Source of the DNA: Akkermansia muciniphila
GTDB lineage: Bacteria; Verrucomicrobiota; Verrucomicrobiia; Verrucomicrobiales; DEV007
Length of the DNA stretch: 64,000 nt
Direction: 5' to 3'
NCBI GenBank assembly: GCA_945883495.1
Contig: CAMCXS010000004.1
Location: forward strand, 62,001-126,000
Of the stretch, positions 1 through 64,000 are shown piece by piece. The translations under genes and the position numbers were made by a program. Position 1 is the first letter of the stretch. Every line of letters starts with the position of its first letter. The notes beneath the pieces were generated by a model. The model saw only the letters and a program-made list of their open reading frames with translations, was not told where the DNA came from and did no database searches.

Positions 1-232
1 TAGCGGGTTGACGATGCTTGCGGTGCTGACGCAGTTGATCTTTGGCGGACCTTCATTGCACAGTTTTGCGCTGGCGTTGACGGCGGGGATGATCACCGGG
101 ACCTACTCGACGCTGTTCATCGCCGCGCCGGTGGTGCTGTGGTGGGTTCGCAAACGCAAGATCAACCTTCGCAAAGAGATCCTCGACGCCGAGGCGACCA
201 AGATCGCTGGCCCGGCTTCCGCGGGTGCATGA
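1..232 (+). CDS. secF: SecF/SecDF protein-export subunit, C-terminal fragment
   Basis: The 5' part lies outside the window. The visible ~76 residues hold the last two membrane spans of the SecD/SecF family: a hydrophobic stretch, then the loop GMITGTYSTLFIAAP, which matches the conserved GxxxGTYSS(I/L)FIA(S/A)P signature before the final helix, then a basic cytosolic tail (RKRK). SecDF uses the proton-motive force to help SecYEG complete protein export. Whether this is a separate SecF or the end of a SecDF fusion cannot be told. rpsU follows about 80 bp downstream. Confidence 0.85.
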   Translation, partial: SGLTMLAVLTQLIFGGPSLHSFALALTAGMITGTYSTLFIAAPVVLWWVRKRKINLRKEILDAEATKIAGPASAGA

Positions 233-311
233 AGTCTGTTGCTTGACAAGTCTCTCCGTCCGTTTAGTTTGCCAACCCGTTTCTCGTTCAAGTCACTTAT
301 CCCACACTCGA

Positions 312-539
312 ATGCCCGAAGTTTTTGTTAAAAAAGGTGAATCTGTTGATCGCGCCCTGAAGCGTCTCAAGAACAAGCTGGAGACCGAGGGAATTATGGA
401 AGAGGTTCGCCGTCTTCGTGCTTTCGAAACTCCCAATGCCCGTCTCAAGCGCAAAGCTCGCGCCAACGCGAAGCGCGCCCGCTTCAAAATGCGCTTTTCC
501 CTGAACGAGAAGCCGGCTCCGGTCGAAGAAATCGGTTGA
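312..539 (+). CDS. rpsU: 30S ribosomal protein S21
   Basis: A 75-residue basic protein starting MPEVFVKKGESVDRALKRLK, with the S21 hallmarks: an N-terminal VxV(K)xxES(V/I)DxALRRLK segment, then a long basic helix with (K/R)R(K/A)R(A) repeats. It is part of the small ribosomal subunit near the anti-Shine-Dalgarno end of 16S rRNA. The ATG at 312 was chosen because the open frame upstream (from 225) has no family similarity. The C-terminus is slightly extended (EKPAPVEEIG), which is common in the family. Confidence 0.95.
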   Translation: MPEVFVKKGESVDRALKRLKNKLETEGIMEEVRRLRAFETPNARLKRKARANAKRARFKMRFSLNEKPAPVEEIG

Positions 540-635
540 TTCGGTCTTCTCGGTCCGGGATCGGGCCCGGCCGATACGGTTTGTGGAACTTGAGGAGAGA
601 GCTTCTGGATAGTTCGTCCGAAGCTCTTGCCCCTG

Positions 636-770
636 AAAAAGCTAGGCCCCGCCATCTTTCGATGACGGGGCCATGAGCTTACCGCCGCACAACCACTCGC
701 CCGTGCGACGGCGCTAGTTTACCCAGTTACACCACAGACAGGTATCGCGCGCCAACGCGATACCGGATTC
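636..770 (-). ncRNA. candidate structured small RNA ending in an intrinsic terminator
   Basis: Three successive hairpins lie on the minus strand between rpsU and the next gene. (1) 741-749 pairs with 756-764, a perfect 9-bp stem. (2) 703-712 pairs with 681-690, 10 bp including two G-U pairs. (3) 661-672 pairs with 645-656, 12 bp including one G-U pair, followed by five U residues (positions 640 to 636). The wobble pairs are G-U only when read on the minus strand; on the plus strand they would be A-C mismatches, so a minus-strand transcript is favoured. No open frame fits it. The 5' end is a guess and the family was not recognised. Confidence 0.5.
640..672 (-). terminator. intrinsic terminator of the minus-strand RNA
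   Basis: A GC-rich 12-bp stem (661-672 with 645-656) and a 4-nt loop are followed on the minus strand by TAGC and then TTTTT. The orientation is set by the U run and by a G-U pair that would be a mismatch on the plus strand. No minus-strand protein gene lies close enough to own it other than the candidate RNA, as the nearest stop codon is at 905. Confidence 0.65.
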
Positions 771-904
771 GCCAAAATTCACGGACTGGGTTTTTCATCT
801 TTTTTGATCCGGGGCATTTGCGTTCGCTTGCACCCTTCTCTCTATCAGACGGCGAATCGTAGCCAGTCACTCAAAAGAACGCAATTCTGTTTTAAAAACT
901 TCCC

Positions 905-1522
905 TTAGTTTTTTTCAAGGGCGGGTTTTGGGAACCACTTGATAATGTGAAAGTCCGGAGTGGCTTCGGGGAACACGACGCTGGCAAAGTAGCGGCGCGG
1001 GGCCTCGCCGAGAATCATAGTGACGTTGATTCGGAGGGCATGTAGATCGGAGGTTGGGGGGAGAGGAAGCAGAATCCCGGCGCTCCAGCCTGGGGCTGAA
1101 GCTTGGTGGCACCAGGTTTCCACCCAATCTGGAGGGGCAAAACCCGGGACTCGAACCCGTTGATCGGCAAAGGCATGTGCCCACCATGCTCCGTGCGGGC
1201 TGAGGTTCCATTCCGAGTAGCGCGTCGATCCCTCTTCGGCCAAAAACACCTCGGCGACGTCCCGCGTCCAGAGTTCTTCGAGGAACGCCCCGGCGGTCTC
1301 GCCCGGGGCTGGTGGGCTCGGCGGTGTCGCCGCCCGGGCCTCGAACCGGAGCCATCGGCCGTCCGTGGCGAGCCGGAAGGCGGCGCCGATAGAGGACGGG
1401 ATTTCGGCGCCATGCCAGTCGTGAGGAAAGGATTGCCAAGGCAAGCCGTGAATCGAAGAATCCTTGAGTTCCGTAACCAGGTGAAGGATGGGCGGAAAAA
1501 TCGTGCAAGGTGGGTCCTGCAT
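905..1522 (-). CDS. DOMON/CBM9-like domain protein
   Basis: 205 residues from the ATG at 1522, starting MQDPPCTIFPPI. The core has the arrangement of the DOMON-like/CBM9-like fold: a strand with FRLATDGRWLRFEARA, then LWTRDVAEVFLAEEG, then YSEWNLSPHGAWWAHAF, the typical YxExxxSPxGxWxAxxF signature, and finally a strand near LLPLPP. Members bind carbohydrate or haem, but no ligand can be inferred here. No signal peptide is seen. The frame stays open upstream into the neighbouring plus-strand gene, but that extension is antisense and was excluded. The gene is divergent from the epimerase at 1571 with about 48 bp between starts. Confidence 0.7.
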   Translation of the reverse strand: MQDPPCTIFPPILHLVTELKDSSIHGLPWQSFPHDWHGAEIPSSIGAAFRLATDGRWLRFEARAATPPSPPAPGETAGAFLEELWTRDVAEVFLAEEGSTRYSEWNLSPHGAWWAHAFADQRVRVPGFAPPDWVETWCHQASAPGWSAGILLPLPPTSDLHALRINVTMILGEAPRRYFASVVFPEATPDFHIIKWFPKPALEKN

Positions 1523-1570
1523 GACGTCAGTCTTCTCGCGGTTTCCCCTCAGGCCAAGCCGTTTGTCTCT

Positions 1571-2518
1571 ATGCACAAGCCACTCCATTTTTTGCTTCCA
1601 GGCGGAACCGGTCAGGCGGGGATGTTGTTGTCCAGTGCGCTGCGGAGAGAGGGGCATCGGGTCACCATCCTCTCGCGCCAGCCCAAAAATCCGGAGGAGA
1701 TCCCTTGGGACGGGATCCATCCCGGACCATGGACGGAACTTTTGGAAGAGGCGGACGTGGTCATCAATCTGGCCGGACGCAGCGTGAATTGCCGCTATCA
1801 TCCGGCCCAGCGCCGGGAGATTCTCGAATCCCGTGTCCTGTCCACCCGGGTGCTTGGCGAGGCCATCGCCGCCGCGCGCCGACCTCCGGCCCTCTGGTTG
1901 CAGTCGAGCACGGCGACGATTTATGCGCACACTCTCGGCCCGGCTCATGGCGAAGACGGGATGCTCGGAGGAGAGGAGCCCGGCGTCCCCGAGACGTGGA
2001 AGTTCAGCGTGGAAGTGGCCAAAGCCTGGGAGGCGGCGGCGGTGGAACGCCAACGGCCCGACACGAGGCTGGTGCTGATGCGCACCTCCTTCATTCTGAG
2101 CCCTCACCGCGGCGGCGCTCTTGATGTGCTGCTCGGCTTGGCACGCAAAGGATTGGGCGGAACCCAAGGGAGCGGCCGCCAATTCGTTTCCTGGATTCAT
2201 GAGACCGACTTCGTTCGTGCCATCCAGTGGATCGTCAGCAAATCGGAAATCTCCGGGCCGGTGAATTTGGCATCGCCCTACCCGTTGCCGAACCGTGAAT
2301 TCATGAAGGACATCAGGAAGGCGGCCCGCCACCCGTTCGGAGTCCCCGCACCCCGGTGGATGTTGGAGCTCGGCGCGTTCGCGATGGGCACGGAAACGGA
2401 GCTGATCCTCAAAAGCCGCCGCGTGGTTCCATCCAAACTGCTGAAATCCGGATTCCTTTTCCGTTACCCGCATCTCCCGCAAGCGTTGGCGGAGTTGGCG
2501 AGCAGGACTAAATGCTAA
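1571..2518 (+). CDS. TIGR01777-family NAD-dependent epimerase/dehydratase (YfcH-like)
   Basis: 315 residues starting MHKPLHFLLPGGTGQAG. The GGTGQAG glycine-rich loop at residues ~11-17 is the Rossmann nucleotide-binding motif. VVINLAGRSV (about residue 63), the WLQSSTATIYAH segment and the C-terminal region ending with repeated leucines match YfcH-type extended SDR proteins rather than classic GalE enzymes. The exact substrate of this family is not established. The ATG at 1571 sits directly before the Rossmann strand; the frame upstream is antisense to the divergent gene. The 3' end overlaps the convergent ArsR gene by 11 bp. Confidence 0.85.
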   Translation: MHKPLHFLLPGGTGQAGMLLSSALRREGHRVTILSRQPKNPEEIPWDGIHPGPWTELLEEADVVINLAGRSVNCRYHPAQRREILESRVLSTRVLGEAIAAARRPPALWLQSSTATIYAHTLGPAHGEDGMLGGEEPGVPETWKFSVEVAKAWEAAAVERQRPDTRLVLMRTSFILSPHRGGALDVLLGLARKGLGGTQGSGRQFVSWIHETDFVRAIQWIVSKSEISGPVNLASPYPLPNREFMKDIRKAARHPFGVPAPRWMLELGAFAMGTETELILKSRRVVPSKLLKSGFLFRYPHLPQALAELASRTKC

Positions 2519-2858
2519 ACGTCTCCACTTCCGCCAACGCCCGTTTGTTGAGGCGGTCGCAGACGAGGTTGCAGAGGTCGATTACGAGCGGATCGGAGAT
2601 GGAGTAGAAGGCGCTGGTGCCTCGTTGTTCGCGGGCGAGGAAGCCGGCGTCGCGGAGGATGCCGAGCTGTTTGGAGACGTTGGCCTGAGAGAGGCCGATG
2701 CCATCGACGATCTCGTTGACGGTTTTGGGACCGCTTTTGAGCTCCTGGAGAATCGCGAGCCGGGTGGGCTCGGACAGGGCGCGGAAACTGGCGGCGATTT
2801 TTTCAAAAGCGGCACGGCTCTGTTTGGCCTTTTCCATTTCGGATTCAAGTATGCTCAT
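2508..2858 (-). CDS. ArsR/SmtB-family repressor, likely sulfide/persulfide-responsive
   Basis: A 116-residue winged-helix protein: FRALSEPTRLAILQEL (helix 2), then GLSQANVSKQLGILRDAGFLARE (recognition helix), then a wing with RGTSAFYSI and a C-terminal dimerisation helix. No CxC or HxH metal site of ArsR/SmtB is present. Two cysteines, DLCNLVCD, sit in the last helix; the N-terminal cysteine used by BigR/SqrR thiol sensors is replaced by Gln in AILQEL. It is divergent from a rhodanese-persulfide dioxygenase-TauE operon, and repression of that operon through the 2920-2937 palindrome is inferred. An in-frame upstream ATG at 2906 would add 16 residues; 2858 was preferred because it gives the usual family length. 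Confidence 0.85.
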   Translation of the reverse strand: MSILESEMEKAKQSRAAFEKIAASFRALSEPTRLAILQELKSGPKTVNEIVDGIGLSQANVSKQLGILRDAGFLAREQRGTSAFYSISDPLVIDLCNLVCDRLNKRALAEVETFSI

Positions 2859-2913
2859 CAAGCGATAAATACGCAACTGTTCGCTGCAAATGCCTTCATG
2901 GAACATAAAATCG

Positions 2914-2941
2914 TTGACGTATCGCTGTATGGCGATATAAG
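2914..2941 (+). promoter_or_regulatory. promoter of the sulfide-detoxification operon with embedded ArsR operator
   Basis: A -35 TTGACG (2914-2919) and a -10 TATAAG (2936-2941) are separated by 16 bp. The spacer contains a perfect inverted repeat, TATCGC-N6-GCGATA (2920-2937), whose right half runs into the -10. A repressor bound there would block RNA polymerase. A related half-palindrome, GCGATA-AA-TACGC, lies at about 2862-2874 next to the arsR start. The rhodanese ATG at 2954 is only 12 nt past the -10, so the transcript would be leaderless or nearly so. Binding by the adjacent ArsR protein is inferred from position. Confidence 0.6.
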
Positions 2942-2953
2942 AACTCTACGCTC

Positions 2954-3478
2954 ATGAAAACCATTGCCCCTCGCGACCTCGACCAGCTCCGCCAATCCGG
3001 AAAATCCCTCCGCATGATCGATGTCCGGACGCCGGTAGAGCATTCGCAAGTCCACATCCCAGGAGTCGAACTGATGCCGTTGGATCAATTGAACCCTGGC
3101 AAGCTCCGGGCCGCCGGATGTGCGGACGATACCCCGCTTTACCTAGTTTGCCGCAGCGGTGGCCGAGCGACGGAGGCCGCGAAGAAGCTGGAGCACAGTG
3201 GGTTCTGCGAGTGCCATGTCGTCGAAGGCGGCACCTTGGCGTGGGCCGAAGCCGGGCTGCCGGTGAATCGCGGCTCCAGCAAGGTCATTTCGTTGGAGCG
3301 CCAAGTCCGGATTGCCGCCGGTTCGCTCGCCCTGGGCGGAGTGTTGTTGGCGCATTTCGTGAATCCGGGATTCATCTGGCTCTCCGGGTTCATTGGAGCG
3401 GGGCTGATTTTTGCCGGAATCACGGACTGGTGTGGCATGGGTTTGCTGTTGGCCCGCATGCCTTGGAATCGAGCCTGA
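2954..3478 (+). CDS. membrane-anchored rhodanese-like protein (rhodanese + DUF2892, YgaP-like)
   Basis: 174 residues. Residues 1-105 form a rhodanese domain: MIDVRTPVEHSQVHIPG, then the active-site loop LVCRSGGRA with the catalytic cysteine at about residue 66, then VVEGGTLAWAEAGLPV. Residues ~118-172 are two hydrophobic segments (GSLALGGVLLAHFV and WLSGFIGAGLIFAGI) with the DUF2892 motif GMGLLLARMPWNRA. The arrangement is that of E. coli YgaP. It should transfer sulfane sulfur at the inner membrane. It is first in an operon with the persulfide dioxygenase (15 bp downstream) and the TauE/SafE exporter. Confidence 0.9.
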   Translation: MKTIAPRDLDQLRQSGKSLRMIDVRTPVEHSQVHIPGVELMPLDQLNPGKLRAAGCADDTPLYLVCRSGGRATEAAKKLEHSGFCECHVVEGGTLAWAEAGLPVNRGSSKVISLERQVRIAAGSLALGGVLLAHFVNPGFIWLSGFIGAGLIFAGITDWCGMGLLLARMPWNRA

Positions 3479-3493
3479 ACCCACGAAACGGAT

Positions 3494-4906
3494 ATGTTGT
3501 TACGTCAAATTTTCGATCCTGCGCTCGCGCAATACGCTTACGTCATCGGTTGCCAACGATCGGGGGAGGCCATCGTCATCGACCCGGAACGGGACATCGA
3601 TCGCTACCGGGAGCTCGCCGCCCAAGAAGGTCTGCGGATCACCGCCGTGGCGGAAACCCACATCCATGCAGATTTCGTAAGCGGCGCCCGGGAGTTCGCG
3701 TCGGCGGATCCGTCGATCAAATTGTATCTCTCGGCGGAAGGCGGGCCGAATTGGCAAAGTGAGTGGGCCGCTAGCTTGCCCGGGCTGCGGCTGGTGCGGG
3801 ATGGCGATGTCTTCACGGTCGGAAACATTCGATTCGAGGTGATCCACACCCCGGGCCACACGCCGGAGCACATCGTCTTTCTCGTGACGGACGTGGGCGG
3901 TGGCGCGGACGAGCCGATGGCGCTGCTCAGCGGTGACTTTCTCTTCGTGGGCGACGTGGGACGGCCGGATCTCCTGGAGCAGGCGGCCGGACTTTCCGGC
4001 ACGCAGGAGCAGGGCGCCCGTCAGCTCTATCACAGTTTGCGGAAGCTGGCCGAAATTCCCGCGTTCGTGCAAATCCTCCCGGCGCACGGGGCGGGAAGCG
4101 CTTGCGGCAAGGCGTTGGGCGCGGTGCCGATCTCCACGTTCGGCTACGAAACGCGTTTCAATCCCGCGTTGAAGTTGGCCTTGGAATCCGGGGAACCGGA
4201 ATTCGTCGATTTCATCCTCAGCGGCCAGCCCGAGCCACCGGACTACTTCGCGGACATGAAGCGGGTCAACAAGATCGGCCCGGCGGTGCTGCACACGGTG
4301 CCGCAACCGCCGCGGATGATGATCGATGAGGTCACGGCCCGGCTTGATGAACCGAAGTTTGTGGTCGTCGATACCCGGGACCGGGTCGCCTTCTTGCAAG
4401 GCCACTTGCGACGCTCATTGTTTGCTCCCGCCGCCAAATTCTCGGACTTCGCCGGAAGCTACCTTGATCCGGAGAATGAGATCGTCCTCGTCGTATCGGA
4501 ATCGAGCGATGCAGACGACTTCGTGCGGCAGTTGGTGCGGATTGGGTTCGACCACATCGCTGGAGTGATCTTGGCGAGTGATTTGGCGTCGTCGAGCCAG
4601 TTGGTTGCTTCCCGGGCGGTGACGTTCGCGGAGGTGCCCCAGCTTGTGAGCAATCACCAGGTGCGTCCGCTCGACGTGCGCAAAGCGACGGAGTTCGCGG
4701 CGGGCCATCTGCGCGGCGCCTTGAATGTGGCGCATACCCGTTTGCGGCCGAGGCTGGCGGAGATTCCGGGTGACGGCACCTTGCTGGTCTCTTGCCAAAG
4801 CGGAATGCGGGCGACGGGGGCGTGTGCGTTTCTGGAACGGGAAGGACGCGAGGTCATTTGCGTGGCCGATACCTTCGGTCATGCGCCACGTGAGCTGCTC
4901 GCCTGA
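3494..4906 (+). CDS. persulfide dioxygenase-like MBL-fold protein fused to two rhodanese domains
   Basis: 470 residues. Residues 1-~255 are a metallo-beta-lactamase-fold domain with the iron-binding motif THIHADFVSG (HxHxD type, ~55-60), HTPGHTPEH (~118) and LLSGDFLFVGDVGR, typical of ETHE1/Blh persulfide dioxygenases that oxidise glutathione persulfide to sulfite. Two rhodanese modules follow: residues ~280-370 (FVVVDTRDRVAFLQGHL) without a catalytic cysteine (LVVSESSDADD), and ~385-470 (RPLDVRKATEFAAGHLRGA) with SCQSGMRA holding the active cysteine. The product sulfite could leave through the adjacent TauE/SafE protein. Start ATG at 3494; 9 bp separate it from the next gene. Confidence 0.88.
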   Translation: MLLRQIFDPALAQYAYVIGCQRSGEAIVIDPERDIDRYRELAAQEGLRITAVAETHIHADFVSGAREFASADPSIKLYLSAEGGPNWQSEWAASLPGLRLVRDGDVFTVGNIRFEVIHTPGHTPEHIVFLVTDVGGGADEPMALLSGDFLFVGDVGRPDLLEQAAGLSGTQEQGARQLYHSLRKLAEIPAFVQILPAHGAGSACGKALGAVPISTFGYETRFNPALKLALESGEPEFVDFILSGQPEPPDYFADMKRVNKIGPAVLHTVPQPPRMMIDEVTARLDEPKFVVVDTRDRVAFLQGHLRRSLFAPAAKFSDFAGSYLDPENEIVLVVSESSDADDFVRQLVRIGFDHIAGVILASDLASSSQLVASRAVTFAEVPQLVSNHQVRPLDVRKATEFAAGHLRGALNVAHTRLRPRLAEIPGDGTLLVSCQSGMRATGACAFLEREGREVICVADTFGHAPRELLA

Positions 4907-4915
4907 GAGTTCTCC

Positions 4916-5701
4916 ATGGAAACCTGCATGCTGGAATGGCCGGGCTTGCTTTCCGGGCTGGTCGTTGGGCTGTCGCTTGGATTGACTGGGGGCGGCGGCT
5001 CGATCTTCGCGGTGCCGCTCTTGATCTATGCGCTCGGAGTGGAGCCTCGGACGGCCATCGGCTTGAGCCTAGCCGCCGTCGGAGTGACGGCGGGGTTTGG
5101 GGCGGTGTTGCGCGCCAAATCAGGGGAGATTGAGTGGCTGCCCGGTTTGGTATTTGCGGTGGGCGGGATGGCGTTTGCTCCGCTGGGAATCCGCATCGGG
5201 CATCACCTGGCTCCGGCGTTGTTGCTCTCCGTGTTTGCCTTGCTCATGACCTACGTGGGTTGGCGGATGTGGCGGGGCAAGGCGGATGGCGATCCGGCCA
5301 CCGGGCCGTGCGTGGTGCGGAACGGCGGGCGGCTCAGCGGGCAATGCTACGTCCGGCTCATCTTGGCTGGAGCGGTGGCCGGACTGCTTTCGGGGTTGTT
5401 CGGGATCGGCGGCGGCTTTGTGATTGTGCCCGCCCTCATCTATGTCACCGGGACCAGCATCCATCGGGCCGTGGCGACCTCGCTGTTGGCGATTTTTCTG
5501 ATCTCCGCTTCCGGCGTGACGGCGCACTTGATCCAGGGGCAGCAATTTCCGATGCCATTGTCCGCCCTTTTCGTTGCGGGAGGATTCCTCGGGATGTTAC
5601 TGGGCGGGGCGATGGGCAAACGTCTGAGCGGTCCCGCGCTGCGCAAAGTCTTTGCCGTGGCGATGTGGGGTATCGGCCTCTACATGCTGGTGCGCCGGTG
5701 A
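4916..5701 (+). CDS. TauE/SafE-family sulfite/anion exporter
   Basis: 261 residues, highly hydrophobic, with seven to eight predicted membrane spans in two repeats. Each repeat begins with the family's glycine-rich motif: SGLVVGLSLGLTGGGGSIFAVPLLIYALG near the N-terminus and GLLSGLFGIGGGFVIVPALIYVTG near residue 155. The family exports sulfite, sulfoacetate and related anions. Its position after a persulfide dioxygenase makes sulfite export the likely role. Last gene of the sulfide operon. Confidence 0.88.
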   Translation: METCMLEWPGLLSGLVVGLSLGLTGGGGSIFAVPLLIYALGVEPRTAIGLSLAAVGVTAGFGAVLRAKSGEIEWLPGLVFAVGGMAFAPLGIRIGHHLAPALLLSVFALLMTYVGWRMWRGKADGDPATGPCVVRNGGRLSGQCYVRLILAGAVAGLLSGLFGIGGGFVIVPALIYVTGTSIHRAVATSLLAIFLISASGVTAHLIQGQQFPMPLSALFVAGGFLGMLLGGAMGKRLSGPALRKVFAVAMWGIGLYMLVRR

Positions 5702-5768
5702 TGAAAACGTCGCATTTCGTCCGCCTTTTGTCGTCGTCATCTCTGATTCCGGTGCTCTGCTTTTTCCC

Positions 5769-7064
5769 GTGAACTCCCTTTCGACCGATGTCTTGGTGTG
5801 TGGCGGCGGGTGCGCTGGGCTGGCGGCAGCTCTCTCCTCCTCGCGGAACGGGGCGAAGACGCTGCTGATTGAGCGGGCGGGATTCTCCGGTGGCATCGTC
5901 ACCACCGTGGGGCTTCCGTATTTCGATGGCCTCATCGATAAACCAACGGGGCGCTTTGTCGTGAAGGGCATCGCTTTGGAGCTGCTCCACCGCCTCGGCA
6001 TCGCCAAGCCCGGCGCAAAGTCGATCGATGATTTGCCGCCGGAGTTGGTGACGAAATACTGGGGCAGCATGTGGATCCCCAGTGTCGAGCACTTCAAGAT
6101 TCTCGCGGATGAGCTGATCCTTGCGCAGCGAGATCATTTGCGAGTGCTCTACCACAGTGTCGCCTGTGGCGTGGAGGTTCAGGACGGGCGGGTCGCTGCC
6201 GTGATGATCGCGAACAAAGATGGGCTCACCCGGGTGGAGGCGCGGCAGGTCATCGATTGCACGGGGGATGGCGATATCGCCCACTGGGCTGGGTGTCCCA
6301 CGGTCTCGACTACGCCCTTGATGCCGCTTACGATGCATTTCCGGATCGGTAACGTGGTGCCGGTGAAGGAGACCAAGGAAGTGGCCAAGAAGGTGCTCAT
6401 CGCGGCGCACCAAGAAGGCCGCTTGGCGAACTTCTACGGGCCCGGCCTGATTTTCGCCTTCGCCAAGGACGAGTGCTACGTCCACGCCACCCGCGTGCCC
6501 GCGGATGCGACGAATGCCGCCGATTTCACCCGCGCGGAAATCCAAGGGCGCCAGGATGCGTGGACCATTTTCAACGAGTGGAAAGCCAAGGTCCCGGGCT
6601 TCGAGAATAGCTATTACATCATGAGCGGGCCCTACATTGGGGTGCGCGATACCCGCCGCATTGTTGGGCTCCACGTGCTCACGCTCCAAGACCTGCAACA
6701 AACCACCCGGCACGATGATGCCGTGGCCACCGGGTGCTGGTTTCTCGATGTTCATCCGCCGGAAGTCTCCGTGGACAAGCCGTTCACTGGCTCCGGCTAT
6801 CAACCCAAACCCTACGACATCTCCTACCGCACGCTGATTCCGCAGACGGTGAGCAATCTCCTCGTCGCTGGCCGTTGCCATAGCGCGAGCAGCGAGGCGA
6901 GCGCTTCAAGCCGCGTGACCGTCACGGCGATGGCACTCGGCGAAGCCGCCGGTTGTGCCGCGGCCCTGGCAATCCGGTCCAAGGACGAAGTCGCCACCCT
7001 CGATGGCGTGAAGGTGCGCGAGGCCTTGTCCAAGCAGAACGCCGGTCCGTTCACCGATGCCTGA
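5769..7064 (+). CDS. FAD-dependent oxidoreductase (FAD_oxidored family)
   Basis: 431 residues from the GTG at 5769. The first strand VLVCGGGCAGLAAALSSSRNG is a dinucleotide-binding GxGxxG-type motif and continues into TLLIERAGFSGG, an acidic strand end followed by the GG doublet of this family. The middle has VIDCTGDGDIAHWAG (ATG/GD motif) and the end has NLLVAGRCHSASSEASASSRV, then MALGEAAGCAAALA, the closing FAD contact. These are hallmarks of PF12831, abundant in Planctomycetes and Verrucomicrobia; substrates are mostly unknown. The frame is open upstream (from 5652) but overlaps the exporter, so the GTG just before the Rossmann strand was chosen. Confidence 0.85.
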   Translation: MNSLSTDVLVCGGGCAGLAAALSSSRNGAKTLLIERAGFSGGIVTTVGLPYFDGLIDKPTGRFVVKGIALELLHRLGIAKPGAKSIDDLPPELVTKYWGSMWIPSVEHFKILADELILAQRDHLRVLYHSVACGVEVQDGRVAAVMIANKDGLTRVEARQVIDCTGDGDIAHWAGCPTVSTTPLMPLTMHFRIGNVVPVKETKEVAKKVLIAAHQEGRLANFYGPGLIFAFAKDECYVHATRVPADATNAADFTRAEIQGRQDAWTIFNEWKAKVPGFENSYYIMSGPYIGVRDTRRIVGLHVLTLQDLQQTTRHDDAVATGCWFLDVHPPEVSVDKPFTGSGYQPKPYDISYRTLIPQTVSNLLVAGRCHSASSEASASSRVTVTAMALGEAAGCAAALAIRSKDEVATLDGVKVREALSKQNAGPFTDA

Positions 7065-7278
7065 CATCAGTATGAACCACGAACCATCCCTTGCGCCTCG
7101 GGCCGTCACTCGACGGGAACTGCTCCTTCGGGCGTGCGCTTGCCCGGTAGTCGCCGCGGGCTTCGTTTCACCCATCCGGGCGGAACCCGCGGAGCCAATC
7201 CAAGTCCAGATTAAGGAGCCGGAGTTCGTTCCCGAGAACGATTATCCGTTCTTCGGCTTCGAGCCTCAGACATCCTGA
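7057..7278 (+). pseudogene. Tat-signal protein, truncated by a repeat element
   Basis: Up to 73 codons (ATG at 7057, overlapping the previous stop, or 7072). The N-terminus has a twin-arginine signal, VTRRELLLRACACPVVAAGFV, ending near RAEPAEP, so the product would be exported folded. Only about 35 residues of mature protein follow before the frame runs into the repeat starting at 7264, and the last codons (PQTS) and the stop come from that repeat. The likely explanation is a larger secreted protein cut by insertion; a genuine short peptide is less likely. Confidence 0.5.
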
Positions 7279-7425
7279 TGCGCCGGGAACCGAGATGAAC
7301 CGGTGATTTCCGTTCCAACCGGATCGGCGATACTGAAGCCCGATGGGCTTCCGAATCCAAGCCCTGGGTTCCGGGGAACCCTGGGACACCATCTTGATCT
7401 GCCGGCGCGGGTCAGGATGTCTGAG
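7265..7425. mobile_element. MITE-like element with 12-bp terminal inverted repeats
   Basis: CTCAGACATCCT (7265-7276) and its exact reverse complement AGGATGTCTGAG (7414-7425) bound a 161-bp non-coding segment. The left ~130 bp recurs at 7837-7970 with about 90% identity. No transposase is present, so mobilisation in trans would be required. The left end terminates the upstream Tat-signal gene. A target-site duplication was not evident by eye. Confidence 0.4.
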
Positions 7426-7473
7426 ACTTTCGCCGGGAAAATCGCGTAATCGTGTTCCACCCGCCGGTTTGGC

Positions 7474-7740
7474 CTCCCGCCCTGGCGGGAGTGTGTTCTC
7501 CTCGTCCGGTGCGGCTTCCCGCGGCGGCGGGAACGTGTTCCCCTCGTCCGGCGCGGCACCCCGCAGCGGCGGGAGTGTGCTCTCCTGGTCCGTTGCCGCT
7601 CCCGCGCGGGTGGGAACATGCTTCCCTCGTCCGGTGCACGTTCCCGCGCTCGCGGGAAAGCGTCTCCCCCGTGGGGCGCAGGTTCCCGCCAGCGCGGGAA
7701 GTGTTTTCCCCGAGGTAGACGCGCTCCCGCCCGCGGAATC
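7474..7740. repeat. tandem array of seven 41-42 bp hairpin units
   Basis: Seven degenerate units begin at about 7475, 7516, 7558, 7599, 7640, 7682 and 7723. Each has a palindrome of the form (T)TCCCGC-N4-GCGGGA(A), followed by a semi-conserved spacer such as GTGTTCTCCTCGTCCGGTGC. Palindrome arms covary between units (for example TTCCCGC/GCGGGAA versus CTCCCGCC/GGCGGGAG), which argues for selection or copying of a structure. The period of 41-42 shifts frame from unit to unit, so the open frames across it are not coding. Confidence 0.75.
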
Positions 7741-7787
7741 GTCCACCGGACGCCGGAAGGACAGCTCTCCGTGTCTGGCCACCAGAT

Positions 7788-7815
7788 TCTTTGTGCCTTC
7801 GCGGCTTTGTGCGAG
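7788..7815. repeat. dispersed CTTTGTGCC-type intergenic repeat
   Basis: The segment reads TTCTTTGTGCCTTCGCGGCT followed by TTGTGCGAG. Similar segments occur in the window at 21200-21230 and, inverted, at 21321-21351. They share alternating CTTTG/CTCTG and GCG blocks ending in GCGAG. This kind of sequence is a common intergenic repeat in many environmental bacteria. Confidence 0.4.
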
Positions 7816-7836
7816 CCCAAACCATTCCCGGATTTC

Positions 7837-7975
7837 GCCTCAGACATCCTGAGGCGCCGGGAAACGAGATGAACCGGTGATTCCGTTCAAGCCGGATCGG
7901 CACTGATGAAGCCCGATGGGCTTCCGGATCCAAGCCCAGGGTTGCGGGGAACCCTGGGACACCATCCGCAGCCCC
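7837..7975. repeat. second copy of the 7264-7394 direct repeat
   Basis: Starts with the same CTCAGACATCCTGA (7838 on) and runs in parallel with 7264-7394 through GAGATGAACCGGTGAT, GAAGCCCGATGGGCTTCC and ACCCTGGGACACCATC. It lacks the right-hand terminal inverted repeat of the first copy. It contains an internal 9-bp palindrome, CCCAGGGTT (7935-7943) with AACCCTGGG (7950-7958). The two copies bracket the hairpin array. Confidence 0.7.
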
Positions 7976-7979
7976 GGTT

Positions 7980-8042
7980 CCAACCCCGAAGGCGGTTGCG
8001 GACTCGCGCACCGTGCACCTCCGCAACCACCTTCGGGGTTGG
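7980..8042. repeat. long inverted repeat (22-bp arms, one mismatch)
   Basis: The arms at 7980-8001 and 8021-8042 are complementary at 21 of 22 positions, beginning CCAACCCCGAAGG and ending CCTTCGGGGTTGG, with a 19-nt loop that contains GTGCAC. An AGATTTTCTTG stretch follows, so weak terminator activity is possible. It could also be another small repeat element. Nothing coding is seen from 7279 to 8245. Confidence 0.6.
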
Positions 8043-8245
8043 AAGATTTTCTTGTCCGGTAACCCCAGGGTTTTGCAAACCCAGGGCTGGAATGGGCAAG
8101 CCTTCCAGGCTTGAGCCAGCTTGGCTCATTCCGTTTCCTCACCACCACTTGATCCGGCGTCTAAAGGAGACGCCGTTTGGTGCTTTTCCTGTCAGGTTGC
8201 GCGGCTTCTGGCGTCCGAGGTTTGACCCCGGATCCACCTTTTTCC

Positions 8246-9577
8246 ATGAAGCACCTCCTCATCCTCGCCAGCTTGGCCACGCCGATCCTTCCGCAGCTCA
8301 AGGCCGATGACTGGCCGCATTGGCTGGGGCCGGAGCGGGACGGGATTTGGCGGGAGATTGGGATCGCGGAGACCTTTCCGGAGGGAGGCCCCAAGGTGTC
8401 GTGGCGAGCCCCCGTGGCGCATGGCTACAGCAGTCCGGCGGTGGCGGATGGCTTGGTTTTCGTGACCGATTATGAGATCACCTCCGGGGAGATTGTAAAC
8501 AACCCGGGCGGCCGCATCCCTTTGCAAGGCCGGGAGCGGGTGCATGCCTTGGATCTTGCCACTGGTGCCGTCGTTTGGACGCATGCCACGGAACGGGCCT
8601 ACAATCTCTCTTACCCCGGTGGACCGCGCGCTATGCCAGCGATCAGCGAGGGCAAGGTCTACGTCATCGGCGCGGAAGGGGATTTGCTCTGCCTCGACGC
8701 CAAGAGCGGTTCGCTGCTCTGGAGCAAAGACCTGCAAAAGGAATACAAAACGGTCAGCCCGTTCTGGGGCTTCTCCGCCCATCCGCTGGTGATCGGCGAT
8801 ACCCTTTACTGCGTCGTGGGAGGGGAGGGCAGCGTGGCGGTGGCGTTCGACAAACTCACGGGCACGGAGAAGTGGCGGGCGCTTTCCGCCGCGGAGCCGG
8901 GCTATTGTCCGCCTACGATGATCCGCCACGCCGGAGTCGACCAGCTCCTCATCTGGCACCCGGAATCCCTCAATTCGCTCAACCCGAAGGACGGCTCCGT
9001 CCACTGGTCTCTCCCGCTGAAGCCGCAGTATGGCATGTCCATCATGGCGCCCCGGAAGGAGGGCAAGATTCTCTTCGCCAGCGGGATCGGCCGGGTCGGG
9101 GCAGCGATTGAGCTGGACGACGCGGCTCCGGCGGCCAAGTTTCATTGGAAAGCCAAGCCGAAAGAAGCAGTCTTCTGCGCCAACAGCTCTCCGGTCATTG
9201 TGAACGGGGTGATCTACGGGTGCGACATCGATTCCAGCACCTTAACCGCGGCGCGGCTGGCGGATGGAGAACGCCTTTGGCAAACCCAAGACCCGGTCTT
9301 CGGCAAAGGCGCGAACGTTGGCGATGCCCGGCACGGCACGGTGTTTTTGACCCGGCACGAAGCGTCTGGGAAGTTCTTCCTCTTCTCCGAGACGGGCGAC
9401 TTTATTCTGGCCAGCCTCAGCCCCGAGGGATACCAGGAAATCGCCCGGGCTCACTTAATCGAGCCGACCAATGAAGCGTTCGGCAGGCCCGTAGTCTGGG
9501 CCGCGCCCGCGTTTGCCGGGAAGTCGGTTCTGCTGCGCAATGACAAGGAGATTGTGCGGGTGAACCTGGCCCAGTGA
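8246..9577 (+). CDS. secreted PQQ-like beta-propeller protein
   Basis: 443 residues from the ATG at 8246. A Sec signal peptide (MKHLLILASLATPILPQLKA) precedes DDWPHWLGPERDGIWRE, the W-P-x-(F/W)-R/LGPxRxG entry motif typical of outer-membrane-biogenesis-like PQQ propellers in PVC bacteria. Blade motifs follow: VHALDLATGAVVWTHAT, LLCLDAKSGSLLWSKDL, VAFDKLTGTEKWRAL, LNPKDGSVHWSLPL and AARLADGERLWQTQ. Catalytic PQQ-dehydrogenase residues are not evident, so it is probably a binding or scaffold protein. An upstream in-frame start (8177) exists but would bury the signal peptide. Confidence 0.85.
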   Translation: MKHLLILASLATPILPQLKADDWPHWLGPERDGIWREIGIAETFPEGGPKVSWRAPVAHGYSSPAVADGLVFVTDYEITSGEIVNNPGGRIPLQGRERVHALDLATGAVVWTHATERAYNLSYPGGPRAMPAISEGKVYVIGAEGDLLCLDAKSGSLLWSKDLQKEYKTVSPFWGFSAHPLVIGDTLYCVVGGEGSVAVAFDKLTGTEKWRALSAAEPGYCPPTMIRHAGVDQLLIWHPESLNSLNPKDGSVHWSLPLKPQYGMSIMAPRKEGKILFASGIGRVGAAIELDDAAPAAKFHWKAKPKEAVFCANSSPVIVNGVIYGCDIDSSTLTAARLADGERLWQTQDPVFGKGANVGDARHGTVFLTRHEASGKFFLFSETGDFILASLSPEGYQEIARAHLIEPTNEAFGRPVVWAAPAFAGKSVLLRNDKEIVRVNLAQ

Positions 9578-9614
9578 CGTGCCGCACTGCGGACGGACGG
9601 ACGGCCTCGGTTTC

Positions 9615-10010
9615 CTACGCGCTTGCGCCTTGCTCGTCCTCTTCGTCCGGCGGGAAAAAATAGAAGATCAGGGATGCGCCGCAGTCCAAGGCCTCGTCCA
9701 TGGTCTCGTAAATCTCCTCAAGCTCATCCTCGTCGAAGTCTTCCGTGGAGTAGGCATCGCGGCCCGCCAGTTCCCAATCTTCAATGCGGACGGGCGTCCA
9801 GTGCTCTTCCTGTATGAGTTCGATGGCCCGGATCTCGGCCGTGCGGAGATCGTCCGCGTCGATCCAGCAGTTGATGACCGCTCCGGAAAATTCCGCCGCA
9901 TCCTCGGCCTCCGGCATCGGCGTGGCCTCGATTTGGATCCGAAAGAGTTCTCCCTCCTTGGTGCGAACGACGGGAGGAATGGTATCGGCGAATAAGTTGG
10001 TGGGTTCCAT
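9615..10010 (-). CDS. acidic hypothetical protein
   Basis: 131 residues from the ATG at 10010 (MEPTNLFADTIPPVV). Very acidic in its second half (YSTEDFDEDELEEIYETMDEAL and the C-terminal PPDEEDEQGASA), with a mixed strand/helix pattern at the front (LFRIQIEATPMPEAEDAAEF). No signal peptide or known motif was recognised. It ends 37 bp from the convergent propeller gene and lies just downstream of the beta-helix gene, with which it may be cotranscribed. Codon use matches its neighbours. Confidence 0.65.
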   Translation of the reverse strand: MEPTNLFADTIPPVVRTKEGELFRIQIEATPMPEAEDAAEFSGAVINCWIDADDLRTAEIRAIELIQEEHWTPVRIEDWELAGRDAYSTEDFDEDELEEIYETMDEALDCGASLIFYFFPPDEEDEQGASA

Positions 10011-10026
10011 GTTGTCTCTGGGCCCT

Positions 10027-11100
10027 CTACGGCCGGGGATCAGTCCCATATCGTCCCGCGTTTTCTTCGACCGGCAAGTGCGGTTTCGAACGATCCGGGC
10101 GATCTTCGGCGAACCACTGGTTGTGTTCAAAGCCAAATGTCTCCGGCGCCGTGTTCGGTCCCACATTGACCTCGACCTGAACCTGCGCCCGGTGGAAGAC
10201 AATGCGGTTGTCCGAGATTCGCACGTTGCGGCAGGGGGCGAAACCGTCGGCCTTGGTTTCCTGGAGAATGCGGAAGATCCATTTCTCGGGAAAAAGGATC
10301 GTGTTGCTGGTAAACTCACCGCCGTCCACGCCGACGAAGGCCGCGGCGCACAGTCCGCCTTCGATCACGCAGTCGCGGACGGTCAAGTTCCGGCCTTCCC
10401 ATTTTGCATCGGGAGGGCGGAAGTAATCCAGACCTGTGGAGCCGCCGATGTTCAACGGACGTTGGCCAGCGTTTTGGAACCGGCAGCCTTCCACCACGAT
10501 GTCGCTGGTGCCGCCTTTGAGTTGAATCCCGGCGCTCGCGCTGAAACCCGGTTTGCCGATGAGTTGGCACCCGGTGATGCGGGATTGATGACAGCCCACG
10601 AAGTCGATGCCTTGTCCGCCCCAACCGCTGATCTTGCAGTCCCGGATCGTGAGATTCTCCAAGCCGCTGCATTTGATTCCGTCGTGATTTCCGGTTGGGC
10701 CAATGTCGAGAACCTGAAGGTTTTCCAGCGTGATCCCTTTGACGGGCTGGGTGCGCTCGCCGCCGTCGTCCAGGTTGAGTCCGTTGCGCTTCTGCCCGCG
10801 GATGACAAGGTGGCGAAGAGTCAGGCCGTCGCAGCGGGAGAACTGCAAGCCGGTCTCACCGCCCACAATCCGCGGCGGCGTGGCGGAATCCAGGGCTTCC
10901 ACCGTCAGTTGCCCGATTTCACGGATGTGGTGTCCGCCAGGGTAGTCGCCAGGGGCGATCTGGACACGGTCGCCTGTGGCCACGCTCGCGAGTGTCTCGC
11001 GGAGCTCGGTGGGGGAGCGGACGATCCACTCTTTGGCATTGGCGGGAGGCCCGATCAAAAGGGGCAGCAAGGCCGCGATGGAGCTTCGGAGAACATTCAT
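10027..11100 (-). CDS. secreted right-handed parallel beta-helix protein
   Basis: 357 residues with a signal peptide (MNVLRSSIAALLPLLIGPPANA). The start matches the PbH1/pectate-lyase-like fold: RSPTELRETLASVATGDRVQIAPGDY. Tandem rungs follow, with repeating (V/I)xx(C/N)xI or L(T/V)(I/V)RDC: LENLTIRDCKISG, HQSRITGCQLIG, DIVVEGCRFQN, NLTVRDCVIEG and NVRISDNRIVF. It probably acts on or binds polysaccharide. It is preceded upstream by an AraC-type regulator in the same orientation (55 bp), which may control it. Confidence 0.8.
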   Translation of the reverse strand: MNVLRSSIAALLPLLIGPPANAKEWIVRSPTELRETLASVATGDRVQIAPGDYPGGHHIREIGQLTVEALDSATPPRIVGGETGLQFSRCDGLTLRHLVIRGQKRNGLNLDDGGERTQPVKGITLENLQVLDIGPTGNHDGIKCSGLENLTIRDCKISGWGGQGIDFVGCHQSRITGCQLIGKPGFSASAGIQLKGGTSDIVVEGCRFQNAGQRPLNIGGSTGLDYFRPPDAKWEGRNLTVRDCVIEGGLCAAAFVGVDGGEFTSNTILFPEKWIFRILQETKADGFAPCRNVRISDNRIVFHRAQVQVEVNVGPNTAPETFGFEHNQWFAEDRPDRSKPHLPVEENAGRYGTDPRP

Positions 11101-11155
11101 GCGCTTTGCTTCGCCACGGTGCCGAGGCAAGCTAGCTTTCACACGATTTCGAGCT

Positions 11156-11953
11156 TCACGATCGACTCCGGTACAGCAGTGGCGACACGCCGATGCGCTT
11201 TTTGAAATGCTGCGCGAAGCGGCTCTGGTCGAGGAATCCGCATTGGCTGGCGATTTCCGCGGAACTGCATCTGGTCTGTTCCAATAACTTGGCGGCGGCC
11301 AGGACCCGGGTGCGGATGAGAAATTCCTGAGGGGTGATGCCGAAGGCGTCTTGGAAGCGGCGTTGCAGTTGGCGCAAGGACTGTCCGCAGGCGGTCGCCA
11401 CATCCGCGATGCGCAAGGGCTTGGCGAAGTCGCTGCGAATGATGGCCACTGCTTTGGCTACCGTTTGAAAAGTGGGCAAGCGACGCTCGGTTTCGTCCGG
11501 TCGCCGGAGTAGACCCATTACGCCTTGAATCTCCCCGGCGCGATCACGCAACGGGAGCTTGGTCACCAAAAACCAGTCAGGCAGTCCTTGCCGATCCCAC
11601 CAGAGCTCGATCCGGTCGAGCATCGGGGATTGTCCGGAAAGAATCAGCCGGTCGTCATCGACGTAAGTTTGGGCCATGCTGCCGGGATTGAGATCGAAAT
11701 CGGTCCTGCCCAGGATCTCCGATTCGTCGCTCATTGAGTAGCGCTCAAGCAGGCTGCGGCTGGCGAACATGACGTGACCCTGGCGATTCTTGGCGAAGAA
11801 ATGGACGCCTGGAATGCAGTCGAATAATCGGGCAAACCCAGTGACGTGATCCAGCGATGCGAGCCATTCGGAGCGGAATGCTGCCCACTCGCGAACGGCT
11901 TGTGGGGAACGCTGGGAACGTTCGAGCGGTTTTAGCGGAGTCGCATTTCGCAC
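11156..11953 (-). CDS. AraC-family regulator with N-terminal PAS domain
   Basis: 265 residues from a GTG at 11953. Residues ~40-150 look like a PAS sensor (LFDCIPGVHFFAKNRQGHVMFAS, GRTDFDLNPGSMA, then LPLRDRAGEIQGVMGLLR). Residues ~165-262 form two helix-turn-helix units of the AraC type: LRIADVATACGQSLRQLQRRFQDAFGITPQEFLIRTRV, then SSAEIASQCGFLDQSRFAQHFKKRIGVSPLLYR. In this PVC-type architecture the regulator often sits beside sugar-utilisation genes; here the next gene is the beta-helix protein. The ligand is unknown. Confidence 0.88.
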   Translation of the reverse strand: MRNATPLKPLERSQRSPQAVREWAAFRSEWLASLDHVTGFARLFDCIPGVHFFAKNRQGHVMFASRSLLERYSMSDESEILGRTDFDLNPGSMAQTYVDDDRLILSGQSPMLDRIELWWDRQGLPDWFLVTKLPLRDRAGEIQGVMGLLRRPDETERRLPTFQTVAKAVAIIRSDFAKPLRIADVATACGQSLRQLQRRFQDAFGITPQEFLIRTRVLAAAKLLEQTRCSSAEIASQCGFLDQSRFAQHFKKRIGVSPLLYRSRS

Positions 11954-12004
11954 GAGACAATCGTGGACGCTGCGCGCGATTTCTCAAGCCCAAGGGGCGT
12001 AATC

Positions 12005-12286
12005 TCAGCTCATCACCAAGATTACGTCCGCCTGTTCTTCCGCGGAGAGCTGCAGGGGACACGATGGAGGCACTTCGAGCTGGTCGCCTTCCTGGAGGCG
12101 CCGGAGGCAGGTTCCAACGTGGGCGCAAACACTGCCGTAGGTGACGATCAGCCTGAGGTCGACGGGGAGACAGGCATCGAATCTTGCTGCATTCCCGGAC
12201 AGGCCAACGAGATGCGCCTCGACGCAGTGATTGCGGAAGAGGCAACGGTGAGGGCAAGAGCCGAAGCGGAGGTGCTCAGCGTTCAT
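12005..12286 (-). CDS. small cysteine-rich hypothetical protein, Fur-box operon gene 2
   Basis: 93 residues, ATG at 12286 overlapping the stop of the preceding small gene (ATGA). Seven or so cysteines, including FGSCPHRCLFRNHC and VCAHVGTC, then LRRLQEGDQLEV and a closing AEEQADVILVMS. The end has a faint resemblance to the C-terminal strand of FeoA-like SH3 proteins, too weak to name it. Translational coupling to the upstream gene and the Fur-box-like site suggest an iron-related role; this is inference. Confidence 0.5.
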   Translation of the reverse strand: MNAEHLRFGSCPHRCLFRNHCVEAHLVGLSGNAARFDACLPVDLRLIVTYGSVCAHVGTCLRRLQEGDQLEVPPSCPLQLSAEEQADVILVMS

Positions 12287-12486
12287 CGCGATGTCGAGGT
12301 TGGGCTGCTTCTCAAAAGCTGAGAACCGAGCTGAGTCTGCAAAGACATGTGGGCCGCCAAAGCCATCTTCTCCTTCAACGTGCGGGCCTGTCGGCTGAGT
12401 TGCCGCAGCTGTTCAAGCCTCGCGGTCACCGCAGGGTTCAATCGCGGAGCCGGGGTGAGGCGGGCATCGACATTTGAGTAATTCAT
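12283..12486 (-). CDS. small hypothetical protein, Fur-box operon gene 1
   Basis: 67 residues from the ATG at 12486 (MNYSNVDARLTPAPRLNPAV); a TTG at 12498 is an alternative start. Predicted helical centre, LEQLRQLSRQARTLKEKMALAAHMSLQTQLG. No known motif. It starts 48 bp from a Fur-box-like 19-mer and its stop overlaps the start of the next small gene, so the two look like a two-gene iron-responsive operon. Confidence 0.5.
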   Translation of the reverse strand: MNYSNVDARLTPAPRLNPAVTARLEQLRQLSRQARTLKEKMALAAHMSLQTQLGSQLLRSSPTSTSR

Positions 12487-12533
12487 GGTGTGGAACAAGG
12501 AGCCTTGAATCGGAAGCTTGGCAAGCCGTTTTC

Positions 12534-12552
12534 GAGACTGAGTCTCATTATC
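12534..12552 (-). promoter_or_regulatory. Fur-box-like operator
   Basis: The minus strand reads GATAATGAGACTCAGTCTC, which agrees with the classic 19-bp Fur consensus GATAATGATAATCATTATC at 15 of 19 positions, and it is preceded by AAAAT. It lies 48 bp before the ATG of the small gene at 12486, a normal operator position. It is also about 35 bp from the 3' end of the DUF1501 gene, but that gene points away. Real binding by Fur is inferred. Confidence 0.6.
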
Positions 12553-12586
12553 ATTTTGTCCGAGGCGTTCGATTGGTCAAGCCGCG

Positions 12587-14059
12587 TTAGGCCAACCAGG
12601 CATTCACCACTTTTCCCGCCACGTCCGTGAGGCGGAAATCGCGTCCCTGAAACCGGTGGGTCAGACGAAGGTGATCCAGGCCGAAGAGGTGGAGCATGGT
12701 GGCATGAAAGTCATTGATGTGGACCGGGTCTCTGGTGATGCTCCAGCCGATCTCGTCCGTTTCGCCATAGGTCAGTCCGCCCTTCAATCCACCGCCAGCC
12801 ATGAGGATGGTAAACGCCGAGGGATGGTGATCCCGGCCAGTGACGTTCTTGCTGCCGCCCCGGTTTTCTCCCAATGGCGTGCGGCCGAATTCCCCAGCGA
12901 CGACGACGAGGGTTTTTTCAAGGAGGCCGCGCTCCTTGAGATCTTTGATCAAGGCGGCAATCGGCTGGTCGGCCATACCGGCGTTGAAGCGGAGTTCGTT
13001 GTCGAGATTGGAGTGGTGGTCCCACGACGCATGGATCACGTTCACGAAGCGGACGCCGCGTTCCACGAGGCGGCGGGCAAGGAGGCAGTTGCGAGCGTAA
13101 TTCCGGTATTGGCCAGGACCTCCGGCGCGGTCGGCTTTGACTTTCATGTCCTCGCGATCGACGCCATACGCCGCCAACGTGGCGGGTGATTCATCGGAGA
13201 GATCGATCAATTCCGGCGCGGTGGACTGCATCCGAAATGCCAGTTCGTAGGCAGCGATGCGGGAAGCGATCTCTGGATCTTGGGCGGCGGCGAAGCGTTC
13301 GTGATTGAGGCGGGCGAGGGCGTCGAGCCCTTTGCGCTGCAATTCCGCGGGAAGTCCGTCTGGGTTACGGAGGTTGAGGACGGGATCACCTTCGTTGCGG
13401 AAGGGGACGCCGGCGAAGACGCTGGGAAGGAAACCGGATTGCCACATGGAGGCGCCCGCGCTGCCTCCGCGTCCGGCGCTGAGGACTACGTAGCCGGGGA
13501 GATTGCGCGATGCGCTGCCCAATCCGTAGGTGAGCCAGGAGCCCATGGTGGGGAGGCCAAAGGTGGACCGGCCGCAGGCGAGAACGAGTTGAGCCGGGTG
13601 ATGGTTGAACTGATCCGTGTGCATGGAGCGCACCTGGACCAAATCATCGGCACAAGAGGCTAGGTGGGGGAGGAGATCGCTGAATTCCATTCCGCTCTGG
13701 CCATGCCTCGCGAATTGGCGCGGGGAACCCATAAGCACAGCGGATTCCTTTTTGATGAAGGCGAAGCGGACGTTCTTGGTAAGGGATTCCGGAAGCGGTT
13801 GGCCGTTGAGTTCGTTGAGCTTGGGTTTCGGATCGTAGAGATCGAGTTGGCTCGGCGCGCCCTCCATGAAGATGAAGATGCAATTCTCCGCCCGGGCCGG
13901 GAAGTGCGGCTGGCGCGGCATCAGGGGATCGGCGGATTCGGAGGCGAGGACACGATCTTCGGTGAGCATGGACCCCAAGGCGAGGGCGCCCAGGCCATTG
14001 GCGGTGGTGGTGAAAAATTCGCGGCGGGCGAGGAAGGCGGCGTGTTCGAGGGGATTCAT
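12587..14059 (-). CDS. DUF1501 domain protein (sulfatase-like, secreted)
   Basis: 490 residues starting MNPLEHAAFLARREFFTTTANGLG, a Tat-type signal region with an RREFF motif typical of DUF1501. The alkaline-phosphatase-like fold signs follow: CIFIFMEGAPSQLDLYDPKP, GMEFSDLLPHLASCADDLVQVRSMHTDQFNHHPAQL, VVVAGEFGRTP and GRDHHPSAFTILMAGGGLKGG. DUF1501 proteins in PVC bacteria are nearly always paired with a DUF1549/DUF1553 cytochrome protein, as here (8 bp upstream). The substrate is not established; a periplasmic role in polysaccharide or amine use is commonly guessed. Confidence 0.9.
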   Translation of the reverse strand: MNPLEHAAFLARREFFTTTANGLGALALGSMLTEDRVLASESADPLMPRQPHFPARAENCIFIFMEGAPSQLDLYDPKPKLNELNGQPLPESLTKNVRFAFIKKESAVLMGSPRQFARHGQSGMEFSDLLPHLASCADDLVQVRSMHTDQFNHHPAQLVLACGRSTFGLPTMGSWLTYGLGSASRNLPGYVVLSAGRGGSAGASMWQSGFLPSVFAGVPFRNEGDPVLNLRNPDGLPAELQRKGLDALARLNHERFAAAQDPEIASRIAAYELAFRMQSTAPELIDLSDESPATLAAYGVDREDMKVKADRAGGPGQYRNYARNCLLARRLVERGVRFVNVIHASWDHHSNLDNELRFNAGMADQPIAALIKDLKERGLLEKTLVVVAGEFGRTPLGENRGGSKNVTGRDHHPSAFTILMAGGGLKGGLTYGETDEIGWSITRDPVHINDFHATMLHLFGLDHLRLTHRFQGRDFRLTDVAGKVVNAWLA

Positions 14060-14066
14060 GATGAGC

Positions 14067-17051
14067 TTATTCCCGGGTGATGAACTCGTCTGTGTTGAGC
14101 AGAATGCGCGTGGTGGCGCTCCAAGCGGCGGTCTCGATGGTTCCAGCGAGTTGCGTGGCTTCCGCTTCATGGGCGGCGTAGTAGGCTCGGGACTGTTCGA
14201 GGAGCTCCTCGAGCACGGAGACTTCATCGGGCCGGGGGGCCCGGATGAGGCAAAGGCGGAAGGCTTGTTCCAAGCGAGCCGCATCGGTGTTTGCCGCCGG
14301 GGAAGCGAGCAACCGTTTGGCGAGAGCGGTGGCGGCTTCGGAGAAGGTGGCTGCGTTCAGCGTGGTGAGAGCTTGCAGCGGCGTATTGGACACGTTACGG
14401 CGCACACTGGCGACGTTCGCGTCCGGGCAATCGAAGGTCATCAAGTCGGGGTATGGAGCAGTCCGCTTGAAGAAGGTGTACATCCCGCGCCGGTAGCGGT
14501 CTTCCCCCTTGCTCTCGTTCCATCGGAAATTGTTCGCGTAACTCACGGCGGCGACTTCGGGCGGCATCGGTGGGAAGACGCTGGGCCCGCCGATCTTGCG
14601 CGAGAGGAGGCCAGCGGCGGCGAGGTGCAGGTCCCGGACGACTTCGCCCTCGGCGCGGAGGCGGTTTTGGCGGGCGAGCAGGACGTTGCGGGGATCCGTC
14701 TGTTGGAGATCGGGCCGGAGGTTCGATTGTTGCCGGTAGGTGGCGGAAGTGAGGATGACGCGGATGAGGTGCTTGCGGCTCCAACCGTGGGCTACGAGTT
14801 CCGTGGCGAGCCAGTCCAGCAATTCCGGATGGCTTGGCCGTTCCCCGCGCACCCCAAAATCCGCCGGAGTGCGGACGATCCCCTCTCCGAAAAGGTGCAT
14901 CCAAATCTGGTTGGCGATGACGCGGGCGGGGAGCGGATTCTCTGGGGAAATGAGCCAGTGGGCCAAGTCGAGGCGGTCCGGCTGGTGGGCGGTTTCGGGA
15001 CGAGGCTCAAGCGGCGGGAGAATGGCGGGTGTCCCGGGGGCCACCGGTTCGGCGGGGGAGAGAAATTCGCCGCGATGGAGGAGACGAGTTTCGCGCGGAT
15101 GCGGGCGTTCGGCGAGGACGCGGACATCCATGAATGGTGGTTTCGGGCCGCTGGCTTCGAGGGCAGCGAGCTCCGCAGCCAGAGAGGAGGCGGCAGGATC
15201 AAATTGCGCCAGCCAGTTGGTGATCGTATCGCGACCTTCGTTGGTCCATTTCTCGGAGCCGATGGCAACTAGGCGCTTGACCTCGGCGGGGAGGGTGCTT
15301 TCGACCGATTCTCCGGTCAAGGCGAGAATCCGGAACCGCCCGATGGCGTGCAGACCTCCGGGGTAGGTTTGGATAAGAGAAACGGTGAGTTCGGGGGCCT
15401 TGGTGCTATCGATGGGCCGGGTGAAGAAGAAGGTGGCGTGGTGTGCTTTGCCGATCTGTCCTCCTACGCCCCAACCGGTGGCGGGTTGGCCATCGATCGC
15501 GTCGGCGACGTTCCAGTTGGCTTGGCTGTAATCGGCTTTCGCCGAGTGGATTTTGAGGAGGGGGCCGCCGGTTCGGGAACGGGCTTCGAGTTCGCTGAGG
15601 ACGAAGTTCCCGCTTTGGCTGCGACCGGGGCCTTGAGCGGGGAGCGAGGGATCTGGAAGGACTTCGAGACGCAAACCGCTGATAAGTCCCGGAGGTAGCT
15701 TGGCCGTGAGCGTGTAGATGTCCTGAGGCGTTTGAGCGCCGGAGACGAGCCAGGAGCCGTCGGTTTGTTTGGTGAAGGTAGCGCTGCCGCGAGATGTGAG
15801 TGACGTCGACTCCAGGGGAATCGCTTGGGCTTGGCGCCCTTCCAAGGCCGCGAGGCGGGCGGCGGTTTGTTTCTCCCAAGAGGAGAACTGGCCGGAGAGG
15901 GCGGCCCGCGCCGAGGCGAGCCTTTTTTCCAAGGCGCGCAGTTTTCCGACGTACGCGGCGTTTTCGTGTTCGAACTTGGCGAGTGCTTCGGCGGAGGTGC
16001 CGACCCGGGCGTTGGTTTCGTCCGCGTTGTTGAAGAAGGCGAAGAGGCCGTAATACTCGCGCTGGGAAAGCTGGTCGTACTTGTGCGAGTGGCAACGGGC
16101 GCAACCGACGGTGTGGGCCAGCCAGACGGTCCCGGTGGTTTCGGTACGGTCGAAGACGGCTTCGACACGGTATTGCTCTTGATCGACGCCTCCCTCTTTG
16201 TTTGTCAGGGTTTGGCGATGGAAAGCCGTGGCCAGGATTTGCTCTGGCGCTGCATCGGGAAGGAGGTCGCCGGCAAGCTGTTCGATGGTGAAACGGTCGA
16301 TGGGGAGGTCGGAGTTGATGGCCTGGATGACCCAATCCCGGTAGCGCCAGGCATCGGGTCGTGGGCTGTCTTTTTCGTAGCCATCGCTGTCCGCGTAACG
16401 TGCTTGGTCGAGCCAGTGCCGTCCCCAGCGTTCCCCGAAATGCGGGGAGGCGAGGGCGCGTTCGATGAGCCGGGTGTGGGCATCTGGATCGGCATCGCGG
16501 ACGAAAGCATCGACCTCCTCGAGTGAGGGCAGGAGGCCGAGGAGATCCGCGTAGACGCGTTTGATCAGCGTGGTCCGGTCCGCCTCTGGAGAGGGAGCGA
16601 GGTTCATCCGCCGAAGCTTGGCGCCAACCATCCGATCGATCGGGTGTGGTTCGGGACCGTCGGGAGGAGAAGGCCGGGAGATCGGGCGATACGCCCAGTG
16701 CGGTTTCCACGGGGCGCCCTGTTCGACCCACCGGCGCAGGAGCTCGGTTTCTTCAGCGGAAGGGCGCTTCGCTTTTGATTGAGGAGGCATGACCTCGTCT
16801 GGATCGGTGGCGGTGAGGCGAGAGAGCAGCGCGCTGGACATGGGCTGGCCGGGCACGACGGCGTGGGCGCCGCTCTTCAGCGATTTGAGAAAGCCGTCAC
16901 GAGTGGCGAGATTGAGTCCGCCCTTGGCTTGGTCCGGGCCGTGACATTCGAGGCAATACTCGGCGAAGATCGGCTGAATTTCCTGTTGGAAGTCGATCGC
17001 GGCGGTCGCGAAGCCGAGGAGGGCAAAGGTAACGGCGAAGAAAGCACGCAT
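14067..17051 (-). CDS. PSD1-type protein: cytochrome c, DUF1549 and DUF1553
   Basis: 994 residues with a signal peptide (MRAFFAVTFALLGFATAA). The planctomycete cytochrome C domain comes first: IQPIFAEYCLECHGPDQAKGGLNL, haem motif CLECH near residue 33. DUF1549 follows at ~150-350 (HFGERWGRHWLDQARYADSDGYEKD; RFTIEQLAGDLLPDA; CARCHSHKYDQ). A region at ~470-570 resembles a discoidin/lectin insert. DUF1553 occupies ~690-960 (PARVIANQIWMHLFGEGIVRTPADFG; SATYRQ). It is probably a periplasmic electron-transfer partner of the DUF1501 protein encoded directly downstream. Confidence 0.9.
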   Translation of the reverse strand: MRAFFAVTFALLGFATAAIDFQQEIQPIFAEYCLECHGPDQAKGGLNLATRDGFLKSLKSGAHAVVPGQPMSSALLSRLTATDPDEVMPPQSKAKRPSAEETELLRRWVEQGAPWKPHWAYRPISRPSPPDGPEPHPIDRMVGAKLRRMNLAPSPEADRTTLIKRVYADLLGLLPSLEEVDAFVRDADPDAHTRLIERALASPHFGERWGRHWLDQARYADSDGYEKDSPRPDAWRYRDWVIQAINSDLPIDRFTIEQLAGDLLPDAAPEQILATAFHRQTLTNKEGGVDQEQYRVEAVFDRTETTGTVWLAHTVGCARCHSHKYDQLSQREYYGLFAFFNNADETNARVGTSAEALAKFEHENAAYVGKLRALEKRLASARAALSGQFSSWEKQTAARLAALEGRQAQAIPLESTSLTSRGSATFTKQTDGSWLVSGAQTPQDIYTLTAKLPPGLISGLRLEVLPDPSLPAQGPGRSQSGNFVLSELEARSRTGGPLLKIHSAKADYSQANWNVADAIDGQPATGWGVGGQIGKAHHATFFFTRPIDSTKAPELTVSLIQTYPGGLHAIGRFRILALTGESVESTLPAEVKRLVAIGSEKWTNEGRDTITNWLAQFDPAASSLAAELAALEASGPKPPFMDVRVLAERPHPRETRLLHRGEFLSPAEPVAPGTPAILPPLEPRPETAHQPDRLDLAHWLISPENPLPARVIANQIWMHLFGEGIVRTPADFGVRGERPSHPELLDWLATELVAHGWSRKHLIRVILTSATYRQQSNLRPDLQQTDPRNVLLARQNRLRAEGEVVRDLHLAAAGLLSRKIGGPSVFPPMPPEVAAVSYANNFRWNESKGEDRYRRGMYTFFKRTAPYPDLMTFDCPDANVASVRRNVSNTPLQALTTLNAATFSEAATALAKRLLASPAANTDAARLEQAFRLCLIRAPRPDEVSVLEELLEQSRAYYAAHEAEATQLAGTIETAAWSATTRILLNTDEFITRE

Positions 17052-17106
17052 GACGCTTCCAGATCACCGACCGCCGACGGTTGAACTTGCGAGGAAAAGC
17101 GGGCAC

Positions 17107-17138
17107 AAAAAAGCCCGGAGGTGAATTGCCTCCAGGCT
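17107..17138 (-). terminator. intrinsic terminator after the small secreted protein gene
   Basis: The minus strand reads AGCCTGGAGG (17138-17129), a 7-nt loop, then CCTCCGGGCT (17121-17112) and a run of six T (17112-17107). The 10-bp stem has a single mismatch. It lies 28 bp after the stop codon at 17166, so it should end that transcript before the PSD1 gene start region. Confidence 0.85.
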
Positions 17139-17165
17139 GAAAAAAACGTGCGTGAACGCAGGGAC

Positions 17166-17447
17166 TCAGGCGCCCTTGACGGTCTGGATCTTGTTGTGCT
17201 CGCTGACGACCACAACGTCCTTACCTTCCAAAGCGGTGATTTCAACTGGCTTGCCGTCCTTGTCGGTCACGGTGCTGGTCGGAGTGAGGGTCAAGGTGGC
17301 TTCCTTGTCGCCTTCCTTCACCACGATGGTTTTGGCGGTGGCGTCGTATTTGCTCAGGCTGCCCTTGTTTTCAACGGTTTTGCCGCAACCAGCGTGAGCG
17401 GCGCCGGCGATGGCGAGAGAAGCGAGGATCGCGAGGATTTTTTTCAT
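17166..17447 (-). CDS. small secreted hypothetical protein
   Basis: 93 residues. A classic Sec signal peptide (MKKILAILASLAIAGAAHA) is followed by GCGKTVENKGSLSKYDATAKTIVVKEG and a beta-rich, OB-like run (EATLTLTPTSTVTDKDGKPV, then VVVVSEHNKIQTVKGA). The first mature residues contain a single cysteine, so lipidation is unlikely without a lipobox. It is a monocistronic unit with its own terminator. The function is unknown; a periplasmic beta-barrel binding protein is possible. Confidence 0.75.
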   Translation of the reverse strand: MKKILAILASLAIAGAAHAGCGKTVENKGSLSKYDATAKTIVVKEGDKEATLTLTPTSTVTDKDGKPVEITALEGKDVVVVSEHNKIQTVKGA

Positions 17448-17634
17448 GGGATCTTGGATCGGTTGTCGTTTTTAAAGAGGAAGGGGAAGGCTTGACTGCC
17501 TATCTCCTGGTTTGCGTGCGCAGACTAGCCCGCTTCCATGGGGATGCGCAAGCCTGTTTTTTTGTGCAAAAAGGGTGATGCCGGGCCCAGGCTTGGCGTA
17601 TAAGCGGGATCGAACCCCCAACCGACCTGATTCC

Positions 17635-18816
17635 GTGTCACTACGAACCTATCGTTGCTTTTTTCTTCGCGCGGCCTTGGCGCTTTTGTGGCTGTTCTGT
17701 GGAGCCGGATTCGTTTGGGCGCATCCGGTGCCCGATGTCCCGTTGCTGGCGTTCTTTGAGGCGGATGGGACTTGTTTGATCCGGGCAGAAGTGGATCCCC
17801 GATGTTTCGCGGCGGATCCGGAGAAAGAGCCATTTTTGCAGCATTGGGTGCTGCAGCGGATGACGGAGGCGGAAAGGGAGGAGTTGAAGGCCAAGGCGCG
17901 GGACCGCATGGCACGGTTTGTCGAGTTGCGTTTTGAACCGCTCGGCAAAGTGCAACCGGAGTTCACCTTCCGCTTCACCGGGCACGGTGATACGCAGCTG
18001 GCGGGAAACGATGATCCGGTCATGGTCACTGGGGAATGGCGGACCAAGGTCCCGGCCGGAATCGAAGGATACCGGGTCACGGCGCTGCCGGGGGGCGGCT
18101 TGAGCGTGGTGGTCGTCAACCATTTGCGAGGCAAGCCGGTGGAACGGGTCCACGTCCTCTTTCCCGGTGAGACCAGTTATCTCCTGGATTTGACCGGACT
18201 GACTGCCTCGTTGCCAGCGGAGCCGCAGCCGGGAGCCGTCGGAGCGGTGGGAGGCTCGGGCGCGACCTTTCTCAACCTGTTGCGCCAGGGATTTCTCCAT
18301 GTGGTCCCACAAGGCGTCGATCACGTGTTGTTTGTGCTCGGGGTCTTTCTGCTGAGCCGCCGTTGGAAGCCGCTCCTTTGGCAGGTCAGCACGTTCACCG
18401 TGGCGCACACCCTGACGCTCGGCTTGGCGACGCTCGGGATCGTGCAGGTGCCGTCGGCAATCGTTGAACCGGTGATCGCCGGAAGCATCGCGGTGGTGGC
18501 ATTGGAGAACATCTTTCAGCCGAACTACAGTCGTTGGCGGCTCTTGGTCGTCTGCAGCTTCGGATTGATCCACGGACTGGGATTTGCTGGAGCGTTGGGG
18601 AATCTCGGATTGACGCAGGCATCGCTGGTGGCCGGGTTGCTCGGTTTTAACATCGGGGTTGAATTCGGTCAGCTCGCAGTGATTACCGCTGCGTTTCTCG
18701 CCACGACTTGGATTCGTGACGATGTGGTTTACCGGAGATTCGTGGTCATCCCCGGCTCGATCGCGATAGCGGTGTTGGGACTTTGGTGGATGATCGACCG
18801 GGCGTTTCTGAGTTGA
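17635..18816 (+). CDS. HupE/UreJ-like membrane protein with secreted N-terminal domain
   Basis: 393 residues from the GTG at 17635. A signal/anchor segment (FFLRAALALLWLFCGAGFVWA) is followed by a ~190-residue extracytoplasmic domain (HPVPDVPLLAFFEADG on). Six membrane helices close the protein, with the HupE/UreJ_2 motifs GFLHVVPQGVDHVLFVLGVFLL, TVAHTLTLGLATL, GLIHGLGFAGAL and GFNIGVEFGQL. The histidines in the helices suggest metal (nickel or cobalt) handling in relatives; no hydrogenase or urease genes lie nearby. The ATG at 17512 is upstream in frame but the GTG gives a clean signal peptide. Confidence 0.8.
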   Translation: MSLRTYRCFFLRAALALLWLFCGAGFVWAHPVPDVPLLAFFEADGTCLIRAEVDPRCFAADPEKEPFLQHWVLQRMTEAEREELKAKARDRMARFVELRFEPLGKVQPEFTFRFTGHGDTQLAGNDDPVMVTGEWRTKVPAGIEGYRVTALPGGGLSVVVVNHLRGKPVERVHVLFPGETSYLLDLTGLTASLPAEPQPGAVGAVGGSGATFLNLLRQGFLHVVPQGVDHVLFVLGVFLLSRRWKPLLWQVSTFTVAHTLTLGLATLGIVQVPSAIVEPVIAGSIAVVALENIFQPNYSRWRLLVVCSFGLIHGLGFAGALGNLGLTQASLVAGLLGFNIGVEFGQLAVITAAFLATTWIRDDVVYRRFVVIPGSIAIAVLGLWWMIDRAFLS

Positions 18817-18987
18817 TCTCAATATGGAAATTGCGAAAAAGATTGAATTTAAGATGAGCGGAGATGCTTCCTGCTCATGCTGATTTGCATATCCTGAGGC
18901 TGGGAAGCCGTACGATCGGATACGGGCTGACTCTAGCAAGGCAAGAATCACCTTGACCCGGGGTGATCCCTGTTCTTCAAGTTGAGC

Positions 18988-20040
18988 GTGGCCTCAGGAT
19001 TGAATCTCAGAGAACAGCTGAAAAAAATTCTTCCCGGCATTCTTCCCAAGAATCCGGCGGATGCGATCAAAGGAACGGAGTTGATCCAGTTGGTGAAGTA
19101 CAGCCTTCACTCGAATTATTCCGATGCGACCCTGCGATATCATTTCTCCATCATGTCGTGCGATCCTTCATCGCCGATTGCCAAGGTGGAGCAAGGGCAA
19201 GGCTACTACCTGCGGAGTACGACGATCCATTCCTTGGAGAGCGCGCGGAATTTCTTCAACTATCAAGGTCCGGGCTCGCTCTTTGGCGATCCGTATGGCG
19301 GCGATGAGGTGGATGTCGTTCTCACGCGGGCGAACAAGTTCCGGGTGATCGTGGGCCGTTCCTCGCTGCTGGCGCACAAGTTCCCCTTTTCCTTCGAACG
19401 GTCCTTCTCCCACGGTGCTCCGCTGGAAAATCAGTGGCGCTATCCCGACATCGCGAGCGTCGAGTGGTTGGTCGGGGAGGCCTACGATGATGGCATGCAC
19501 CTCGACTCGAGAAGCATTGAGATCCGCCGCCGGATGGGGGGCTCCGCCTTCCGGATTTCCGCGATTACCTTGAAGCTAGAAACCCACTACGGGGTCATCC
19601 GCGAGCACCTCTTTAAGGCTTTGAGTTCCGCGCTCTGGGCCAATTGTGCGGAGTTGGTGATTGCCTCCGAAATGGCCGATGAACAGCTTGTCACCGAGGT
19701 CCGAAAGCTCTCCGACATCTTCGGGATCGGTGTCACCACCCTTGGGCTCTCCTCTCACAAGCTCGACGATCTCCCGGAGGCCGCGGCCATTGAGAATATG
19801 TCCGCTCGCGAGTTTGAATCCCTCCAATCCATCTTTTCGATCCGGCGTATCAGCTTGCCTCGGGATCGAGGTCAGCTGGACTGGGACTTGGTGAATCGAT
19901 ACCGCTCTGACAACGAGGAGTTCGCCGAGCTTTACCAGTGGATCTCCCGCTGTCTCATCGACGAAGGGGCTTACACGGTGGATGATTTTCGAGCCCTGAG
20001 CACCGAGGATCCGCCACAACTCCATGCCGTGGGTAGCTGA
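18988..20040 (+). CDS. HTH protein of HrgA/COG2958-like type
   Basis: About 350 residues (GTG 18988; TTG 18982 also possible). Residues 1-~75 resemble a winged helix (LREQLKKILPGIL, IKGTELIQLVKYSL, SDATLRYHFSIMSCDPSSPIAKVEQGQGYYLR). Residues ~95-270 form a second conserved-looking domain with EVDVVLTRANKFRVIV, IEIRRRMGGSAFRISAITLKLE and REHLFKALSSALWANCAELVIASEM. The pattern recalls HrgA-type proteins linked to restriction loci, but no methyltransferase or nuclease lies next to it, so the function is open. It marks the left side of the accessory region. Confidence 0.55.
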   Translation: MASGLNLREQLKKILPGILPKNPADAIKGTELIQLVKYSLHSNYSDATLRYHFSIMSCDPSSPIAKVEQGQGYYLRSTTIHSLESARNFFNYQGPGSLFGDPYGGDEVDVVLTRANKFRVIVGRSSLLAHKFPFSFERSFSHGAPLENQWRYPDIASVEWLVGEAYDDGMHLDSRSIEIRRRMGGSAFRISAITLKLETHYGVIREHLFKALSSALWANCAELVIASEMADEQLVTEVRKLSDIFGIGVTTLGLSSHKLDDLPEAAAIENMSAREFESLQSIFSIRRISLPRDRGQLDWDLVNRYRSDNEEFAELYQWISRCLIDEGAYTVDDFRALSTEDPPQLHAVGS

Positions 20041-20206
20041 GCCTAAAAAGGGACCATGAGGAACCACGGAATAGGAATACACGGAACCGCGGCGGGAGAG
20101 AGCTTTCAGTAAAGCCGATCACCCTGTGGGTAGAACGATAAGCTAATCTCGTGCTCGGGATCGGGATCGGGATCGTTTCTTGGCGATAGCGCGCGCTATT
20201 GGGATT

Positions 20207-20389
<183 letters not shown>

Positions 20390-20517
20390 ATCAAAACTCC
20401 CACTCTACCAAGCTTGGTCCCCTCGCTCCCGCCCCGTAAACTGGATCGAGTTAGTCGGGAGGCTAAGTGGTTCCGGTCTGGCCATTCCCCACAAGTTTTT
20501 CGGTTCTTGCTCATCAA

Positions 20518-20560
20518 GGCCCAACGGGCCGGGACAAGATTGCCCAGGCCGGAGGGCGCC
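20518..20560 (+). repeat. dispersed GGCC-palindrome repeat, copy 1
   Basis: Starts with the palindrome GGCCCAACGGGCC, followed by GGGACAAGATTGCCCAGGCC and GGAGGGCGCC. Related copies in the window are at 20650-20735 (minus), 22877-22919 (plus), 33231-33290 (minus) and 38938-38962 (minus, short). The core of copy 22877-22919 matches 23 of 30 bases after the palindrome. No coding potential. Confidence 0.6.
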
Positions 20561-20841
20561 TCAGGCGACCGCAGGCCTGGGAAACGGAAGCCCCTTGGCC
20601 ACCGCGCTGTAAGTGCGGGACATCCGTTGGTCTCGCCCCTTCAGGGCTTGGGCCACACTGGGTTGGAACCCAGGGCGTCGCTCGTTCCTCGCTTTGCCCT
20701 GGGCTGTCCTGTCCTGGCCCGTTGGGCCTATCGGAATCGCTTCCAACTTGTGGGGAAAAGCCAGGTCCCGGTTGAGCTCGGGTCGCGCTTTCGGCTTGCC
20801 AATCCTGGCTTCGCCGCCTATGCTCCCCACCAGCACGTTTC

Positions 20842-20912
20842 GCGGGCGTGGTTTAGTGGTAAAACGTGAGCTTCCCAAGCTTGAGTCGAGGGTTCGATTC
20901 CCTCCGCCCGTA
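20842..20912 (+). tRNA. tRNA-Gly (anticodon CCC)
   Basis: The cloverleaf is complete. Acceptor GCGGGCG (20842-20848) pairs with CGCCCGT (20905-20911), with a terminal G-U pair and A as discriminator. The D arm contains TTTAGTGGTAAAAC. The anticodon stem-loop carries loop TTCCCAA, giving anticodon CCC. The T arm is GAGGG-TTCGATT-CCCTC. CCA is not encoded. The gene lies inside repeat-rich DNA at the left of the accessory region; no direct repeat of its 3' end was seen elsewhere in the window, so it is not shown to be an integration site. Confidence 0.93.
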
Positions 20913-22045
20913 TGTTGCTTGGAAACGCCCCAACATGAGGGTGTTACGAGTTTCGCTTCTCCGGAAATGCCGGGAGTGGGAAAAAAGTGGGCAAACGTTC
21001 ACCGATCGCTAACGACGTGTTTTGTCGTTTATTCGCCTTGGAGTGGTCTGGTTTATCGAATCCAAAGGCGTTCGATGCGTGATGAAATCGGACTCCAAAC
21101 CCGAGGAGGCAAGGAGGGGCTGAAGCCGAGGAAATCAAACCTCCCGCGCTTCAGCAAAACACGGGACGAATCTTTCAGCCAAAAAACGGAGATGGATTCC
21201 CTCGCGCAGAGCCGCAGAGCGCGCAGAGAATCAGAGTGGACAATGGATTTGGTTGAGATCCTGTTGTCACCCTCTAAGTGACCAAGAGGGTACAGGCGTT
21301 CCGCCAGTCAAAAACCCCAGTCCTCTGCGAGCTCTGCGCCTTTGCGCGAGGCTAAGGCATTCCTGTTTGTAGGTTCAGCAGCCGCAACAAGGACCTGCGC
21401 GGGGGACGGAATCGAAGAACGGCGAAAGCGCGGAATTCGCCACCTGGGGGATGGCGCTTCCGTTCTACCTGCAACATCTCTGGACCCGCATTCTCGTTGT
21501 GCCGTTGTCCTGGAAAAACGAACCGATTCAAACTCGATTACGAGCACGAGCACGATGTCGAATCTTGGTTTCTTCCCTCGTGCTCAGCGAAGCGGTGCTC
21601 GTGCTCGTAATCGAAACACCGTTGAACCTCGCAAAGGATTAGGGTTTCCTGAGTGCAGGAAGGGCTGTCTACGGACGGACACGTGATGAGGAATGCCCTC
21701 AAGTTCACCAAACCTGGTATCTTCTCTGATTCTATTCTCCGCGCCTCCGCATGCGACGATTCCAATTGTCCCTGCGGACACGCCGCCGTTCTCCAAAAAA
21801 GCACGATCCATTGCCAATCGAACTCCATCGTTGCAGCAAATAGCTGCTCCGCCCGAGCAATTTCGGCCAACGTTGCAGCCAATTGCTCCACCGTTCTCCA
21901 GCGGAACGCGAAGGTTGCAGCGTTTCCCGGGACCTTGGCAGCAAAATGCTCCGGGACCGCCCAAGATCGCTGCGGCTCCGGAGCCAATTTGGAGGACGAT
22001 GGAGTTCGATTGGGAGACGCCCGGGTTCCCGCTGCGGTCGCCGGC
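20913..22045. other. non-coding, repeat-bearing stretch after tRNA-Gly
   Basis: About 1.1 kb with no supportable gene. It contains an inverted pair of CTCGCGCAGAG-type dispersed repeats (21200-21230 and 21321-21351) and the right copy of the composite inverted repeat (21520-21623). From 21680 to 22045 the DNA has long open frames on both strands but no family signal; decayed coding sequence is possible there. Confidence 0.5.
21520..21623. repeat. composite inverted repeat, right copy
   Basis: Reverse complement of the 20207-20389 element, shorter because both hexanucleotide tracts have only two units. It begins GAACCGATTC and ends GAAACACCGTT. See the left copy for the shared blocks. Confidence 0.75.
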
Positions 22046-22519
22046 TCAGGAAGCTGCATCCTTGCCGTCCTCTTCTTGTTGGGAGCGGCGGCCGAAGCGT
22101 TCGGCGAGGAGATCGGTCAATTCGTCCAGGCCTTCGGCTTTGCCGTTGCGCTTGGCGGCGGCGTAGACGTCGAGGGCGGCCACATAGGCGTCGCTCCCGG
22201 CCAAGGTGCGGGTGTCGGCCACCAGCGTGCGCAGGCGGCTCAGTTCGCTGTCGATCCGGTCGAGCTTTTGGAAGAGATCGGCGTCCCGGCGGAACTCCTC
22301 CACATTGAACTTGCGCGGAAGGAAGCTGTCGTCAGAAAGGGCCAAGCTCAGGGCGCGCTCGGTAAAGGTCCGGGACTTGCTGCCCAGTTTGGGCGCGGAA
22401 CGACGCGCCGCGGCCGTCAGTCCCTTCAGAAACGGGAGCTTCTGGCGGATTGCGGCGAGTTCTTCGAGGACGGCTTTGAGTTGCTCATCTGGTAACGTGG
22501 CGGTAATGTTGTTTTGCAT
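22046..22519 (-). CDS. hypothetical helical protein
   Basis: 157 residues from the ATG at 22519 (MQNNITATLPDEQLKAVLEELAAIRQKLPFLKGLTAAARRS). Predicted almost all alpha-helical. The pattern LEELAAIRQKLPFLKGLT, then FTERALSLALS, FLPRKFNVEEFRRDADLFQKLDRIDSELSRLRTLVADTRTLAGSDAYVAALDVY, looks like an uncharacterised family seen in Bacteroidetes and Verrucomicrobia. No enzyme motifs. Isolated gene; codon use is like the core genome. Confidence 0.7.
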   Translation of the reverse strand: MQNNITATLPDEQLKAVLEELAAIRQKLPFLKGLTAAARRSAPKLGSKSRTFTERALSLALSDDSFLPRKFNVEEFRRDADLFQKLDRIDSELSRLRTLVADTRTLAGSDAYVAALDVYAAAKRNGKAEGLDELTDLLAERFGRRSQQEEDGKDAAS

Positions 22520-23072
22520 ACGTGAGGATACACCGGACTCGCCGGATGGAGATGCGAAATGTGTTAAGATATCGTCACCCTTCGGGAGTTGTTTTTTCCT
22601 GACAATGCTACCTTTATTGCGGGTTCGGCGATACCTCCGGAGGCCTCTTCAATGGCAATTTTGAAGGCTCCCGCAGCCATCTTCCGCTCAAAACCGAGCG
22701 TGCTGTCTGACCACGGGCTCGGCGGCGAAAATCGGATATCGTGCAACAGTCCGCCAAGAATTCTGATCACCGCAGAAAAGGGTCATCCCCATACGAGCCC
22801 AAGGCTCTGCAGGGAGGGGGGGCGCCGAACGCCACCAAGCCATCGCGTCACCGGGTCCACGCGACGGTGACGCGATGGCCTGAAAGGCCAAAACAAGATA
22901 GCTCAGTCCGAAGGGCGCCAACAGCGGGCCGCCGGGCTGGGATCGTCCGGCGAATGCATCCGCCCTGATGGGGAGGGACAAAGCCTGGATGCTGTGTTCC
23001 CCGCACCGGTCAAGTTTGCCGAGTTCGAACTTGCGCTCTGCAAGAGCCTCGCCATCACTAAGCCCGTCCCAA
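22520..23072. other. non-coding region upstream of the conflict operon
   Basis: About 550 bp without a supportable gene. It contains a 13-bp perfect inverted repeat (22840-22852 with 22866-22878) abutting a copy of the GGCC-palindrome dispersed repeat (22877-22919). The operon promoter should lie between about 22920 and 23072, but no clear -35/-10 pair was found. Confidence 0.5.
22840..22919. repeat. hairpin plus dispersed GGCC-palindrome repeat, copy 3
   Basis: CCATCGCGTCACC (22840-22852) and GGTGACGCGATGG (22866-22878) form a perfect 13-bp stem with a 13-nt loop. It overlaps the palindrome GGCCTGAAAGGCC (22877-22889), followed by ACAAGATAGCTCAGTCCGAA and GGGCGCC, homologous to 20531-20560. 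Confidence 0.65.
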
Positions 23073-24740
23073 ATGCAACGTCAAATCCTGCCTCAGCTTC
23101 GAGCTCGTTGGGAGCGGGAGGATTTCGATCTATTTCTCTCGCACAATTCCCGGGATAAGCCGGACGTCATCAAGATTGACCAGTACCTGCAACAACGGGG
23201 CATTTTGGGGTGGCTTGATTCCACCGAGTTGCGACATGGGACATCGTGGATCAAAGGACTGGGCCGGGGACTCCGGGAGAGTCCAGCCCTTGTTGCCGTG
23301 CTCGGCGCCGAAATGGGGCAGTGGCAAGAGCAGGAAATTGAGGCCTACCTTCCTCACGCGGTGAAGGCAAACAAACCACTGGTGCCGATCCGGTTACCCG
23401 GCTTTTCCGAAGATCGTTTTGACACGGATGATTCCCTGCAATTTCTCCGTGGACGACACGGCCCGATTCTGGAGAGGATGGATGATTTGTCTCCATTGGA
23501 CAGTCTAGTTGATCATTGCTGCCGAGATCATCGGCAGTTGTCGCCCGGAGAGCCGGGAGAGGATAGCATCAGCGGGTTGCTGCACATCTTGGCCCGAGCA
23601 CAACTTCCAGGCGTTGTCATTCGGCGGCTTGCACGGACCGCATCGGGTGCCAACCACTGGTTTCCGCCGACTTCGGGACTTCTTGGAACACTTTTGGATC
23701 TGAGGACATTGCCAGACGCCAACGGTAATCCGCCATTGCTGTTGTTTGTCGCTCTGGCACTTTCATATCTAGGCGATAACGATTTACGGAATGATGCTGG
23801 CCGTTGGCTACAATCGGAAGTGATTCGAGTGGGTTTGGATCCAAGCCGGGTGCACGAGAAAGCATCGGAGTTGGAGCGAATTCGATCCACACTGGAAACA
23901 GAGAGCCAGCCGAGATTGCAAATCCAGGTGGACGCTCGCCTGGATGAGGAAAACGGGACTGGCGAAATGACGGGCTACATCATCCGTAGCCATCTTCGGT
24001 TTGGAGCAAGCGCCGGGGACATACCGGAAGAGTTGGCTAGAGGTGAGGTGGCCGATGAGACTGGTGTTTACTCAATCTTTGTAGATTTGCTCAAGGATGT
24101 GTTTCAGCTTATGCGGACAAATCGCCTTGACGCTCCACGTTTTCCTTTAGTCCAATTGTTTGTTCCGGTGGAGCTGCTCGACGAGGCGTTTGAGTGGTGT
24201 CATTACAATTCCAGAGACTATGTTGCCGGCGTTTGGCCATTGGTCGTCGCATCGCTTGATCGGCACAAGGATTATGGGGAGTCTGCATGGTCTGCGGAAC
24301 AAAGATTCCGTGAAATCTTGGTAGCCAAGAGCGGCGTTTCGATCGATTGCGTCGAGGAACTTCCAGCAGACGCCGCTGAGTTTGGCCGATTTCTGCGTAA
24401 AAGAAATGCGCACGCCCTGCGCACATCTGGGTGGCAGTTGCAGCAATCGAGTGAAGAGCTGCGAATTTCATTTTTCGAGGAATTGGCACGTTCTCACCTG
24501 CCCGTCATCATCTGGCTCCGGGAGTCCGGGCTGACTGATCAGCCCGTGCTCCGAGCTGAACTCGGCGACGACGTTCTGAAGTGGCCCGACATCGTCCAGT
24601 CCTTTCGGATTGGCCGTTGTAGCGAACACCGGCCCGGAATCGCACCTTCGGAACTGATGTGGCGGCAAGCGGTTTTGTTTTGGGATGATCACAAACGTCC
24701 CTTTCTCCCCACGCCCTTTACTGGATTTTGCTTCGCTTAA
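23073..24740 (+). CDS. TIR-VMAP protein of a VMAP-MoxR-vWA conflict system
   Basis: 555 residues from the ATG at 23073. Residues ~17-120 form a TIR domain: FDLFLSHNSRDK, then GILGWLDSTELRHGTSW (E52 a candidate catalytic residue, uncertain), ALVAVLGAEMGQW and NKPLVPIRLPG. Residues ~290-555 match the VMAP C-terminal domain: LVQLFVPVELLDEAFEWC, WPLVVASLDR, LPVIIWLRESG, and the closing VLFWDDHKRPFLP, equivalent to the family's LLWDDPxRxP motif. Known TIR domains cleave NAD+ or signal; the VMAP is thought to be the sensor/adaptor of MoxR-vWA ternary systems. MoxR follows after 12 bp. Possible immune or abortive-infection role; this is inference. Confidence 0.82.
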   Translation: MQRQILPQLRARWEREDFDLFLSHNSRDKPDVIKIDQYLQQRGILGWLDSTELRHGTSWIKGLGRGLRESPALVAVLGAEMGQWQEQEIEAYLPHAVKANKPLVPIRLPGFSEDRFDTDDSLQFLRGRHGPILERMDDLSPLDSLVDHCCRDHRQLSPGEPGEDSISGLLHILARAQLPGVVIRRLARTASGANHWFPPTSGLLGTLLDLRTLPDANGNPPLLLFVALALSYLGDNDLRNDAGRWLQSEVIRVGLDPSRVHEKASELERIRSTLETESQPRLQIQVDARLDEENGTGEMTGYIIRSHLRFGASAGDIPEELARGEVADETGVYSIFVDLLKDVFQLMRTNRLDAPRFPLVQLFVPVELLDEAFEWCHYNSRDYVAGVWPLVVASLDRHKDYGESAWSAEQRFREILVAKSGVSIDCVEELPADAAEFGRFLRKRNAHALRTSGWQLQQSSEELRISFFEELARSHLPVIIWLRESGLTDQPVLRAELGDDVLKWPDIVQSFRIGRCSEHRPGIAPSELMWRQAVLFWDDHKRPFLPTPFTGFCFA

Positions 24741-24752
24741 GTCACTCAACTT

Positions 24753-25790
24753 ATGGACCCGTCTCCCACCTCGGCAGTCGACCGCCGCGTTTTCCGAGCC
24801 CTCCCACCGGATCAACTTCCGGAGCCGGGCGTCGGCGCGGCGAACCTTGAGCATTTGGCTCCTCCTCCGCCATGGAGGCAATATTTGGAAACCCAGGATC
24901 AAATCCGGGGAGAAGGGTTCGTGGCTCCACCTGGGCTGGACGTGCTGATCAACACCGCGTTGATTTTGCGACGTCCCATTCTTGTCGAGGGGCACCCGGG
25001 TTCTGGAAAGACCTCTCTCGCGTATGCCGTCGCCCGGGAACTCAATCTGCCCGGGCCATACCGATGGTCCGTTACCTCCCGCTCCACGCTCCAAGACGCG
25101 CTTTATCAGTATGATGCGATCGGACGGCTTCACACCGCCAATCTGCCAGCAAAGCCGGGGGGAGGGGAAAGAGAGGACTGCGTCGAGGATTACCTTCGCC
25201 TCGGCCCCCTCGGGATGGCTTTTGTTCGTTCAACGAAAGCTTCTGCGGAACAGCCAGCTCGACCGGCGGTGCTTTTGATCGATGAGATCGACAAGAGTGA
25301 TATCGATCTTCCGAACGATCTGCTGCACGTTTTTGAGGAAGGTTGGTTCGAAATTCCGGAACTGCTGCGAGATCGTCGCAATGAGCACCTCGTGCTCCCA
25401 CACCGCACCCGTCTCACGGCGGGAACCGAGGAACGCGTTTTGGTCAAAGGCGGCGTGGTGAAGTGCGAGGAGTTTCCGTTCGTGGTGATGACCAGTAATA
25501 GCGAGCGGGAGTTTCCACCTGCATTCTTGCGGCGCTGCCTGCGTGTTGAGATGAAGACACCGGCGAACGTCGATGACTATCTCGCGATCGTTCGCAACAG
25601 GTTCCGTGACTCGAACCTCAACGCCGTTGAGCCCAAAGTTCGGAAACTGATCGAGTCCTATCTGACGGAAATCTCCGAGAAAAAGCTTCTGCTCGCGACG
25701 GATCAGCTCCTCAACGGGATTCACCTCCTCCTTGAGCACGGAGATGTCAGCGAAGAGGTAAAGCGGCTGATTTTTCAGTCATTGCGCTGA
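24753..25790 (+). CDS. MoxR-family AAA+ ATPase
   Basis: 345 residues. Walker A GHPGSGKTS at about residue 79, Walker B VLLIDEIDKSD near 173, sensor-1-like MTSNSEREFPPAFLRRC near 250 with an arginine finger candidate, and a C-terminal helical lid. The N-terminal ~45 residues (PPPPWRQYLETQDQIRGEGFVAPPGL) resemble the MoxR lid-proximal segment. MoxR ATPases act as chaperones with vWA partners through a MIDAS; here the partner would be the next gene (28 bp downstream). It lies between the TIR-VMAP and vWA-FGE genes, completing the ternary operon. Confidence 0.9.
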   Translation: MDPSPTSAVDRRVFRALPPDQLPEPGVGAANLEHLAPPPPWRQYLETQDQIRGEGFVAPPGLDVLINTALILRRPILVEGHPGSGKTSLAYAVARELNLPGPYRWSVTSRSTLQDALYQYDAIGRLHTANLPAKPGGGEREDCVEDYLRLGPLGMAFVRSTKASAEQPARPAVLLIDEIDKSDIDLPNDLLHVFEEGWFEIPELLRDRRNEHLVLPHRTRLTAGTEERVLVKGGVVKCEEFPFVVMTSNSEREFPPAFLRRCLRVEMKTPANVDDYLAIVRNRFRDSNLNAVEPKVRKLIESYLTEISEKKLLLATDQLLNGIHLLLEHGDVSEEVKRLIFQSLR

Positions 25791-25818
25791 TCGGTGGGAG
25801 CAACCGTCACGACTGCTG

Positions 25819-28800
25819 ATGTCTTTAGATACGAAGTCAGGTCACTCCTCCGCGTTCCTCCGGAGCTGTGGAGTGGGTGGTGCGGACGCCCGTCCGGCAC
25901 GGGACGTGGCGGACGTCCTTTACCTTGCCGCTTATGTAGACCGGTTGCTCGCGTCAGCAGAGAAGCAACCCCAGCCCCAGGAACCCCAGCCCAGCGCCCC
26001 CAGCGACTCGCAAGCGAAAAGACCGGAGCCACCAACTGAGTCGGATTCTTCGGTGTCTGCATCAGAAGATCAGGCGGCATCACCGAACGTAGATGTTTCC
26101 GCTCCGGCTCCCGGGAGCGAGCAGGCGGAGCAATCGTTGCGGCATCGGGATCTCGCCTTCTCGGCATCCGCAACGGCGCCGCTTCAGGTTCCTGAACCCA
26201 TTGCCGTTCCGGACACACGGGAACTAGCCAAAGCTTTACGCCCGCTCAACCGGCGGGTCCGGAAAGGCCTGGCAACAGAACTGGACCCAGACGCCTCCGC
26301 GGAAGCGACGGCACGAAATGCCGGACGCCTCATCATCGTGAAACGTCCGGCAGAGCGGCGGTGGATTAGTCTGCACGTGGTGTTCGATTCCGGCCGGTCG
26401 ATGGATTTTTGGAAAGCCGCTCACCGGACCCTGATTCGGATGTTTGCGCGGCAGGGCGCTTTTCATCGGCTCCGCTTTTGGACGATGTCCCCGCACGGGG
26501 CTGAGGTGTATCCCCTGGCAGACGGGAACGGAAGCCGATCATCAGGTCACTTGGTGCCGCTTACCGAAGACGAAATCATTCTCGTCGTTTCAGATACGCT
26601 CGGTCCTCACTGGCGGGATGGCACCGCACTGATCAGGTTGCGGGAATGGGGGCTGTCCCATCCTTGTGCTCTATTGCACCTGTTCCCTTCCACGATGTGG
26701 AAACGGACTGCCCTAGCTGACGCGGTCCTCTGCGAGCTATCCTCCGTTGAGCCACTTGAACCGAACCGAACGCTTCGGGTGACGCGACGAGGAAGAGCAT
26801 TGCTGAGCGAAGAACCGGGTATCCCCGTCTTTAATCTGAGGTCTCTGCATGTCCGCTCCTGGGCGCGGCTGCTCGCCGGCATTGGCAAAAGCAAGATCGC
26901 AGGGATTTTGCCGGGCCGTGGCGCAAAAGAGCCCGAATCTGCCGCAGGATCCACGCCCGATCAACTGTTGACCGCGTTCATGCAGTCGTCCAGCCCGGAG
27001 GCCGGTGCGCTTCTTCGGTCCTTGGCTGCCGCACCGCTATCACCGCCAGTCATGCGTCTGATCCAGGCTGCGTGGCTTCCGGACTCCCGCCATTGGCACC
27101 TTGCCGAGGTCGTTTTTGGTGGACTGCTTCGCCTCGTGGAACTGCCGGATGCAGTGACTCGGAGCCGCTCGGAAGGCATGTATTTCGACTTCGTGCTGGG
27201 TGTGCGTGAGCGAATTCTCGACGCCATGCCCCGTCAGCATTTCCTCGATGTGAGGAAGAAAGCCTCGGAGTATTTGGTGAAGCTTGGCTTTGGTGATGAT
27301 GAATTTGAACTCCTTCTGGAGCAGCCCGAAAGCATCCCTCAAAGCGGTGGGCGTGGCTGCGCACTTCCGGTGGCTTCGTTGGACGCAGCTCTGTTTGAGC
27401 GCTTGGGTGAACGTTATCAAGGAGTGGCGAGCCGTTTGCGTCGCCTCGCCGGATTGGAGCGCGATGGTGTCGGGGACGCAGTATCAGATGAAGTTTCCCC
27501 CGCCTCCGGCAGGAGGGAGCCATTCGTAAACTCCATCGGCATGACCATGCTCGGCATCCCCTCGGGCACGTTCACCATGGGCAGTCCGGCGGATGAATCA
27601 GGGCGGGATAATGATGACTTCCCCCAGCATGAAGTCACTTTGTCCCATCCCTTCTGGATCACCCAAACCCCCGTCACCCAGAAGCAGTGGAAGGATGTGA
27701 TGGGGACGACCGTCGCGCAGCAGGAGGCCAAGGGAGATGCGTACGGAGAAGTGACCGGCACTGGGGAAGATCACCCGGTCTATTTCGTAAACTGGGAGGA
27801 AGCCCTCCGGTTTTGCGACCGCCTCACGGAAAGGGAGAATCGCCGCGCCGAGGGCTTGGCTTACTCCTTGCCGACCGAAGCCCAATGGGAATATACCTGC
27901 CGGGCCGGGACAAACGGTTCCCAAAACGTTCCCGGCATCGAGTTCACCGAACTGGGTTGGTTTCGCGACAACAGCGAGCAGACGACCCATCCCGTCGGCA
28001 CGAAAACGCCCAATGCCTGGGGCCTTCACGATTGCCACGGCAATGTTTGGGAATGGTGCGCGGATTGGTTCGAGCGGAGCACGAGCACCGTTCCGATCAC
28101 GGAACCGCAGGGACCACCAAATGGTGAGTACCGTGTGGTGCGCGGCGGGGGCTGGGACCACGATGCTCAGGGCTGCCGCTCAGCGTTCCGCGTCTATGAC
28201 GTTCCTGGTGGGCGGTTCGACTACATTGGTTTCCGCCCAGTCCTATCCCTTGTACGGCAAAGAGAAGCGCAGGGCGCGCTCCCTCCCGAGCCGGAGGTCC
28301 AGGAGGAAGCCGCCCGGAGCGTCCGGCCGCATTTTGTCCCCATCAAGGCGGGAACTTTCCTCATGGGCAGCCCGGGGACCGAGGACGGGCGACTCGACCG
28401 GGAGGATCCCCACCAAGTTACCCTGACCCGGGATTTCGAGATCGCGGACGCGCCGGTGACGCAAGCCCAGTATGAGGCGGTCATGGGGACCAACCCGAGC
28501 CGCTTCAAGGAATCCGGTCCCGATGCTCCCGTAGAACAGGTGAGCTGGCACGACGCCGTTGCCTTCTGCGACAAGCTCACCGCAGAGGATCCCAACTGGA
28601 TCTATCGCCTCCCCACGGAAGCGGAATGGGAATACGCCTGCCGCGCTGGAACCACCGGTTCCTACAACGTGGGCAACGCCGACCCTGCCGCCCTGGGATG
28701 GTTCAGAGCGAATTCTAGGGGCAAGACGCATCCGGTCCGGGAAAAGGCAGCCAACCCTTGGGGACTCTACGACTGCCACGGAAATGTTTGGGAATGGTGC

Positions 28801-31800
28801 CAGGATTGGTTCGCCGAAAATCTGGGCGCCAAGGCGCTGCGGGACCCGCAGGGTCCAGACTATGGTGTCCTCCGCGTGCTGCGCGGCAGTTCCTGGTACA
28901 ACGACAACGCCATGAATCGCCGCGGGTTCGATCCCGGCTCCCGAAGCGACGGCTTTGGTTTTCGCCCTGTCCGATTGAAAAGAATAGCGGAGGGCAACGC
29001 GCCTGAGCCCGTGCCGACGCAGGAGGCAAAGGTTAAGGCCGGAGCCCGGAGCGCCGAATGGACGGCCCGCGACTTTGAAGTCCCCGTCGCCCCAGGCATG
29101 AAAATGCTCTGCATCGGTGCCGGAAACTTCCTCATGGGCGAGGGAACTGAAGCCCACCCGGTCACCCTCACCGAAGATTTCTTCATCGCGGAAACCCCGG
29201 TCACCCAGGCGCAATACGATGCGGTGATGGGGAAGAATCCGAGCCGGTTCAAGGAGGTTGGCCCCGATGCGCCCGTGGAGCAGTTGACCTGGGACGATGC
29301 GGTGGCCTTCTGCCAAAGGCTTTCTGCGGCGGATCCGGTGTGGATGTATCGACTTCCCACTGAGGCGGAATGGGAGTATGCCTGCCGGGCGGGTACGACC
29401 GGGGACTTCAACCTGGACGGAGCCGATCTTGCTGACTTGGGATGGTTTAAAGCGAATTCTGGGCAAACGACGCATCCGGTGCGCCAAAAACTACCCAACG
29501 CTTTCGGTCTCTACGACTGCCACGGCAATGTCCGGGAATGGTGTGCGGACTGGTACCTGGAAACTCTCGGTACAGAGAGCGCCACCGATCCCCAGGGCCC
29601 TGCCGATGGGGTCGATCGGGTGGCGCGGGGCGGTGGATGGAACTACCACGAAGGAGCCTGCCGCTCCGCGTCTCGACGCGAGGGGACTCCAGATTTGCGC
29701 GACGACCAGATTGGTTTCCGCCCCGTCCGCGTGAAGCGAGCAGTCGATATTGACACAGGTGTTGCGCCCAAAGGACGGAGCCCCGATTTGCTCGCCCGCG
29801 ACTTTGTAGTCGCCGCCGCCCCAGGCATGAAAATGCTCTGCCTGGGTGCCGGAAACTTCCTCATGGGCGAGGGGAGTGAAGCTCACCCGGTCACCCTCAC
29901 CGAAGATTTCTTCATCGCCGAAACCCCGGTCACTCAGGCGCACTACGAGGCGGTCATGGGGACCAACCCGAGCTATTTTAAAGAAGCGAGGGCCGATGCG
30001 CCGGTGGAGACGGTGAGCTGGGACGATGCGGTGGCCTTTTGCGCCAAGCTCAATCAGATCGCCGAGCCGGAGCACGGCTGGGAATGGGCCCTCCCCTCCG
30101 AGGCGCAGTGGGAATACGCCTGCCGTGCGGGGACGACCACGGCTTATTCCTGGGGCGACGAGTTCGTGGAGGGGAAAGCTAACGTCGAGAATGACGAGGG
30201 AACGAGCGAAGACAAGGAGGTCGCTTACTTTCGTTCACGGGGATTGCCGGTGAAATCCACGATGCCAGTGCGAACCTTCGATCCGAATCCCTGGGGCCTT
30301 TACGATTGCCACGGCAACGTTTGGGAATGGTGTGCGGACTGGCATGGCGAGTACCCCAAGGAAGCCGTCGTGGATCCGCAAGGTCCAGAAAGTGGTGGCT
30401 ACCGCGTGCAGCGCGGCGGTTCCTGGCGCGACTCCGCCCTGATCTGCCGCTCCGCGTACCGCAGCAGGCCCGTCCCTGGCATCCGCTTCCACGACTTCGG
30501 TTTTCGCCCAGTCCTAACCCGGAAGAAACAAGCGGAGGGCACCGAGCCTGAGCCCGTGCCGACGCAGGAGGCCGAGGTGAAGGCCGGAGCCCGGAGCCGC
30601 CCGGAGGACTACGTCGCGGCGGACTTCGTGAATGGACTGGAAATGGGGATGGTCTGTGTGCCACCGGGTATGTTCACGATGGGCAGTCCAGTGGGCGAGA
30701 GAGGCCGGGAATCGGAATCCTGGATGGCGAAGGAAACCCAGCACCAGGTCACCCTGACCGAGCCGTTCTGGATCGCGAAAACTCCGGTGACCCAAGACGC
30801 TTGGCAGACGCTCATGGGCTCCACCGTGGCGGAGCAGAAGGCCAAGGGCAACGCCTTCGGCGAGGTCACCGGCACCGGCGACGACCATCCCGCCTATTTC
30901 GTGAACTGGGAGGACGCGCTGGCCGCCTGCGACCGGCTCTCCATCCGGGAACGGGACGCCGGGCGGTTGCCGGACGGGTATCTCTACACCCTGCCGACCG
31001 AAGCACAGTGGGAATACGCCTGCCGCGCTGGGACCGAAGGACCCTTCAACGTGGACGGCACGAGCCACCAAGATTTGGGGTGGTATCGGGACAACAGCGA
31101 AGGCTCGACACATTCCGTCGCTGAGCGAGCGCCAAACGCCTGGGGCCTTTACGACTGCCATGGTAATGTCTGGGAATGGTGCTCGGACCTTTTACAGGAG
31201 GATCTCGGTGCAAAATCCGCCACAGACCCTCAGGGGCCGACCAGTGGTTATGAACGCGTGCTGCGCGGCGGTTCCTGGTCCAACTATGCCCTGCGCTGCC
31301 GCTCCGCGTACCGCCTCGGGGGGATTCCTAGCTTCCGCAAAGGTGACATTGGTTTCCGCCCAGTCCTCTGCCCCCGGAAGCAAAGAACGGATCTGTCCGT
31401 GCTGCCGACGGAGCTGGAGGCCGTGGCGCAGCCCGAGCCGCAAGCCCCGACGGCGGCCGGACAGATTCGACAGGTGTTTGTACCGATCCGGCCCGGGAAG
31501 TTTCTCATGGGCAGTCCGAGGAATGAGAAGGATCGTGAACCCGGCGATGCGAAGGAAACCCAGCACGAGGTGACTTTGACGCACGCTTTCGAAATCGCCG
31601 ACGCGCCGGTCACTCAGGCCCAGTACGAAGCGGTGGTGGGAACGAATCCGAGCCGGTTCAAGGAATCCGGGTCCGATGCGCCGGTCGATCAGGTGAGCTG
31701 GGAGGACGCGATGGAGTGGTGCCGCAAGATGTCCGAGACTGATCCGCACTTCGAGTATCGCCTCCCCTCCGAAGCGGAGTGGGAGTATGTCTGCCGCGCC

Positions 31801-33159
31801 GGTACGACTACAGCTTTTCATTTCGGGAACACTCTCAACGGCAACGAGGCGAACTGTGATGGAAATTTCCCCTACGGAATTGGGGAAAGCGGACCGTTTT
31901 TGAGACGAACGTCGCCAGTGAGAAGGTATGCTCCGAATGCTTGGGGCGTTTACGATTGCCACGGCAATGTTCTGGAGTGGTGCCAGGACTGGTATCAACA
32001 GAATCTGGGTGCCCAGCCGGTTATGGACCCGCAAGGACCCGCGAATAGTTTCGCTCGTGTGGTTCGCGGCGGGTCCTGGCGGCACAGTGCCAAGCTCTGC
32101 CGATCTGCGGAACGTGATGGATACGGTCCGGAATCCCGCGACGATAGCATTGGGTTCCGTCCGGTCAGAATGAAAAAAACGGAGGGTAGCGACCTGGATG
32201 ACGTGGCGCCCACCAAGCCCCAAGACTCGACCTCTGCTGGACTTCGTAGTCCCGACTTTATCCCTTTGCAGGACGAGAATCTGTTACGGAGCCAGCGAAC
32301 GGGACGTGATCGGGTGGACGCGGTGCTTAGGGCTGCGGCAAAGCCCGACGAGCCATCTTTGTCCACAGACGGACCTCGCCGTAGTTTGAGCTTTGTCTCG
32401 GTCCCACCTGGTAAGTTTCTCATGGGAAGTCCGCGAAGTGAGCGAGGACATTCTGATGATGAAGCTCAGTATGAAGTGACCTTTTACCTGGGATTTGAGA
32501 TCTGCGTCACTCAGATTACACAGGCTCAGTATGAGTCCGTCACTGGCACTAACCCGAGCCATTTCAAGAAGTCGGGCTCCGATGCTCCAGTGGAAATGGT
32601 GAGCTGGCACGATGCAAACGAGTGGTGCCGCCGGATGTCGGCCATCGACGTGGACTACTTCTATCGTCTCCCGACCGAGGCAGAGTGGGAATACGCTTGC
32701 CGTGCCGGTGCCAAGGGAGCTTTCAACGTCGACAGTGCAACGCTGGATGAACTCGCCTACTACTCGGAGAACTCGGGAGGGAGAACGCATCCCGTCGGTG
32801 AGAAGCGCTCCAATGCCTGGGGTTTGCATGATTGCCACGGGAACGTCTGGGAATGGTGTGCGGACTGGTATGGGAATCGTCTGAGAACCCCGGCGAACCT
32901 AAGTCCGGAATTGCCGTCCCATGGTGAGGACCGTGTGCTGCGCGGCGGGGCGTGGGACGGTGTCGCCCAGAACTGCCGCTCAGCGAACCGGTTCAGAAAC
33001 ATTCCTATCATCCGCGCTTCAAACATCGGTTTCCGGCCCGTCCGAACCAAGAAACACCTGATCACCGAGCCAGCCGCCGTGGCGCAGCCCGAGCCGCAAG
33101 CCGGAGCCCGGAGCCCTCGTCGCGGCTGGTTTGGCGGGATGTCTGGAGGCAAACGATAG
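25819..33159 (+). CDS. giant vWA (SAV_2336-type) protein with seven FGE/SUMF1-like domains
   Basis: 2446 residues. Residues 1-140 are a low-complexity Pro/Gln/Glu-rich lead. Residues ~145-370 carry a vWA-like domain (RWISLHVVFDSGRSMDFWKAAHRTL, MIDAS-like DSGRS). Residues ~370-560 are a helical region of the SAV_2336 type. Seven FGE-sulfatase (C-type-lectin fold) domains follow at about 567-812, 835-1058, 1078-1307, 1323-1571, 1594-1855, 1883-2122 and 2190-2412. Each has (F/T)MGSP or LMGEG, the APVTQAQY motif, LP(T/S)EAxWEYxCRAG, DCHGNVxEWC and a final (I/F)GFRPV. The catalytic Cys pair of true FGE is lost, so binding is more likely than formylglycine synthesis. Ends in a basic tail, SPRRGWFGGMSGGKR. 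Third gene of the operon. Confidence 0.85.
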   Translation: MSLDTKSGHSSAFLRSCGVGGADARPARDVADVLYLAAYVDRLLASAEKQPQPQEPQPSAPSDSQAKRPEPPTESDSSVSASEDQAASPNVDVSAPAPGSEQAEQSLRHRDLAFSASATAPLQVPEPIAVPDTRELAKALRPLNRRVRKGLATELDPDASAEATARNAGRLIIVKRPAERRWISLHVVFDSGRSMDFWKAAHRTLIRMFARQGAFHRLRFWTMSPHGAEVYPLADGNGSRSSGHLVPLTEDEIILVVSDTLGPHWRDGTALIRLREWGLSHPCALLHLFPSTMWKRTALADAVLCELSSVEPLEPNRTLRVTRRGRALLSEEPGIPVFNLRSLHVRSWARLLAGIGKSKIAGILPGRGAKEPESAAGSTPDQLLTAFMQSSSPEAGALLRSLAAAPLSPPVMRLIQAAWLPDSRHWHLAEVVFGGLLRLVELPDAVTRSRSEGMYFDFVLGVRERILDAMPRQHFLDVRKKASEYLVKLGFGDDEFELLLEQPESIPQSGGRGCALPVASLDAALFERLGERYQGVASRLRRLAGLERDGVGDAVSDEVSPASGRREPFVNSIGMTMLGIPSGTFTMGSPADESGRDNDDFPQHEVTLSHPFWITQTPVTQKQWKDVMGTTVAQQEAKGDAYGEVTGTGEDHPVYFVNWEEALRFCDRLTERENRRAEGLAYSLPTEAQWEYTCRAGTNGSQNVPGIEFTELGWFRDNSEQTTHPVGTKTPNAWGLHDCHGNVWEWCADWFERSTSTVPITEPQGPPNGEYRVVRGGGWDHDAQGCRSAFRVYDVPGGRFDYIGFRPVLSLVRQREAQGALPPEPEVQEEAARSVRPHFVPIKAGTFLMGSPGTEDGRLDREDPHQVTLTRDFEIADAPVTQAQYEAVMGTNPSRFKESGPDAPVEQVSWHDAVAFCDKLTAEDPNWIYRLPTEAEWEYACRAGTTGSYNVGNADPAALGWFRANSRGKTHPVREKAANPWGLYDCHGNVWEWCQDWFAENLGAKALRDPQGPDYGVLRVLRGSSWYNDNAMNRRGFDPGSRSDGFGFRPVRLKRIAEGNAPEPVPTQEAKVKAGARSAEWTARDFEVPVAPGMKMLCIGAGNFLMGEGTEAHPVTLTEDFFIAETPVTQAQYDAVMGKNPSRFKEVGPDAPVEQLTWDDAVAFCQRLSAADPVWMYRLPTEAEWEYACRAGTTGDFNLDGADLADLGWFKANSGQTTHPVRQKLPNAFGLYDCHGNVREWCADWYLETLGTESATDPQGPADGVDRVARGGGWNYHEGACRSASRREGTPDLRDDQIGFRPVRVKRAVDIDTGVAPKGRSPDLLARDFVVAAAPGMKMLCLGAGNFLMGEGSEAHPVTLTEDFFIAETPVTQAHYEAVMGTNPSYFKEARADAPVETVSWDDAVAFCAKLNQIAEPEHGWEWALPSEAQWEYACRAGTTTAYSWGDEFVEGKANVENDEGTSEDKEVAYFRSRGLPVKSTMPVRTFDPNPWGLYDCHGNVWEWCADWHGEYPKEAVVDPQGPESGGYRVQRGGSWRDSALICRSAYRSRPVPGIRFHDFGFRPVLTRKKQAEGTEPEPVPTQEAEVKAGARSRPEDYVAADFVNGLEMGMVCVPPGMFTMGSPVGERGRESESWMAKETQHQVTLTEPFWIAKTPVTQDAWQTLMGSTVAEQKAKGNAFGEVTGTGDDHPAYFVNWEDALAACDRLSIRERDAGRLPDGYLYTLPTEAQWEYACRAGTEGPFNVDGTSHQDLGWYRDNSEGSTHSVAERAPNAWGLYDCHGNVWEWCSDLLQEDLGAKSATDPQGPTSGYERVLRGGSWSNYALRCRSAYRLGGIPSFRKGDIGFRPVLCPRKQRTDLSVLPTELEAVAQPEPQAPTAAGQIRQVFVPIRPGKFLMGSPRNEKDREPGDAKETQHEVTLTHAFEIADAPVTQAQYEAVVGTNPSRFKESGSDAPVDQVSWEDAMEWCRKMSETDPHFEYRLPSEAEWEYVCRAGTTTAFHFGNTLNGNEANCDGNFPYGIGESGPFLRRTSPVRRYAPNAWGVYDCHGNVLEWCQDWYQQNLGAQPVMDPQGPANSFARVVRGGSWRHSAKLCRSAERDGYGPESRDDSIGFRPVRMKKTEGSDLDDVAPTKPQDSTSAGLRSPDFIPLQDENLLRSQRTGRDRVDAVLRAAAKPDEPSLSTDGPRRSLSFVSVPPGKFLMGSPRSERGHSDDEAQYEVTFYLGFEICVTQITQAQYESVTGTNPSHFKKSGSDAPVEMVSWHDANEWCRRMSAIDVDYFYRLPTEAEWEYACRAGAKGAFNVDSATLDELAYYSENSGGRTHPVGEKRSNAWGLHDCHGNVWEWCADWYGNRLRTPANLSPELPSHGEDRVLRGGAWDGVAQNCRSANRFRNIPIIRASNIGFRPVRTKKHLITEPAAVAQPEPQAGARSPRRGWFGGMSGGKR

Positions 33160-33230
33160 AGTGGAACCCCAGTGGGACAACGCGCACGATTCGCTGGTTG
33201 TCTCGCGCTTGCATCGCTTTGGTGGGGTCG

Positions 33231-33290
33231 GCGGAGGAACCCAGGGCGTTGCCCTGGGCTTTCCTGTCCCGGCCCTTTGGGCCTGACGGA
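33231..33290 (-). repeat. dispersed GGCC-palindrome repeat, copy 4
   Basis: Read on the minus strand, it begins GGCCCAAAGGGCCGGGACAG and continues through GCCCAGGGCAACGCCCTGGG, as in the other copies, and contains the nested palindrome CCCAGGGC/GCCCTGGG. Confidence 0.55.
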
Positions 33291-33394
33291 GGCGTCGGTC
33301 CTGTGTCCTGAACGACTTCGACGTACGGAGAGTGGCCGGGGCCTGGAGCGGGAGTTGCTTGCCCCGGTGGCTTGGTGGAAGCCAACCTTGATCC

Positions 33395-33534
33395 TCCTTC
33401 CTTCGGACTGCTGAGACTCGTCTCAGCCTTCAGAACCGAAGCTCGCTGAGGTTCCCGGTGGCGCAGGGAAAGAGCGTGAGAAGCGAAGAGCGTGAGAAAG
33501 CAGCAGCGCCTGATCGGCTTGGTGAGAAGGCGGC
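33395..33534. repeat. module-boundary repeat, copy A
   Basis: Includes CTTCGGACTGC, the palindrome TGAGACTCGTCTCA, ACCGAAGCTCGCTGAGGTT and GAGCGTGAGAAGCG...GTGAGAAAG, and ends GCCTGATCGGC. Other copies: B 34612-34658 (right half only), C 36402-36520, D 37275-37327 (right half), E 38047-38185. Each lies just after the last gene of a module. Confidence 0.75.
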
Positions 33535-34407
33535 TTAGCCTTGCCGCAGCGCTGCCATGAACTCATCCAGTGAAGCGCAGAGAGCTGCAGTGCGTTGCAG
33601 GGAAGCGAGGCGATCTGCCCCTGAGGCGCGCCCCAATTCCTCGATTGCATTGCCAGGGAGAACTCCAAAACGGGCTTCGAGAACCACTTGAATCGCTCCG
33701 CGTTGACCCTTCTGAATGCCTTTCTCGATGCCTTTCTCGATGAGTTCCCGACCGGCACAGGTTTCTTCAACGGGAGGGAGATCTTGGATCATGGCGTGAA
33801 TATCCTGGGAGTTGCGCTTTTTGAAGCGTTGCATCAAGAGTTGCACGAAAATGGTCGTGAAGCAATCCTGGTCCTCTTCGTCGAGTTCCGGACTGGCACG
33901 CAGTGCGGCGTAGTCCTGGGCGGCTTTGGTTTCCACTTCGGTATCCTGGTCCTCCACCATTGGTCGCAACAAGGAAACGAGGGGACAGACGGGAACATCG
34001 CGTTCCAACGCCACCAGCCGCTCGTTGAGGAAGATGCGCCGGATGTGCGGAAACGCTTCCGGGCCAGCGACTTCAACCGATCGATCCGAGAAGACAACCA
34101 CGGCGGTCACCTCTCGGGGCACGTAGTCCCGGCGTCGGCAGTCGCGCGTGGGATTGAGGCGGCGCCATTCCAGCAGCCGGGCCAAGTCGGTGCGGATCAG
34201 GACGGAGTGATCAAAGTAAAACTGGAATTCCCAGATCTGGCAAGGCTGCGCGGAATCCTCCGGAACGACCACCAGATCACACTCCGTTTTGGGCTTGAAG
34301 ACCTTTGGGCCAGCCTCCGCCACCGGCGGCATGGGGCTTTGCGACAACAACCCCAGCCAATCGGGACGCTGGGTGAAGATCTGAGAGAAGGTGCGATCCG
34401 TTTCCAC
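33535..34407 (-). CDS. Rpn/DUF2887-type putative nuclease
   Basis: About 290 residues from a GTG at 34407 (followed by ETDRTFSQIFTQRPDWLGLLSQSP). The PD-(D/E)XK-like core is TECDLVVVPEDSAQPCQIWEFQFYFDHSVLIRTDLARLLEWRR, with E and Q-F near the active strand, then VTAVVVFSDRSVEV. The C-terminus has ELIEKGIEKGIQKGQRGAIQ, the EKGxxxG repeat typical of Rpn (recombination-promoting nuclease) and DUF2887 proteins. The frame upstream of 34407 runs into repeats and FGE-gene remnants and was excluded. A truncated paralogue lies at 38185-38940. These proteins nick or cleave DNA and often multiply in genomes. Confidence 0.65.
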   Translation of the reverse strand: METDRTFSQIFTQRPDWLGLLSQSPMPPVAEAGPKVFKPKTECDLVVVPEDSAQPCQIWEFQFYFDHSVLIRTDLARLLEWRRLNPTRDCRRRDYVPREVTAVVVFSDRSVEVAGPEAFPHIRRIFLNERLVALERDVPVCPLVSLLRPMVEDQDTEVETKAAQDYAALRASPELDEEDQDCFTTIFVQLLMQRFKKRNSQDIHAMIQDLPPVEETCAGRELIEKGIEKGIQKGQRGAIQVVLEARFGVLPGNAIEELGRASGADRLASLQRTAALCASLDEFMAALRQG

Positions 34408-34711
34408 GAGTGGGTTTCCCTCGCGCGAAAACGGATTGGCGGCAAGGGCACCGTTTGGCCAGGATAGCGCGTTTCGATGCGTTTCCGATGGGCCGCCGAC
34501 GGGTCTGAATGAAAAAGCGGAGGGCACCGCGCTGGCGGCCGTGGCGCAGCCCGAGCCGGTCTCCAGAGCCCGCGTCGCGGCTGGTTTGGCGGGCTGTTTG
34601 GAGGCGGTCGGTGAGAGCGTGAGAAGCAGAGAGCGTGAGAAAGGAGCAGGGCCTGATCTTTTCTCTAACTTTCTCACTTTCCACGTTGCAACGGTCCTCT
34701 GACGATAGAAA
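34408..34711. other. intergenic stretch with FGE-gene remnant and boundary repeat B
   Basis: 34478-34611 on the plus strand matches the 3' end of the giant vWA-FGE gene (AVAQPEP..., then the RRGWFGGLFGG-like tail in shifted frames). It is directly followed by boundary repeat B (34612-34658). No intact gene. Confidence 0.55.
34478..34611 (+). pseudogene. remnant of the 3' end of a vWA-FGE gene
   Basis: The DNA encodes, with frameshifts, fragments equivalent to GFRPVRxKK, AVAQPEP and a SPRRGWFGG-like end, aligned with 33010-33159. The reading frame is broken (LNEKAEGTALAAVAQPEP in one frame). This shows at least one further FGE-type gene end was once present here. Confidence 0.55.
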
Positions 34712-36028
34712 ATGATCCGAGTCATGAGGACGGTCGTTGCGATTCCAAAGGATGGACGCTTCCATTCCGAAGCACTTTCTGACGCTTCTTTGTCGGAAAA
34801 ACACTTGGTCATCCAGGAGGAGAAAGAGCATCCCGCGCATGGTCCGGTGCTGGGAAAGATCGGAATAGAACCTGCCCCGCGCCCTGGAGGAGGCAATGGG
34901 AACCCAGCGTTGGTAAAATCCGCTGTCGCTCCCTCGTTTGTCCGCCTGCCTTACTTAGGTGCCTATATCATCCGCGCCAAGACCAACCAGCAGGTCAGGG
35001 AAGTGGAGGAGGCTTTCGGTGAAGAATATGCATTTGCCGAAGATGTCGATGTTCCCCTCATTCACGCCTCCGGAGGCGGGCCGCGGGGACCCAGGTCGCA
35101 TCCGGATCGAGCGTGGCCGGACGATTCTGGAGTCCACCTTGCGCATCAGCAGGGAATTCGTGGCAATGGGGTCAAGGTCGCGGTGCTGGACACCGGCTGC
35201 GACAACGATCATGTGCAATTCGACCACCAGGACGTGGCTTTCCGCTACGTTTCTCCGGCGTCGCCGGTTTCCCTCCGCGCGGTTCGCGGCTTTGATCCGG
35301 GAGGACATGGAACCCATGTCTGCGGCATCGTCGCGGGCAAGAACACTGGGGTCGCTCCGGACGCTTCTCTCTTGGTGGCGTCGGTGATCGAGAGTGAACG
35401 GAACGAAACCTCGATTCGCCGCATCCTGACCGCCCTGGACTGGGTTCTGTCCAGTGTGTTTGCGGATGACCACAATGGCACCGCCAGCGAACCGGTCATC
35501 CTCAACTTCTCGTTCGGGTTCAGTGCCAATTCGTTGTCGAACGCGTCGGTCGCGGCGTTGCTTGATACCTTGCGGGCCTCAATGCGCATCTTGCTCCACG
35601 ACTTCGATGTGCTGCCGATCGTTGCGGTGGGGAATGAGGGGCAAGGCATTGCGAGGTATCCGGCGATTTACCCCGAATGCCTTTCCGTAGGGGCCGTGAA
35701 TTTTCAGAACGAGGTAGCCGACTTTAGTGGGAGCGGTAACTTTCAGGTTGATGGCCAAACAAGGATGGTTCCTGAAGTTTCCGGCTACGGGCACGAAGTT
35801 TATTCCGCCTTGGAACGGAATCAGCAGAACCGCAGCGTCTACGCCAAAAAAAGCGGTACCAGCATGGCGACCCCATATGTTTCCGGAATTGCCGCCCTCT
35901 ACGCCTCCCAAGAAGACGGCAGTTTGCGTGGTTTGGCGCTGCGGGATCGATTGCTGAAAACGGCTCTTCCACTTCCGACGCAACCTACCGGGCGCGTCGG
36001 CAAAGGCTTGGCAAGATTTGTGCCGTGA
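34712..36028 (+). CDS. subtilisin-like serine protease (S8)
   Basis: 438 residues (ATG 34712; ATG 34724 also possible). No signal peptide, so probably cytoplasmic. Catalytic triad: Asp in VAVLDTGCDNDH (about residue 160), His in GGHGTHVCGIVAG (about 200), Ser in SGTSMATPYVSGIAALY (about 384); the oxyanion Asn is likely in VGNEGQG. The first ~140 residues may serve as a prodomain. The small gene at 36032 starts 3 bp after this stop and may encode an inhibitor. S8 peptidases occur as effectors in bacterial conflict loci, but a link to the nearby VMAP operon is only by proximity. Confidence 0.88.
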   Translation: MIRVMRTVVAIPKDGRFHSEALSDASLSEKHLVIQEEKEHPAHGPVLGKIGIEPAPRPGGGNGNPALVKSAVAPSFVRLPYLGAYIIRAKTNQQVREVEEAFGEEYAFAEDVDVPLIHASGGGPRGPRSHPDRAWPDDSGVHLAHQQGIRGNGVKVAVLDTGCDNDHVQFDHQDVAFRYVSPASPVSLRAVRGFDPGGHGTHVCGIVAGKNTGVAPDASLLVASVIESERNETSIRRILTALDWVLSSVFADDHNGTASEPVILNFSFGFSANSLSNASVAALLDTLRASMRILLHDFDVLPIVAVGNEGQGIARYPAIYPECLSVGAVNFQNEVADFSGSGNFQVDGQTRMVPEVSGYGHEVYSALERNQQNRSVYAKKSGTSMATPYVSGIAALYASQEDGSLRGLALRDRLLKTALPLPTQPTGRVGKGLARFVP

Positions 36029-36031
36029 ACT

Positions 36032-36376
36032 ATGCTGAAGTTTCGTATGGCAAAGACGGAGAGAGAAACGAGCTTCCACCGCTATGTGGTCCGGTTCGAG
36101 GAACCCTCGCGCGGCCGGCTCTGGGACTCCTATTCTCCGACGCGTCGGCTCCAAGAACGCCTCCGGTGGAACGAAGACCGGATTGAGGGCATGGAGTCCT
36201 GGTTGCGCGAAAAAGGGCTTTGGGACGACGTGCAGTCGGTGGCCCGGCCCTCGGCTTTCGACGTTGCCTTCTTGATCGCCACATCCACCGTTGCGGAACA
36301 ACTTGCGGAGTTACCTGGGGTGGTGAGTGTGATCGAAGACCTTCCTTTCGAGGCCAACGATGAGCTGCCCGAATGA
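36032..36376 (+). CDS. small protein, possible peptidase inhibitor (I9-like)
   Basis: 114 residues (a later in-frame ATG lies at 36047). The sequence RYVVRFEEPSRGRL, then AFLIATSTVAEQLAELPGVVSVIED, has the strand-helix-strand plan and the closing LxxxPGVxxVxxD of I9/subtilisin-propeptide domains. It lies 3 bp after the S8 protease gene, so it may hold the protease inactive, or be its detached prodomain. No other domain seen. Confidence 0.5.
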   Translation: MLKFRMAKTERETSFHRYVVRFEEPSRGRLWDSYSPTRRLQERLRWNEDRIEGMESWLREKGLWDDVQSVARPSAFDVAFLIATSTVAEQLAELPGVVSVIEDLPFEANDELPE

Positions 36377-36662
36377 AAGGAATGCCAGGAATCTCTCCTC
36401 CCTCCTTCGGACTGCGCGCGACTCGTCGCCGCCTTTTCTGCGAAAGCTTGCGGAGGTGCCCGAGCGCAGGGGAAGAGCGTGAGAAGCGGAGAGCGGGAGA
36501 AAGGAGCAGGGCCTGATCGCCCTTGGGCCGGGCGAAAAACGGGCGTTTGACCACGAATGGGGGCGATCGCGCGGATCAGGTCGAACACTGAGAACGGACT
36601 CAGTTGCCGGCCTTGAGCTCATCGGACTTGAGCGAGAGATTCGGAGCGGCTAGGATGCGCTC
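36377..36662. other. intergenic stretch with boundary repeat C
   Basis: Mostly occupied by module-boundary repeat C (36402-36520). The remaining ~140 bp before the antitoxin gene shows no gene. A promoter for the toxin-antitoxin pair must lie here, but no clear boxes were found. Confidence 0.5.
36402..36520. repeat. module-boundary repeat, copy C
   Basis: Contains CTTCGGACTGCGCGCGACTC, GCGAAAGCTTGCGGAGGT, AGAGCGTGAGAAGCGGAGAG and GAAAGGAGCAGGGCCTGATC. Starts 25 bp after the inhibitor gene. Confidence 0.75.
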
Positions 36663-36887
36663 ATGACCGTTGATGCCATCCAGGCCGAATTGGCTGGTTT
36701 GAATGGGAAGGACCGGCGCAGAATCCTTCACTTTCTGTTGTCGCTGGAAGATGAGTCTCCGGCAGGTCCCAGCGTGGACTTGGACCAGATTCGTCTCGTC
36801 GAAAGCATCCGCGATTTCCAGGAAGGCCGAACCGTCACTGCGGAAGAGGTTCACCGAGAACTTTGGAGCCGAATCCCGGCTGAATGA
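36663..36887 (+). CDS. antitoxin of a RelE/ParE module
   Basis: 74 residues, charged and helical: MTVDAIQAELAGLNGKDRRRILHFLLSLEDESP, then LVESIRDFQEGRTVTAEEVHRELWSRIPAE. The C-terminal helix with TxEEVxxxL is typical of small antitoxins paired with RelE/ParE toxins. The stop overlaps the toxin start (ATGA at 36884-36887), giving translational coupling. Confidence 0.7.
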   Translation: MTVDAIQAELAGLNGKDRRRILHFLLSLEDESPAGPSVDLDQIRLVESIRDFQEGRTVTAEEVHRELWSRIPAE

Positions 36888-37207
36888 CCTTCGAGATCGT
36901 CTACACCGATCGAGCTCGCTGTCATCTTCAAGAGGCAGTCGACTGGATCGCGGAACGTTCTCCCCAGGCTGCGAAGAATTGGATCGCCCAGTTGACGGAG
37001 GCGGTCGATAGCTTGCGGCAGAATCCCGAGCGATTTGGATTCGCCCCGGAGAATGCAACGCACCAGATCGAAATTCACCAAATGCACTTCGGGAAAAGGC
37101 GCGGCCAGTACCGAATTCTGTTCACGATTGATCACCAGCGGGTCGCGATCCTTGACGTCAGGCACTCGATGCGGACCTGGCTTGAGCCAGGAGAACTGGA
37201 CGAATGA
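36884..37207 (+). CDS. RelE/ParE-family toxin
   Basis: 107 residues: FEIVYTDRARCHLQEAVDWIAERSPQAAKNWIAQLTEAVDSL, then a beta-sheet end GQYRILFTIDHQRVAILDVRHSMR. This is the ParE/RelE fold with the conserved YR(I/V)xFxI-x(5)-V-x(4)-RH motif. Such toxins cut ribosome-bound mRNA (RelE) or inhibit gyrase (ParE); which one applies here is not clear. It forms a pair with the preceding antitoxin. Confidence 0.85.
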   Translation: MTFEIVYTDRARCHLQEAVDWIAERSPQAAKNWIAQLTEAVDSLRQNPERFGFAPENATHQIEIHQMHFGKRRGQYRILFTIDHQRVAILDVRHSMRTWLEPGELDE

Positions 37208-37274
37208 CTCTTGGTGTCGGCAACTTTTCCGGTCAAGAAGGCAGCGCGGCGGCAGGATGCTTGGATTCCAGGGG

Positions 37275-37327
37275 GAAGATGGTGCGAAGCGGAGCGTGGG
37301 AGACAGGAGCAGGGCCTGATCGGCGTG
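37275..37327. repeat. module-boundary repeat, copy D (right half)
   Basis: Reads GAAGATGGTGCGAAGCGGAG, then CGTGGGAGACAGGAGCAGGG and CCTGATCGGCGTGG, aligned with the right half of copies A, C and E. It starts about 70 bp after the toxin stop. Confidence 0.6.
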
Positions 37328-37383
37328 GATCTGACCAGGCAATTGCCCTTGGCGTCTCCGCACCGCCGTGGCAAATTGAAGCG

Positions 37384-37877
37384 ATGGCCGCAGCCGATAC
37401 CTTCGCTTATCTCGATGCCCGGGTCGAGCGTCCGGGCGAAGAGGTTTTGGCTGACCGATTCCGATTGATGGCCGCCAAGATCGAGGAGAATCCGCTGCTC
37501 TTGGCGATTCCTCTGGAGAACGTGGAGCGGTGGCTCGCTCAGGGGCATTCCGCGGCGGAACGGTTGACGGAGTGGCGTGGCTTGCTGATCGAGGCGACCG
37601 TTTCGGAGGCCGGACTCGCGAAGCTTTTGGAATTGCTCCGGGACCAGTCCGCCGAAGCCGTGTTCTTCAAGGAATTCGCTCCGATGCCGGGGATCTTGAC
37701 TCGGGAAGAACTCGACAGGCACTCTTGGACCTCGGCGCATTAGAGCGATTGATCGAATCGGGGCGCATCGAACGTTCTATCCTGGCCACCCGGTTGGCCA
37801 CCATGGGTTATGAGCCGGCGCTGATGGCTGAATGCGGACGGGTGATGGAGGAGATCCTTGGCCAGGTGGATGTCTGA
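37384..37877 (+). pseudogene. frameshifted hypothetical helical protein
   Basis: The first part (37384-37713) reads MAAADTFAYLDARVERPGEE and runs to ILTREEL. The second part continues in another frame as RQALLDLGALERLIESGRIERSILATRLATMGYEPALMAEC and ends EEILGQVDV at 37877. The two halves join smoothly if one base was lost near 37713 (expected CTCCGACAG, seen CTCGACAG), so the gene is broken or needs a frameshift. The family was not recognised. An FGE remnant starts immediately at 37877. Confidence 0.5.
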
Positions 37878-38040
37878 AAACAGCATCATCGGCTTCCGCC
37901 CAGTCCGAATGAAAAAAGCGGAACGAACCGAACCGGGGGCCGTGGCGCAGCCCGAGCCGGACCAAACTCTCACGAGTTCGGCTACTGCCCAGAGCCCGCG
38001 TCGCGGCTTGTTTGGCGGGTTGTTTGGAGGCAAACGGTAG
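37877..38040 (+). pseudogene. second remnant of the 3' end of a vWA-FGE gene
   Basis: In one open frame it encodes ENSIIGFRPVRMKKAERTEP, then GAVAQPEP and a tail SPRRGLFGGLFGGKR, nearly identical to the C-terminus of the giant gene (IGFRPVRTKK; AVAQPEP; SPRRGWFGGMSGGKR). Only the last FGE strand and the tail remain. Followed by boundary repeat E and the second Rpn gene, exactly as the intact gene is followed by repeat A and the first Rpn gene. Confidence 0.7.
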
Positions 38041-38046
38041 GAATGC

Positions 38047-38185
38047 CTTCCTTCGGACTGCTGAGACTCGTCTCAGCTTTCAGAACCGAAGCTTGCTGAG
38101 GTTCGCCTGGCGCAGGTGGAAGAGCGTGAGAAGCGGAGAGCGGGAGAAAGGAGCAGAGCCTGATCGGCCTGGTGTAAAGGCGGCT
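38047..38185. repeat. module-boundary repeat, copy E
   Basis: Nearly identical to copy A: CTTCGGACTGCTGAGACTCG, TCTCAGC, ACCGAAGCTTGCTGAGGTTC, GAGCGTGAGAAGCGGAGAGC and GCCTGATCGGC. Confidence 0.8.
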
Positions 38186-38940
38186 CACTCTTGCTGCAGC
38201 GCCGCCATGAACTCGTCCAGCGAAGCGCAGAGCGCCGCAGTGCGTTGCAGGGAAGCGAGACGATCCGGTCCAGACGCGCGCCCCAATTCTTCGGCCACGC
38301 CGTTGGGGAGAGTTCCAAACCGAGCTTCGAGAAAGCCTTGGATCGCGCCGCGCTGGCCTCGCTCTATGCCCTTCTCTATGCCTCGCTCAATTCCTTTCTC
38401 AATGAGTTCCCGACCGGCGCAAGTTTCTTCAACGGGTGGGAGATCTTGGATCATGGCGTGAATGTCCTGGGAGTTGCGCCGCATGAAGCGTTGCACGAAG
38501 AGGGTCGTGAAGCAACCCTGGTCCTCTTCGTCGAGTTCCGGACTGGAGCGGAGTGCAGCATAGTCCTGGGCGGCTCTGGATTCTACTTCGGTATCGCGGT
38601 CCTCCACCATGGGACGCAACAAGGAAACCAGGGGACAACCTGGAAGATCCCGTTCCAACGCCGCGAGCCGCTCGTTGAGGAAGATGCGCTGGATGTGCGG
38701 AAACGCTTCCGGGCCCGCGGCCTCCAAGGAACGATCCGAGAAGACCACCACAGCGGTCACTTCCCGGGGCACGTAGTCCCGGCGTCGGCAATCGCGTGTG
38801 GGATTGAGGCGGCGCCATTCCAGCAGTCGGGCCAAGTCGGTGCGGATCAGGACGGAGTGATCAAAGTAAAACTGGAATTCCCAGATCTGGCAAGGCTGCG
38901 CGGAATCCTCCGGAACGATCACCAGATCACACTCCGTCTT
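38185..38940 (-). pseudogene. 5'-truncated second Rpn/DUF2887-type nuclease
   Basis: From KTECDLVIVPEDSAQPCQIW to the end FMAALQQE it matches the protein at 33535-34407 closely (for example AQPCQIWEFQFYFDHSVLIR identical). The ~60 N-terminal residues are missing; the frame beyond 38940 is unrelated and coincides with a copy of the GGCC-palindrome repeat. The C-terminal EKG repeat is longer by one unit (IEKGIERGIEKGIERG). It could still be translated from an in-frame ATG at 38967, but is probably inactive. Confidence 0.65.
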
Positions 38941-38962
38941 GTCCCAGCCCGTTGGGCCTGAG
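38938..38962 (-). repeat. dispersed GGCC-palindrome repeat, partial copy 5
   Basis: On the minus strand it reads CAGGCCCAACGGGCTGGGAC then AAG, at the exact point where similarity to the intact Rpn gene stops. Confidence 0.45.
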
Positions 38963-38998
38963 CGCAAGGAAGGCTTGGCGGGCGGAGGCGAATCAAAG

Positions 38999-39075
38999 AT
39001 GTTGATCCTCGATACGGATCAGCTGTCCGAACGAAACCGGGGGAGCCCGGCGGGACTCCGGTTGGCGGTCCGCCT
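38999..39075 (+). pseudogene. remnant of a VapC-type PIN-domain toxin gene
   Basis: Starting at an ATG, the frame encodes MLILDTDQLSERNRGSPAGL then RLAVRL, matching the N-terminus of PIN-domain toxins (MLILDTDHLSxxxRGSPxGxRL) with the first active-site Asp in LDTD. After ~25 codons similarity ends and the frame becomes unrelated. No antitoxin gene precedes it. Decayed. Confidence 0.5.
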
Positions 39076-39312
39076 TGGAGAGTGCAATTCACGAGCTGCG
39101 CTCACCGTTGTCGGATCCGAGCGCGGAACATCAATGTTGGCACGATGGACCTGCGGATCGCTTTCATCTTTGCAGGTGTTCTCAGGACGGGCTCTTGCTA
39201 AAGGTCGAAGCTTTGATCACCCAAGCGGGTAAGGTGGAGAAAGCATTGAGCATTTCCACATATTTAATATTCCTATACAAACAGCGGAACCGGTGTATCA
39301 ATTTGGTCCCGC
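39076..39312. other. intergenic region before the type II secretion operon
   Basis: No gene. The last 80 bp are AT-richer than the surroundings (CACATATTTAATATTCCTAT) and probably hold the operon promoter; no -35/-10 pair with good spacing could be fixed. Confidence 0.4.
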
Positions 39313-41007
39313 ATGATCGAGCTCGAAGACCAAATCACTGCCATTGCCAAGTCGGTGGGGTGCGGGCAATTGGAACGCCTTCGCGAGGTCGTGCATCGAT
39401 CCCGGACGACCGGAGAGTCTTGGCTGAAGGAGGTTTTGGATGCCGGGCTGGTGGAGGAAGAGGCGTTTTTGCGAGGCATTGCGGAAGCCATGGGGATGCC
39501 GTGGTGGGATGCGGAGATCCTTCCGGAAGAGGTGGAGCATCTCCGCAAGCCGTTTCCTGCGGAATTGGCGAGCCGCTTTGAGTTGCTGCCGGTGGCGGTG
39601 GAGGATCGGGAATTGGTGCTCGCGACGTGGGATCCCTTTGACGTGACGCGACCGTCGGTGATTTCCCGCATGGTGAACCAGCCTGTGGGGTGGCGGATGG
39701 CCACGAGGACCCGGATTTTGGAAGGGCTCCGGCAGATTTACGGAGTTGGCGCCGATACTCTCGACGAGATTATCCGCAAGCGCGATCCCCGGGCGGAGGA
39801 GGCTCTGTTGATCGAGGAGTTTACCTCGCTAGATAAGGTTAGCGAAGAAGAGGCTTCCGTTCTCAAGTTCGTCAACCATATCTTGCGTAGTGCGCTGGAG
39901 CAGCGCGCGACGGATATTCATTTGGAGCCGATGGAGGATCGCTTCCGGATTCGATTCCGAGTGGATGGCATGCTGACGGAGGTGTCCGCGCCGGCGAACA
40001 TCAAGGCGATCCAGGCATCGGTCATTTCCCGGTTGAAGATCATGGCGCGCCTCGACATCGCGGAGAAGCGGCTTCCTCAGGACGGACGCATGAATTTGCG
40101 ATTGGGAGGAAAGAAGATCGATGTCCGGGTGGCGACGATCCCGTCGGTGGAGGGGGAAACGGTGAGTTTGCGCCTTTTGGGGCAGGAAAGCTTTTCCTTG
40201 GCGAAGCTCGGGTTGAATGCATCGTTGCACCGTGTGGTGAACGAGCTTTTGGAGTTGCCGAATGGGATTATCCTCATCACGGGGCCGACGGGTTCCGGGA
40301 AATCGACCTCGCTCTACTGTTTTTTGTCAGAAATCAACACGACCGACCGCCGGATCGTAACGATCGAGGATCCCGTGGAGAATAAGCTCCCCGGGGTGGT
40401 GCAGATCGCGGTCAAACCGGATATCGACCTTACGTTCGCCAAGGGGTTGCGCAGCATTTTGCGGGGAGATCCGGACGTGGTGATGGTGGGGGAGATGCGG
40501 GATGCGGAGACGGCGGAGATCGCGATTCGGGCAGCCCTGACCGGCCATTTGGTGTTTAGCACGCTGCATACTAACGATGCGGTGAGCGGCATTACCCGAT
40601 TGGTGGACATGGGGATTGAGCCGTTCCTGGTATCCTCCGCGGTGCGTGCCTTCCTGGCGCAGCGATTGGTGCGCAAGCTCTGCATGGAGTGCCGGAAGCC
40701 GAGGGAGCTGGACATCGAAGATCGTCGTAAGCTGGGGCTGCCGGCGAATGCCAAGGAGATAATCTACCGGGCTGACGGATGTCCGAAGTGCCGGAACACG
40801 GGGTATCACGGGCGGATTGCTTTGTTCGAGATCGTGCGGGTGACGCCAAGCTTGGAAGAGCTGATCAATCACTCGGCACACCGGTCGCAGTTGTTGGCTC
40901 AAGCCGAGACCGATGGGTTTGTGCGGATGAGGCAAGACGGCTGGCAGAAAGTGCGTCAGGGGTTGACGACCATTGAGGAAGTGTTGAGCGTAACCCCAGC
41001 AAATTAA
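39313..41007 (+). CDS. gspE: type II secretion ATPase GspE
   Basis: 564 residues. N-terminal T2SSE/MshEN-like domain at ~1-150. ATPase core: Walker A ITGPTGSGKST (about 322), Asp box VTIEDPVE, Walker B-like VVMVGEMRDAETAEIA and His box GHLVFSTLHTNDA. A zinc motif CMEC-x(n)-CPKC sits at ~455-495. A cytosolic hexameric ATPase that drives pseudopilus assembly. First gene of a gspEFGHIJKLMD operon; gspF starts 12 bp downstream. Confidence 0.95.
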   Translation: MIELEDQITAIAKSVGCGQLERLREVVHRSRTTGESWLKEVLDAGLVEEEAFLRGIAEAMGMPWWDAEILPEEVEHLRKPFPAELASRFELLPVAVEDRELVLATWDPFDVTRPSVISRMVNQPVGWRMATRTRILEGLRQIYGVGADTLDEIIRKRDPRAEEALLIEEFTSLDKVSEEEASVLKFVNHILRSALEQRATDIHLEPMEDRFRIRFRVDGMLTEVSAPANIKAIQASVISRLKIMARLDIAEKRLPQDGRMNLRLGGKKIDVRVATIPSVEGETVSLRLLGQESFSLAKLGLNASLHRVVNELLELPNGIILITGPTGSGKSTSLYCFLSEINTTDRRIVTIEDPVENKLPGVVQIAVKPDIDLTFAKGLRSILRGDPDVVMVGEMRDAETAEIAIRAALTGHLVFSTLHTNDAVSGITRLVDMGIEPFLVSSAVRAFLAQRLVRKLCMECRKPRELDIEDRRKLGLPANAKEIIYRADGCPKCRNTGYHGRIALFEIVRVTPSLEELINHSAHRSQLLAQAETDGFVRMRQDGWQKVRQGLTTIEEVLSVTPAN

Positions 41008-41019
41008 TCAAGCAGAGAG

Positions 41020-42255
41020 ATGGCGACGTTTCGATACAGTGCCTACGCGCCGGACGGGCAGCTTGCCACTGGGGTGTTGGAAGCTGCCGATCGAGGGGAG
41101 GCGGTGCGTCAACTGGGGGCTCGCCACCTCCAGCCGGTAAGCGTGGCGGTGGTGGAGGGCGGCGCAAAGCGGGGCTCGACGGCAAAACGGGAGGAAACGG
41201 CAGGCTCGCAGCCGTTGAAGCTGCGGCCTCCTCAGGTGACGTTGTTTGTGGAAGAGCTGGCCCATCTGCTGGCTGGGGGAATCCAGTTAGAGCCTGCTTT
41301 GGGAATCATGGAGCGTCGCCGCGAGCTTTCTGGGCTCAAGGAGCTTGCTGGTCGTGTGCGGGCGCGTCTGCGTGATGGGGAAAGTTTCGCGGCCGCCGTG
41401 CAGGCGACCTCGCCATCGTTCGGAGAGATGTTTTGTAACTTGGCGGTCGCGGGGGAGATGAGTGGATCCTTGGGGGCTGTGTTGAAGCGGCAAGCGGCCT
41501 ACTTAAAGTCGATCGAAGAACTAAAAGGACGGGTGCTCTCCGCGTTGATTTATCCGGCCTTCCTTCTGTTTTCGGCGGTCGCCGTGGCCGTGCTCTTTAT
41601 TGTATTCCTCATCCCCAAGTTGATGGAGCTGCTCGACTCCACGGGCGGAAGTCTGCCGCTTGGGGCGAGGATGATTCTGGAGATCAGCGATTTCGCCAAG
41701 GCGACCTGGTGGGCCTGGCTGGTGGCCGGATGCATGGCCGTGGTGATGGTGCGCTGGTGGGCTTCCCAAGAGAAGAATCGCCCCGCCTGGGATCACTTTC
41801 TCCTCAGCATTCCGCTGTTTGGCCGGTTGATCCGCGAACGATTTTATGTGCAGTTCCTAGAAACGCTTTGCAACCTAGTGTGCAACGGACTGCCGCTCAA
41901 TCGAGCCTTGGCGCTCACTCGGGAAGCAACTCCGGACCGCTATTTGCGAGGTCATCTCGACTCTACCTTGGCGGCCGTGGCCGATGGTGTTCCGCTTTCG
42001 TCCGCCTTGGAGCGAACGGGGGAGTTTCCCTCTCTCCTCATCGACATGATTGCGGTGGGAGAGGAGACGGGCGACTTGGGCGGCGCTTTGGCGCGGACCG
42101 CGGAGCGTTACGACGGAGAGCTGAAAAAGAGAGCGGAGCGCCTCAGTGCCTTGATTCAGCCGGTCGTGGTTGTCCTGATGGCTTCTTTGGTGGGAGCCAT
42201 GGCTTATTTAATGATTACCGCCATATTCCAAACCATTTCCGGGTTGAACGGCTAA
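41020..42255 (+). CDS. gspF: type II secretion inner-membrane protein GspF
   Basis: 411 residues. N-terminal strand ATFRYSAYAPDGQLATGVLEA, then two T2SSF domains: one from LFVEELAHLLAGGIQLEPAL and one from YVQFLETLCNLVCNGLPLNRALAL. Membrane helices at ~170-200, ~225-245 and ~385-405. The platform protein of the pseudopilus machine, partner of GspE. A short GAGAG purine run precedes the ATG. Confidence 0.95.
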   Translation: MATFRYSAYAPDGQLATGVLEAADRGEAVRQLGARHLQPVSVAVVEGGAKRGSTAKREETAGSQPLKLRPPQVTLFVEELAHLLAGGIQLEPALGIMERRRELSGLKELAGRVRARLRDGESFAAAVQATSPSFGEMFCNLAVAGEMSGSLGAVLKRQAAYLKSIEELKGRVLSALIYPAFLLFSAVAVAVLFIVFLIPKLMELLDSTGGSLPLGARMILEISDFAKATWWAWLVAGCMAVVMVRWWASQEKNRPAWDHFLLSIPLFGRLIRERFYVQFLETLCNLVCNGLPLNRALALTREATPDRYLRGHLDSTLAAVADGVPLSSALERTGEFPSLLIDMIAVGEETGDLGGALARTAERYDGELKKRAERLSALIQPVVVVLMASLVGAMAYLMITAIFQTISGLNG

Positions 42256-42279
42256 TCTCATCGATCCATCGCAGCATTC

Positions 42280-42714
42280 ATGAAAGCAATCGCATCATTC
42301 AAGTCTTCCCGAGCCGGCTTCTCCCTTATCGAGATGGTGTTGGTGCTGGGAATCATCGCGCTACTGGTGGGTAGCGGCATCGTTTATCTGGTGGGCGTGC
42401 TCGGTGTCGGCAAAGAGACCCGGGTTAAGGCAGATATCAACACGATTTCTGCTGCCTTGCGCACCTATGAATCCCAAAATCTCTCCCTGCCGACCACGCC
42501 CCAAGGTCTGCGCGCGCTCGTGGAGATTCCGAAAATCAAGCCGATCCCGAAAAGTTGGCGTCCCATGCTGAAGAAGACGCTGCTCGACCCCTGGGGAAAC
42601 GAGTATCAGTACGTGAATCCCGGGAAGAAAGATGTTGGCGGATTCGACCTGTTTTCAAAGGGGCCAGATGGCAAGGCAGGCACTGAGGACGATATCGGGA
42701 ATTGGAGTCTTTGA
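42280..42714 (+). CDS. gspG: major pseudopilin GspG
   Basis: 144 residues. Type III (prepilin) signal RAGFSLIEMVLVLGIIALLVG: cleavage by the prepilin peptidase after Gly, mature N-terminal Phe, and the E5 equivalent. The C-terminal part has the GspG signature: LPTTPQGLRALVE, DPWGNEYQYVNPG and GGFDLFSKGPDGKAGTEDDIGNW, with the calcium-binding Asp residues. It forms the pseudopilus shaft. Confidence 0.95.
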   Translation: MKAIASFKSSRAGFSLIEMVLVLGIIALLVGSGIVYLVGVLGVGKETRVKADINTISAALRTYESQNLSLPTTPQGLRALVEIPKIKPIPKSWRPMLKKTLLDPWGNEYQYVNPGKKDVGGFDLFSKGPDGKAGTEDDIGNWSL

Positions 42715-42716
42715 GG

Positions 42717-43199
42717 ATGTCATCGTCCAGGCTCATCGGCCCCAGTCGCGCCTTTACGCTACTGGAAGTCACCATCGCAATTCTGATTGCCATGTTGATC
42801 ATGGGCGTAGGGGTGATGAGTCTGAAAGGGGTGGATCGCGAGGCCAAGATCCGGCGAGTGGCCAATCAGTTGGAATTAAACGCAAGAACGGCCATGCGAG
42901 AATCGCTTTTGCGCAAACGGGCACTTTGCATCCGATTTGCTCCCGACGGTTTCGCCGGTGCGAGTTCGACCGGGGCGCTCTCCTGGAAGCGTCTGCCAAA
43001 GGGAGGGGGGCTTGAGATCCGGCGCTGGGGGGAATCCAGTTGGCGGAAGCCACAGCGCGGAGAATGTTGGTGGTTTCGTCCGGGGCAGCCGTGTGAGCCT
43101 CTGGCCGTGCGCATCACCCTGAATGAGGGGCGTTACGAGATGACATTCGATCCATTGACGGCCTCCGTCGTGGAGGAGGGAATCGCGGTGAATCCCTGA
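42717..43199 (+). CDS. gspH: minor pseudopilin GspH-like
   Basis: 160 residues from the ATG at 42717, 2 bp after the gspG stop. Prepilin-type N-terminus SRAFTLLEVTIAILIAMLIMGVGV with Glu at +5. The C-terminal domain (LRKRALCIRFAPDGFAG, RITLNEGRYEMTFDPLTASV) is beta-rich as in GspH. Assignment rests on order (between G and I) and fold pattern. Confidence 0.75.
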   Translation: MSSSRLIGPSRAFTLLEVTIAILIAMLIMGVGVMSLKGVDREAKIRRVANQLELNARTAMRESLLRKRALCIRFAPDGFAGASSTGALSWKRLPKGGGLEIRRWGESSWRKPQRGECWWFRPGQPCEPLAVRITLNEGRYEMTFDPLTASVVEEGIAVNP

Positions 43200-43210
43200 A
43201 GCGAATCGGA

Positions 43211-43693
43211 ATGAAGGTGGGGACGCATTCGCTTTTGAGGGGGTTTGTTCTGCTGGAAGTGCTTTTGGCACTGGCTCTTTTTACGGCCGTGGCCACCGCC
43301 ATGACGGTAGCTTTGAACCAACTCGCGGCGAGCACGACGTCGGCAAGAAGGGAATCGCTGCTTTTGCGTCGCTTGCAATCCGAACTCGCCGAGGTGGCTC
43401 ACGCGCCGCAGCTGGATGTAGGGCACCGGGAATCACCCCGGGATGAATTGGGGATCTCGGTCTTCTCGGAGATTAAGCGAGTTGAGTTAAAGACCGAAGA
43501 CGATCGGTCACTCGCTGGGCTTTACGAAGTGCGCGTCCGCGCCGCGATGGGCACGGGGCGGGAGGAACTAAGCCGGGAAATGGAAACTTGGATCCTCCGG
43601 TTGGAGGAAGTCCAATCCGCGCAGCCAGCAACGCCCCCGACCAATGGTGCTCGTGGGCCTCGCACTCCGGCTAGTCCGCAGCCTTCCGTATGA
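43211..43693 (+). CDS. gspI: minor pseudopilin GspI-like
   Basis: 160 residues. Prepilin-like segment LLRGFVLLEVLLALALFTAVATAM with Glu at +5, then helix ALNQLAASTTSARRESLLLRRLQSELAEV. Short C-terminal domain as in GspI. Its stop overlaps the gspJ start (ATGA). Confidence 0.75.
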   Translation: MKVGTHSLLRGFVLLEVLLALALFTAVATAMTVALNQLAASTTSARRESLLLRRLQSELAEVAHAPQLDVGHRESPRDELGISVFSEIKRVELKTEDDRSLAGLYEVRVRAAMGTGREELSREMETWILRLEEVQSAQPATPPTNGARGPRTPASPQPSV

Positions 43694-44346
43694 GAACCCG
43701 GACTCGCAGCGTTGCTCCTTCCGTAGGATTCACCTTGATTGAGGTGGTCTGCGCTCTGGCGATCTTAATTTTCCTGTTCGCGGGGATTTACGGGATTGCG
43801 AACGGGGCGCTTACCTTGAGCCGCGCATCCAATGAGGGACGCACCCAAGAGCTCAGGCTCAACAATTTCGATGGGATGCTCCGCTCTGCGTTTGAGGATC
43901 TGCCGCCTTCGACCCAATTCGAGTTAGCAAGTGGGGAGCAAGGCATCCAGTTGACGTTGATTAGCGAAGTAGGGAGGAGTCCATTCACCTGGAACCAGCA
44001 AGCCGCCATGGCAGATCGTGTGGTTCTGCGTATCGAAGCGGATTCTGCCGCGAAGGGGCAACAGCGGTTTGTTGTCGAGCACTGGGGGACTTCGGCAGCG
44101 GGCCGTGTTGAGTCAATTGGTGAGCTCCAATTGCTCTCCGGCCTGAAAGGCGCTCGATGGAGGCTATTTGACGCTCAGGAGAATCGATGGGAAGAATCAT
44201 GGGCCATGCAAAAGGGACGGCCTCTCTACGCTGAGCTGAGCTTTGAGGGGAGGGCGAGTGCTGACAGGCAGCGGCTCGTATTCTGGATTCCCTCCTACAT
44301 GAATCAGAGGGCCACGGGAGGGGCTCGCAATCCTGCAGCGCCATGA
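43690..44346 (+). CDS. gspJ: minor pseudopilin GspJ-like
   Basis: 218 residues. Prepilin N-terminus SVGFTLIEVVCALAILIFLFAGIYGIANGAL, Glu at +5. The C-terminal part contains VVLRIEADSAAKGQQRFVVEH and a closing LVFWIPSYM. Size and position between gspI and gspK fit GspJ. The start overlaps the gspI stop, the stop overlaps the gspK start. Confidence 0.8.
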   Translation: MRTRTRSVAPSVGFTLIEVVCALAILIFLFAGIYGIANGALTLSRASNEGRTQELRLNNFDGMLRSAFEDLPPSTQFELASGEQGIQLTLISEVGRSPFTWNQQAAMADRVVLRIEADSAAKGQQRFVVEHWGTSAAGRVESIGELQLLSGLKGARWRLFDAQENRWEESWAMQKGRPLYAELSFEGRASADRQRLVFWIPSYMNQRATGGARNPAAP

Positions 44347-45281
44347 CGAACCCGATTCTTCTTTCGCCGCCGTGCCGCTCGCGTGGCTCTGCTCTGGTGC
44401 TTACTTTTTGGCTAATCGCTATCATGGGGCTGGTGGTGGTCGGTGCCTTGCAATTCGCCTTGGTTGACAGCCGGGCTGTCACTGCTCAGCGTGGTTTGGC
44501 GCAAGCGCGCCGGATGGCGGAGCGGGCCCTCGCGGTTGGCGCGCATCCAGAGATTCAGCGATGGGATTCCGCGCTGCGGCAGGAGGGGGAACTGGAATCA
44601 TATCGGGCGTTGATCACGGCGGATGAGGGGCGCATGAATCCGAACACGCTGATCGAGGGCAAGCAGAGCATTGTTTTAAACCGCTTGTTTCTTTTGTGGG
44701 GAATGAAACCCGCTGAGGCGATCGCCTTGACCGGTGCCATGACGGATTGGGTAGATACGGACGATCTCGTGGCGCTGAACGGCGCGGAGGCGAAGGCTTA
44801 TGCCACTGCCGGACGGGCCGGGTTGCCGCTCAATCGGCCCTTCCAATCTTTCGAGGAAATGCGGTTGGTGATCGGGATGGATCAGCTCGAATCGCTTCGG
44901 CCTGACTGGAGGGACTTTTTCACGTTTTGGTCGGAAGGGAAGATCAACTTGAATGAAGCCGCCCCCGAGGTCATGGCGGCGGCTACCGGTGTGCAGCTGA
45001 AGGCGGCTCGCCGTGTGTTCCAAAGTTTGGCGGGACGCGACGGGCAGCGTTACACGAAGGACGATATACGTTTTGCGACCGTGGCCGAGGCATTGCAACG
45101 TCTCGGCATCTATACGCCAGCACCGCCCCACCTTGGCATTGACGGAAACACCCGCAGAGTGGAAGCGATCGGCACCTCAGGGAGCTTTCAGTGCAAGCTG
45201 GTCATGGTTTTGCGTGGGACGGAAGCCGTTTACCGGCAGGAGCATCCCATGAGTAATGAATCCAACGTCGATAGAAAGTGA
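44343..45281 (+). CDS. gspK: minor pseudopilin GspK-like
   Basis: 312 residues. N-terminal hydrophobic segment GSALVLTFWLIAIMGLVVVGALQF without the +5 Glu, as is usual for GspK. The helix-hairpin-helix-like repeats typical of the family follow: ALTGAMTDWVDTDDLVALNGAEA, PFQSFEEMRLVIGMD and INLNEAAPEVMAAATGVQ. GspK caps the pseudopilus tip with I and J. The stop overlaps the GTG start of the next gene. Confidence 0.88.
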   Translation: MTNPILLSPPCRSRGSALVLTFWLIAIMGLVVVGALQFALVDSRAVTAQRGLAQARRMAERALAVGAHPEIQRWDSALRQEGELESYRALITADEGRMNPNTLIEGKQSIVLNRLFLLWGMKPAEAIALTGAMTDWVDTDDLVALNGAEAKAYATAGRAGLPLNRPFQSFEEMRLVIGMDQLESLRPDWRDFFTFWSEGKINLNEAAPEVMAAATGVQLKAARRVFQSLAGRDGQRYTKDDIRFATVAEALQRLGIYTPAPPHLGIDGNTRRVEAIGTSGSFQCKLVMVLRGTEAVYRQEHPMSNESNVDRK

Positions 45282-46519
45282 AAACGACCCCCAAGAGCGC
45301 TGCCATTCAAATTCTGTTTCCGGGGGCCGAACAATGGGAACTCTGGAATATGGCGTCGCCAAATGGCGAGTTTGTCGAGGAGGGCAACGGTGCTCCACTG
45401 TCGGCCACTCCCGCATTTGCCGGACCGGCGGCACGACGAGTGCTGGCGCTTCCCGTGGCTTCGACTTACGCGATTCCACTTTGGGTTTTCGGAAGGAATG
45501 CAGAGGAGTTGCGAGGCGCAGCGGAATTACACTTGGAAAAGGATGGCCTAAGCCGGCCTGAAGAGCCAGCCGGATTCGACTTTGAGCGCATCGTGGAACA
45601 GGAAAGCAGGGTGTTGATCCGCGTCGATGCCTTGGCCAAGACCTCGTTGCGGCTGGCCGAGGACTCCCTGGCTCCGGACGCCATCTGTCTGGCGCCCCGG
45701 CTGTTGAGGATTCCGGATGATCAGATTGTGATTTGGAGGGAACTGGGGAGGTTCGTAACCGCCATGGCGAATGAAGGCAGGCTAGTCTATCACAACGTCC
45801 TTGCCTCCTCCACTCTTGACGGACGCGCTGCCGAGGAGGTGGTGCGCTGGGCCAAGCAGTTCCACTTTCAGGGAATGGTCAAGTCCTGTGCCGGCATTAC
45901 CGTTTGGGCCAATGATGTGGATGTCACGTTGCTCCGGGAGAAAAGCGGTCTGCCGGTCAAGCAGGAGCCGCGCCCGGCGCCTCGGTTCACTCCCGCCTCA
46001 GTCAGTGCCGTTTTGCCTCAATTTGTGGCGGAACTCCAGAAACTGGAGCTTCGCAAGCGGCGCACCCGGCAGATGCTTGCCGCTGGCGCGGTGGTCGCGG
46101 GAGGGGCTGTGCTGGTGTTTCTCGCGGCCACCGCGCTGACGCTTCATCACCAAAATGCGTTGCGAGAGCGCATTGCAGCTCTATCGCCAGCGGCATCAGA
46201 GATTGAGCAAATTCAACAGCGCTGGAAGGAGGTTGCCTCCGCAGTGGATCCTGGCCGGTCGCCGCTTGAAATGATGCTCCTGATCCGCCAACTCCCGAGC
46301 GCCGGGGAGGTCAGCCTCACTCGGTTCGAGAGGTCCGCTGAGCGTCTCGCCCTCAAGGGTACCGCGGCTTCGCCATCGGAAGCTCTCAAGTTTCTCGGTG
46401 CCATTTCCAAGAGTGAATCGCTTTCCGATTACCAGTGGACCTACGCGCAACCCCTGATCGGGCAGGACGGAACCGCTACCTTTGAGATCGAGGGAACTTT
46501 AACGTCTGTGAACCCATGA
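45278..46519 (+). CDS. gspL: GspL/PilM-like assembly-platform protein
   Basis: 413 residues from a GTG at 45278. Residues 1-~240 look like a cytosolic actin-like domain (PilM/GspL cytoplasmic part). One membrane helix at ~268-290 (MLAAGAVVAGGAVLVFLAATAL) is followed by a periplasmic coiled/ferredoxin-like part with LLIRQLPSAGEVSLTRFE. Position between gspK and a GspM/PilO-like gene supports GspL. The stop overlaps the start of gspM. Confidence 0.7.
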   Translation: MKTTPKSAAIQILFPGAEQWELWNMASPNGEFVEEGNGAPLSATPAFAGPAARRVLALPVASTYAIPLWVFGRNAEELRGAAELHLEKDGLSRPEEPAGFDFERIVEQESRVLIRVDALAKTSLRLAEDSLAPDAICLAPRLLRIPDDQIVIWRELGRFVTAMANEGRLVYHNVLASSTLDGRAAEEVVRWAKQFHFQGMVKSCAGITVWANDVDVTLLREKSGLPVKQEPRPAPRFTPASVSAVLPQFVAELQKLELRKRRTRQMLAAGAVVAGGAVLVFLAATALTLHHQNALRERIAALSPAASEIEQIQQRWKEVASAVDPGRSPLEMMLLIRQLPSAGEVSLTRFERSAERLALKGTAASPSEALKFLGAISKSESLSDYQWTYAQPLIGQDGTATFEIEGTLTSVNP

Positions 46520-47067
46520 AGTTGACTCAGCGAGAATCCATGCTTCTGACGGCCTTTGCCGCCCTGTTTGTTCTGCTCGCCGGGGGCGGGTTGATCTGGG
46601 CCGGTATGAACTCCCTAGGTGGGTTGCTGCGTGAAAATGCAGGACTAGAACAACGGCTCAGGATGCTTCAGAGCGCCGTGGATGATCGCGCGACCTGGGA
46701 GGCTCGCAATTCCTGGCTCGACCAGCACACCGACACATTCCGCAGTAGGGAGGACGCGGCGGCAGCGCTGCTGAGTCACATTGACACGCAGGCCCGCGCC
46801 GCCGGGATGGAGCTGATCGGCCGGGAAATTCTCGGCGGTGGCGGTGATGGACCCGATGCGACCTTCGATGGCGAAGATCAGGTCTATTTTCAGACGGCGT
46901 CGATTCGAATCCGGGTTCGAGGGGAGCAAGAGAAAGTCCTTCCTTGGCTTCACAGCTTGCAGCAACCGGAGCGGCTCATCGGGGTTACGGGGGAGGTGAT
47001 CGATGCGGGAGAGGAGTTTACAGCGGAGATCGACGTCACCAAAAGCTACTTCGAAGGGGAGGAGTAA
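46516..47067 (+). CDS. gspM: GspM/PilO-like assembly-platform protein
   Basis: 183 residues. N-terminal cytosolic lead, one membrane helix (LLTAFAALFVLLAGGGLIWAGM, ~10-32), a coiled-coil stretch (LLRENAGLEQRLRMLQSAVDDRATWE) and a periplasmic ferredoxin-like domain (RIRVRGEQEKVLPWLHSLQQPERLIGVTGEVI). This is the PilO/GspM plan. Interacts with GspL in known systems. Confidence 0.75.
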   Translation: MKLTQRESMLLTAFAALFVLLAGGGLIWAGMNSLGGLLRENAGLEQRLRMLQSAVDDRATWEARNSWLDQHTDTFRSREDAAAALLSHIDTQARAAGMELIGREILGGGGDGPDATFDGEDQVYFQTASIRIRVRGEQEKVLPWLHSLQQPERLIGVTGEVIDAGEEFTAEIDVTKSYFEGEE

Positions 47068-47179
47068 AGGGGAAAAGGAGATGTCTCATCGTGTGGTGGA
47101 GGCTGAACCGATGACGGAGGACGAAGTACGTGTCAGGATTATGCATGTTTAAGTGGACTAAACAATTTTGAACTGCATA

Positions 47180-49549
47180 ATGTGGGCGAACCTTAACGTT
47201 GCCGCCACATTGAGCACACAGTCCATCATTCAAGCTATTCGGGGCATTTGCCTCGTTGCCATCTTAGGATTTGCCTGGCCGGCGAGCTCCCAAGTCTCAC
47301 CGGCAGGAACCGATACCGTGCGAATTGAGTTCCCGAATTCACCGGTCGCGGCCATCTTGCCCTACTACGAGAAGCTGACGGGAAAACGGATCATTCGTGA
47401 CGCAAAGCTCGAAGGGGCGGAACTCTCGGTCACCTCGCCTGAGCCGCTGACCCAGATGGAAGCCGTCAGTTTCATTGAGAGTGCGTTGCTTCTCAACGGG
47501 TATGCATTGATTCCGGTCGATGACAAGACTCTCAAAGTCGTGAACTACGAAGCGGGCAAGAGTCCACGGAGTCAGGGATTGCCGGTAGTGGTAGCCCCTG
47601 AGGATCTCCCTGAGGGCGAGGCTGTCGTGAATTATGTGATGACCTTGGATCATATTGCTCCCGAGGAAGCGGCCAGAGCTTTCACGCAAGTGGTGGCTCT
47701 CAATCCTTACGGAGCGATTACGCCGTTGAATGCGGCGTCCGCTGTGATTGTGACGGAGAATACATCGGTGGTCCGATCGTTGATTGACTTGAAGCAGCAT
47801 CTGGATGTTCCCTCAAACCAGGTTGCGAATGAGTTTATGGATTTGGAACGCGCGGACGCGGAGAAGATTGCGGAAATTCTCACGGAGATTTACACCTCAA
47901 GCGACGGGGCGGTGCCTGCTGTTTCCGCTGCCCCTCCTGGGACGGAGGGGGGCATGGGTGCACCGGGCGCGAATGGAAAAGCATCGGTGAAGGTCGTTGC
48001 CTACCGGCGCACAAATAGCTTGCTCGTCATTGGCAGGCCAGTCGATCTCGCCTACATCCGTGGCCTGGTCGAATCCTTTGATAAGCCGAGCGATGCCTCC
48101 AATTTTTTGCGCAGGAAGCTTCAGTATGTCTCAATTATTGACTATTTGCCTGCATTTTACAATGCGATTGCCCGCAATACGGATGTCGAGAAACGGGATG
48201 ACTTGCTCAAAGCTGAGGAGTTGGGGGATCGTGGTGGCCAAGTAGAGATTCTGGATGGCGGGGGCGGTGGAGGTGCTTCCAGCGGATCTAGTGGCGGGTT
48301 TGGCGGTGGTATTTATCCAGATCGCCTGTCAGAGCCGGAACCCTTTACGGCACCTCAATCTTTTGTCGTGGGGAATACCCTTATGATCGCCGATCCTCAG
48401 GCCAATAGCCTCATCGTTTCAGGATCTCCAGAGCACGTCGAAATCATTGAAAGACTCATCAATGAAGTCGATGTCCAGCCGAAGCAAGTTTACCTCTCTA
48501 CGATCATTGGCCAGATGACGTTGGGCGATGAGTTGCAGTATAGCTTGAACGCCTTCAAGCGGTTCGATAGTTTTACCCCGTCGAGCGATGATGGTAATAA
48601 CATCTTCGGTGCGGGCAGTCTGGATACGCGGGGGGGATCGGTTATTGGTGGGCTGAACCCCTACCGTGGACTGGGAACCGCTACAGGCAGGGGGCTCTCT
48701 TTGCTGGGATCAATTATCGAAGGAGACAATGCACCGATCGATGTGATTCTTCGGGTCTTGACTCGGGATCAGAACTTCCGGCTCCTCTCGCGTCCGAGTG
48801 TTTACGCACAGAATAATTCGAAAGCGGTGATTCTGAGCGGCCAACGGATCGCGGTCCCAACATCGACTTTGACCTCCGTCGGCGGTGGGTTCGCTGGCAG
48901 TGAGTTTCCCGGTTCCATTTCTTCTAATATCGAATATCTCGACGTTGTCCTAAAGCTGGAGGTTGTGCCCCTGATCAACTCAGAGAACGAGGTGACGTTG
49001 CGCATCGCTCAAGTCAATGACACCGTCGTGGGGCAACAGATCATCTCGGGCAATACCGTGCCGACATTGAATACCCAGGAATTGGTCACCACAATCACGG
49101 TTCCGAATGCGCAGACGATCGTGCTCGGCGGATTGATTACCGAGAGAATCGATGATGATCGCACGGGGGTGCCTGTGATCAGAAGGATTCCGGTGCTCAA
49201 GAGCGTCGTCGGAAGCACCGAGAAAGTCTATCGCAGGGAGGAACTGCTCATCTTTATCCAGCCGTTTATCATTGACGGGAAGAGATTGCCCTCAACGCCG
49301 AACGAGGTCGAGGTGGGCCGGACGGATTCCACGCTTGATACCATGGAATTCGGGGATCCTCGGTTTGATCAACAGCTCACTCCGGTATCGGGTTTGAATG
49401 CGATGCCTCCCGATCTCCGGGCAGAGCCGGTGCGGGGCAGTCAGAAGGTCATTTCGATCTCGGAACCGGAGAAGGTTCCGTCCGCCAAATCAGCTCCCGC
49501 CGTCAAGGCGACGAGCAAAGGATTTGGCAATCGCTCCATGGGCAAGTGA
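47180..49549 (+). CDS. gspD: type II secretion secretin GspD
   Basis: 789 residues from the ATG at 47180 (an in-frame TTG at 47168 is less likely). Signal peptide around IRGICLVAILGFAWPASSQ. N0/N1-type domains include AAILPYYEKLTGKRIIRDAKL and repeated N-domains such as VKVVAYRRTNSLLVIGRPVDLAYIRGLV. A Gly/Ser-rich linker follows (GGGGGGASSGSSGGFGGG). The C-terminal secretin domain has RLLSRPSVYAQNNSKAVILSGQRI and TVPNAQTIVLGGLITERI, then VPVIRRIPVLKSVVGS. It forms the outer-membrane channel. About 110 bp separate it from gspM. No gspC was found, so the inner-membrane link may differ. Confidence 0.93.
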   Translation: MWANLNVAATLSTQSIIQAIRGICLVAILGFAWPASSQVSPAGTDTVRIEFPNSPVAAILPYYEKLTGKRIIRDAKLEGAELSVTSPEPLTQMEAVSFIESALLLNGYALIPVDDKTLKVVNYEAGKSPRSQGLPVVVAPEDLPEGEAVVNYVMTLDHIAPEEAARAFTQVVALNPYGAITPLNAASAVIVTENTSVVRSLIDLKQHLDVPSNQVANEFMDLERADAEKIAEILTEIYTSSDGAVPAVSAAPPGTEGGMGAPGANGKASVKVVAYRRTNSLLVIGRPVDLAYIRGLVESFDKPSDASNFLRRKLQYVSIIDYLPAFYNAIARNTDVEKRDDLLKAEELGDRGGQVEILDGGGGGGASSGSSGGFGGGIYPDRLSEPEPFTAPQSFVVGNTLMIADPQANSLIVSGSPEHVEIIERLINEVDVQPKQVYLSTIIGQMTLGDELQYSLNAFKRFDSFTPSSDDGNNIFGAGSLDTRGGSVIGGLNPYRGLGTATGRGLSLLGSIIEGDNAPIDVILRVLTRDQNFRLLSRPSVYAQNNSKAVILSGQRIAVPTSTLTSVGGGFAGSEFPGSISSNIEYLDVVLKLEVVPLINSENEVTLRIAQVNDTVVGQQIISGNTVPTLNTQELVTTITVPNAQTIVLGGLITERIDDDRTGVPVIRRIPVLKSVVGSTEKVYRREELLIFIQPFIIDGKRLPSTPNEVEVGRTDSTLDTMEFGDPRFDQQLTPVSGLNAMPPDLRAEPVRGSQKVISISEPEKVPSAKSAPAVKATSKGFGNRSMGK

Positions 49550-49640
49550 GCCGGGGCGGTGGCGTGGGGGGCAAGAAACGGATTGCCTCCTGCGTCGTCA
49601 TCAATCAAGATCTACCCGTCGTTTCGAGTTGGTCTTGCTC

Positions 49641-52391
49641 ATGATGTTCCGAGTTTCTCTATTCATCTCGTTATTACTGCTTGCGGGGGTGGGGATGACA
49701 CAGGTGGCGGAGCCGGATCCGCTGGAAGCAGCCTACAATTCCGCAATGCGGGCCTTTGGCGAAGGCAAATGGAACGAGGCTGCTGCCGGGCTGGACACGG
49801 TGATCAGCGCGGTCACCGATCCCGCTGGTACGACCAAGCTGGCTCCACTGGTTTACACCCAAGGTGCGGCCTACTTCAACGCTGGGAACTATGGCAAGGC
49901 AATCGATTCTTTCAAGGTTTACCTAAGTCGCTATCCTCAAGCGGAAAGGGCTTCCGAGGTCCGGCTCGCCGCTGCCCGTGCGATGCTCTTGAACAAGGAT
50001 CAGGAAGGCGCTGCCAAGCTGTTCGCTCAACTTGAGGCGGTCCCGTCGCTGCGGGACGAAGCCATTTTGGCGCAGGCCGAGTGTTTTCGCATTCTTGGAC
50101 TACCCGACCGCCGGGCGACGGCCTTGGAAAAGCTGATCTCTTCGCAGGTCCGGTCTCGGGCCCAGGCAAGTGGCGGGCTGATGTTGGCCGAACTCTATTT
50201 GGGGAGGAAGGAGCCATCTAAGGCCCTTGCCGTATTGGAGGGGGTTGCGGCAAGGATCAATCTGGTGGAGAACGTCATTACTCTGAACGGCTTGATGGTG
50301 CAACTCGGTGACGAGTTTGCCCGAAAGAAGAACTATTCAGATGCGTTGAGCGCCTACCGCCGGGTGCGTTCGCGGGACGAGGTGATTGCGTATCAAAAGG
50401 AACGCATCGCAACGATGGAACGCCGGAAGCAGGCGCTGGCGTCATCGACACCGGTGACGCCGTCGGTGGAGACGGATTTGGCGGCTGCCAAGCAGCTCTT
50501 AGTGGACTTTGAAGAGTTGCCCGACTATTGGCCTGCCCTGCTTTTTCGGATGGGCAGTGCTTATTACGAGTCTGGACAAAAGTGGGAAGCGTTGGTTGTT
50601 TTTGATCGTCTGTTGGCGGAGTTTCCCAAAGGAGCGGATGCAGAGCCAGCGCTGTATGCTTCGTTAATTTGTTCATCCGAACTATTTCTCGTGGCCCGGA
50701 CGCTGAAGTTATGTCAAGAGTATCTCCGTCAATTTCCGGAAGGCCCCAATGCGGAGACTGCCGGCTATCTCAGCGGAGTGACGGCATTGCAGAGCAATGA
50801 CGCCGCTGCGGCTGTGGTGCGACTTCGGGACGCACTGGAAAAGCAGCCGAAGAGCAAGTTCCGCGAAGAGCTTCGATTTCTCTTGGGAAATGCCCATTTC
50901 ATGAAGGGCTCTTTGCCTGAGGCTCGGGAGAGCTACGGGATGTATCTCAAGGACTTTTCTCAGGGGGCGTTTCGCGAAGAGGTGACCTATCGCCATGCCC
51001 TTGCCTTCATTTACGAGGGTAAGTACGCCGATGCTTTGTCGGCGTTTGCGGCCTATCTAAAGCAGTATCCAGATGGTGCGTTCACCGCGGATGCCGAGTA
51101 TCGCCGCATGCTCTGCCTCTACGCGGCTTCAAAATATAGCGAGATCGTAGTGGAAGCGGGACTCTGGGAGAAGCGGTTTCCCAACAATCCGATTCTCGGG
51201 GAGGTGCTGTCCTTGCTTGGTGACGCGCATGCGGGGCTGAACCGCCCGGTGCAAGCCGCGAACGCCTATACCCGCGCCTATCGTTCCGCCAGCAGTGATG
51301 AAGTCCTCAATTATGCACTTCTCGAAGCGGGCGCGCAGTGGCGCAAGCAGGGAAACTGGACTGAGGTGTCGCGTTTATTTGAGACCTTTGTTCGTGAACG
51401 TCCTAATCACCAAGCTGTAGTCACGGCGATGTATTGGATTGGCAAAGCCAAGGCTCGCGAAGGAAAGGCGAACGAAGCAAAGTCGTTTGTGGTGCAAAGC
51501 CTCCAGCCTTACCTAAACGAGCCACGGCGGGAGTCGGTAGAGCAATTGTTGCAGCAGCTCGCCCAGCTCTGTGTCCGGCCCGAGGTGCCTGCGGAGAACG
51601 GTGGGTATGATGCGATGGCCGAGCTGCGCAGGCAACTCGAGCCCCTTCGCGGCACTGCCACGGCCACCGGCAAAGCCCGGTTCCTCTATGCCGAAGCGCA
51701 GCTTCTTCCTTTGATCAAGCGTTCGGATGAGGTCGCTAAGGTTTGGAAAGAAATCGAGATCCAGTTTGCCCCGGAAGATCTCAGTCCCGCGCTGCTCGCC
51801 GGTGTCGGAGACTATTTGCTGGCCAAGCAGGATCTAAAGAGCGCGAGCAAAGTATACGAAGTGTTGCGGACCAATTATCCGAAGAGTGCTTTCTTGGATT
51901 ATGCGTATGTCGGCCTGGGAGAAATTGCCTTGGCCTCTGGGGATACTCAGCAAGCACTGCGGCTCTTCCAAACCGCCGTAACGCAGATTGCCGGCGCCAA
52001 GCTGCGTGAAGCCATGATCGGCCAGTCCCGGGCTCAGTATGAATTGGGGCTTTATGACGAGGCTAAGAAGGGATTTCAAGCGATTGCCAGCTTTCGTGAG
52101 TGGCGCGGGGAAGCTACCGCGCTGGCGATCTACTTTTTGGGAGAGATTGAAGCCAAGCAGAAGCGCTATCCTGAAGCCATCGCGTATTTTCAACGGGTAT
52201 TTGTGGCTTACCAAAAGTATCCGGCTTGGACTGCGAAGTCCTATCTCCGTTGTGCCGAAGCCTTTGACCAGATTGAAAAGCGCCAGGAAGCGGTTGGACA
52301 TCTGCGTGAGTTGTTGCGCAATGAGAAGCTGAAGGACTCCGCCGAAGCCAAGCAGGCGGCGAAAATACTAGGTGAATGGAAAGCGTCGTGA
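49641..52391 (+). CDS. TPR-rich secreted or periplasmic protein
   Basis: 916 residues from the ATG at 49641 (next codon also ATG). Signal peptide (MMFRVSLFISLLLLAGVGMTQ). Then many TPR-like helical pairs along the whole length, e.g. AYNSAMRAFGEGKWNEAAAGLD, YTQGAAYFNAGNYGKAIDSFKVYLSRYPQAE, YRHALAFIYEGKYADALSAFAAYLKQYPDG and AYVGLGEIALASGDTQQALRLFQTAV. Such proteins scaffold complexes. It follows gspD by 91 bp and precedes a smaller TPR protein by 1 bp, so it is likely a T2SS-associated factor. The upstream frame lies in gspD and was excluded. Confidence 0.8.
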   Translation: MMFRVSLFISLLLLAGVGMTQVAEPDPLEAAYNSAMRAFGEGKWNEAAAGLDTVISAVTDPAGTTKLAPLVYTQGAAYFNAGNYGKAIDSFKVYLSRYPQAERASEVRLAAARAMLLNKDQEGAAKLFAQLEAVPSLRDEAILAQAECFRILGLPDRRATALEKLISSQVRSRAQASGGLMLAELYLGRKEPSKALAVLEGVAARINLVENVITLNGLMVQLGDEFARKKNYSDALSAYRRVRSRDEVIAYQKERIATMERRKQALASSTPVTPSVETDLAAAKQLLVDFEELPDYWPALLFRMGSAYYESGQKWEALVVFDRLLAEFPKGADAEPALYASLICSSELFLVARTLKLCQEYLRQFPEGPNAETAGYLSGVTALQSNDAAAAVVRLRDALEKQPKSKFREELRFLLGNAHFMKGSLPEARESYGMYLKDFSQGAFREEVTYRHALAFIYEGKYADALSAFAAYLKQYPDGAFTADAEYRRMLCLYAASKYSEIVVEAGLWEKRFPNNPILGEVLSLLGDAHAGLNRPVQAANAYTRAYRSASSDEVLNYALLEAGAQWRKQGNWTEVSRLFETFVRERPNHQAVVTAMYWIGKAKAREGKANEAKSFVVQSLQPYLNEPRRESVEQLLQQLAQLCVRPEVPAENGGYDAMAELRRQLEPLRGTATATGKARFLYAEAQLLPLIKRSDEVAKVWKEIEIQFAPEDLSPALLAGVGDYLLAKQDLKSASKVYEVLRTNYPKSAFLDYAYVGLGEIALASGDTQQALRLFQTAVTQIAGAKLREAMIGQSRAQYELGLYDEAKKGFQAIASFREWRGEATALAIYFLGEIEAKQKRYPEAIAYFQRVFVAYQKYPAWTAKSYLRCAEAFDQIEKRQEAVGHLRELLRNEKLKDSAEAKQAAKILGEWKAS

Positions 52392-52392
52392 C

Positions 52393-53229
52393 ATGAACCT
52401 GCGTCCGATCCTAATCGCCATGCTCCTGATCCCGGTTGGCCTTGCTCCGGCCCAGACCGTGATTTTAAAAGATGGCCGCGTCTTGGCTGCCTCGCGGGTG
52501 CAGCGCAGTGCTGATCAGGTCAAGCTCACGTCCGCTACAGGAGCAGTGGCCGAGTTTGGCATGGCGGAAATCGCTCGGATCGATTTTCCCGAGCCGCCTG
52601 AGCTGGGCGACGCTGCCGCGAAGGTGGTTGCGGGAAAAGGGGAAGAGGCCGCGGAGCTGCTGGAGCGCCTTGTGACGGAGCAGGCAGATTTCCGCGAGAT
52701 TCCCGGAAATTGGTGGGCGCTCGCGCTGTTGCGACAAGCTCAGGCTTTGGAGGGGCTCGGAAGAGGCTTGGAGGCGCAGGCCCTTTCCGAAAAACTCGTC
52801 ACCCAAGCGGCCGATCCTGAATGCGTGAAAGCGGCCGAGGCTCAGGTCGCTGGAGTACTCCTGCGCAGGGGCGATCTCGCTGGAGCTAGTCGCCGGGTCG
52901 ATACCGTTCTGCGGGATAGCAGGGGCGCCGTGGCGCGTGCTCTCGCTTACACCGTCAAAGGCCAGTGTCTATTGGCTCAGGAAAAGTGGGAGGAGGCGAT
53001 GCTCGCCTTCGTGCAGGTGCCGGTGTTTTATCCAGGGGAAACCATTGTGCTGCCGGCTGTCATGCTCGGCCGCGGGCGAGCGCTCGTTGGCATGGAAGAC
53101 TTTTCGTCGGCCCGGGCTATACTAGAAGAATTGCGCCTCGCCTATCCTGCCGCGCCTGAGTCAAAGCTGGCCTTGCAAGAGTTGCAGCGGTTGGCGGCGC
53201 AGGAAAAGGGGGCGAACCCGAACCGCTGA
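52393..53229 (+). CDS. small TPR-type periplasmic protein
   Basis: 278 residues. Signal peptide MNLRPILIAMLLIPVGLAPAQ, then TVILKDGRVLAASRVQRSADQVKLTSATG, a short beta segment resembling SH3-like repeats. Then TPR-like helices (ALLRQAQALEGLGRGLEAQALSEKLV; AVMLGRGRALVGMEDFSSARAILEELRLAYP). Starts 1 bp after the large TPR gene. Probably a partner protein of the same complex. Confidence 0.75.
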   Translation: MNLRPILIAMLLIPVGLAPAQTVILKDGRVLAASRVQRSADQVKLTSATGAVAEFGMAEIARIDFPEPPELGDAAAKVVAGKGEEAAELLERLVTEQADFREIPGNWWALALLRQAQALEGLGRGLEAQALSEKLVTQAADPECVKAAEAQVAGVLLRRGDLAGASRRVDTVLRDSRGAVARALAYTVKGQCLLAQEKWEEAMLAFVQVPVFYPGETIVLPAVMLGRGRALVGMEDFSSARAILEELRLAYPAAPESKLALQELQRLAAQEKGANPNR

Positions 53230-53238
53230 AGCATCGAC

Positions 53239-54300
53239 ATGAGTTCGAAACGAAAAGAGATCCGGAAGGTTTCGTCGGCAGGGCCAAGCGGGGATGCGAA
53301 AGCGGGCGGGTTTCGGATTAGCACGTTTTTTGTAGTGAGCCTCCTGGTGCATGCAGGATTTACCGTGGCGGCTGGTTTTCTGGTGGTGCAGAACATCCAG
53401 ACGAAGCGCAAACTGGCGTTCCAGGAAGGGCCGCCTGTGATTAACGCCACGCATCGCGCCATCGAGCACCAAGTCTCCATGGTGCAGAAGCTGAAAACCG
53501 GCGGCTCGCCGCCCCAAACCCGGCGGATCGTGGCGAATGGCATCGGTTCGATCACTCTGCCGGAAATGCCCCGCATGCCATCCGCGAATCTGATGACGCC
53601 TTCAGCGCTGCCGGGGATGTCCGGCTCAGGTTTTGGGACAGGAGCCGGAGTGGGCACGGCACTGTCGCCCGCGATGGGGATGGGGAGCGCGGGAGCGGCG
53701 GCTGGCGGAGGTTTTAGCTTTTTCGGTTTTCGCGGGGCGGCCGGGAGTATCGTCTATGTGGTGGATGTCTCCGGAAGCATGATTCAAGGGACCAAAGACC
53801 GGACATCGTACGAGAAGTTGGAGCAGGAAGTAATCAATTCAATTAACGCGCTGAGCCCGGCAATGAAGTTTAATATCATCACCTTTGGTTCCGAGGCATT
53901 TGTTTACCAGCGCACCATCGTAGGCGCGACGCCCATGGAGAAGGAAAAAGCGATCAAGTGGCTCAAGTCTTACAGCCCGTGTCTCCTGCTGATTTCCGGG
54001 CAGACGCAGGGGAACGATTCTATGTGGGTCAGTGTGAAAGGAAGGAGACACAATAAGACCAGTAGCAAGATGGCTCTCAGTAAAGCATTCGAGCAAGGGC
54101 CCGACACCATCGTGTTTGTCTCCGACGGCGAGCCCACGGACGATCAACGAGACAAGGTGCTTTGGAGCGTACGGGAGCTCCAGGAGGTGCGCAGCAAGCG
54201 AGCGATCATCAATGTGTTCGCTTATAAGGCCGACAGCGGTCAGTTTTTCATGGAGAAGCTCGCCAAGGACAACGGCGGTAAGTTCACCGATATCCGCTAG
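53239..54300 (+). CDS. membrane-anchored von Willebrand factor A protein
   Basis: 353 residues. One membrane helix near the N-terminus (ISTFFVVSLLVHAGFTVAAGFLVV). A Gly/Ala-rich spacer comes next (GFGTGAGVGTALSPAMGMGSAGAAAGGG). Then a vWA domain at ~175-350 with MIDAS DVSGSMIQG, a Thr/Asp-containing site in IVFVSDGEPTDD, and TSS/SK residues. It resembles batA/CoxE-type vWA proteins and follows the TPR genes by 9 bp, so is likely part of the same unit. The stop overlaps the uvrA stop (convergent, 54297-54300). Confidence 0.82.
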   Translation: MSSKRKEIRKVSSAGPSGDAKAGGFRISTFFVVSLLVHAGFTVAAGFLVVQNIQTKRKLAFQEGPPVINATHRAIEHQVSMVQKLKTGGSPPQTRRIVANGIGSITLPEMPRMPSANLMTPSALPGMSGSGFGTGAGVGTALSPAMGMGSAGAAAGGGFSFFGFRGAAGSIVYVVDVSGSMIQGTKDRTSYEKLEQEVINSINALSPAMKFNIITFGSEAFVYQRTIVGATPMEKEKAIKWLKSYSPCLLLISGQTQGNDSMWVSVKGRRHNKTSSKMALSKAFEQGPDTIVFVSDGEPTDDQRDKVLWSVRELQEVRSKRAIINVFAYKADSGQFFMEKLAKDNGGKFTDIR

Positions 54301-57170
54301 CTCGTGAGTTTCGGTGCAAGGTATCGGCCGGTGAGACTTTCCGTGCAAGCCGCGATCACATCTGGAGGGCCTGCCGCGACCAGACTGCCCCCATGTTCCC
54401 CTCCGCCCGGGCCGAGATCGAGAATCCAGTCAGCGCACTTGATGACGTCCAGGTTGTGTTCAATCACAATCAGGGTATTTCCCGAATTCCGGAGCTGGAA
54501 GAAGACGTCAAGCAAGGTGCGGATGTCCTCAAAATGCAGGCCCGTTGTCGGCTCGTCGAAGAGATAGACCGTCTTGCCGGTCGCTTTCTTTGAGAGCTCC
54601 GTCGCCAACTTGATTCGCTGCGCTTCCCCGCCGGATAGCGTGTTTGCGGGTTGCCCTAGTTTCAGGTAACCAAGGCCAACGTCACAAAGTGCCTTCAGTT
54701 TGCCGTATATAGCCGGTATTTTTTGAAAGAAGAGTCGCGCTTCTTCAATGCCCATCTCCAAGACGTCGGCGATACTCTTTCCGCGAAACGTCACTTGGAG
54801 CGTCTCTTCATTGTAACGCCTTCCGCGGCAGGTCTCGCAAGTGACATAAACGTCGGACAGAAAGTGCATATCGATGCGGATGACGCCGTCTCCCTTGCAG
54901 GCTTCGCAGCGGCCACCGGCGACATTGAAGCTGAACCGGCCTGCGTCATAGCCCCGCTGTCGGCTCAACGGAAGATCGCTGAAGAGCTCTCGAATGGGGC
55001 CAAACGCACCGGCATAGGTGGCGGGGTTGGAGCGCGGGCCACGACCGATGGGGGATTGATCGACCACAATGGCCTTATCGACTTGTTCCAAGCCTTGGAT
55101 CCCGTCGTGTGCTCCAGGGGTATCCTTAGCTTGATAAAAGTGCCGGAAGAGAACTTTTCGCAGGATGTCATCCACCAGCGTGGATTTGCCGCTGCCGGAA
55201 GCGCCGGTGACGCAAGTGAGGCAGCCGAGCGGGAAAGCGGCGTCGATGCCGCGAAGGTTGTGTTCCGTAGCGTTCTCGACAACCAGCCATCCGGAATCGA
55301 GCCCTTCTTTTGCCTTGCTCCGTGGCCTGGGCGGCGGAGTCATCCTTGGTCCCGGCGCCTCAATTGTCTTCGCACCAGACAGATAGGCGCCGGTGACGGA
55401 ATCCGGACTTTGAGCGACTTCGGCCGGGGAGCCTTGCGCAAGAATCCGACCTCCGAGCGGGCCAGCGCCAGGGCCCATATCGATCAAGTGATCGGCCTGG
55501 CGCATGGTATCTTCATCGTGCTCCACGACGATGATCGAATTGCCTAGATTGCGGAGCCGGAGCAGGGTCTGAATGAGTTTATCATTATCCGCTTGATGCA
55601 GCCCAATACTTGGCTCGTCGAGCACATACAGGACCCCCGCCAAGCCTGCCCCAAGCTGAGTTGCCAAGCGGATTCGCTGCCCTTCTCCTCCGGATAGGGT
55701 TGAACTCTCCCGGTTTAGGGTGAGATAGCCGAGGCCGACTTCACGCAGGAATGAGAGGCGCTGCTTGATTTCCCGGATCAAGTCCTTGGCGAAGAAGGCT
55801 TGAGTTTCCGTGAGCGGAACGGCGGATAACCACGCTTCGGCGTGCTCAATCGGCAGAGCACAGTAATCCTGGATAGAGGCGGGGCTCTCGGGATGCGGCA
55901 GGGTGATGGCGAGGATCTCCGGTTTTAGGCGCAATCCCTGACAGACTTTGCAAGTTCGCATGGAAAGAAAGCGCCTCACGTTGCGCCGGGTGACCTCACT
56001 TTCGCTTTCTTCATGGAGGCGCATGGCTTGCACTTCCAAGCCCTCGAACGGTTTGCCGGGGCCTCGGTCAGCCCAATCGGTGGGAACCGGTTGCTTTCCC
56101 GTTCCTTTCAGCAAAGCCCGCTTGAACTCGACGGATAGCGAGCGGATCGGAGCATCGGGATCCGTGCCGAAGTGCCTCGCCAACCCAAGGATGGAGCGCT
56201 GGTGCATCCCCTTGCGCTTTTGTGATTGGCTCCACCATGTCTTGATGCCGCCGGAGTTGATTGAGAGCTCTGGATCGGGCACGAACAGCGCCGGGTCTGG
56301 GTGCAGTTGAGCGCCGGTTCCGTGACAAGCAGGACAGGCTCCCAGTTGGCTGTTGAATGAAAAGTGTTTTGGAGTGATCTCTGGCAGGCGAAAGCCAGTT
56401 TCCGGATTGGTATACGAGGTGACGAACGTCCGGTTCTCCCAGCTTCCGGCCTCATCCTGAATCAGCACCAGCACCCGGTCCGTGGACCAGCGCAACGCCG
56501 TTTCCAAGGAGTCCGCGAGCCGGGAGCGGATATCTTCCCGGATTACGATGCGATCGATCACGATCTCCATCTCCTTGGGCAGCTTGGAAGGAAGTTCGGA
56601 CCGGTCGAGTTCGAGCAATTCCCCATCGGCGCGGAGCCGAATAAAGCCTTGTTGCTGCATTCGCCTGGCGAAGTCGGCAAAACTTTCACGTTCCTGCGCC
56701 TGCACGGGCGCGAGGACCATCAGGCGGGTGCGTTCCGGGAGCGACAGCAGATCGCGGAGGATGTCCGTTAACGTGCTCCGGCTCAACAACGCCCCGGTGA
56801 CGGGGTCATGCGGCCGGCCGATCGCTGCAAAGAGAATCCGCAGATAGTCGTAAATCTCCGTTGTCGTCGCGACCGTGGAGCGCGGATTTGGCGCGGTGGC
56901 CCGTTGCTCAATGGCTATCGCGGGGGAGAGACCGTGGATGAAATCCACGTCCGGCTTCTCCAGTTGATCCAAGAACTGACGAGCGTAAGCGGACAGGCTC
57001 TCGACGTAGCGTCGCTGGCCCTCCGCATACAGGGTATCAAATGCTAACGATGACTTTCCCGAACCGCTCACCCCGGTGATGACCACCAATTGGTTTCGCG
57101 GGATCTCTACGTCGATGTTTTTGAGGTTGTGCTGACGGGCCCCTTGGATGGAAATGACTTCGGCGGACAT
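54297..57170 (-). CDS. uvrA: excinuclease ABC subunit A (UvrA)
   Basis: 957 residues, the usual length. Two ABC modules: Walker [10 protein letters not shown] near residue 33 and again near 655 ([10 protein letters not shown]), and signature [14 protein letters not shown] and [17 protein letters not shown]-damage recognition in nucleotide excision repair with UvrB. The second zinc module is intact: [11 protein letters not shown] and [11 protein letters not shown]. The first zinc finger lacks its leading cysteine pair: [35 protein letters not shown] has only the second pair. The gene stands alone and convergent to the vWA gene. Confidence 0.95.
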
Positions 57171-57218
57171 GGGCGCCGCACTCTAGCGCAATTCCGGCGG
57201 GATCGCAGCGGAATCGAT

Positions 57219-58400
57219 TCACGCGGCCTGGAGGACCACCTTGACGCAGTTCTCCCGGCGTTCGCTGAAGAGTTTGTAGGCCTCTGGCGCCGCCTCCAAG
57301 GGGAAGCGATGGGTAATGATGTAACTCGGGTCGAAGCCAAGTTTGCCGTTCCCGGAGATCCGCTCCAGTAGTGGACGCATGTAGCGATGGACGTGGGTTT
57401 GTCCCATCTCCATTCGTAATCCCTTCGCAAAGGCGGCGCCGAGGGGAACTTTGTCTAAGAGGCCCGCGTAGACTCCTGGAATGGAGAGAGTTCCTCCCTT
57501 GCGGCAGCAGTAAATCGCTTCGCGCAAGGCGTGAATTCGATCCATGGTCAAGTGCGCCACTTGTTTGACCCGGTCGTAAATTGCATCCGGGGAGCTGCCG
57601 TGCGCCTCCATCCCTACTGCATCGATGCACCGATCGGGGCCGATCCCAGCGGTCATCTCCAAGAGTGCCTCGGGGACATTGGTCTCCTCAAAGTTGATAG
57701 CCTCCGCGTTGCCGAACTCTTCCGCCATTTTCAACCGTTCGGGCACATGGTCGATGGCGATCACCCGTTCGGCGCCGAACCACCACGCCGCGCGGATCGC
57801 AAACTGACCGACTGGGCCACAACCCCAGACCGCTACGGTGTCGCCCGGCTCAATGCGACAGTTCTCGGCGGCCATATAGCCGGTGGGGAGAATATCAGAG
57901 AGGAACAGCACTTGCTCGTCAGTGAGATGATCAGGCACTTTGCACGGCCCTACGTCGGCAAAGGGGACACGCACCAACTCGGCCTGGCCTCCTGCATAGC
58001 CTCCATATAGATGAGAGTAACCAAACAGACCCGCTCCCGATTGGCCAAATAGCTTGGCGGCGAGCGCTGCGTTGGGGTTGGAGTTGTCACATAATGACCA
58101 CAAGCCCCGCTTGCAGAAAAAACATCGGCCGCAACCGATGGCAAACGGAACGACCACCCGGTCGCCGCGCCGTAGATTCCTTACGTCGGTGCCGACCTCG
58201 ATCACCTCTCCCATGAATTCATGGCCAAGGATGTCTCCTTTTTTCATGGTGGGAATCACGCCATCGTAGAGGTGCAGGTCACTGCCGCAGATCGCGGTGG
58301 AAGTGACTCTGATGATGGCGTCGCGCGGATTGAGAATCTCCGGATCGGGTGCTTCTTCGACTCGGACGTCGTGCTTTCCATGCCAGCAAACACATTTCAT
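57219..58400 (-). CDS. zinc-dependent alcohol dehydrogenase (formaldehyde dehydrogenase-like)
   Basis: 393 residues from the ATG at 58400 ([21 protein letters not shown]). Catalytic zinc site: [11 protein letters not shown] and [12 protein letters not shown]. Structural zinc: [18 protein letters not shown]-binding Rossmann strand [24 protein letters not shown]. The extra insertion and the [13 protein letters not shown] segment are as in glutathione-independent formaldehyde dehydrogenases, but exact substrate is unsure. Last gene of a minus-strand operon (SDR, SRPBCC, ADH), 16 bp after the SRPBCC gene. Confidence 0.9.
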
Positions 58401-58416
58401 GATGAATGGAGGAGAG

Positions 58417-59232
58417 TTAAGATTCGGAGGCAAACGGCAGAAGCCGTCCGCGGGATCCGTCGCCATGAGGCTGGCCGCTGACGGTGGGCGCCTCGCCCGC
58501 TTCCATCACGCTGCGAAAACGGCGCAGGTCCTCGTCCAGCTTTTGTTCCAAACCCTGGCCAAGAAGCTTGGCGATGGTAGCTCCAAGTTTCCCAGCGGGA
58601 GGATTGTATTTTAGCGTAACTTTCAGCTCCGTGCCGCGGCCGTGCCGAAGTGGCTTGAATCTCACGCTGCCAGCGGTCTGCAAGTCTCCTCCCGGCAGGG
58701 ATTGCCAGGAGATCTCTTCGGACTGCTTATCACCAATGATCTCCGCTTCCCATTGCACGGATTTCCCCAAAACACCTGCCGCCGTCCAGCGAGATCGCTT
58801 GGAATCGATGACTTCGACTTCCTCCAGGTGCCGCATAATCTTGGGGAGGCTAGTCAAGTCGCGCCAACGAGCATAAAGTTCGGTTGCCGGGCGTTGGATC
58901 GTCAGACTTCGACTGATCCGCACGCCCGCTCCTGAGGGAACACCGGCCCGATTGTTGACTTGAGCTCCGGCGAGTTCGCGGATTCGGGAGCCGACCTTTT
59001 GTCCGGTGAGCCCCCGGTAGATCAGAACGCCACCGCAGAGAGCGGCGGCAAGACCGCCGCCACGCAACCTGCCCCTTGTCAGTCCGTGCCGTAAGCCGCC
59101 CAAGACAAACGCCGATCCTCCAAGAGTCGAGAGGAGCCGTTCGACTCGGCCCAAGGGTTCGTGGCCATCCTCAGCTGAGGCTTGAGGCGCCTCGTCCGTG
59201 GCCACGCCTTCTGTAGTGAGTGAAGAGATCAT
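58417..59232 (-). CDS. SRPBCC (polyketide-cyclase-like) protein with membrane helices
   Basis: 271 residues from the ATG at 59232. Residues ~40-85 carry two hydrophobic stretches ([18 protein letters not shown] and [18 protein letters not shown]), a DUF2892-like anchor. Residues ~120-250 form an SRPBCC domain: [34 protein letters not shown], then a beta-sheet ([17 protein letters not shown]) and a final helix [16 protein letters not shown]. The family binds lipids or other hydrophobic ligands. Upstream neighbour is the SDR gene (16 bp). Confidence 0.82.
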
Positions 59233-59248
59233 GATTGGATTGAGATGA

Positions 59249-60127
59249 TTAGCTCGTGACAAACCGGCCGCCATTAATGTGGATGGTCTCGCCCGTGATA
59301 TAGGACGAGTCCTCGGAGGCAAGAAACACATAAGCCGGTCCGACCTCACAAGGCTGGCCTGCCCGGCCCATTAAGGTATCAGCGCCGAAGCTTTGCACTT
59401 TCTCTCCGGGAAAGGACGCTGGGATTAGAGGCGTCCAGATGGGACCAGGAGCCACTGCGTTGACCCGGATTCGCCTCGGAGCCAATTGGGTGGCTAATGA
59501 ACGCGTCAGCGTGGTCAAGGCGCCTTTGGTGGCCGCGTAGTCAACTAGAGTTTCGTGACCCTCGTAAGCGGTAACCGAGGTTGTGATGAGAATACAACCG
59601 CCATCCGGCATCTGGCGGAGGGCCGCCTGAGTGATGAAGAAAGCGCCAAAGATATTGGTGCGGAAGGTCCGCTCGATCTGTTCCGGGGTAATCTCCGTGA
59701 TATCTGGGTTTGCGTGCTGTTCCGCCGCATTGCTTACCAGGATGTGGAGGGAGCCAAGCTCATCGATCACTTGATTGACCGCGCGCGTGCAGAATGCAGG
59801 ATCCGCAATGTCTCCGCCAATCAAAACGCAACGGCGCTTTTCCGCCTCTACCATGGATCGGGTATCCCTGGCGTCACGCTCCTCATCAAGAAACAGTACG
59901 GCCACATCCGCCCCCTCTCTGGCGAAGTGGACGGCGGCCGATCTTCCAATCCCGCTATCTCCGCCGGTGATGATTGCTACCTTTCCTTCGAGCTTTCCTG
60001 ACCCGCGATAAGAACTCCGGATCACCACCGGTCTCGGGTCCATCTCATGCTCGCGGCCTGGTTGACGGGGTTGGGGCTGTGGTGGTCGATCTTCCTGTTG
60101 TTTGGAGAGTAGTGCGGTTTCGTTCAT
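59249..60127 (-). CDS. SDR-family oxidoreductase (general stress protein 39-like)
   Basis: 292 residues. N-terminal lead (ALLSKQQEDRPPQPQPRQPGREHEMDPRP) typical of YghA/GSP39-like SDRs. Rossmann motif VAIITGGDSGIGRSAAVHFAREGADV at residue ~51, NAA in LVSNAAEQH, catalytic Ser in ITTSVTAYEG, and YxxxK as YAATKGAL. The conserved PGPIWTPLI and the C-terminal YITGETIHINGGRF complete the fold. Uses NAD(P)H; substrates unknown. First gene of the three-gene operon, which resembles stress-inducible sets in other bacteria. Confidence 0.9.
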   Translation of the reverse strand: MNETALLSKQQEDRPPQPQPRQPGREHEMDPRPVVIRSSYRGSGKLEGKVAIITGGDSGIGRSAAVHFAREGADVAVLFLDEERDARDTRSMVEAEKRRCVLIGGDIADPAFCTRAVNQVIDELGSLHILVSNAAEQHANPDITEITPEQIERTFRTNIFGAFFITQAALRQMPDGGCILITTSVTAYEGHETLVDYAATKGALTTLTRSLATQLAPRRIRVNAVAPGPIWTPLIPASFPGEKVQSFGADTLMGRAGQPCEVGPAYVFLASEDSSYITGETIHINGGRFVTS

Positions 60128-60211
60128 CTGGTTGCGTTCCTCTGTGCTTGTTGGTGGCGCAGGAGATGTGCCACTGGTGCCGGTGGCATAGACTAAGCTG
60201 CATTGGGTTCA

Positions 60212-60592
60212 ATGGATCCGAATATCCCGCCTCCAGAGATCGCTGAAGAGAACATATCCAATCTGCCGCCGCATGTGATCCGGCGGCGTGCCGCGGAGTT
60301 GGCGGTTATGGACGGGCGCGCCGCAAATGAGCTCACCGACGACGATCTGAGACGCGCGGAGCTGGAGTTTACCGCGCGCGACCAAGGTGCGGAGCTTCCC
60401 GAAGATACCTTGGATCCCGAGGACGCCGCAGTATCGACAGGCACATCCAGGACTACGCTGGATGATGGAACGGAGCAGCCAGACATCGTTGCGTTAGTGG
60501 AGAGTGGAATCGAACGCGCTGTCGAGGACCAATTCCTCGCATCGGGGCTTGATACGTTGAACTCGAAGGAGGAGGAGACGTCTACGGATTAG
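60212..60592 (+). CDS. small acidic hypothetical protein
   Basis: 126 residues from the ATG at 60212 (MDPNIPPPEIAEENISNLPPHVIRRRAAELAVMDGRAANELTDDD). Helical, acidic, with LTDDDLRRAELEF. No catalytic motif. Its stop overlaps the end of the glycosyltransferase gene on the other strand by 4 bp (60589-60592). It is divergent from the SDR gene with 84 bp between, where both promoters should lie. Proteins with a similar LTxxDLxxAExEL segment occur widely as stress-linked unknowns; this is recalled, not tested. Confidence 0.6.
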   Translation: MDPNIPPPEIAEENISNLPPHVIRRRAAELAVMDGRAANELTDDDLRRAELEFTARDQGAELPEDTLDPEDAAVSTGTSRTTLDDGTEQPDIVALVESGIERAVEDQFLASGLDTLNSKEEETSTD

Positions 60593-62790
60593 CTGGCGAT
60601 TGATTCCGAGAGAAGGTCGATCAGTTCCTTCGCTCTATGTTTTGCCGTATGATGCTTGAGCACGCGCTCTAGGGCACGGGCGGCGATGGCGTTGCGTTTG
60701 TCGTCCGGGATATCTTTGAGAAAGTGCATCGTCTGCAGTGGCGTATGGCTGATTAGGATCTCCTCTCCAGGGGAGAAGAAGGTCTCAATGCCTTGCCACC
60801 AGCCACTAATAATCGGGACGCCACTTGCGGCAGCTTCGAACAGCCTGACACTCGGAGCATAGCCTAGCCGGACCATCTCGGCGCGAGTCACATTGAGGGT
60901 GAATCGCTGCGAGTTGTAGAATCGCCGGTGTTCATTTGGGGCGAGATGCTCGATCCGCTCAGTGTTGGAGGGCCAGCAGATCCGTCTGGGATACTGCGGG
61001 CCTGCTACAACAAAGCGACCTTTTGGCCATAGGCGTGCGGGCGCCAACAGCAGCCGCTCCAAGGCTGGTTGCCGGTCGTCGCTGTAAGTTCCAAGGTAGC
61101 CGAGGTCCCATCGGGGACGGAACGTCGGCTCTGGATAATGGATGGCCGGATCGACAGAACAGTAAAGAGGGCGCACTTTACGTGCTCTGTAGACGCCTTC
61201 CAGAATGGACAGAGCGGTTCCTCCGGCAAACGACAGGTAGAGATCGTATTTCGGAATCAGCTCGGCGGATACGTAAGTGCATTCATTCCGATGCAGCAGA
61301 TTGAGGGTTACGGGGGTGTCGATATCGTAAAAGGCAACCACTCCATCCGCTGTTTGAATGGCCCATTCTCCGACGTCTCTACCCTCCGGCACAAACGAGC
61401 CCACGATCACGAATGAGGCGTCTGCGATATCCTGCGCGTATTCGGTCTTCAGCTCATCGAGCGAGTTGTAAAGACCTACACGGCAGTAGCCTGGATCTGG
61501 TAAGTCGCGGTTAGCCGCATACCATTTCGTATCACGCTCCAAGAATAGGACTTCATGGCCTTGCCGGCTCAATTCACGGAGTAAGCCGCGGTAAGTGGTT
61601 GCGTGGCCATTTCCCCAGGAGGAGGTGATGGATAGGCCAATCACTACGATCCGATGGTGCGGTCGAGGCTCGGCTCGGACATTTGGTGGGACGGCACTCC
61701 TGGGAGGGGTGGAGCAATCGAAGATGGCATTTTCGACTTGCTCGACCCGGTGTTCGTAGGTGTGCTCGTGCAAAACTCGGGACAGGGCGGACTGACCGAT
61801 TTTGCGTGCGGCTTCGCCGGTCAGCTCGGAGAGAATTCCGGCGACTTCGTCCCCGCTGTGGGCTACCAAGCATTCCGCCTCGGGCTCCAGAAAGGTCTCA
61901 ATTCCTTCCCATGCGTCGGTAATGAGACAAGCGCTTGCTCCCGCCGCTTCGAAGATCCGAGTTGGAGGGGAGTAGCCGTAGCGAGCCATGCTATCCCGAT
62001 TGATGTTTAAGATGGCTCGCAGGGTACAATTGAACGCATTATGGTCGTAGGTATAGACATGTCCCAAACAAGTAACATTGGCACGTTCCGTGAGCCTTGA
62101 ATCCCAACCGCTGCCGCCCAAGACAAATCGGTGAGGGGAGAGATTCTCCGCTGGGCGAAAGAAGAATTCATGAACTCTATCTTCACGATCCGGGAGGCGA
62201 TTGCCGAGGAATCCGAGCAGGCCCTCAAAACGCGGATCGGGACAAGCAGGGTGATGAGTGTGTGCATCCAGCGCGTTGTAGATGGGAACGCATCTGCGAG
62301 CTCCTAGCCGTTCATAGGCTGAGACGACGGACGGACCGCCACCGTAGGTAAAGATCAAGTCATATTCGGGGATTAGGCGGCGGAATGCATCGCGTTCATC
62401 GCCGAGGACACGGTCCAATGTCACCGGTGCATCGACGTCCCAAAAGACAACACGCGTTTGCGGCCGCTTGAGCTCGAGCAGAGTCTCCTCCAGGAAGCCG
62501 TCAAGCACCCCGACTCCGCTCGCCTTGACGATGAGGTGGGAGTCACGAGCTTCGGTAATGGCTTGCCATGCGGAAGCCTCTGTCGGGGCATAAATGGCGC
62601 TTTGCGCAAAATCTACGCTGGGGAGATCTCTGTGCTGCTGTCGCTCAAACGCATCCGGCTCGTAGAAGGTTACGTGGTGTCCTCGCGCGTGGAGGGCACG
62701 AATCAAGCCACGATAGTAGGTTGCGGCGCCGTTCCAATACGAAGAGACCAAGCTGGAGCCGAAGAAGGAAATCGTAAGTTTTGTCTTCAC
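60589..62790 (-). CDS. double CgeB-like glycosyltransferase (two domains in one chain)
   Basis: 733 residues made of two homologous halves. Half 1, residues ~1-350: LTISFFGSSLVSSYWNGAATYYRGLIRALHARGHHVTFYEPD, ending IFEAAGASACLITDAWEGIETFLEPEAECLVAHSGDE. Half 2, ~375-733: HRIVVIGLSITSSWGNGHATTYRGLLRELSRQGHEVLFLERD, ending LFEAAASGVPIISGWWQGIETFFSPGEEILISHT. The closing FEAxA(S/G)xxxI(S/T)xxWxGIETFFxP block is the GT4/CgeB sugar-nucleotide-binding site. Likely cytosolic; acceptor unknown. The start overlaps the stop of the next glycosyltransferase gene upstream (62787-62790). Confidence 0.85.
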   Translation of the reverse strand: MKTKLTISFFGSSLVSSYWNGAATYYRGLIRALHARGHHVTFYEPDAFERQQHRDLPSVDFAQSAIYAPTEASAWQAITEARDSHLIVKASGVGVLDGFLEETLLELKRPQTRVVFWDVDAPVTLDRVLGDERDAFRRLIPEYDLIFTYGGGPSVVSAYERLGARRCVPIYNALDAHTHHPACPDPRFEGLLGFLGNRLPDREDRVHEFFFRPAENLSPHRFVLGGSGWDSRLTERANVTCLGHVYTYDHNAFNCTLRAILNINRDSMARYGYSPPTRIFEAAGASACLITDAWEGIETFLEPEAECLVAHSGDEVAGILSELTGEAARKIGQSALSRVLHEHTYEHRVEQVENAIFDCSTPPRSAVPPNVRAEPRPHHRIVVIGLSITSSWGNGHATTYRGLLRELSRQGHEVLFLERDTKWYAANRDLPDPGYCRVGLYNSLDELKTEYAQDIADASFVIVGSFVPEGRDVGEWAIQTADGVVAFYDIDTPVTLNLLHRNECTYVSAELIPKYDLYLSFAGGTALSILEGVYRARKVRPLYCSVDPAIHYPEPTFRPRWDLGYLGTYSDDRQPALERLLLAPARLWPKGRFVVAGPQYPRRICWPSNTERIEHLAPNEHRRFYNSQRFTLNVTRAEMVRLGYAPSVRLFEAAASGVPIISGWWQGIETFFSPGEEILISHTPLQTMHFLKDIPDDKRNAIAARALERVLKHHTAKHRAKELIDLLSESIAS

Positions 62791-63911
62791 GACGCCAAGG
62801 AAGAGAGTTGCATGTTCAAGGGAAGTTCTAGATCCTCGCAGATCCGAAGCAATTCGTTGGCCCGGTGCGCGCAGGTATGCCGGTCCTGGATCGTGCGCTG
62901 GCCATGAGCGGCGATTGAATTGGCCGTTCCGGGATCTTCAAGCAGGTTCCGGAGTTGGCTGCTCATTTCGCGGCTGTTTCGTGCCACCAGATAGTCCTGG
63001 CCGGGCGTGAAGAGGTGCTCGCGATTCTCCCAGGGCGCGGATACCAAGGGGATACCACAGGCAAGTGTCTCGAACGGACGGATGGTCGGAATCCCAGGGA
63101 GAGAACGTGCACATTGCCTTCGCGGGACATGAATGGTGACGCGAAACCGGGAGAAGACCGTTGGGACGTCGTAATTTGGCAACCAGCCTGCATGCCTGAT
63201 GCCGCGCTTCGCGAGAGCTTGACGGGCGCTGTGGGGATCGCGGACGCCGTGGACCTGGGCGCTGAGGCCAAGTTCCGCGACCGGTTTGAGCAGATATCGA
63301 TGCAGCTCTTCCGTGCGTTCCCCATCTCCCCAGTTTCCAATCCAGGCTAATTCACCATCTAGGCGCTCGGCTGTCTTAGGTTGAAAGACGGTGGTATCGG
63401 CAGCCTCGTGCCAAGTCCAGGCGTGGCGGCACCATCGGCGTTGCAGGTAGAGAGCCCGGATGACGGAGCCAAAGTCCAGAACCCCATCGTATTCGGAGAG
63501 ATCATAAGCTGCCATGGCTTGGGGGTTGGAGACCGCCCGGTGATGGGTGTCGTGAAATAGCAATCGCATCTGACGGTGGCTCCTGCGATATATGCCGAGT
63601 TTCCAAATGAGTTCTGGATCGTTCCATTCATGAGCGAGGACAAGGTCCGCGCCCGCTAGTTCTCTCTCAAGCTGGAGCGCTGACAGTTCATATTGCGTGA
63701 TGTCTAGTTCTGGATAGAACTCCCAGAACCGGTCTATAGAGGTTCTGCCTTGCTCTTCGATGAGGTGCATCAGGCTCCAAGCGTTCCGTGGTTCGAAGAT
63801 CCTTACCGCATGGCCTCGCTTCATCAATTCCCTGCAAACTCCCCGCAGGAAATGGGCATTCCCGTGGTTCCAGTCAGACAGGAGCGAGTGACAAAACAGA
63901 ACGATTTTCAC
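62787..63911 (-). CDS. CgeB-like glycosyltransferase
   Basis: 374 residues from a GTG at 63911 (VKIVLFCHSLLSDWNHGNAHFLRGVCRELMKRGHAVRIFEP). The same fold as the halves of the neighbouring double enzyme; closing block PFETLACGIPLVSAPWENREHLFTPGQDYLVARNSREM. The GTG lies 1 bp after the stop of the upstream gene, which supports this start over an in-frame ATG at 63965 that would overlap that gene by over 50 bp. Confidence 0.85.
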   Translation of the reverse strand: MKIVLFCHSLLSDWNHGNAHFLRGVCRELMKRGHAVRIFEPRNAWSLMHLIEEQGRTSIDRFWEFYPELDITQYELSALQLERELAGADLVLAHEWNDPELIWKLGIYRRSHRQMRLLFHDTHHRAVSNPQAMAAYDLSEYDGVLDFGSVIRALYLQRRWCRHAWTWHEAADTTVFQPKTAERLDGELAWIGNWGDGERTEELHRYLLKPVAELGLSAQVHGVRDPHSARQALAKRGIRHAGWLPNYDVPTVFSRFRVTIHVPRRQCARSLPGIPTIRPFETLACGIPLVSAPWENREHLFTPGQDYLVARNSREMSSQLRNLLEDPGTANSIAAHGQRTIQDRHTCAHRANELLRICEDLELPLNMQLSSLAS

Positions 63912-63912
63912 G

Positions 63913-64000
63913 TCAGGCGGCCACGGGCTGAAGAGCTCCTTGCAGAAGTGTGGAGTAAAGGTCAAGATATCCGTCCACGGTTCGCTCAGGGCTAAACTGA
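63913..64000 (-). CDS. probable glycosyltransferase, C-terminal fragment at the window edge
   Basis: The last 28 codons of a gene that begins beyond the window: the minus strand encodes FSPERTVDGYLDLYSTLLQG then ALQPVAA and a TGA at 63915-63913. A FSPERxVDxYLxLY ending is usual in GT4-type glycosyltransferases (the C-terminal helix after the nucleotide-binding domain). Its close spacing to the next gene (1 bp) indicates an operon. Confidence 0.6.
   Translation of the reverse strand, partial: QFSPERTVDGYLDLYSTLLQGALQPVAA

What the first reader, a model, noticed from the sequence alone, without database searches (positions are those of the whole stretch)
23073..33159. TIR-VMAP / MoxR / vWA-FGEx7 three-gene conflict system
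Seen: a tight operon (12 and 28 bp gaps) encoding a TIR domain fused to a VMAP-like C-terminal domain (motif VLFWDDHKRPFLP), a MoxR AAA+ ATPase (GHPGSGKT, LLIDEID) and a 2446-residue protein with a vWA-like N-terminus and seven FGE-type domains. Known: VMAP, MoxR and vWA proteins form ternary conflict systems in multicellular and complex bacteria, with variable effectors. Inferred: the TIR is the effector (NADase or signal), MoxR-vWA is the switch, and the FGE array is the sensing surface. A sensor of seven C-type-lectin-like modules in one chain is unusual, and this exact combination may be undescribed.
Basis: partly seen in the sequence, partly recalled or inferred. Interest (0 to 1): 0.92.

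Follow-up and report, generated by a model that had tools for sequence, protein, structure and literature searches.

The report
Bacterial immune operon with sevenfold sensor
A three-gene operon that looks like a known kind of bacterial self-sacrifice immune system carries an unusually long sensor built from seven repeated binding modules whose binding faces bear the marks of a natural hypermutation machine (a diversity-generating retroelement), although no such machine now matches it in the genome.

Summary
Window 23073-33159 encodes TIR-VMAP-C, a MoxR-type AAA+ ATPase, and a 2446-aa protein with a SAV_2336/vWA-like N-terminus and seven FGE-fold modules. This is a VMAP ternary conflict system (Kaur 2020). 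Tandem C-type-lectin sensors of up to three modules in such systems are also described (Doré 2024), so the kind is known.

Their closest solved relative, by sequence and by fold, is TvpA, a DGR variable protein. Both copper-site cysteines of catalytic FGE are missing in the copy aligned. The last 37 residues of the modules follow the template repeats of DGRs in the same genome: columns that are adenine codons in the template are near-random, the others conserved. Between this array and a paralogous six-module array on another contig, codon positions 1 and 2 of those columns are more diverged than neutral sites, while position 3 is not. None of the template repeats compared matches the array, so I read these as fossil variable repeats. 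A member of the same family keeps an intact, DGR-coupled version (37 of 37 template/variable differences at adenines).

Verdict: new variant of a known kind, with a germline-fixed, expanded, DGR-derived sensor. Defence function is untested.

The parts
23073..24740 (+).
23133..23402 (+). TIR domain; putative catalytic Glu = residue 123 (codon 23334-23336, W+4), aligned with the Glu of solved bacterial TIR NADases
   Evidence: PF13676 1e-15; phmmer to AbTIR and other bacterial TIRs 7uwg, 8g83, 7uxr; position
24126..24689 (+). VMAP-C domain, ends in FWDD motif
   Evidence: PF20028 1e-9, over cut-off; hhalign to eight other VMAPs E=1e-7
24753..25790 (+). MoxR-type AAA+ ATPase of the VMAP-associated kind (Walker A 24990-25013, Walker B 25272-25292)
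25819..33159 (+). 2446-aa sensor protein: SAV_2336/vWA-like N-terminus plus seven FGE-fold modules and short basic tail (SPRRGWFGG..)
25897..27276 (+). SAV_2336 N-terminal (vWA-like) domain
   Evidence: NF041121, 327 bits
27526..28242 (+). FGE module 1; VR-like end 28132-28242
28306..28971 (+). FGE module 2; VR-like end 28873-28971, four codons shorter
29086..29727 (+). FGE module 3; VR-like end 29617-29727
29824..30513 (+). FGE module 4; VR-like end 30403-30513
30616..31365 (+). FGE module 5; VR-like end 31255-31365 (modelled by AlphaFold2; best solved match TvpA 2Y3C)
31456..32166 (+). FGE module 6; VR-like end 32056-32166
32371..33042 (+). FGE module 7; VR-like end 32932-33042
34512..34650 (+). 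decayed 3' end of another copy of the sensor gene (..AVAQPEP.., SPRRGWFGGLFGG.R stop, frame-shifted)
   Evidence: repeats D6/D7, translation
37860..38038 (+). second decayed sensor-gene 3' end (NSIIGFRPVRMKK..SPRRGLFGGLFGGKR stop)
   Evidence: repeats D6/D7, translation

Best explanation
This is a VMAP-type ternary conflict system whose sensor is a multi-headed array derived from DGR target modules. Proposed mechanism: the seven C-type-lectin-fold modules of the vWA protein bind invader-derived ligands, each with a different face; binding is passed through the vWA-like domain to the MoxR AAA+ ATPase, which remodels the VMAP protein and releases its TIR domain; the TIR hydrolyses NAD+ (depletion or a signal molecule), stopping the infected cell. 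The faces were first varied by a DGR (adenine-directed reverse transcription), then the modules were duplicated in tandem and, once the matching DGR was lost or left behind, fixed in the germline and now drift. Shown: domain make-up, gene order, TIR Glu in place, missing FGE cysteines in the copy aligned, loop hypervariability beyond neutral, no template match among those compared, and DGR-coupled relatives. Inferred: sensing, ATPase switch, NADase output, anti-phage role, order of events.
For: Domain profiles over curated cut-offs. TIR aligns with NADases through the catalytic Glu. Module 1's closest PDB relative by sequence is TvpA, a DGR variable protein (E=2e-28, ahead of all FGEs); module 5's by fold is also TvpA. 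Alignment of module 1 to S. coelicolor FGE puts Asp and a gap at the two copper-site Cys. Two DGRs with RT and template repeat (TR) lie in the genome; differences between TR and variable repeat (VR) fall at adenines in 11/11 (C187) and 12/13 (C64). Columns that are adenine codons in the C187 TR have 2.72 bits entropy across 12 full-length array VRs, the rest 0.48 (p=2e-7). In three corresponding module pairs of this array and the C128 array, identity in those columns is 0.21/0.33/0.70 at codon positions 1/2/3, against 0.60 at 4-fold sites of the module bodies (p=1e-6). Same-family G398 has caspase-protein / MoxR / vWA-FGE-FGE / HRDC / RT / TR in a row, 37/37 VR-TR differences at adenines.
Against: The excess of third-position C expected from AAC template codons is 73% in this array and 64% in the C128 array, but 58% in eight FGE genes taken as non-DGR controls, so it does not discriminate; some of those controls look VR-like themselves. 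Strong diversifying selection without a DGR would also randomise positions 1 and 2. No RT, accessory gene or TR remnant was found in the window. The TIR-VMAP AlphaFold2 model failed (pLDDT 49), so no structural support for VMAP. MIDAS motif partly degenerate. The FGE array could be effector or scaffold, as Kaur et al. proposed.
Confidence: 0.7

Rival explanations
1. Active trans-DGR target: the array is still being diversified by a DGR whose template lies in an unassembled part of the genome (96% complete, 206 contigs).
For: PB-PSB1 diversifies ternary-system targets in trans (PMC10907252); this genome has several DGRs and contig breaks beside them.
Against: The array VRs differ from the C187 and C64 templates at 22-37 non-adenine sites each, and from one another by synonymous changes at conserved codons (synonymous identity 0.60), which a single active template would erase. 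No further TR fitting the array in a six-frame profile search of the genome or among the relatives' TRs compared.
Confidence: 0.1
2. Loop variability is ordinary positive selection on duplicated lectin modules; no DGR was ever involved with this gene.
For: Control FGE genes also show variable loops and some third-position C excess.
Against: Modules are closest to DGR variable protein TvpA; variable columns coincide with template adenine codons of DGRs in the same genome; the same-family ternary system is DGR-coupled.
Confidence: 0.2
3. The FGE array is an effector or scaffold (Kaur et al. view of vWA C-terminal domains), VMAP is the sensor, and TIR output is secondary.
For: Kaur et al. place invader sensing in the variable VMAP middle region and effectors on the vWA protein.
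Against: The hypervariable surface lies in the FGE modules; a copper-site Cys pair needed for FGE catalysis is absent in the module aligned.
Confidence: 0.2
4. It is a housekeeping signalling or developmental system (for example aggregation control), not immunity.
For: No infection experiment exists; Doré et al. also call the function untested.
Against: TIR/caspase/trypsin/DUF4062 swaps at the same place in relatives and patchy presence (5 of 289 genomes of the order) fit conflict systems better.
Confidence: 0.15

Closest known systems
VMAP (vWA-MoxR-VMAP) ternary conflict systems, Kaur et al. 2020 (PMC7159879)
   Same: Three genes VMAP-MoxR-vWA, enzymatic domain on the VMAP N-terminus, variable domains C-terminal on the vWA protein, FGS domain last in the chain.
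   Different: FGS on the vWA protein is described there as almost exclusively cyanobacterial, and no multi-module FGS array is mentioned in the passages I read; here seven modules in a 2446-aa chain in another phylum.
DGR-diversified tandem-CLec ternary systems of Thiohalocapsa PB-PSB1 (DGR 4/5) and Marichromatium, Doré et al. 2024 (PMC10907252)
   Same: vWA N-terminus followed by tandem CLec modules with VRs, MoxR and VMAP neighbours, trans templates possible.
   Different: Three modules there, actively diversified; seven here, with diverged VRs and no matching template found.
G398 locus (L198), same family as the window's genome
   Same: caspase-fold protein / MoxR / vWA-FGE-FGE, SAV_2336 N-terminus, VR-bearing modules.
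   Different: Two modules, complete cis DGR (HRDC accessory, RT, TR), caspase instead of TIR; VMAP-C not recognised by Pfam.
TvpA, Treponema denticola DGR variable protein (PDB 2Y3C)
   Same: FGE/C-type-lectin fold with C-terminal variable region.
   Different: Single-module surface protein, DGR-linked, not part of a ternary system.

Membership tests
VMAP ternary conflict system | VMAP-C domain on the first protein | tested here: met
   PF20028 E=1e-9, 39 bits, cut-off 27; hhalign E=1e-7 to eight other VMAPs
VMAP ternary conflict system | MoxR-type AAA+ ATPase adjacent | tested here: met
   38-49% segment identity to ATPases of other VMAP loci; Walker motifs. Pfam's AAA_3 (MoxR) model itself not met, 13 bits
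VMAP ternary conflict system | vWA component of the SAV_2336 kind with C-terminal variable domains | tested here: met
   NF041121, 327 bits, cut-off 200; MIDAS reads DSGRS
VMAP ternary conflict system | the three genes travel together in other genomes | tested here: met
   G218, G398, G453, L076, L077 share the order, G400 with a sub-threshold VMAP-C; in G398 the first protein lacks a Pfam VMAP-C hit
VMAP ternary conflict system | anti-invader function | not testable with these tools
   needs infection assay
TIR NADase | TIR fold with catalytic Glu | tested here: met
   PF13676; Glu aligned with AbTIR family; activity not tested
catalytic formylglycine-generating enzyme | copper-site Cys pair | tested here: not met
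   Alignment of module 1 with S. coelicolor FGE gives Asp and a gap; the same column is variable in the other modules
[quoted passage not shown]
   22-37 non-adenine differences per VR to the C187 and C64 TRs; relatives' TRs match 0.58-0.78 of the non-adenine sites of the window VRs
DGR target protein (former) | variability confined to columns that are adenine codons in related TRs, positions 1 and 2 over position 3 | tested here: met
   third-base composition test inconclusive against controls

The most novel reading that the evidence does not exclude
A hypermutating (DGR) recognition system has been converted into a fixed, gene-encoded repertoire: DGR-made binding faces were locked in, multiplied into a seven-headed sensor with a six-headed paralogue on another contig, and kept in a TIR immune operon after the matching DGR was lost. 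It would be a bacterial case of an adaptive recognition system turning into an innate one by tandem duplication.
Probability: 0.45. Interest if true: 0.8.

Novelty: new variant of a known kind. Interest (0 to 1): 0.58.

Why it matters
Whether DGR-diversified CLec modules are antigen sensors is an open question (Doré et al. 2024). A seven-module array with fixed faces is a ready test bed: faces no longer scrambled by a DGR can be expressed, screened for ligands and tied to TIR output. It also suggests a second route to repertoire besides live hypermutation, namely tandem duplication and fixation, with a DGR-coupled relative in the same family for direct comparison.

Tried and rejected
AlphaFold2 of the TIR-VMAP protein with 11 VMAP rows gave pLDDT 49 and was not used for fold search. 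Third-position C excess first looked decisive against within-gene background (91 observed, 66 expected), but control FGE genes show a similar excess, so I dropped it as proof. None of the template repeats compared, from the same genome or from relatives, is a donor for this array. RT or accessory remnants in the window: none. G400's VMAP-C: end-to-end hhalign but not significant. A sample of 369 genomes of the class of G637 (a Burkholderiaceae record) had SAV_2336 hits only below the cut-off, so it did not help to size arrays. Phage and plasmid collections were not searched, because the question concerned chromosomal systems.

Full report
Observation. The three ORFs are real, on one strand, 12 and 28 bases apart. 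The first carries TIR_2 (E=1e-15) and VMAP-C (E=1e-9), both over Pfam's cut-offs; the third carries seven FGE-sulfatase stretches totalling 1044 bits after a SAV_2336 N-terminal domain of 327 bits. The second is a AAA+ ATPase that fails Pfam's MoxR model (13 against 27 bits) but is 38-49% identical, over the matched segment, to the ATPases of actinobacterial and cyanobacterial VMAP loci. It is the only VMAP-C and the only SAV_2336 protein in this genome.

Kind. Kaur et al. (PMC7159879) described VMAP-MoxR-vWA systems, with TIR among the VMAP N-terminal domains and FGS among the vWA C-terminal domains. Doré et al. (PMC10907252) described DGR-diversified versions with three tandem CLec modules and proposed that these are the sensors. 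So the operon is a member of a described kind. I confirmed the gene order in relatives: G218 trypsin-VMAP / MoxR / vWA-GTPase (the trypsin call there is by eye); G398 caspase-protein / MoxR / vWA-FGE-FGE and G400 TIR-protein / MoxR / vWA-FGE, both from the window's own family; G453 DUF4062-VMAP / MoxR / vWA-VipA-VipB-TIR; cyanobacteria L076 and L077. G400 shows that the TIR and vWA-FGE pairing is not unique, with the reserve that its VMAP-C is not significant by profile comparison; in G398 Pfam recognises the caspase domain but no VMAP-C.

How unusual is seven? SAV_2336 proteins over the cut-off lie in open frames of 794-1557 aa in 292 cyanobacterial genomes (leaving out one 352-aa fragment) and of 932-1474 aa in four other genomes of the window's order, against 2462 here. 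I did not count modules in all of them.

The modules. Taken with module 1, the closest solved protein is TvpA, the Treponema DGR variable protein (E=1.6e-28), ahead of catalytic FGEs. An AlphaFold2 model of module 5 (pLDDT 80) has TvpA as its best Foldseek match. In the alignment of module 1 to S. coelicolor FGE, the two copper-site cysteines correspond to an Asp and a gap, and the first of these columns is one of the hypervariable ones. These modules are therefore most likely binding domains.

DGR fingerprint. The genome holds four RT-domain loci. Two are DGRs with template repeats: C187 (HRDC accessory, RT, TR and VR-bearing target, 11 of 11 TR/VR differences at adenines) and C64 (12 of 13). 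A third locus, C76, has an HRDC accessory and a TR-like stretch but no detected RT. The 37-residue end of six of the seven modules, and of six modules of a paralogous array on contig C128 (L048, cut by the contig edge), fits the pattern RVxRGGSWxxxAxxCRSAxRxxxxPxxRxxxIGFRPV more or less closely; module 2 has lost four residues. Columns that are adenine codons in the C187 TR carry 2.72 bits of entropy, the others 0.48 (Mann-Whitney p=2e-7). For corresponding module pairs (W1/C1, W4/C4, W5/C5) the identity in AAC columns is 0.21, 0.33 and 0.70 at codon positions 1, 2 and 3; module bodies (four pairs, W2/C2 added) have 0.82, 0.84 and 0.60, and 4-fold sites 0.60. Positions 1 and 2 are thus more diverged than neutral sites (Fisher p=1e-6) and than position 3 of the same codons (p=8e-5). 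VRs of DGR-type loci I collected as positives show 0.29, 0.30 and 0.89.

Caution. The third-base composition test does not separate the arrays (73% and 64% C) from eight FGE genes taken as controls (58%), and diversifying selection could mimic the position 1/2 excess. The case for DGR ancestry rests on the coincidence of columns with same-genome templates, the kinship to TvpA, and the DGR-coupled same-family relative G398, where both VRs differ from the adjacent TR only at adenines (17 and 20 differences).

Fossil, not active. The window VRs differ from the C187 and C64 TRs at 22-37 non-adenine sites, from TRs of relatives G394, G422 and G493 at 22-42% of non-adenine sites, and from one another at synonymous sites of conserved codons. 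The C76 TR-like stretch was not compared at the DNA level. No RT or accessory remnant lies in the window. An unassembled matching template cannot be excluded.

Local history. Two decayed 3' ends of the same gene type (34512-34650 and 37860-38038, recognisable by ..SPRRGxFGGLFGG.. then stop) lie downstream, showing that sensor-gene copies have been gained and lost at this locus.

Mechanism. Shown: parts, order, TIR Glu in the NADase position, hypervariable faces. Inferred: ligand binding by the array, MoxR-vWA switching, TIR release and NAD+ loss, abortive defence.

Noticed in passing
L207 (G453:C99) 6163-10263 minus strand: A SAV_2336/vWA protein fused to T6SS contractile-sheath proteins VipA and VipB and a C-terminal TIR, next to MoxR and DUF4062-VMAP; the word 'sheath' does not occur in Kaur et al..
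   Followed up: partly
L048 (G000:C128) 1-5088: Paralogous array of at least six FGE modules with the same tail, cut by the contig edge; its N-terminus is unknown.
   Followed up: yes
L048 (G000:C128) 7067-9964: DUF4062-NACHT-FGE protein close to the second array.
   Followed up: no
L046 (G000:C11) 2795-5602 and 7792-7902: TIR-nSTAND1-FGE protein with a VR-like end and a further VR-like fragment 2 kb on; no RT was found on this contig.
   Followed up: partly
L047 (G000:C76) 6918-8213: DGR-like locus with HRDC accessory and TR-like repeat but no RT detected by RVT_1.
   Followed up: partly
window 34712-36028: Subtilase (PF00082, 1e-38) between two decayed sensor-gene ends; possible extra effector.
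   Followed up: partly
window 33396-34125 and 38046-38775: Long interspersed repeat, about 87% identical, also at L048 10153-10750 (90%), with short motif copies AGAGCGTGAGAAGC around.
   Followed up: no
L183 (G525:C100): Same-genus genome has a MoxR-type ATPase followed by a protein with three FGE modules and likely membrane segments, lacking SAV_2336: another ternary-like sensor.
   Followed up: partly
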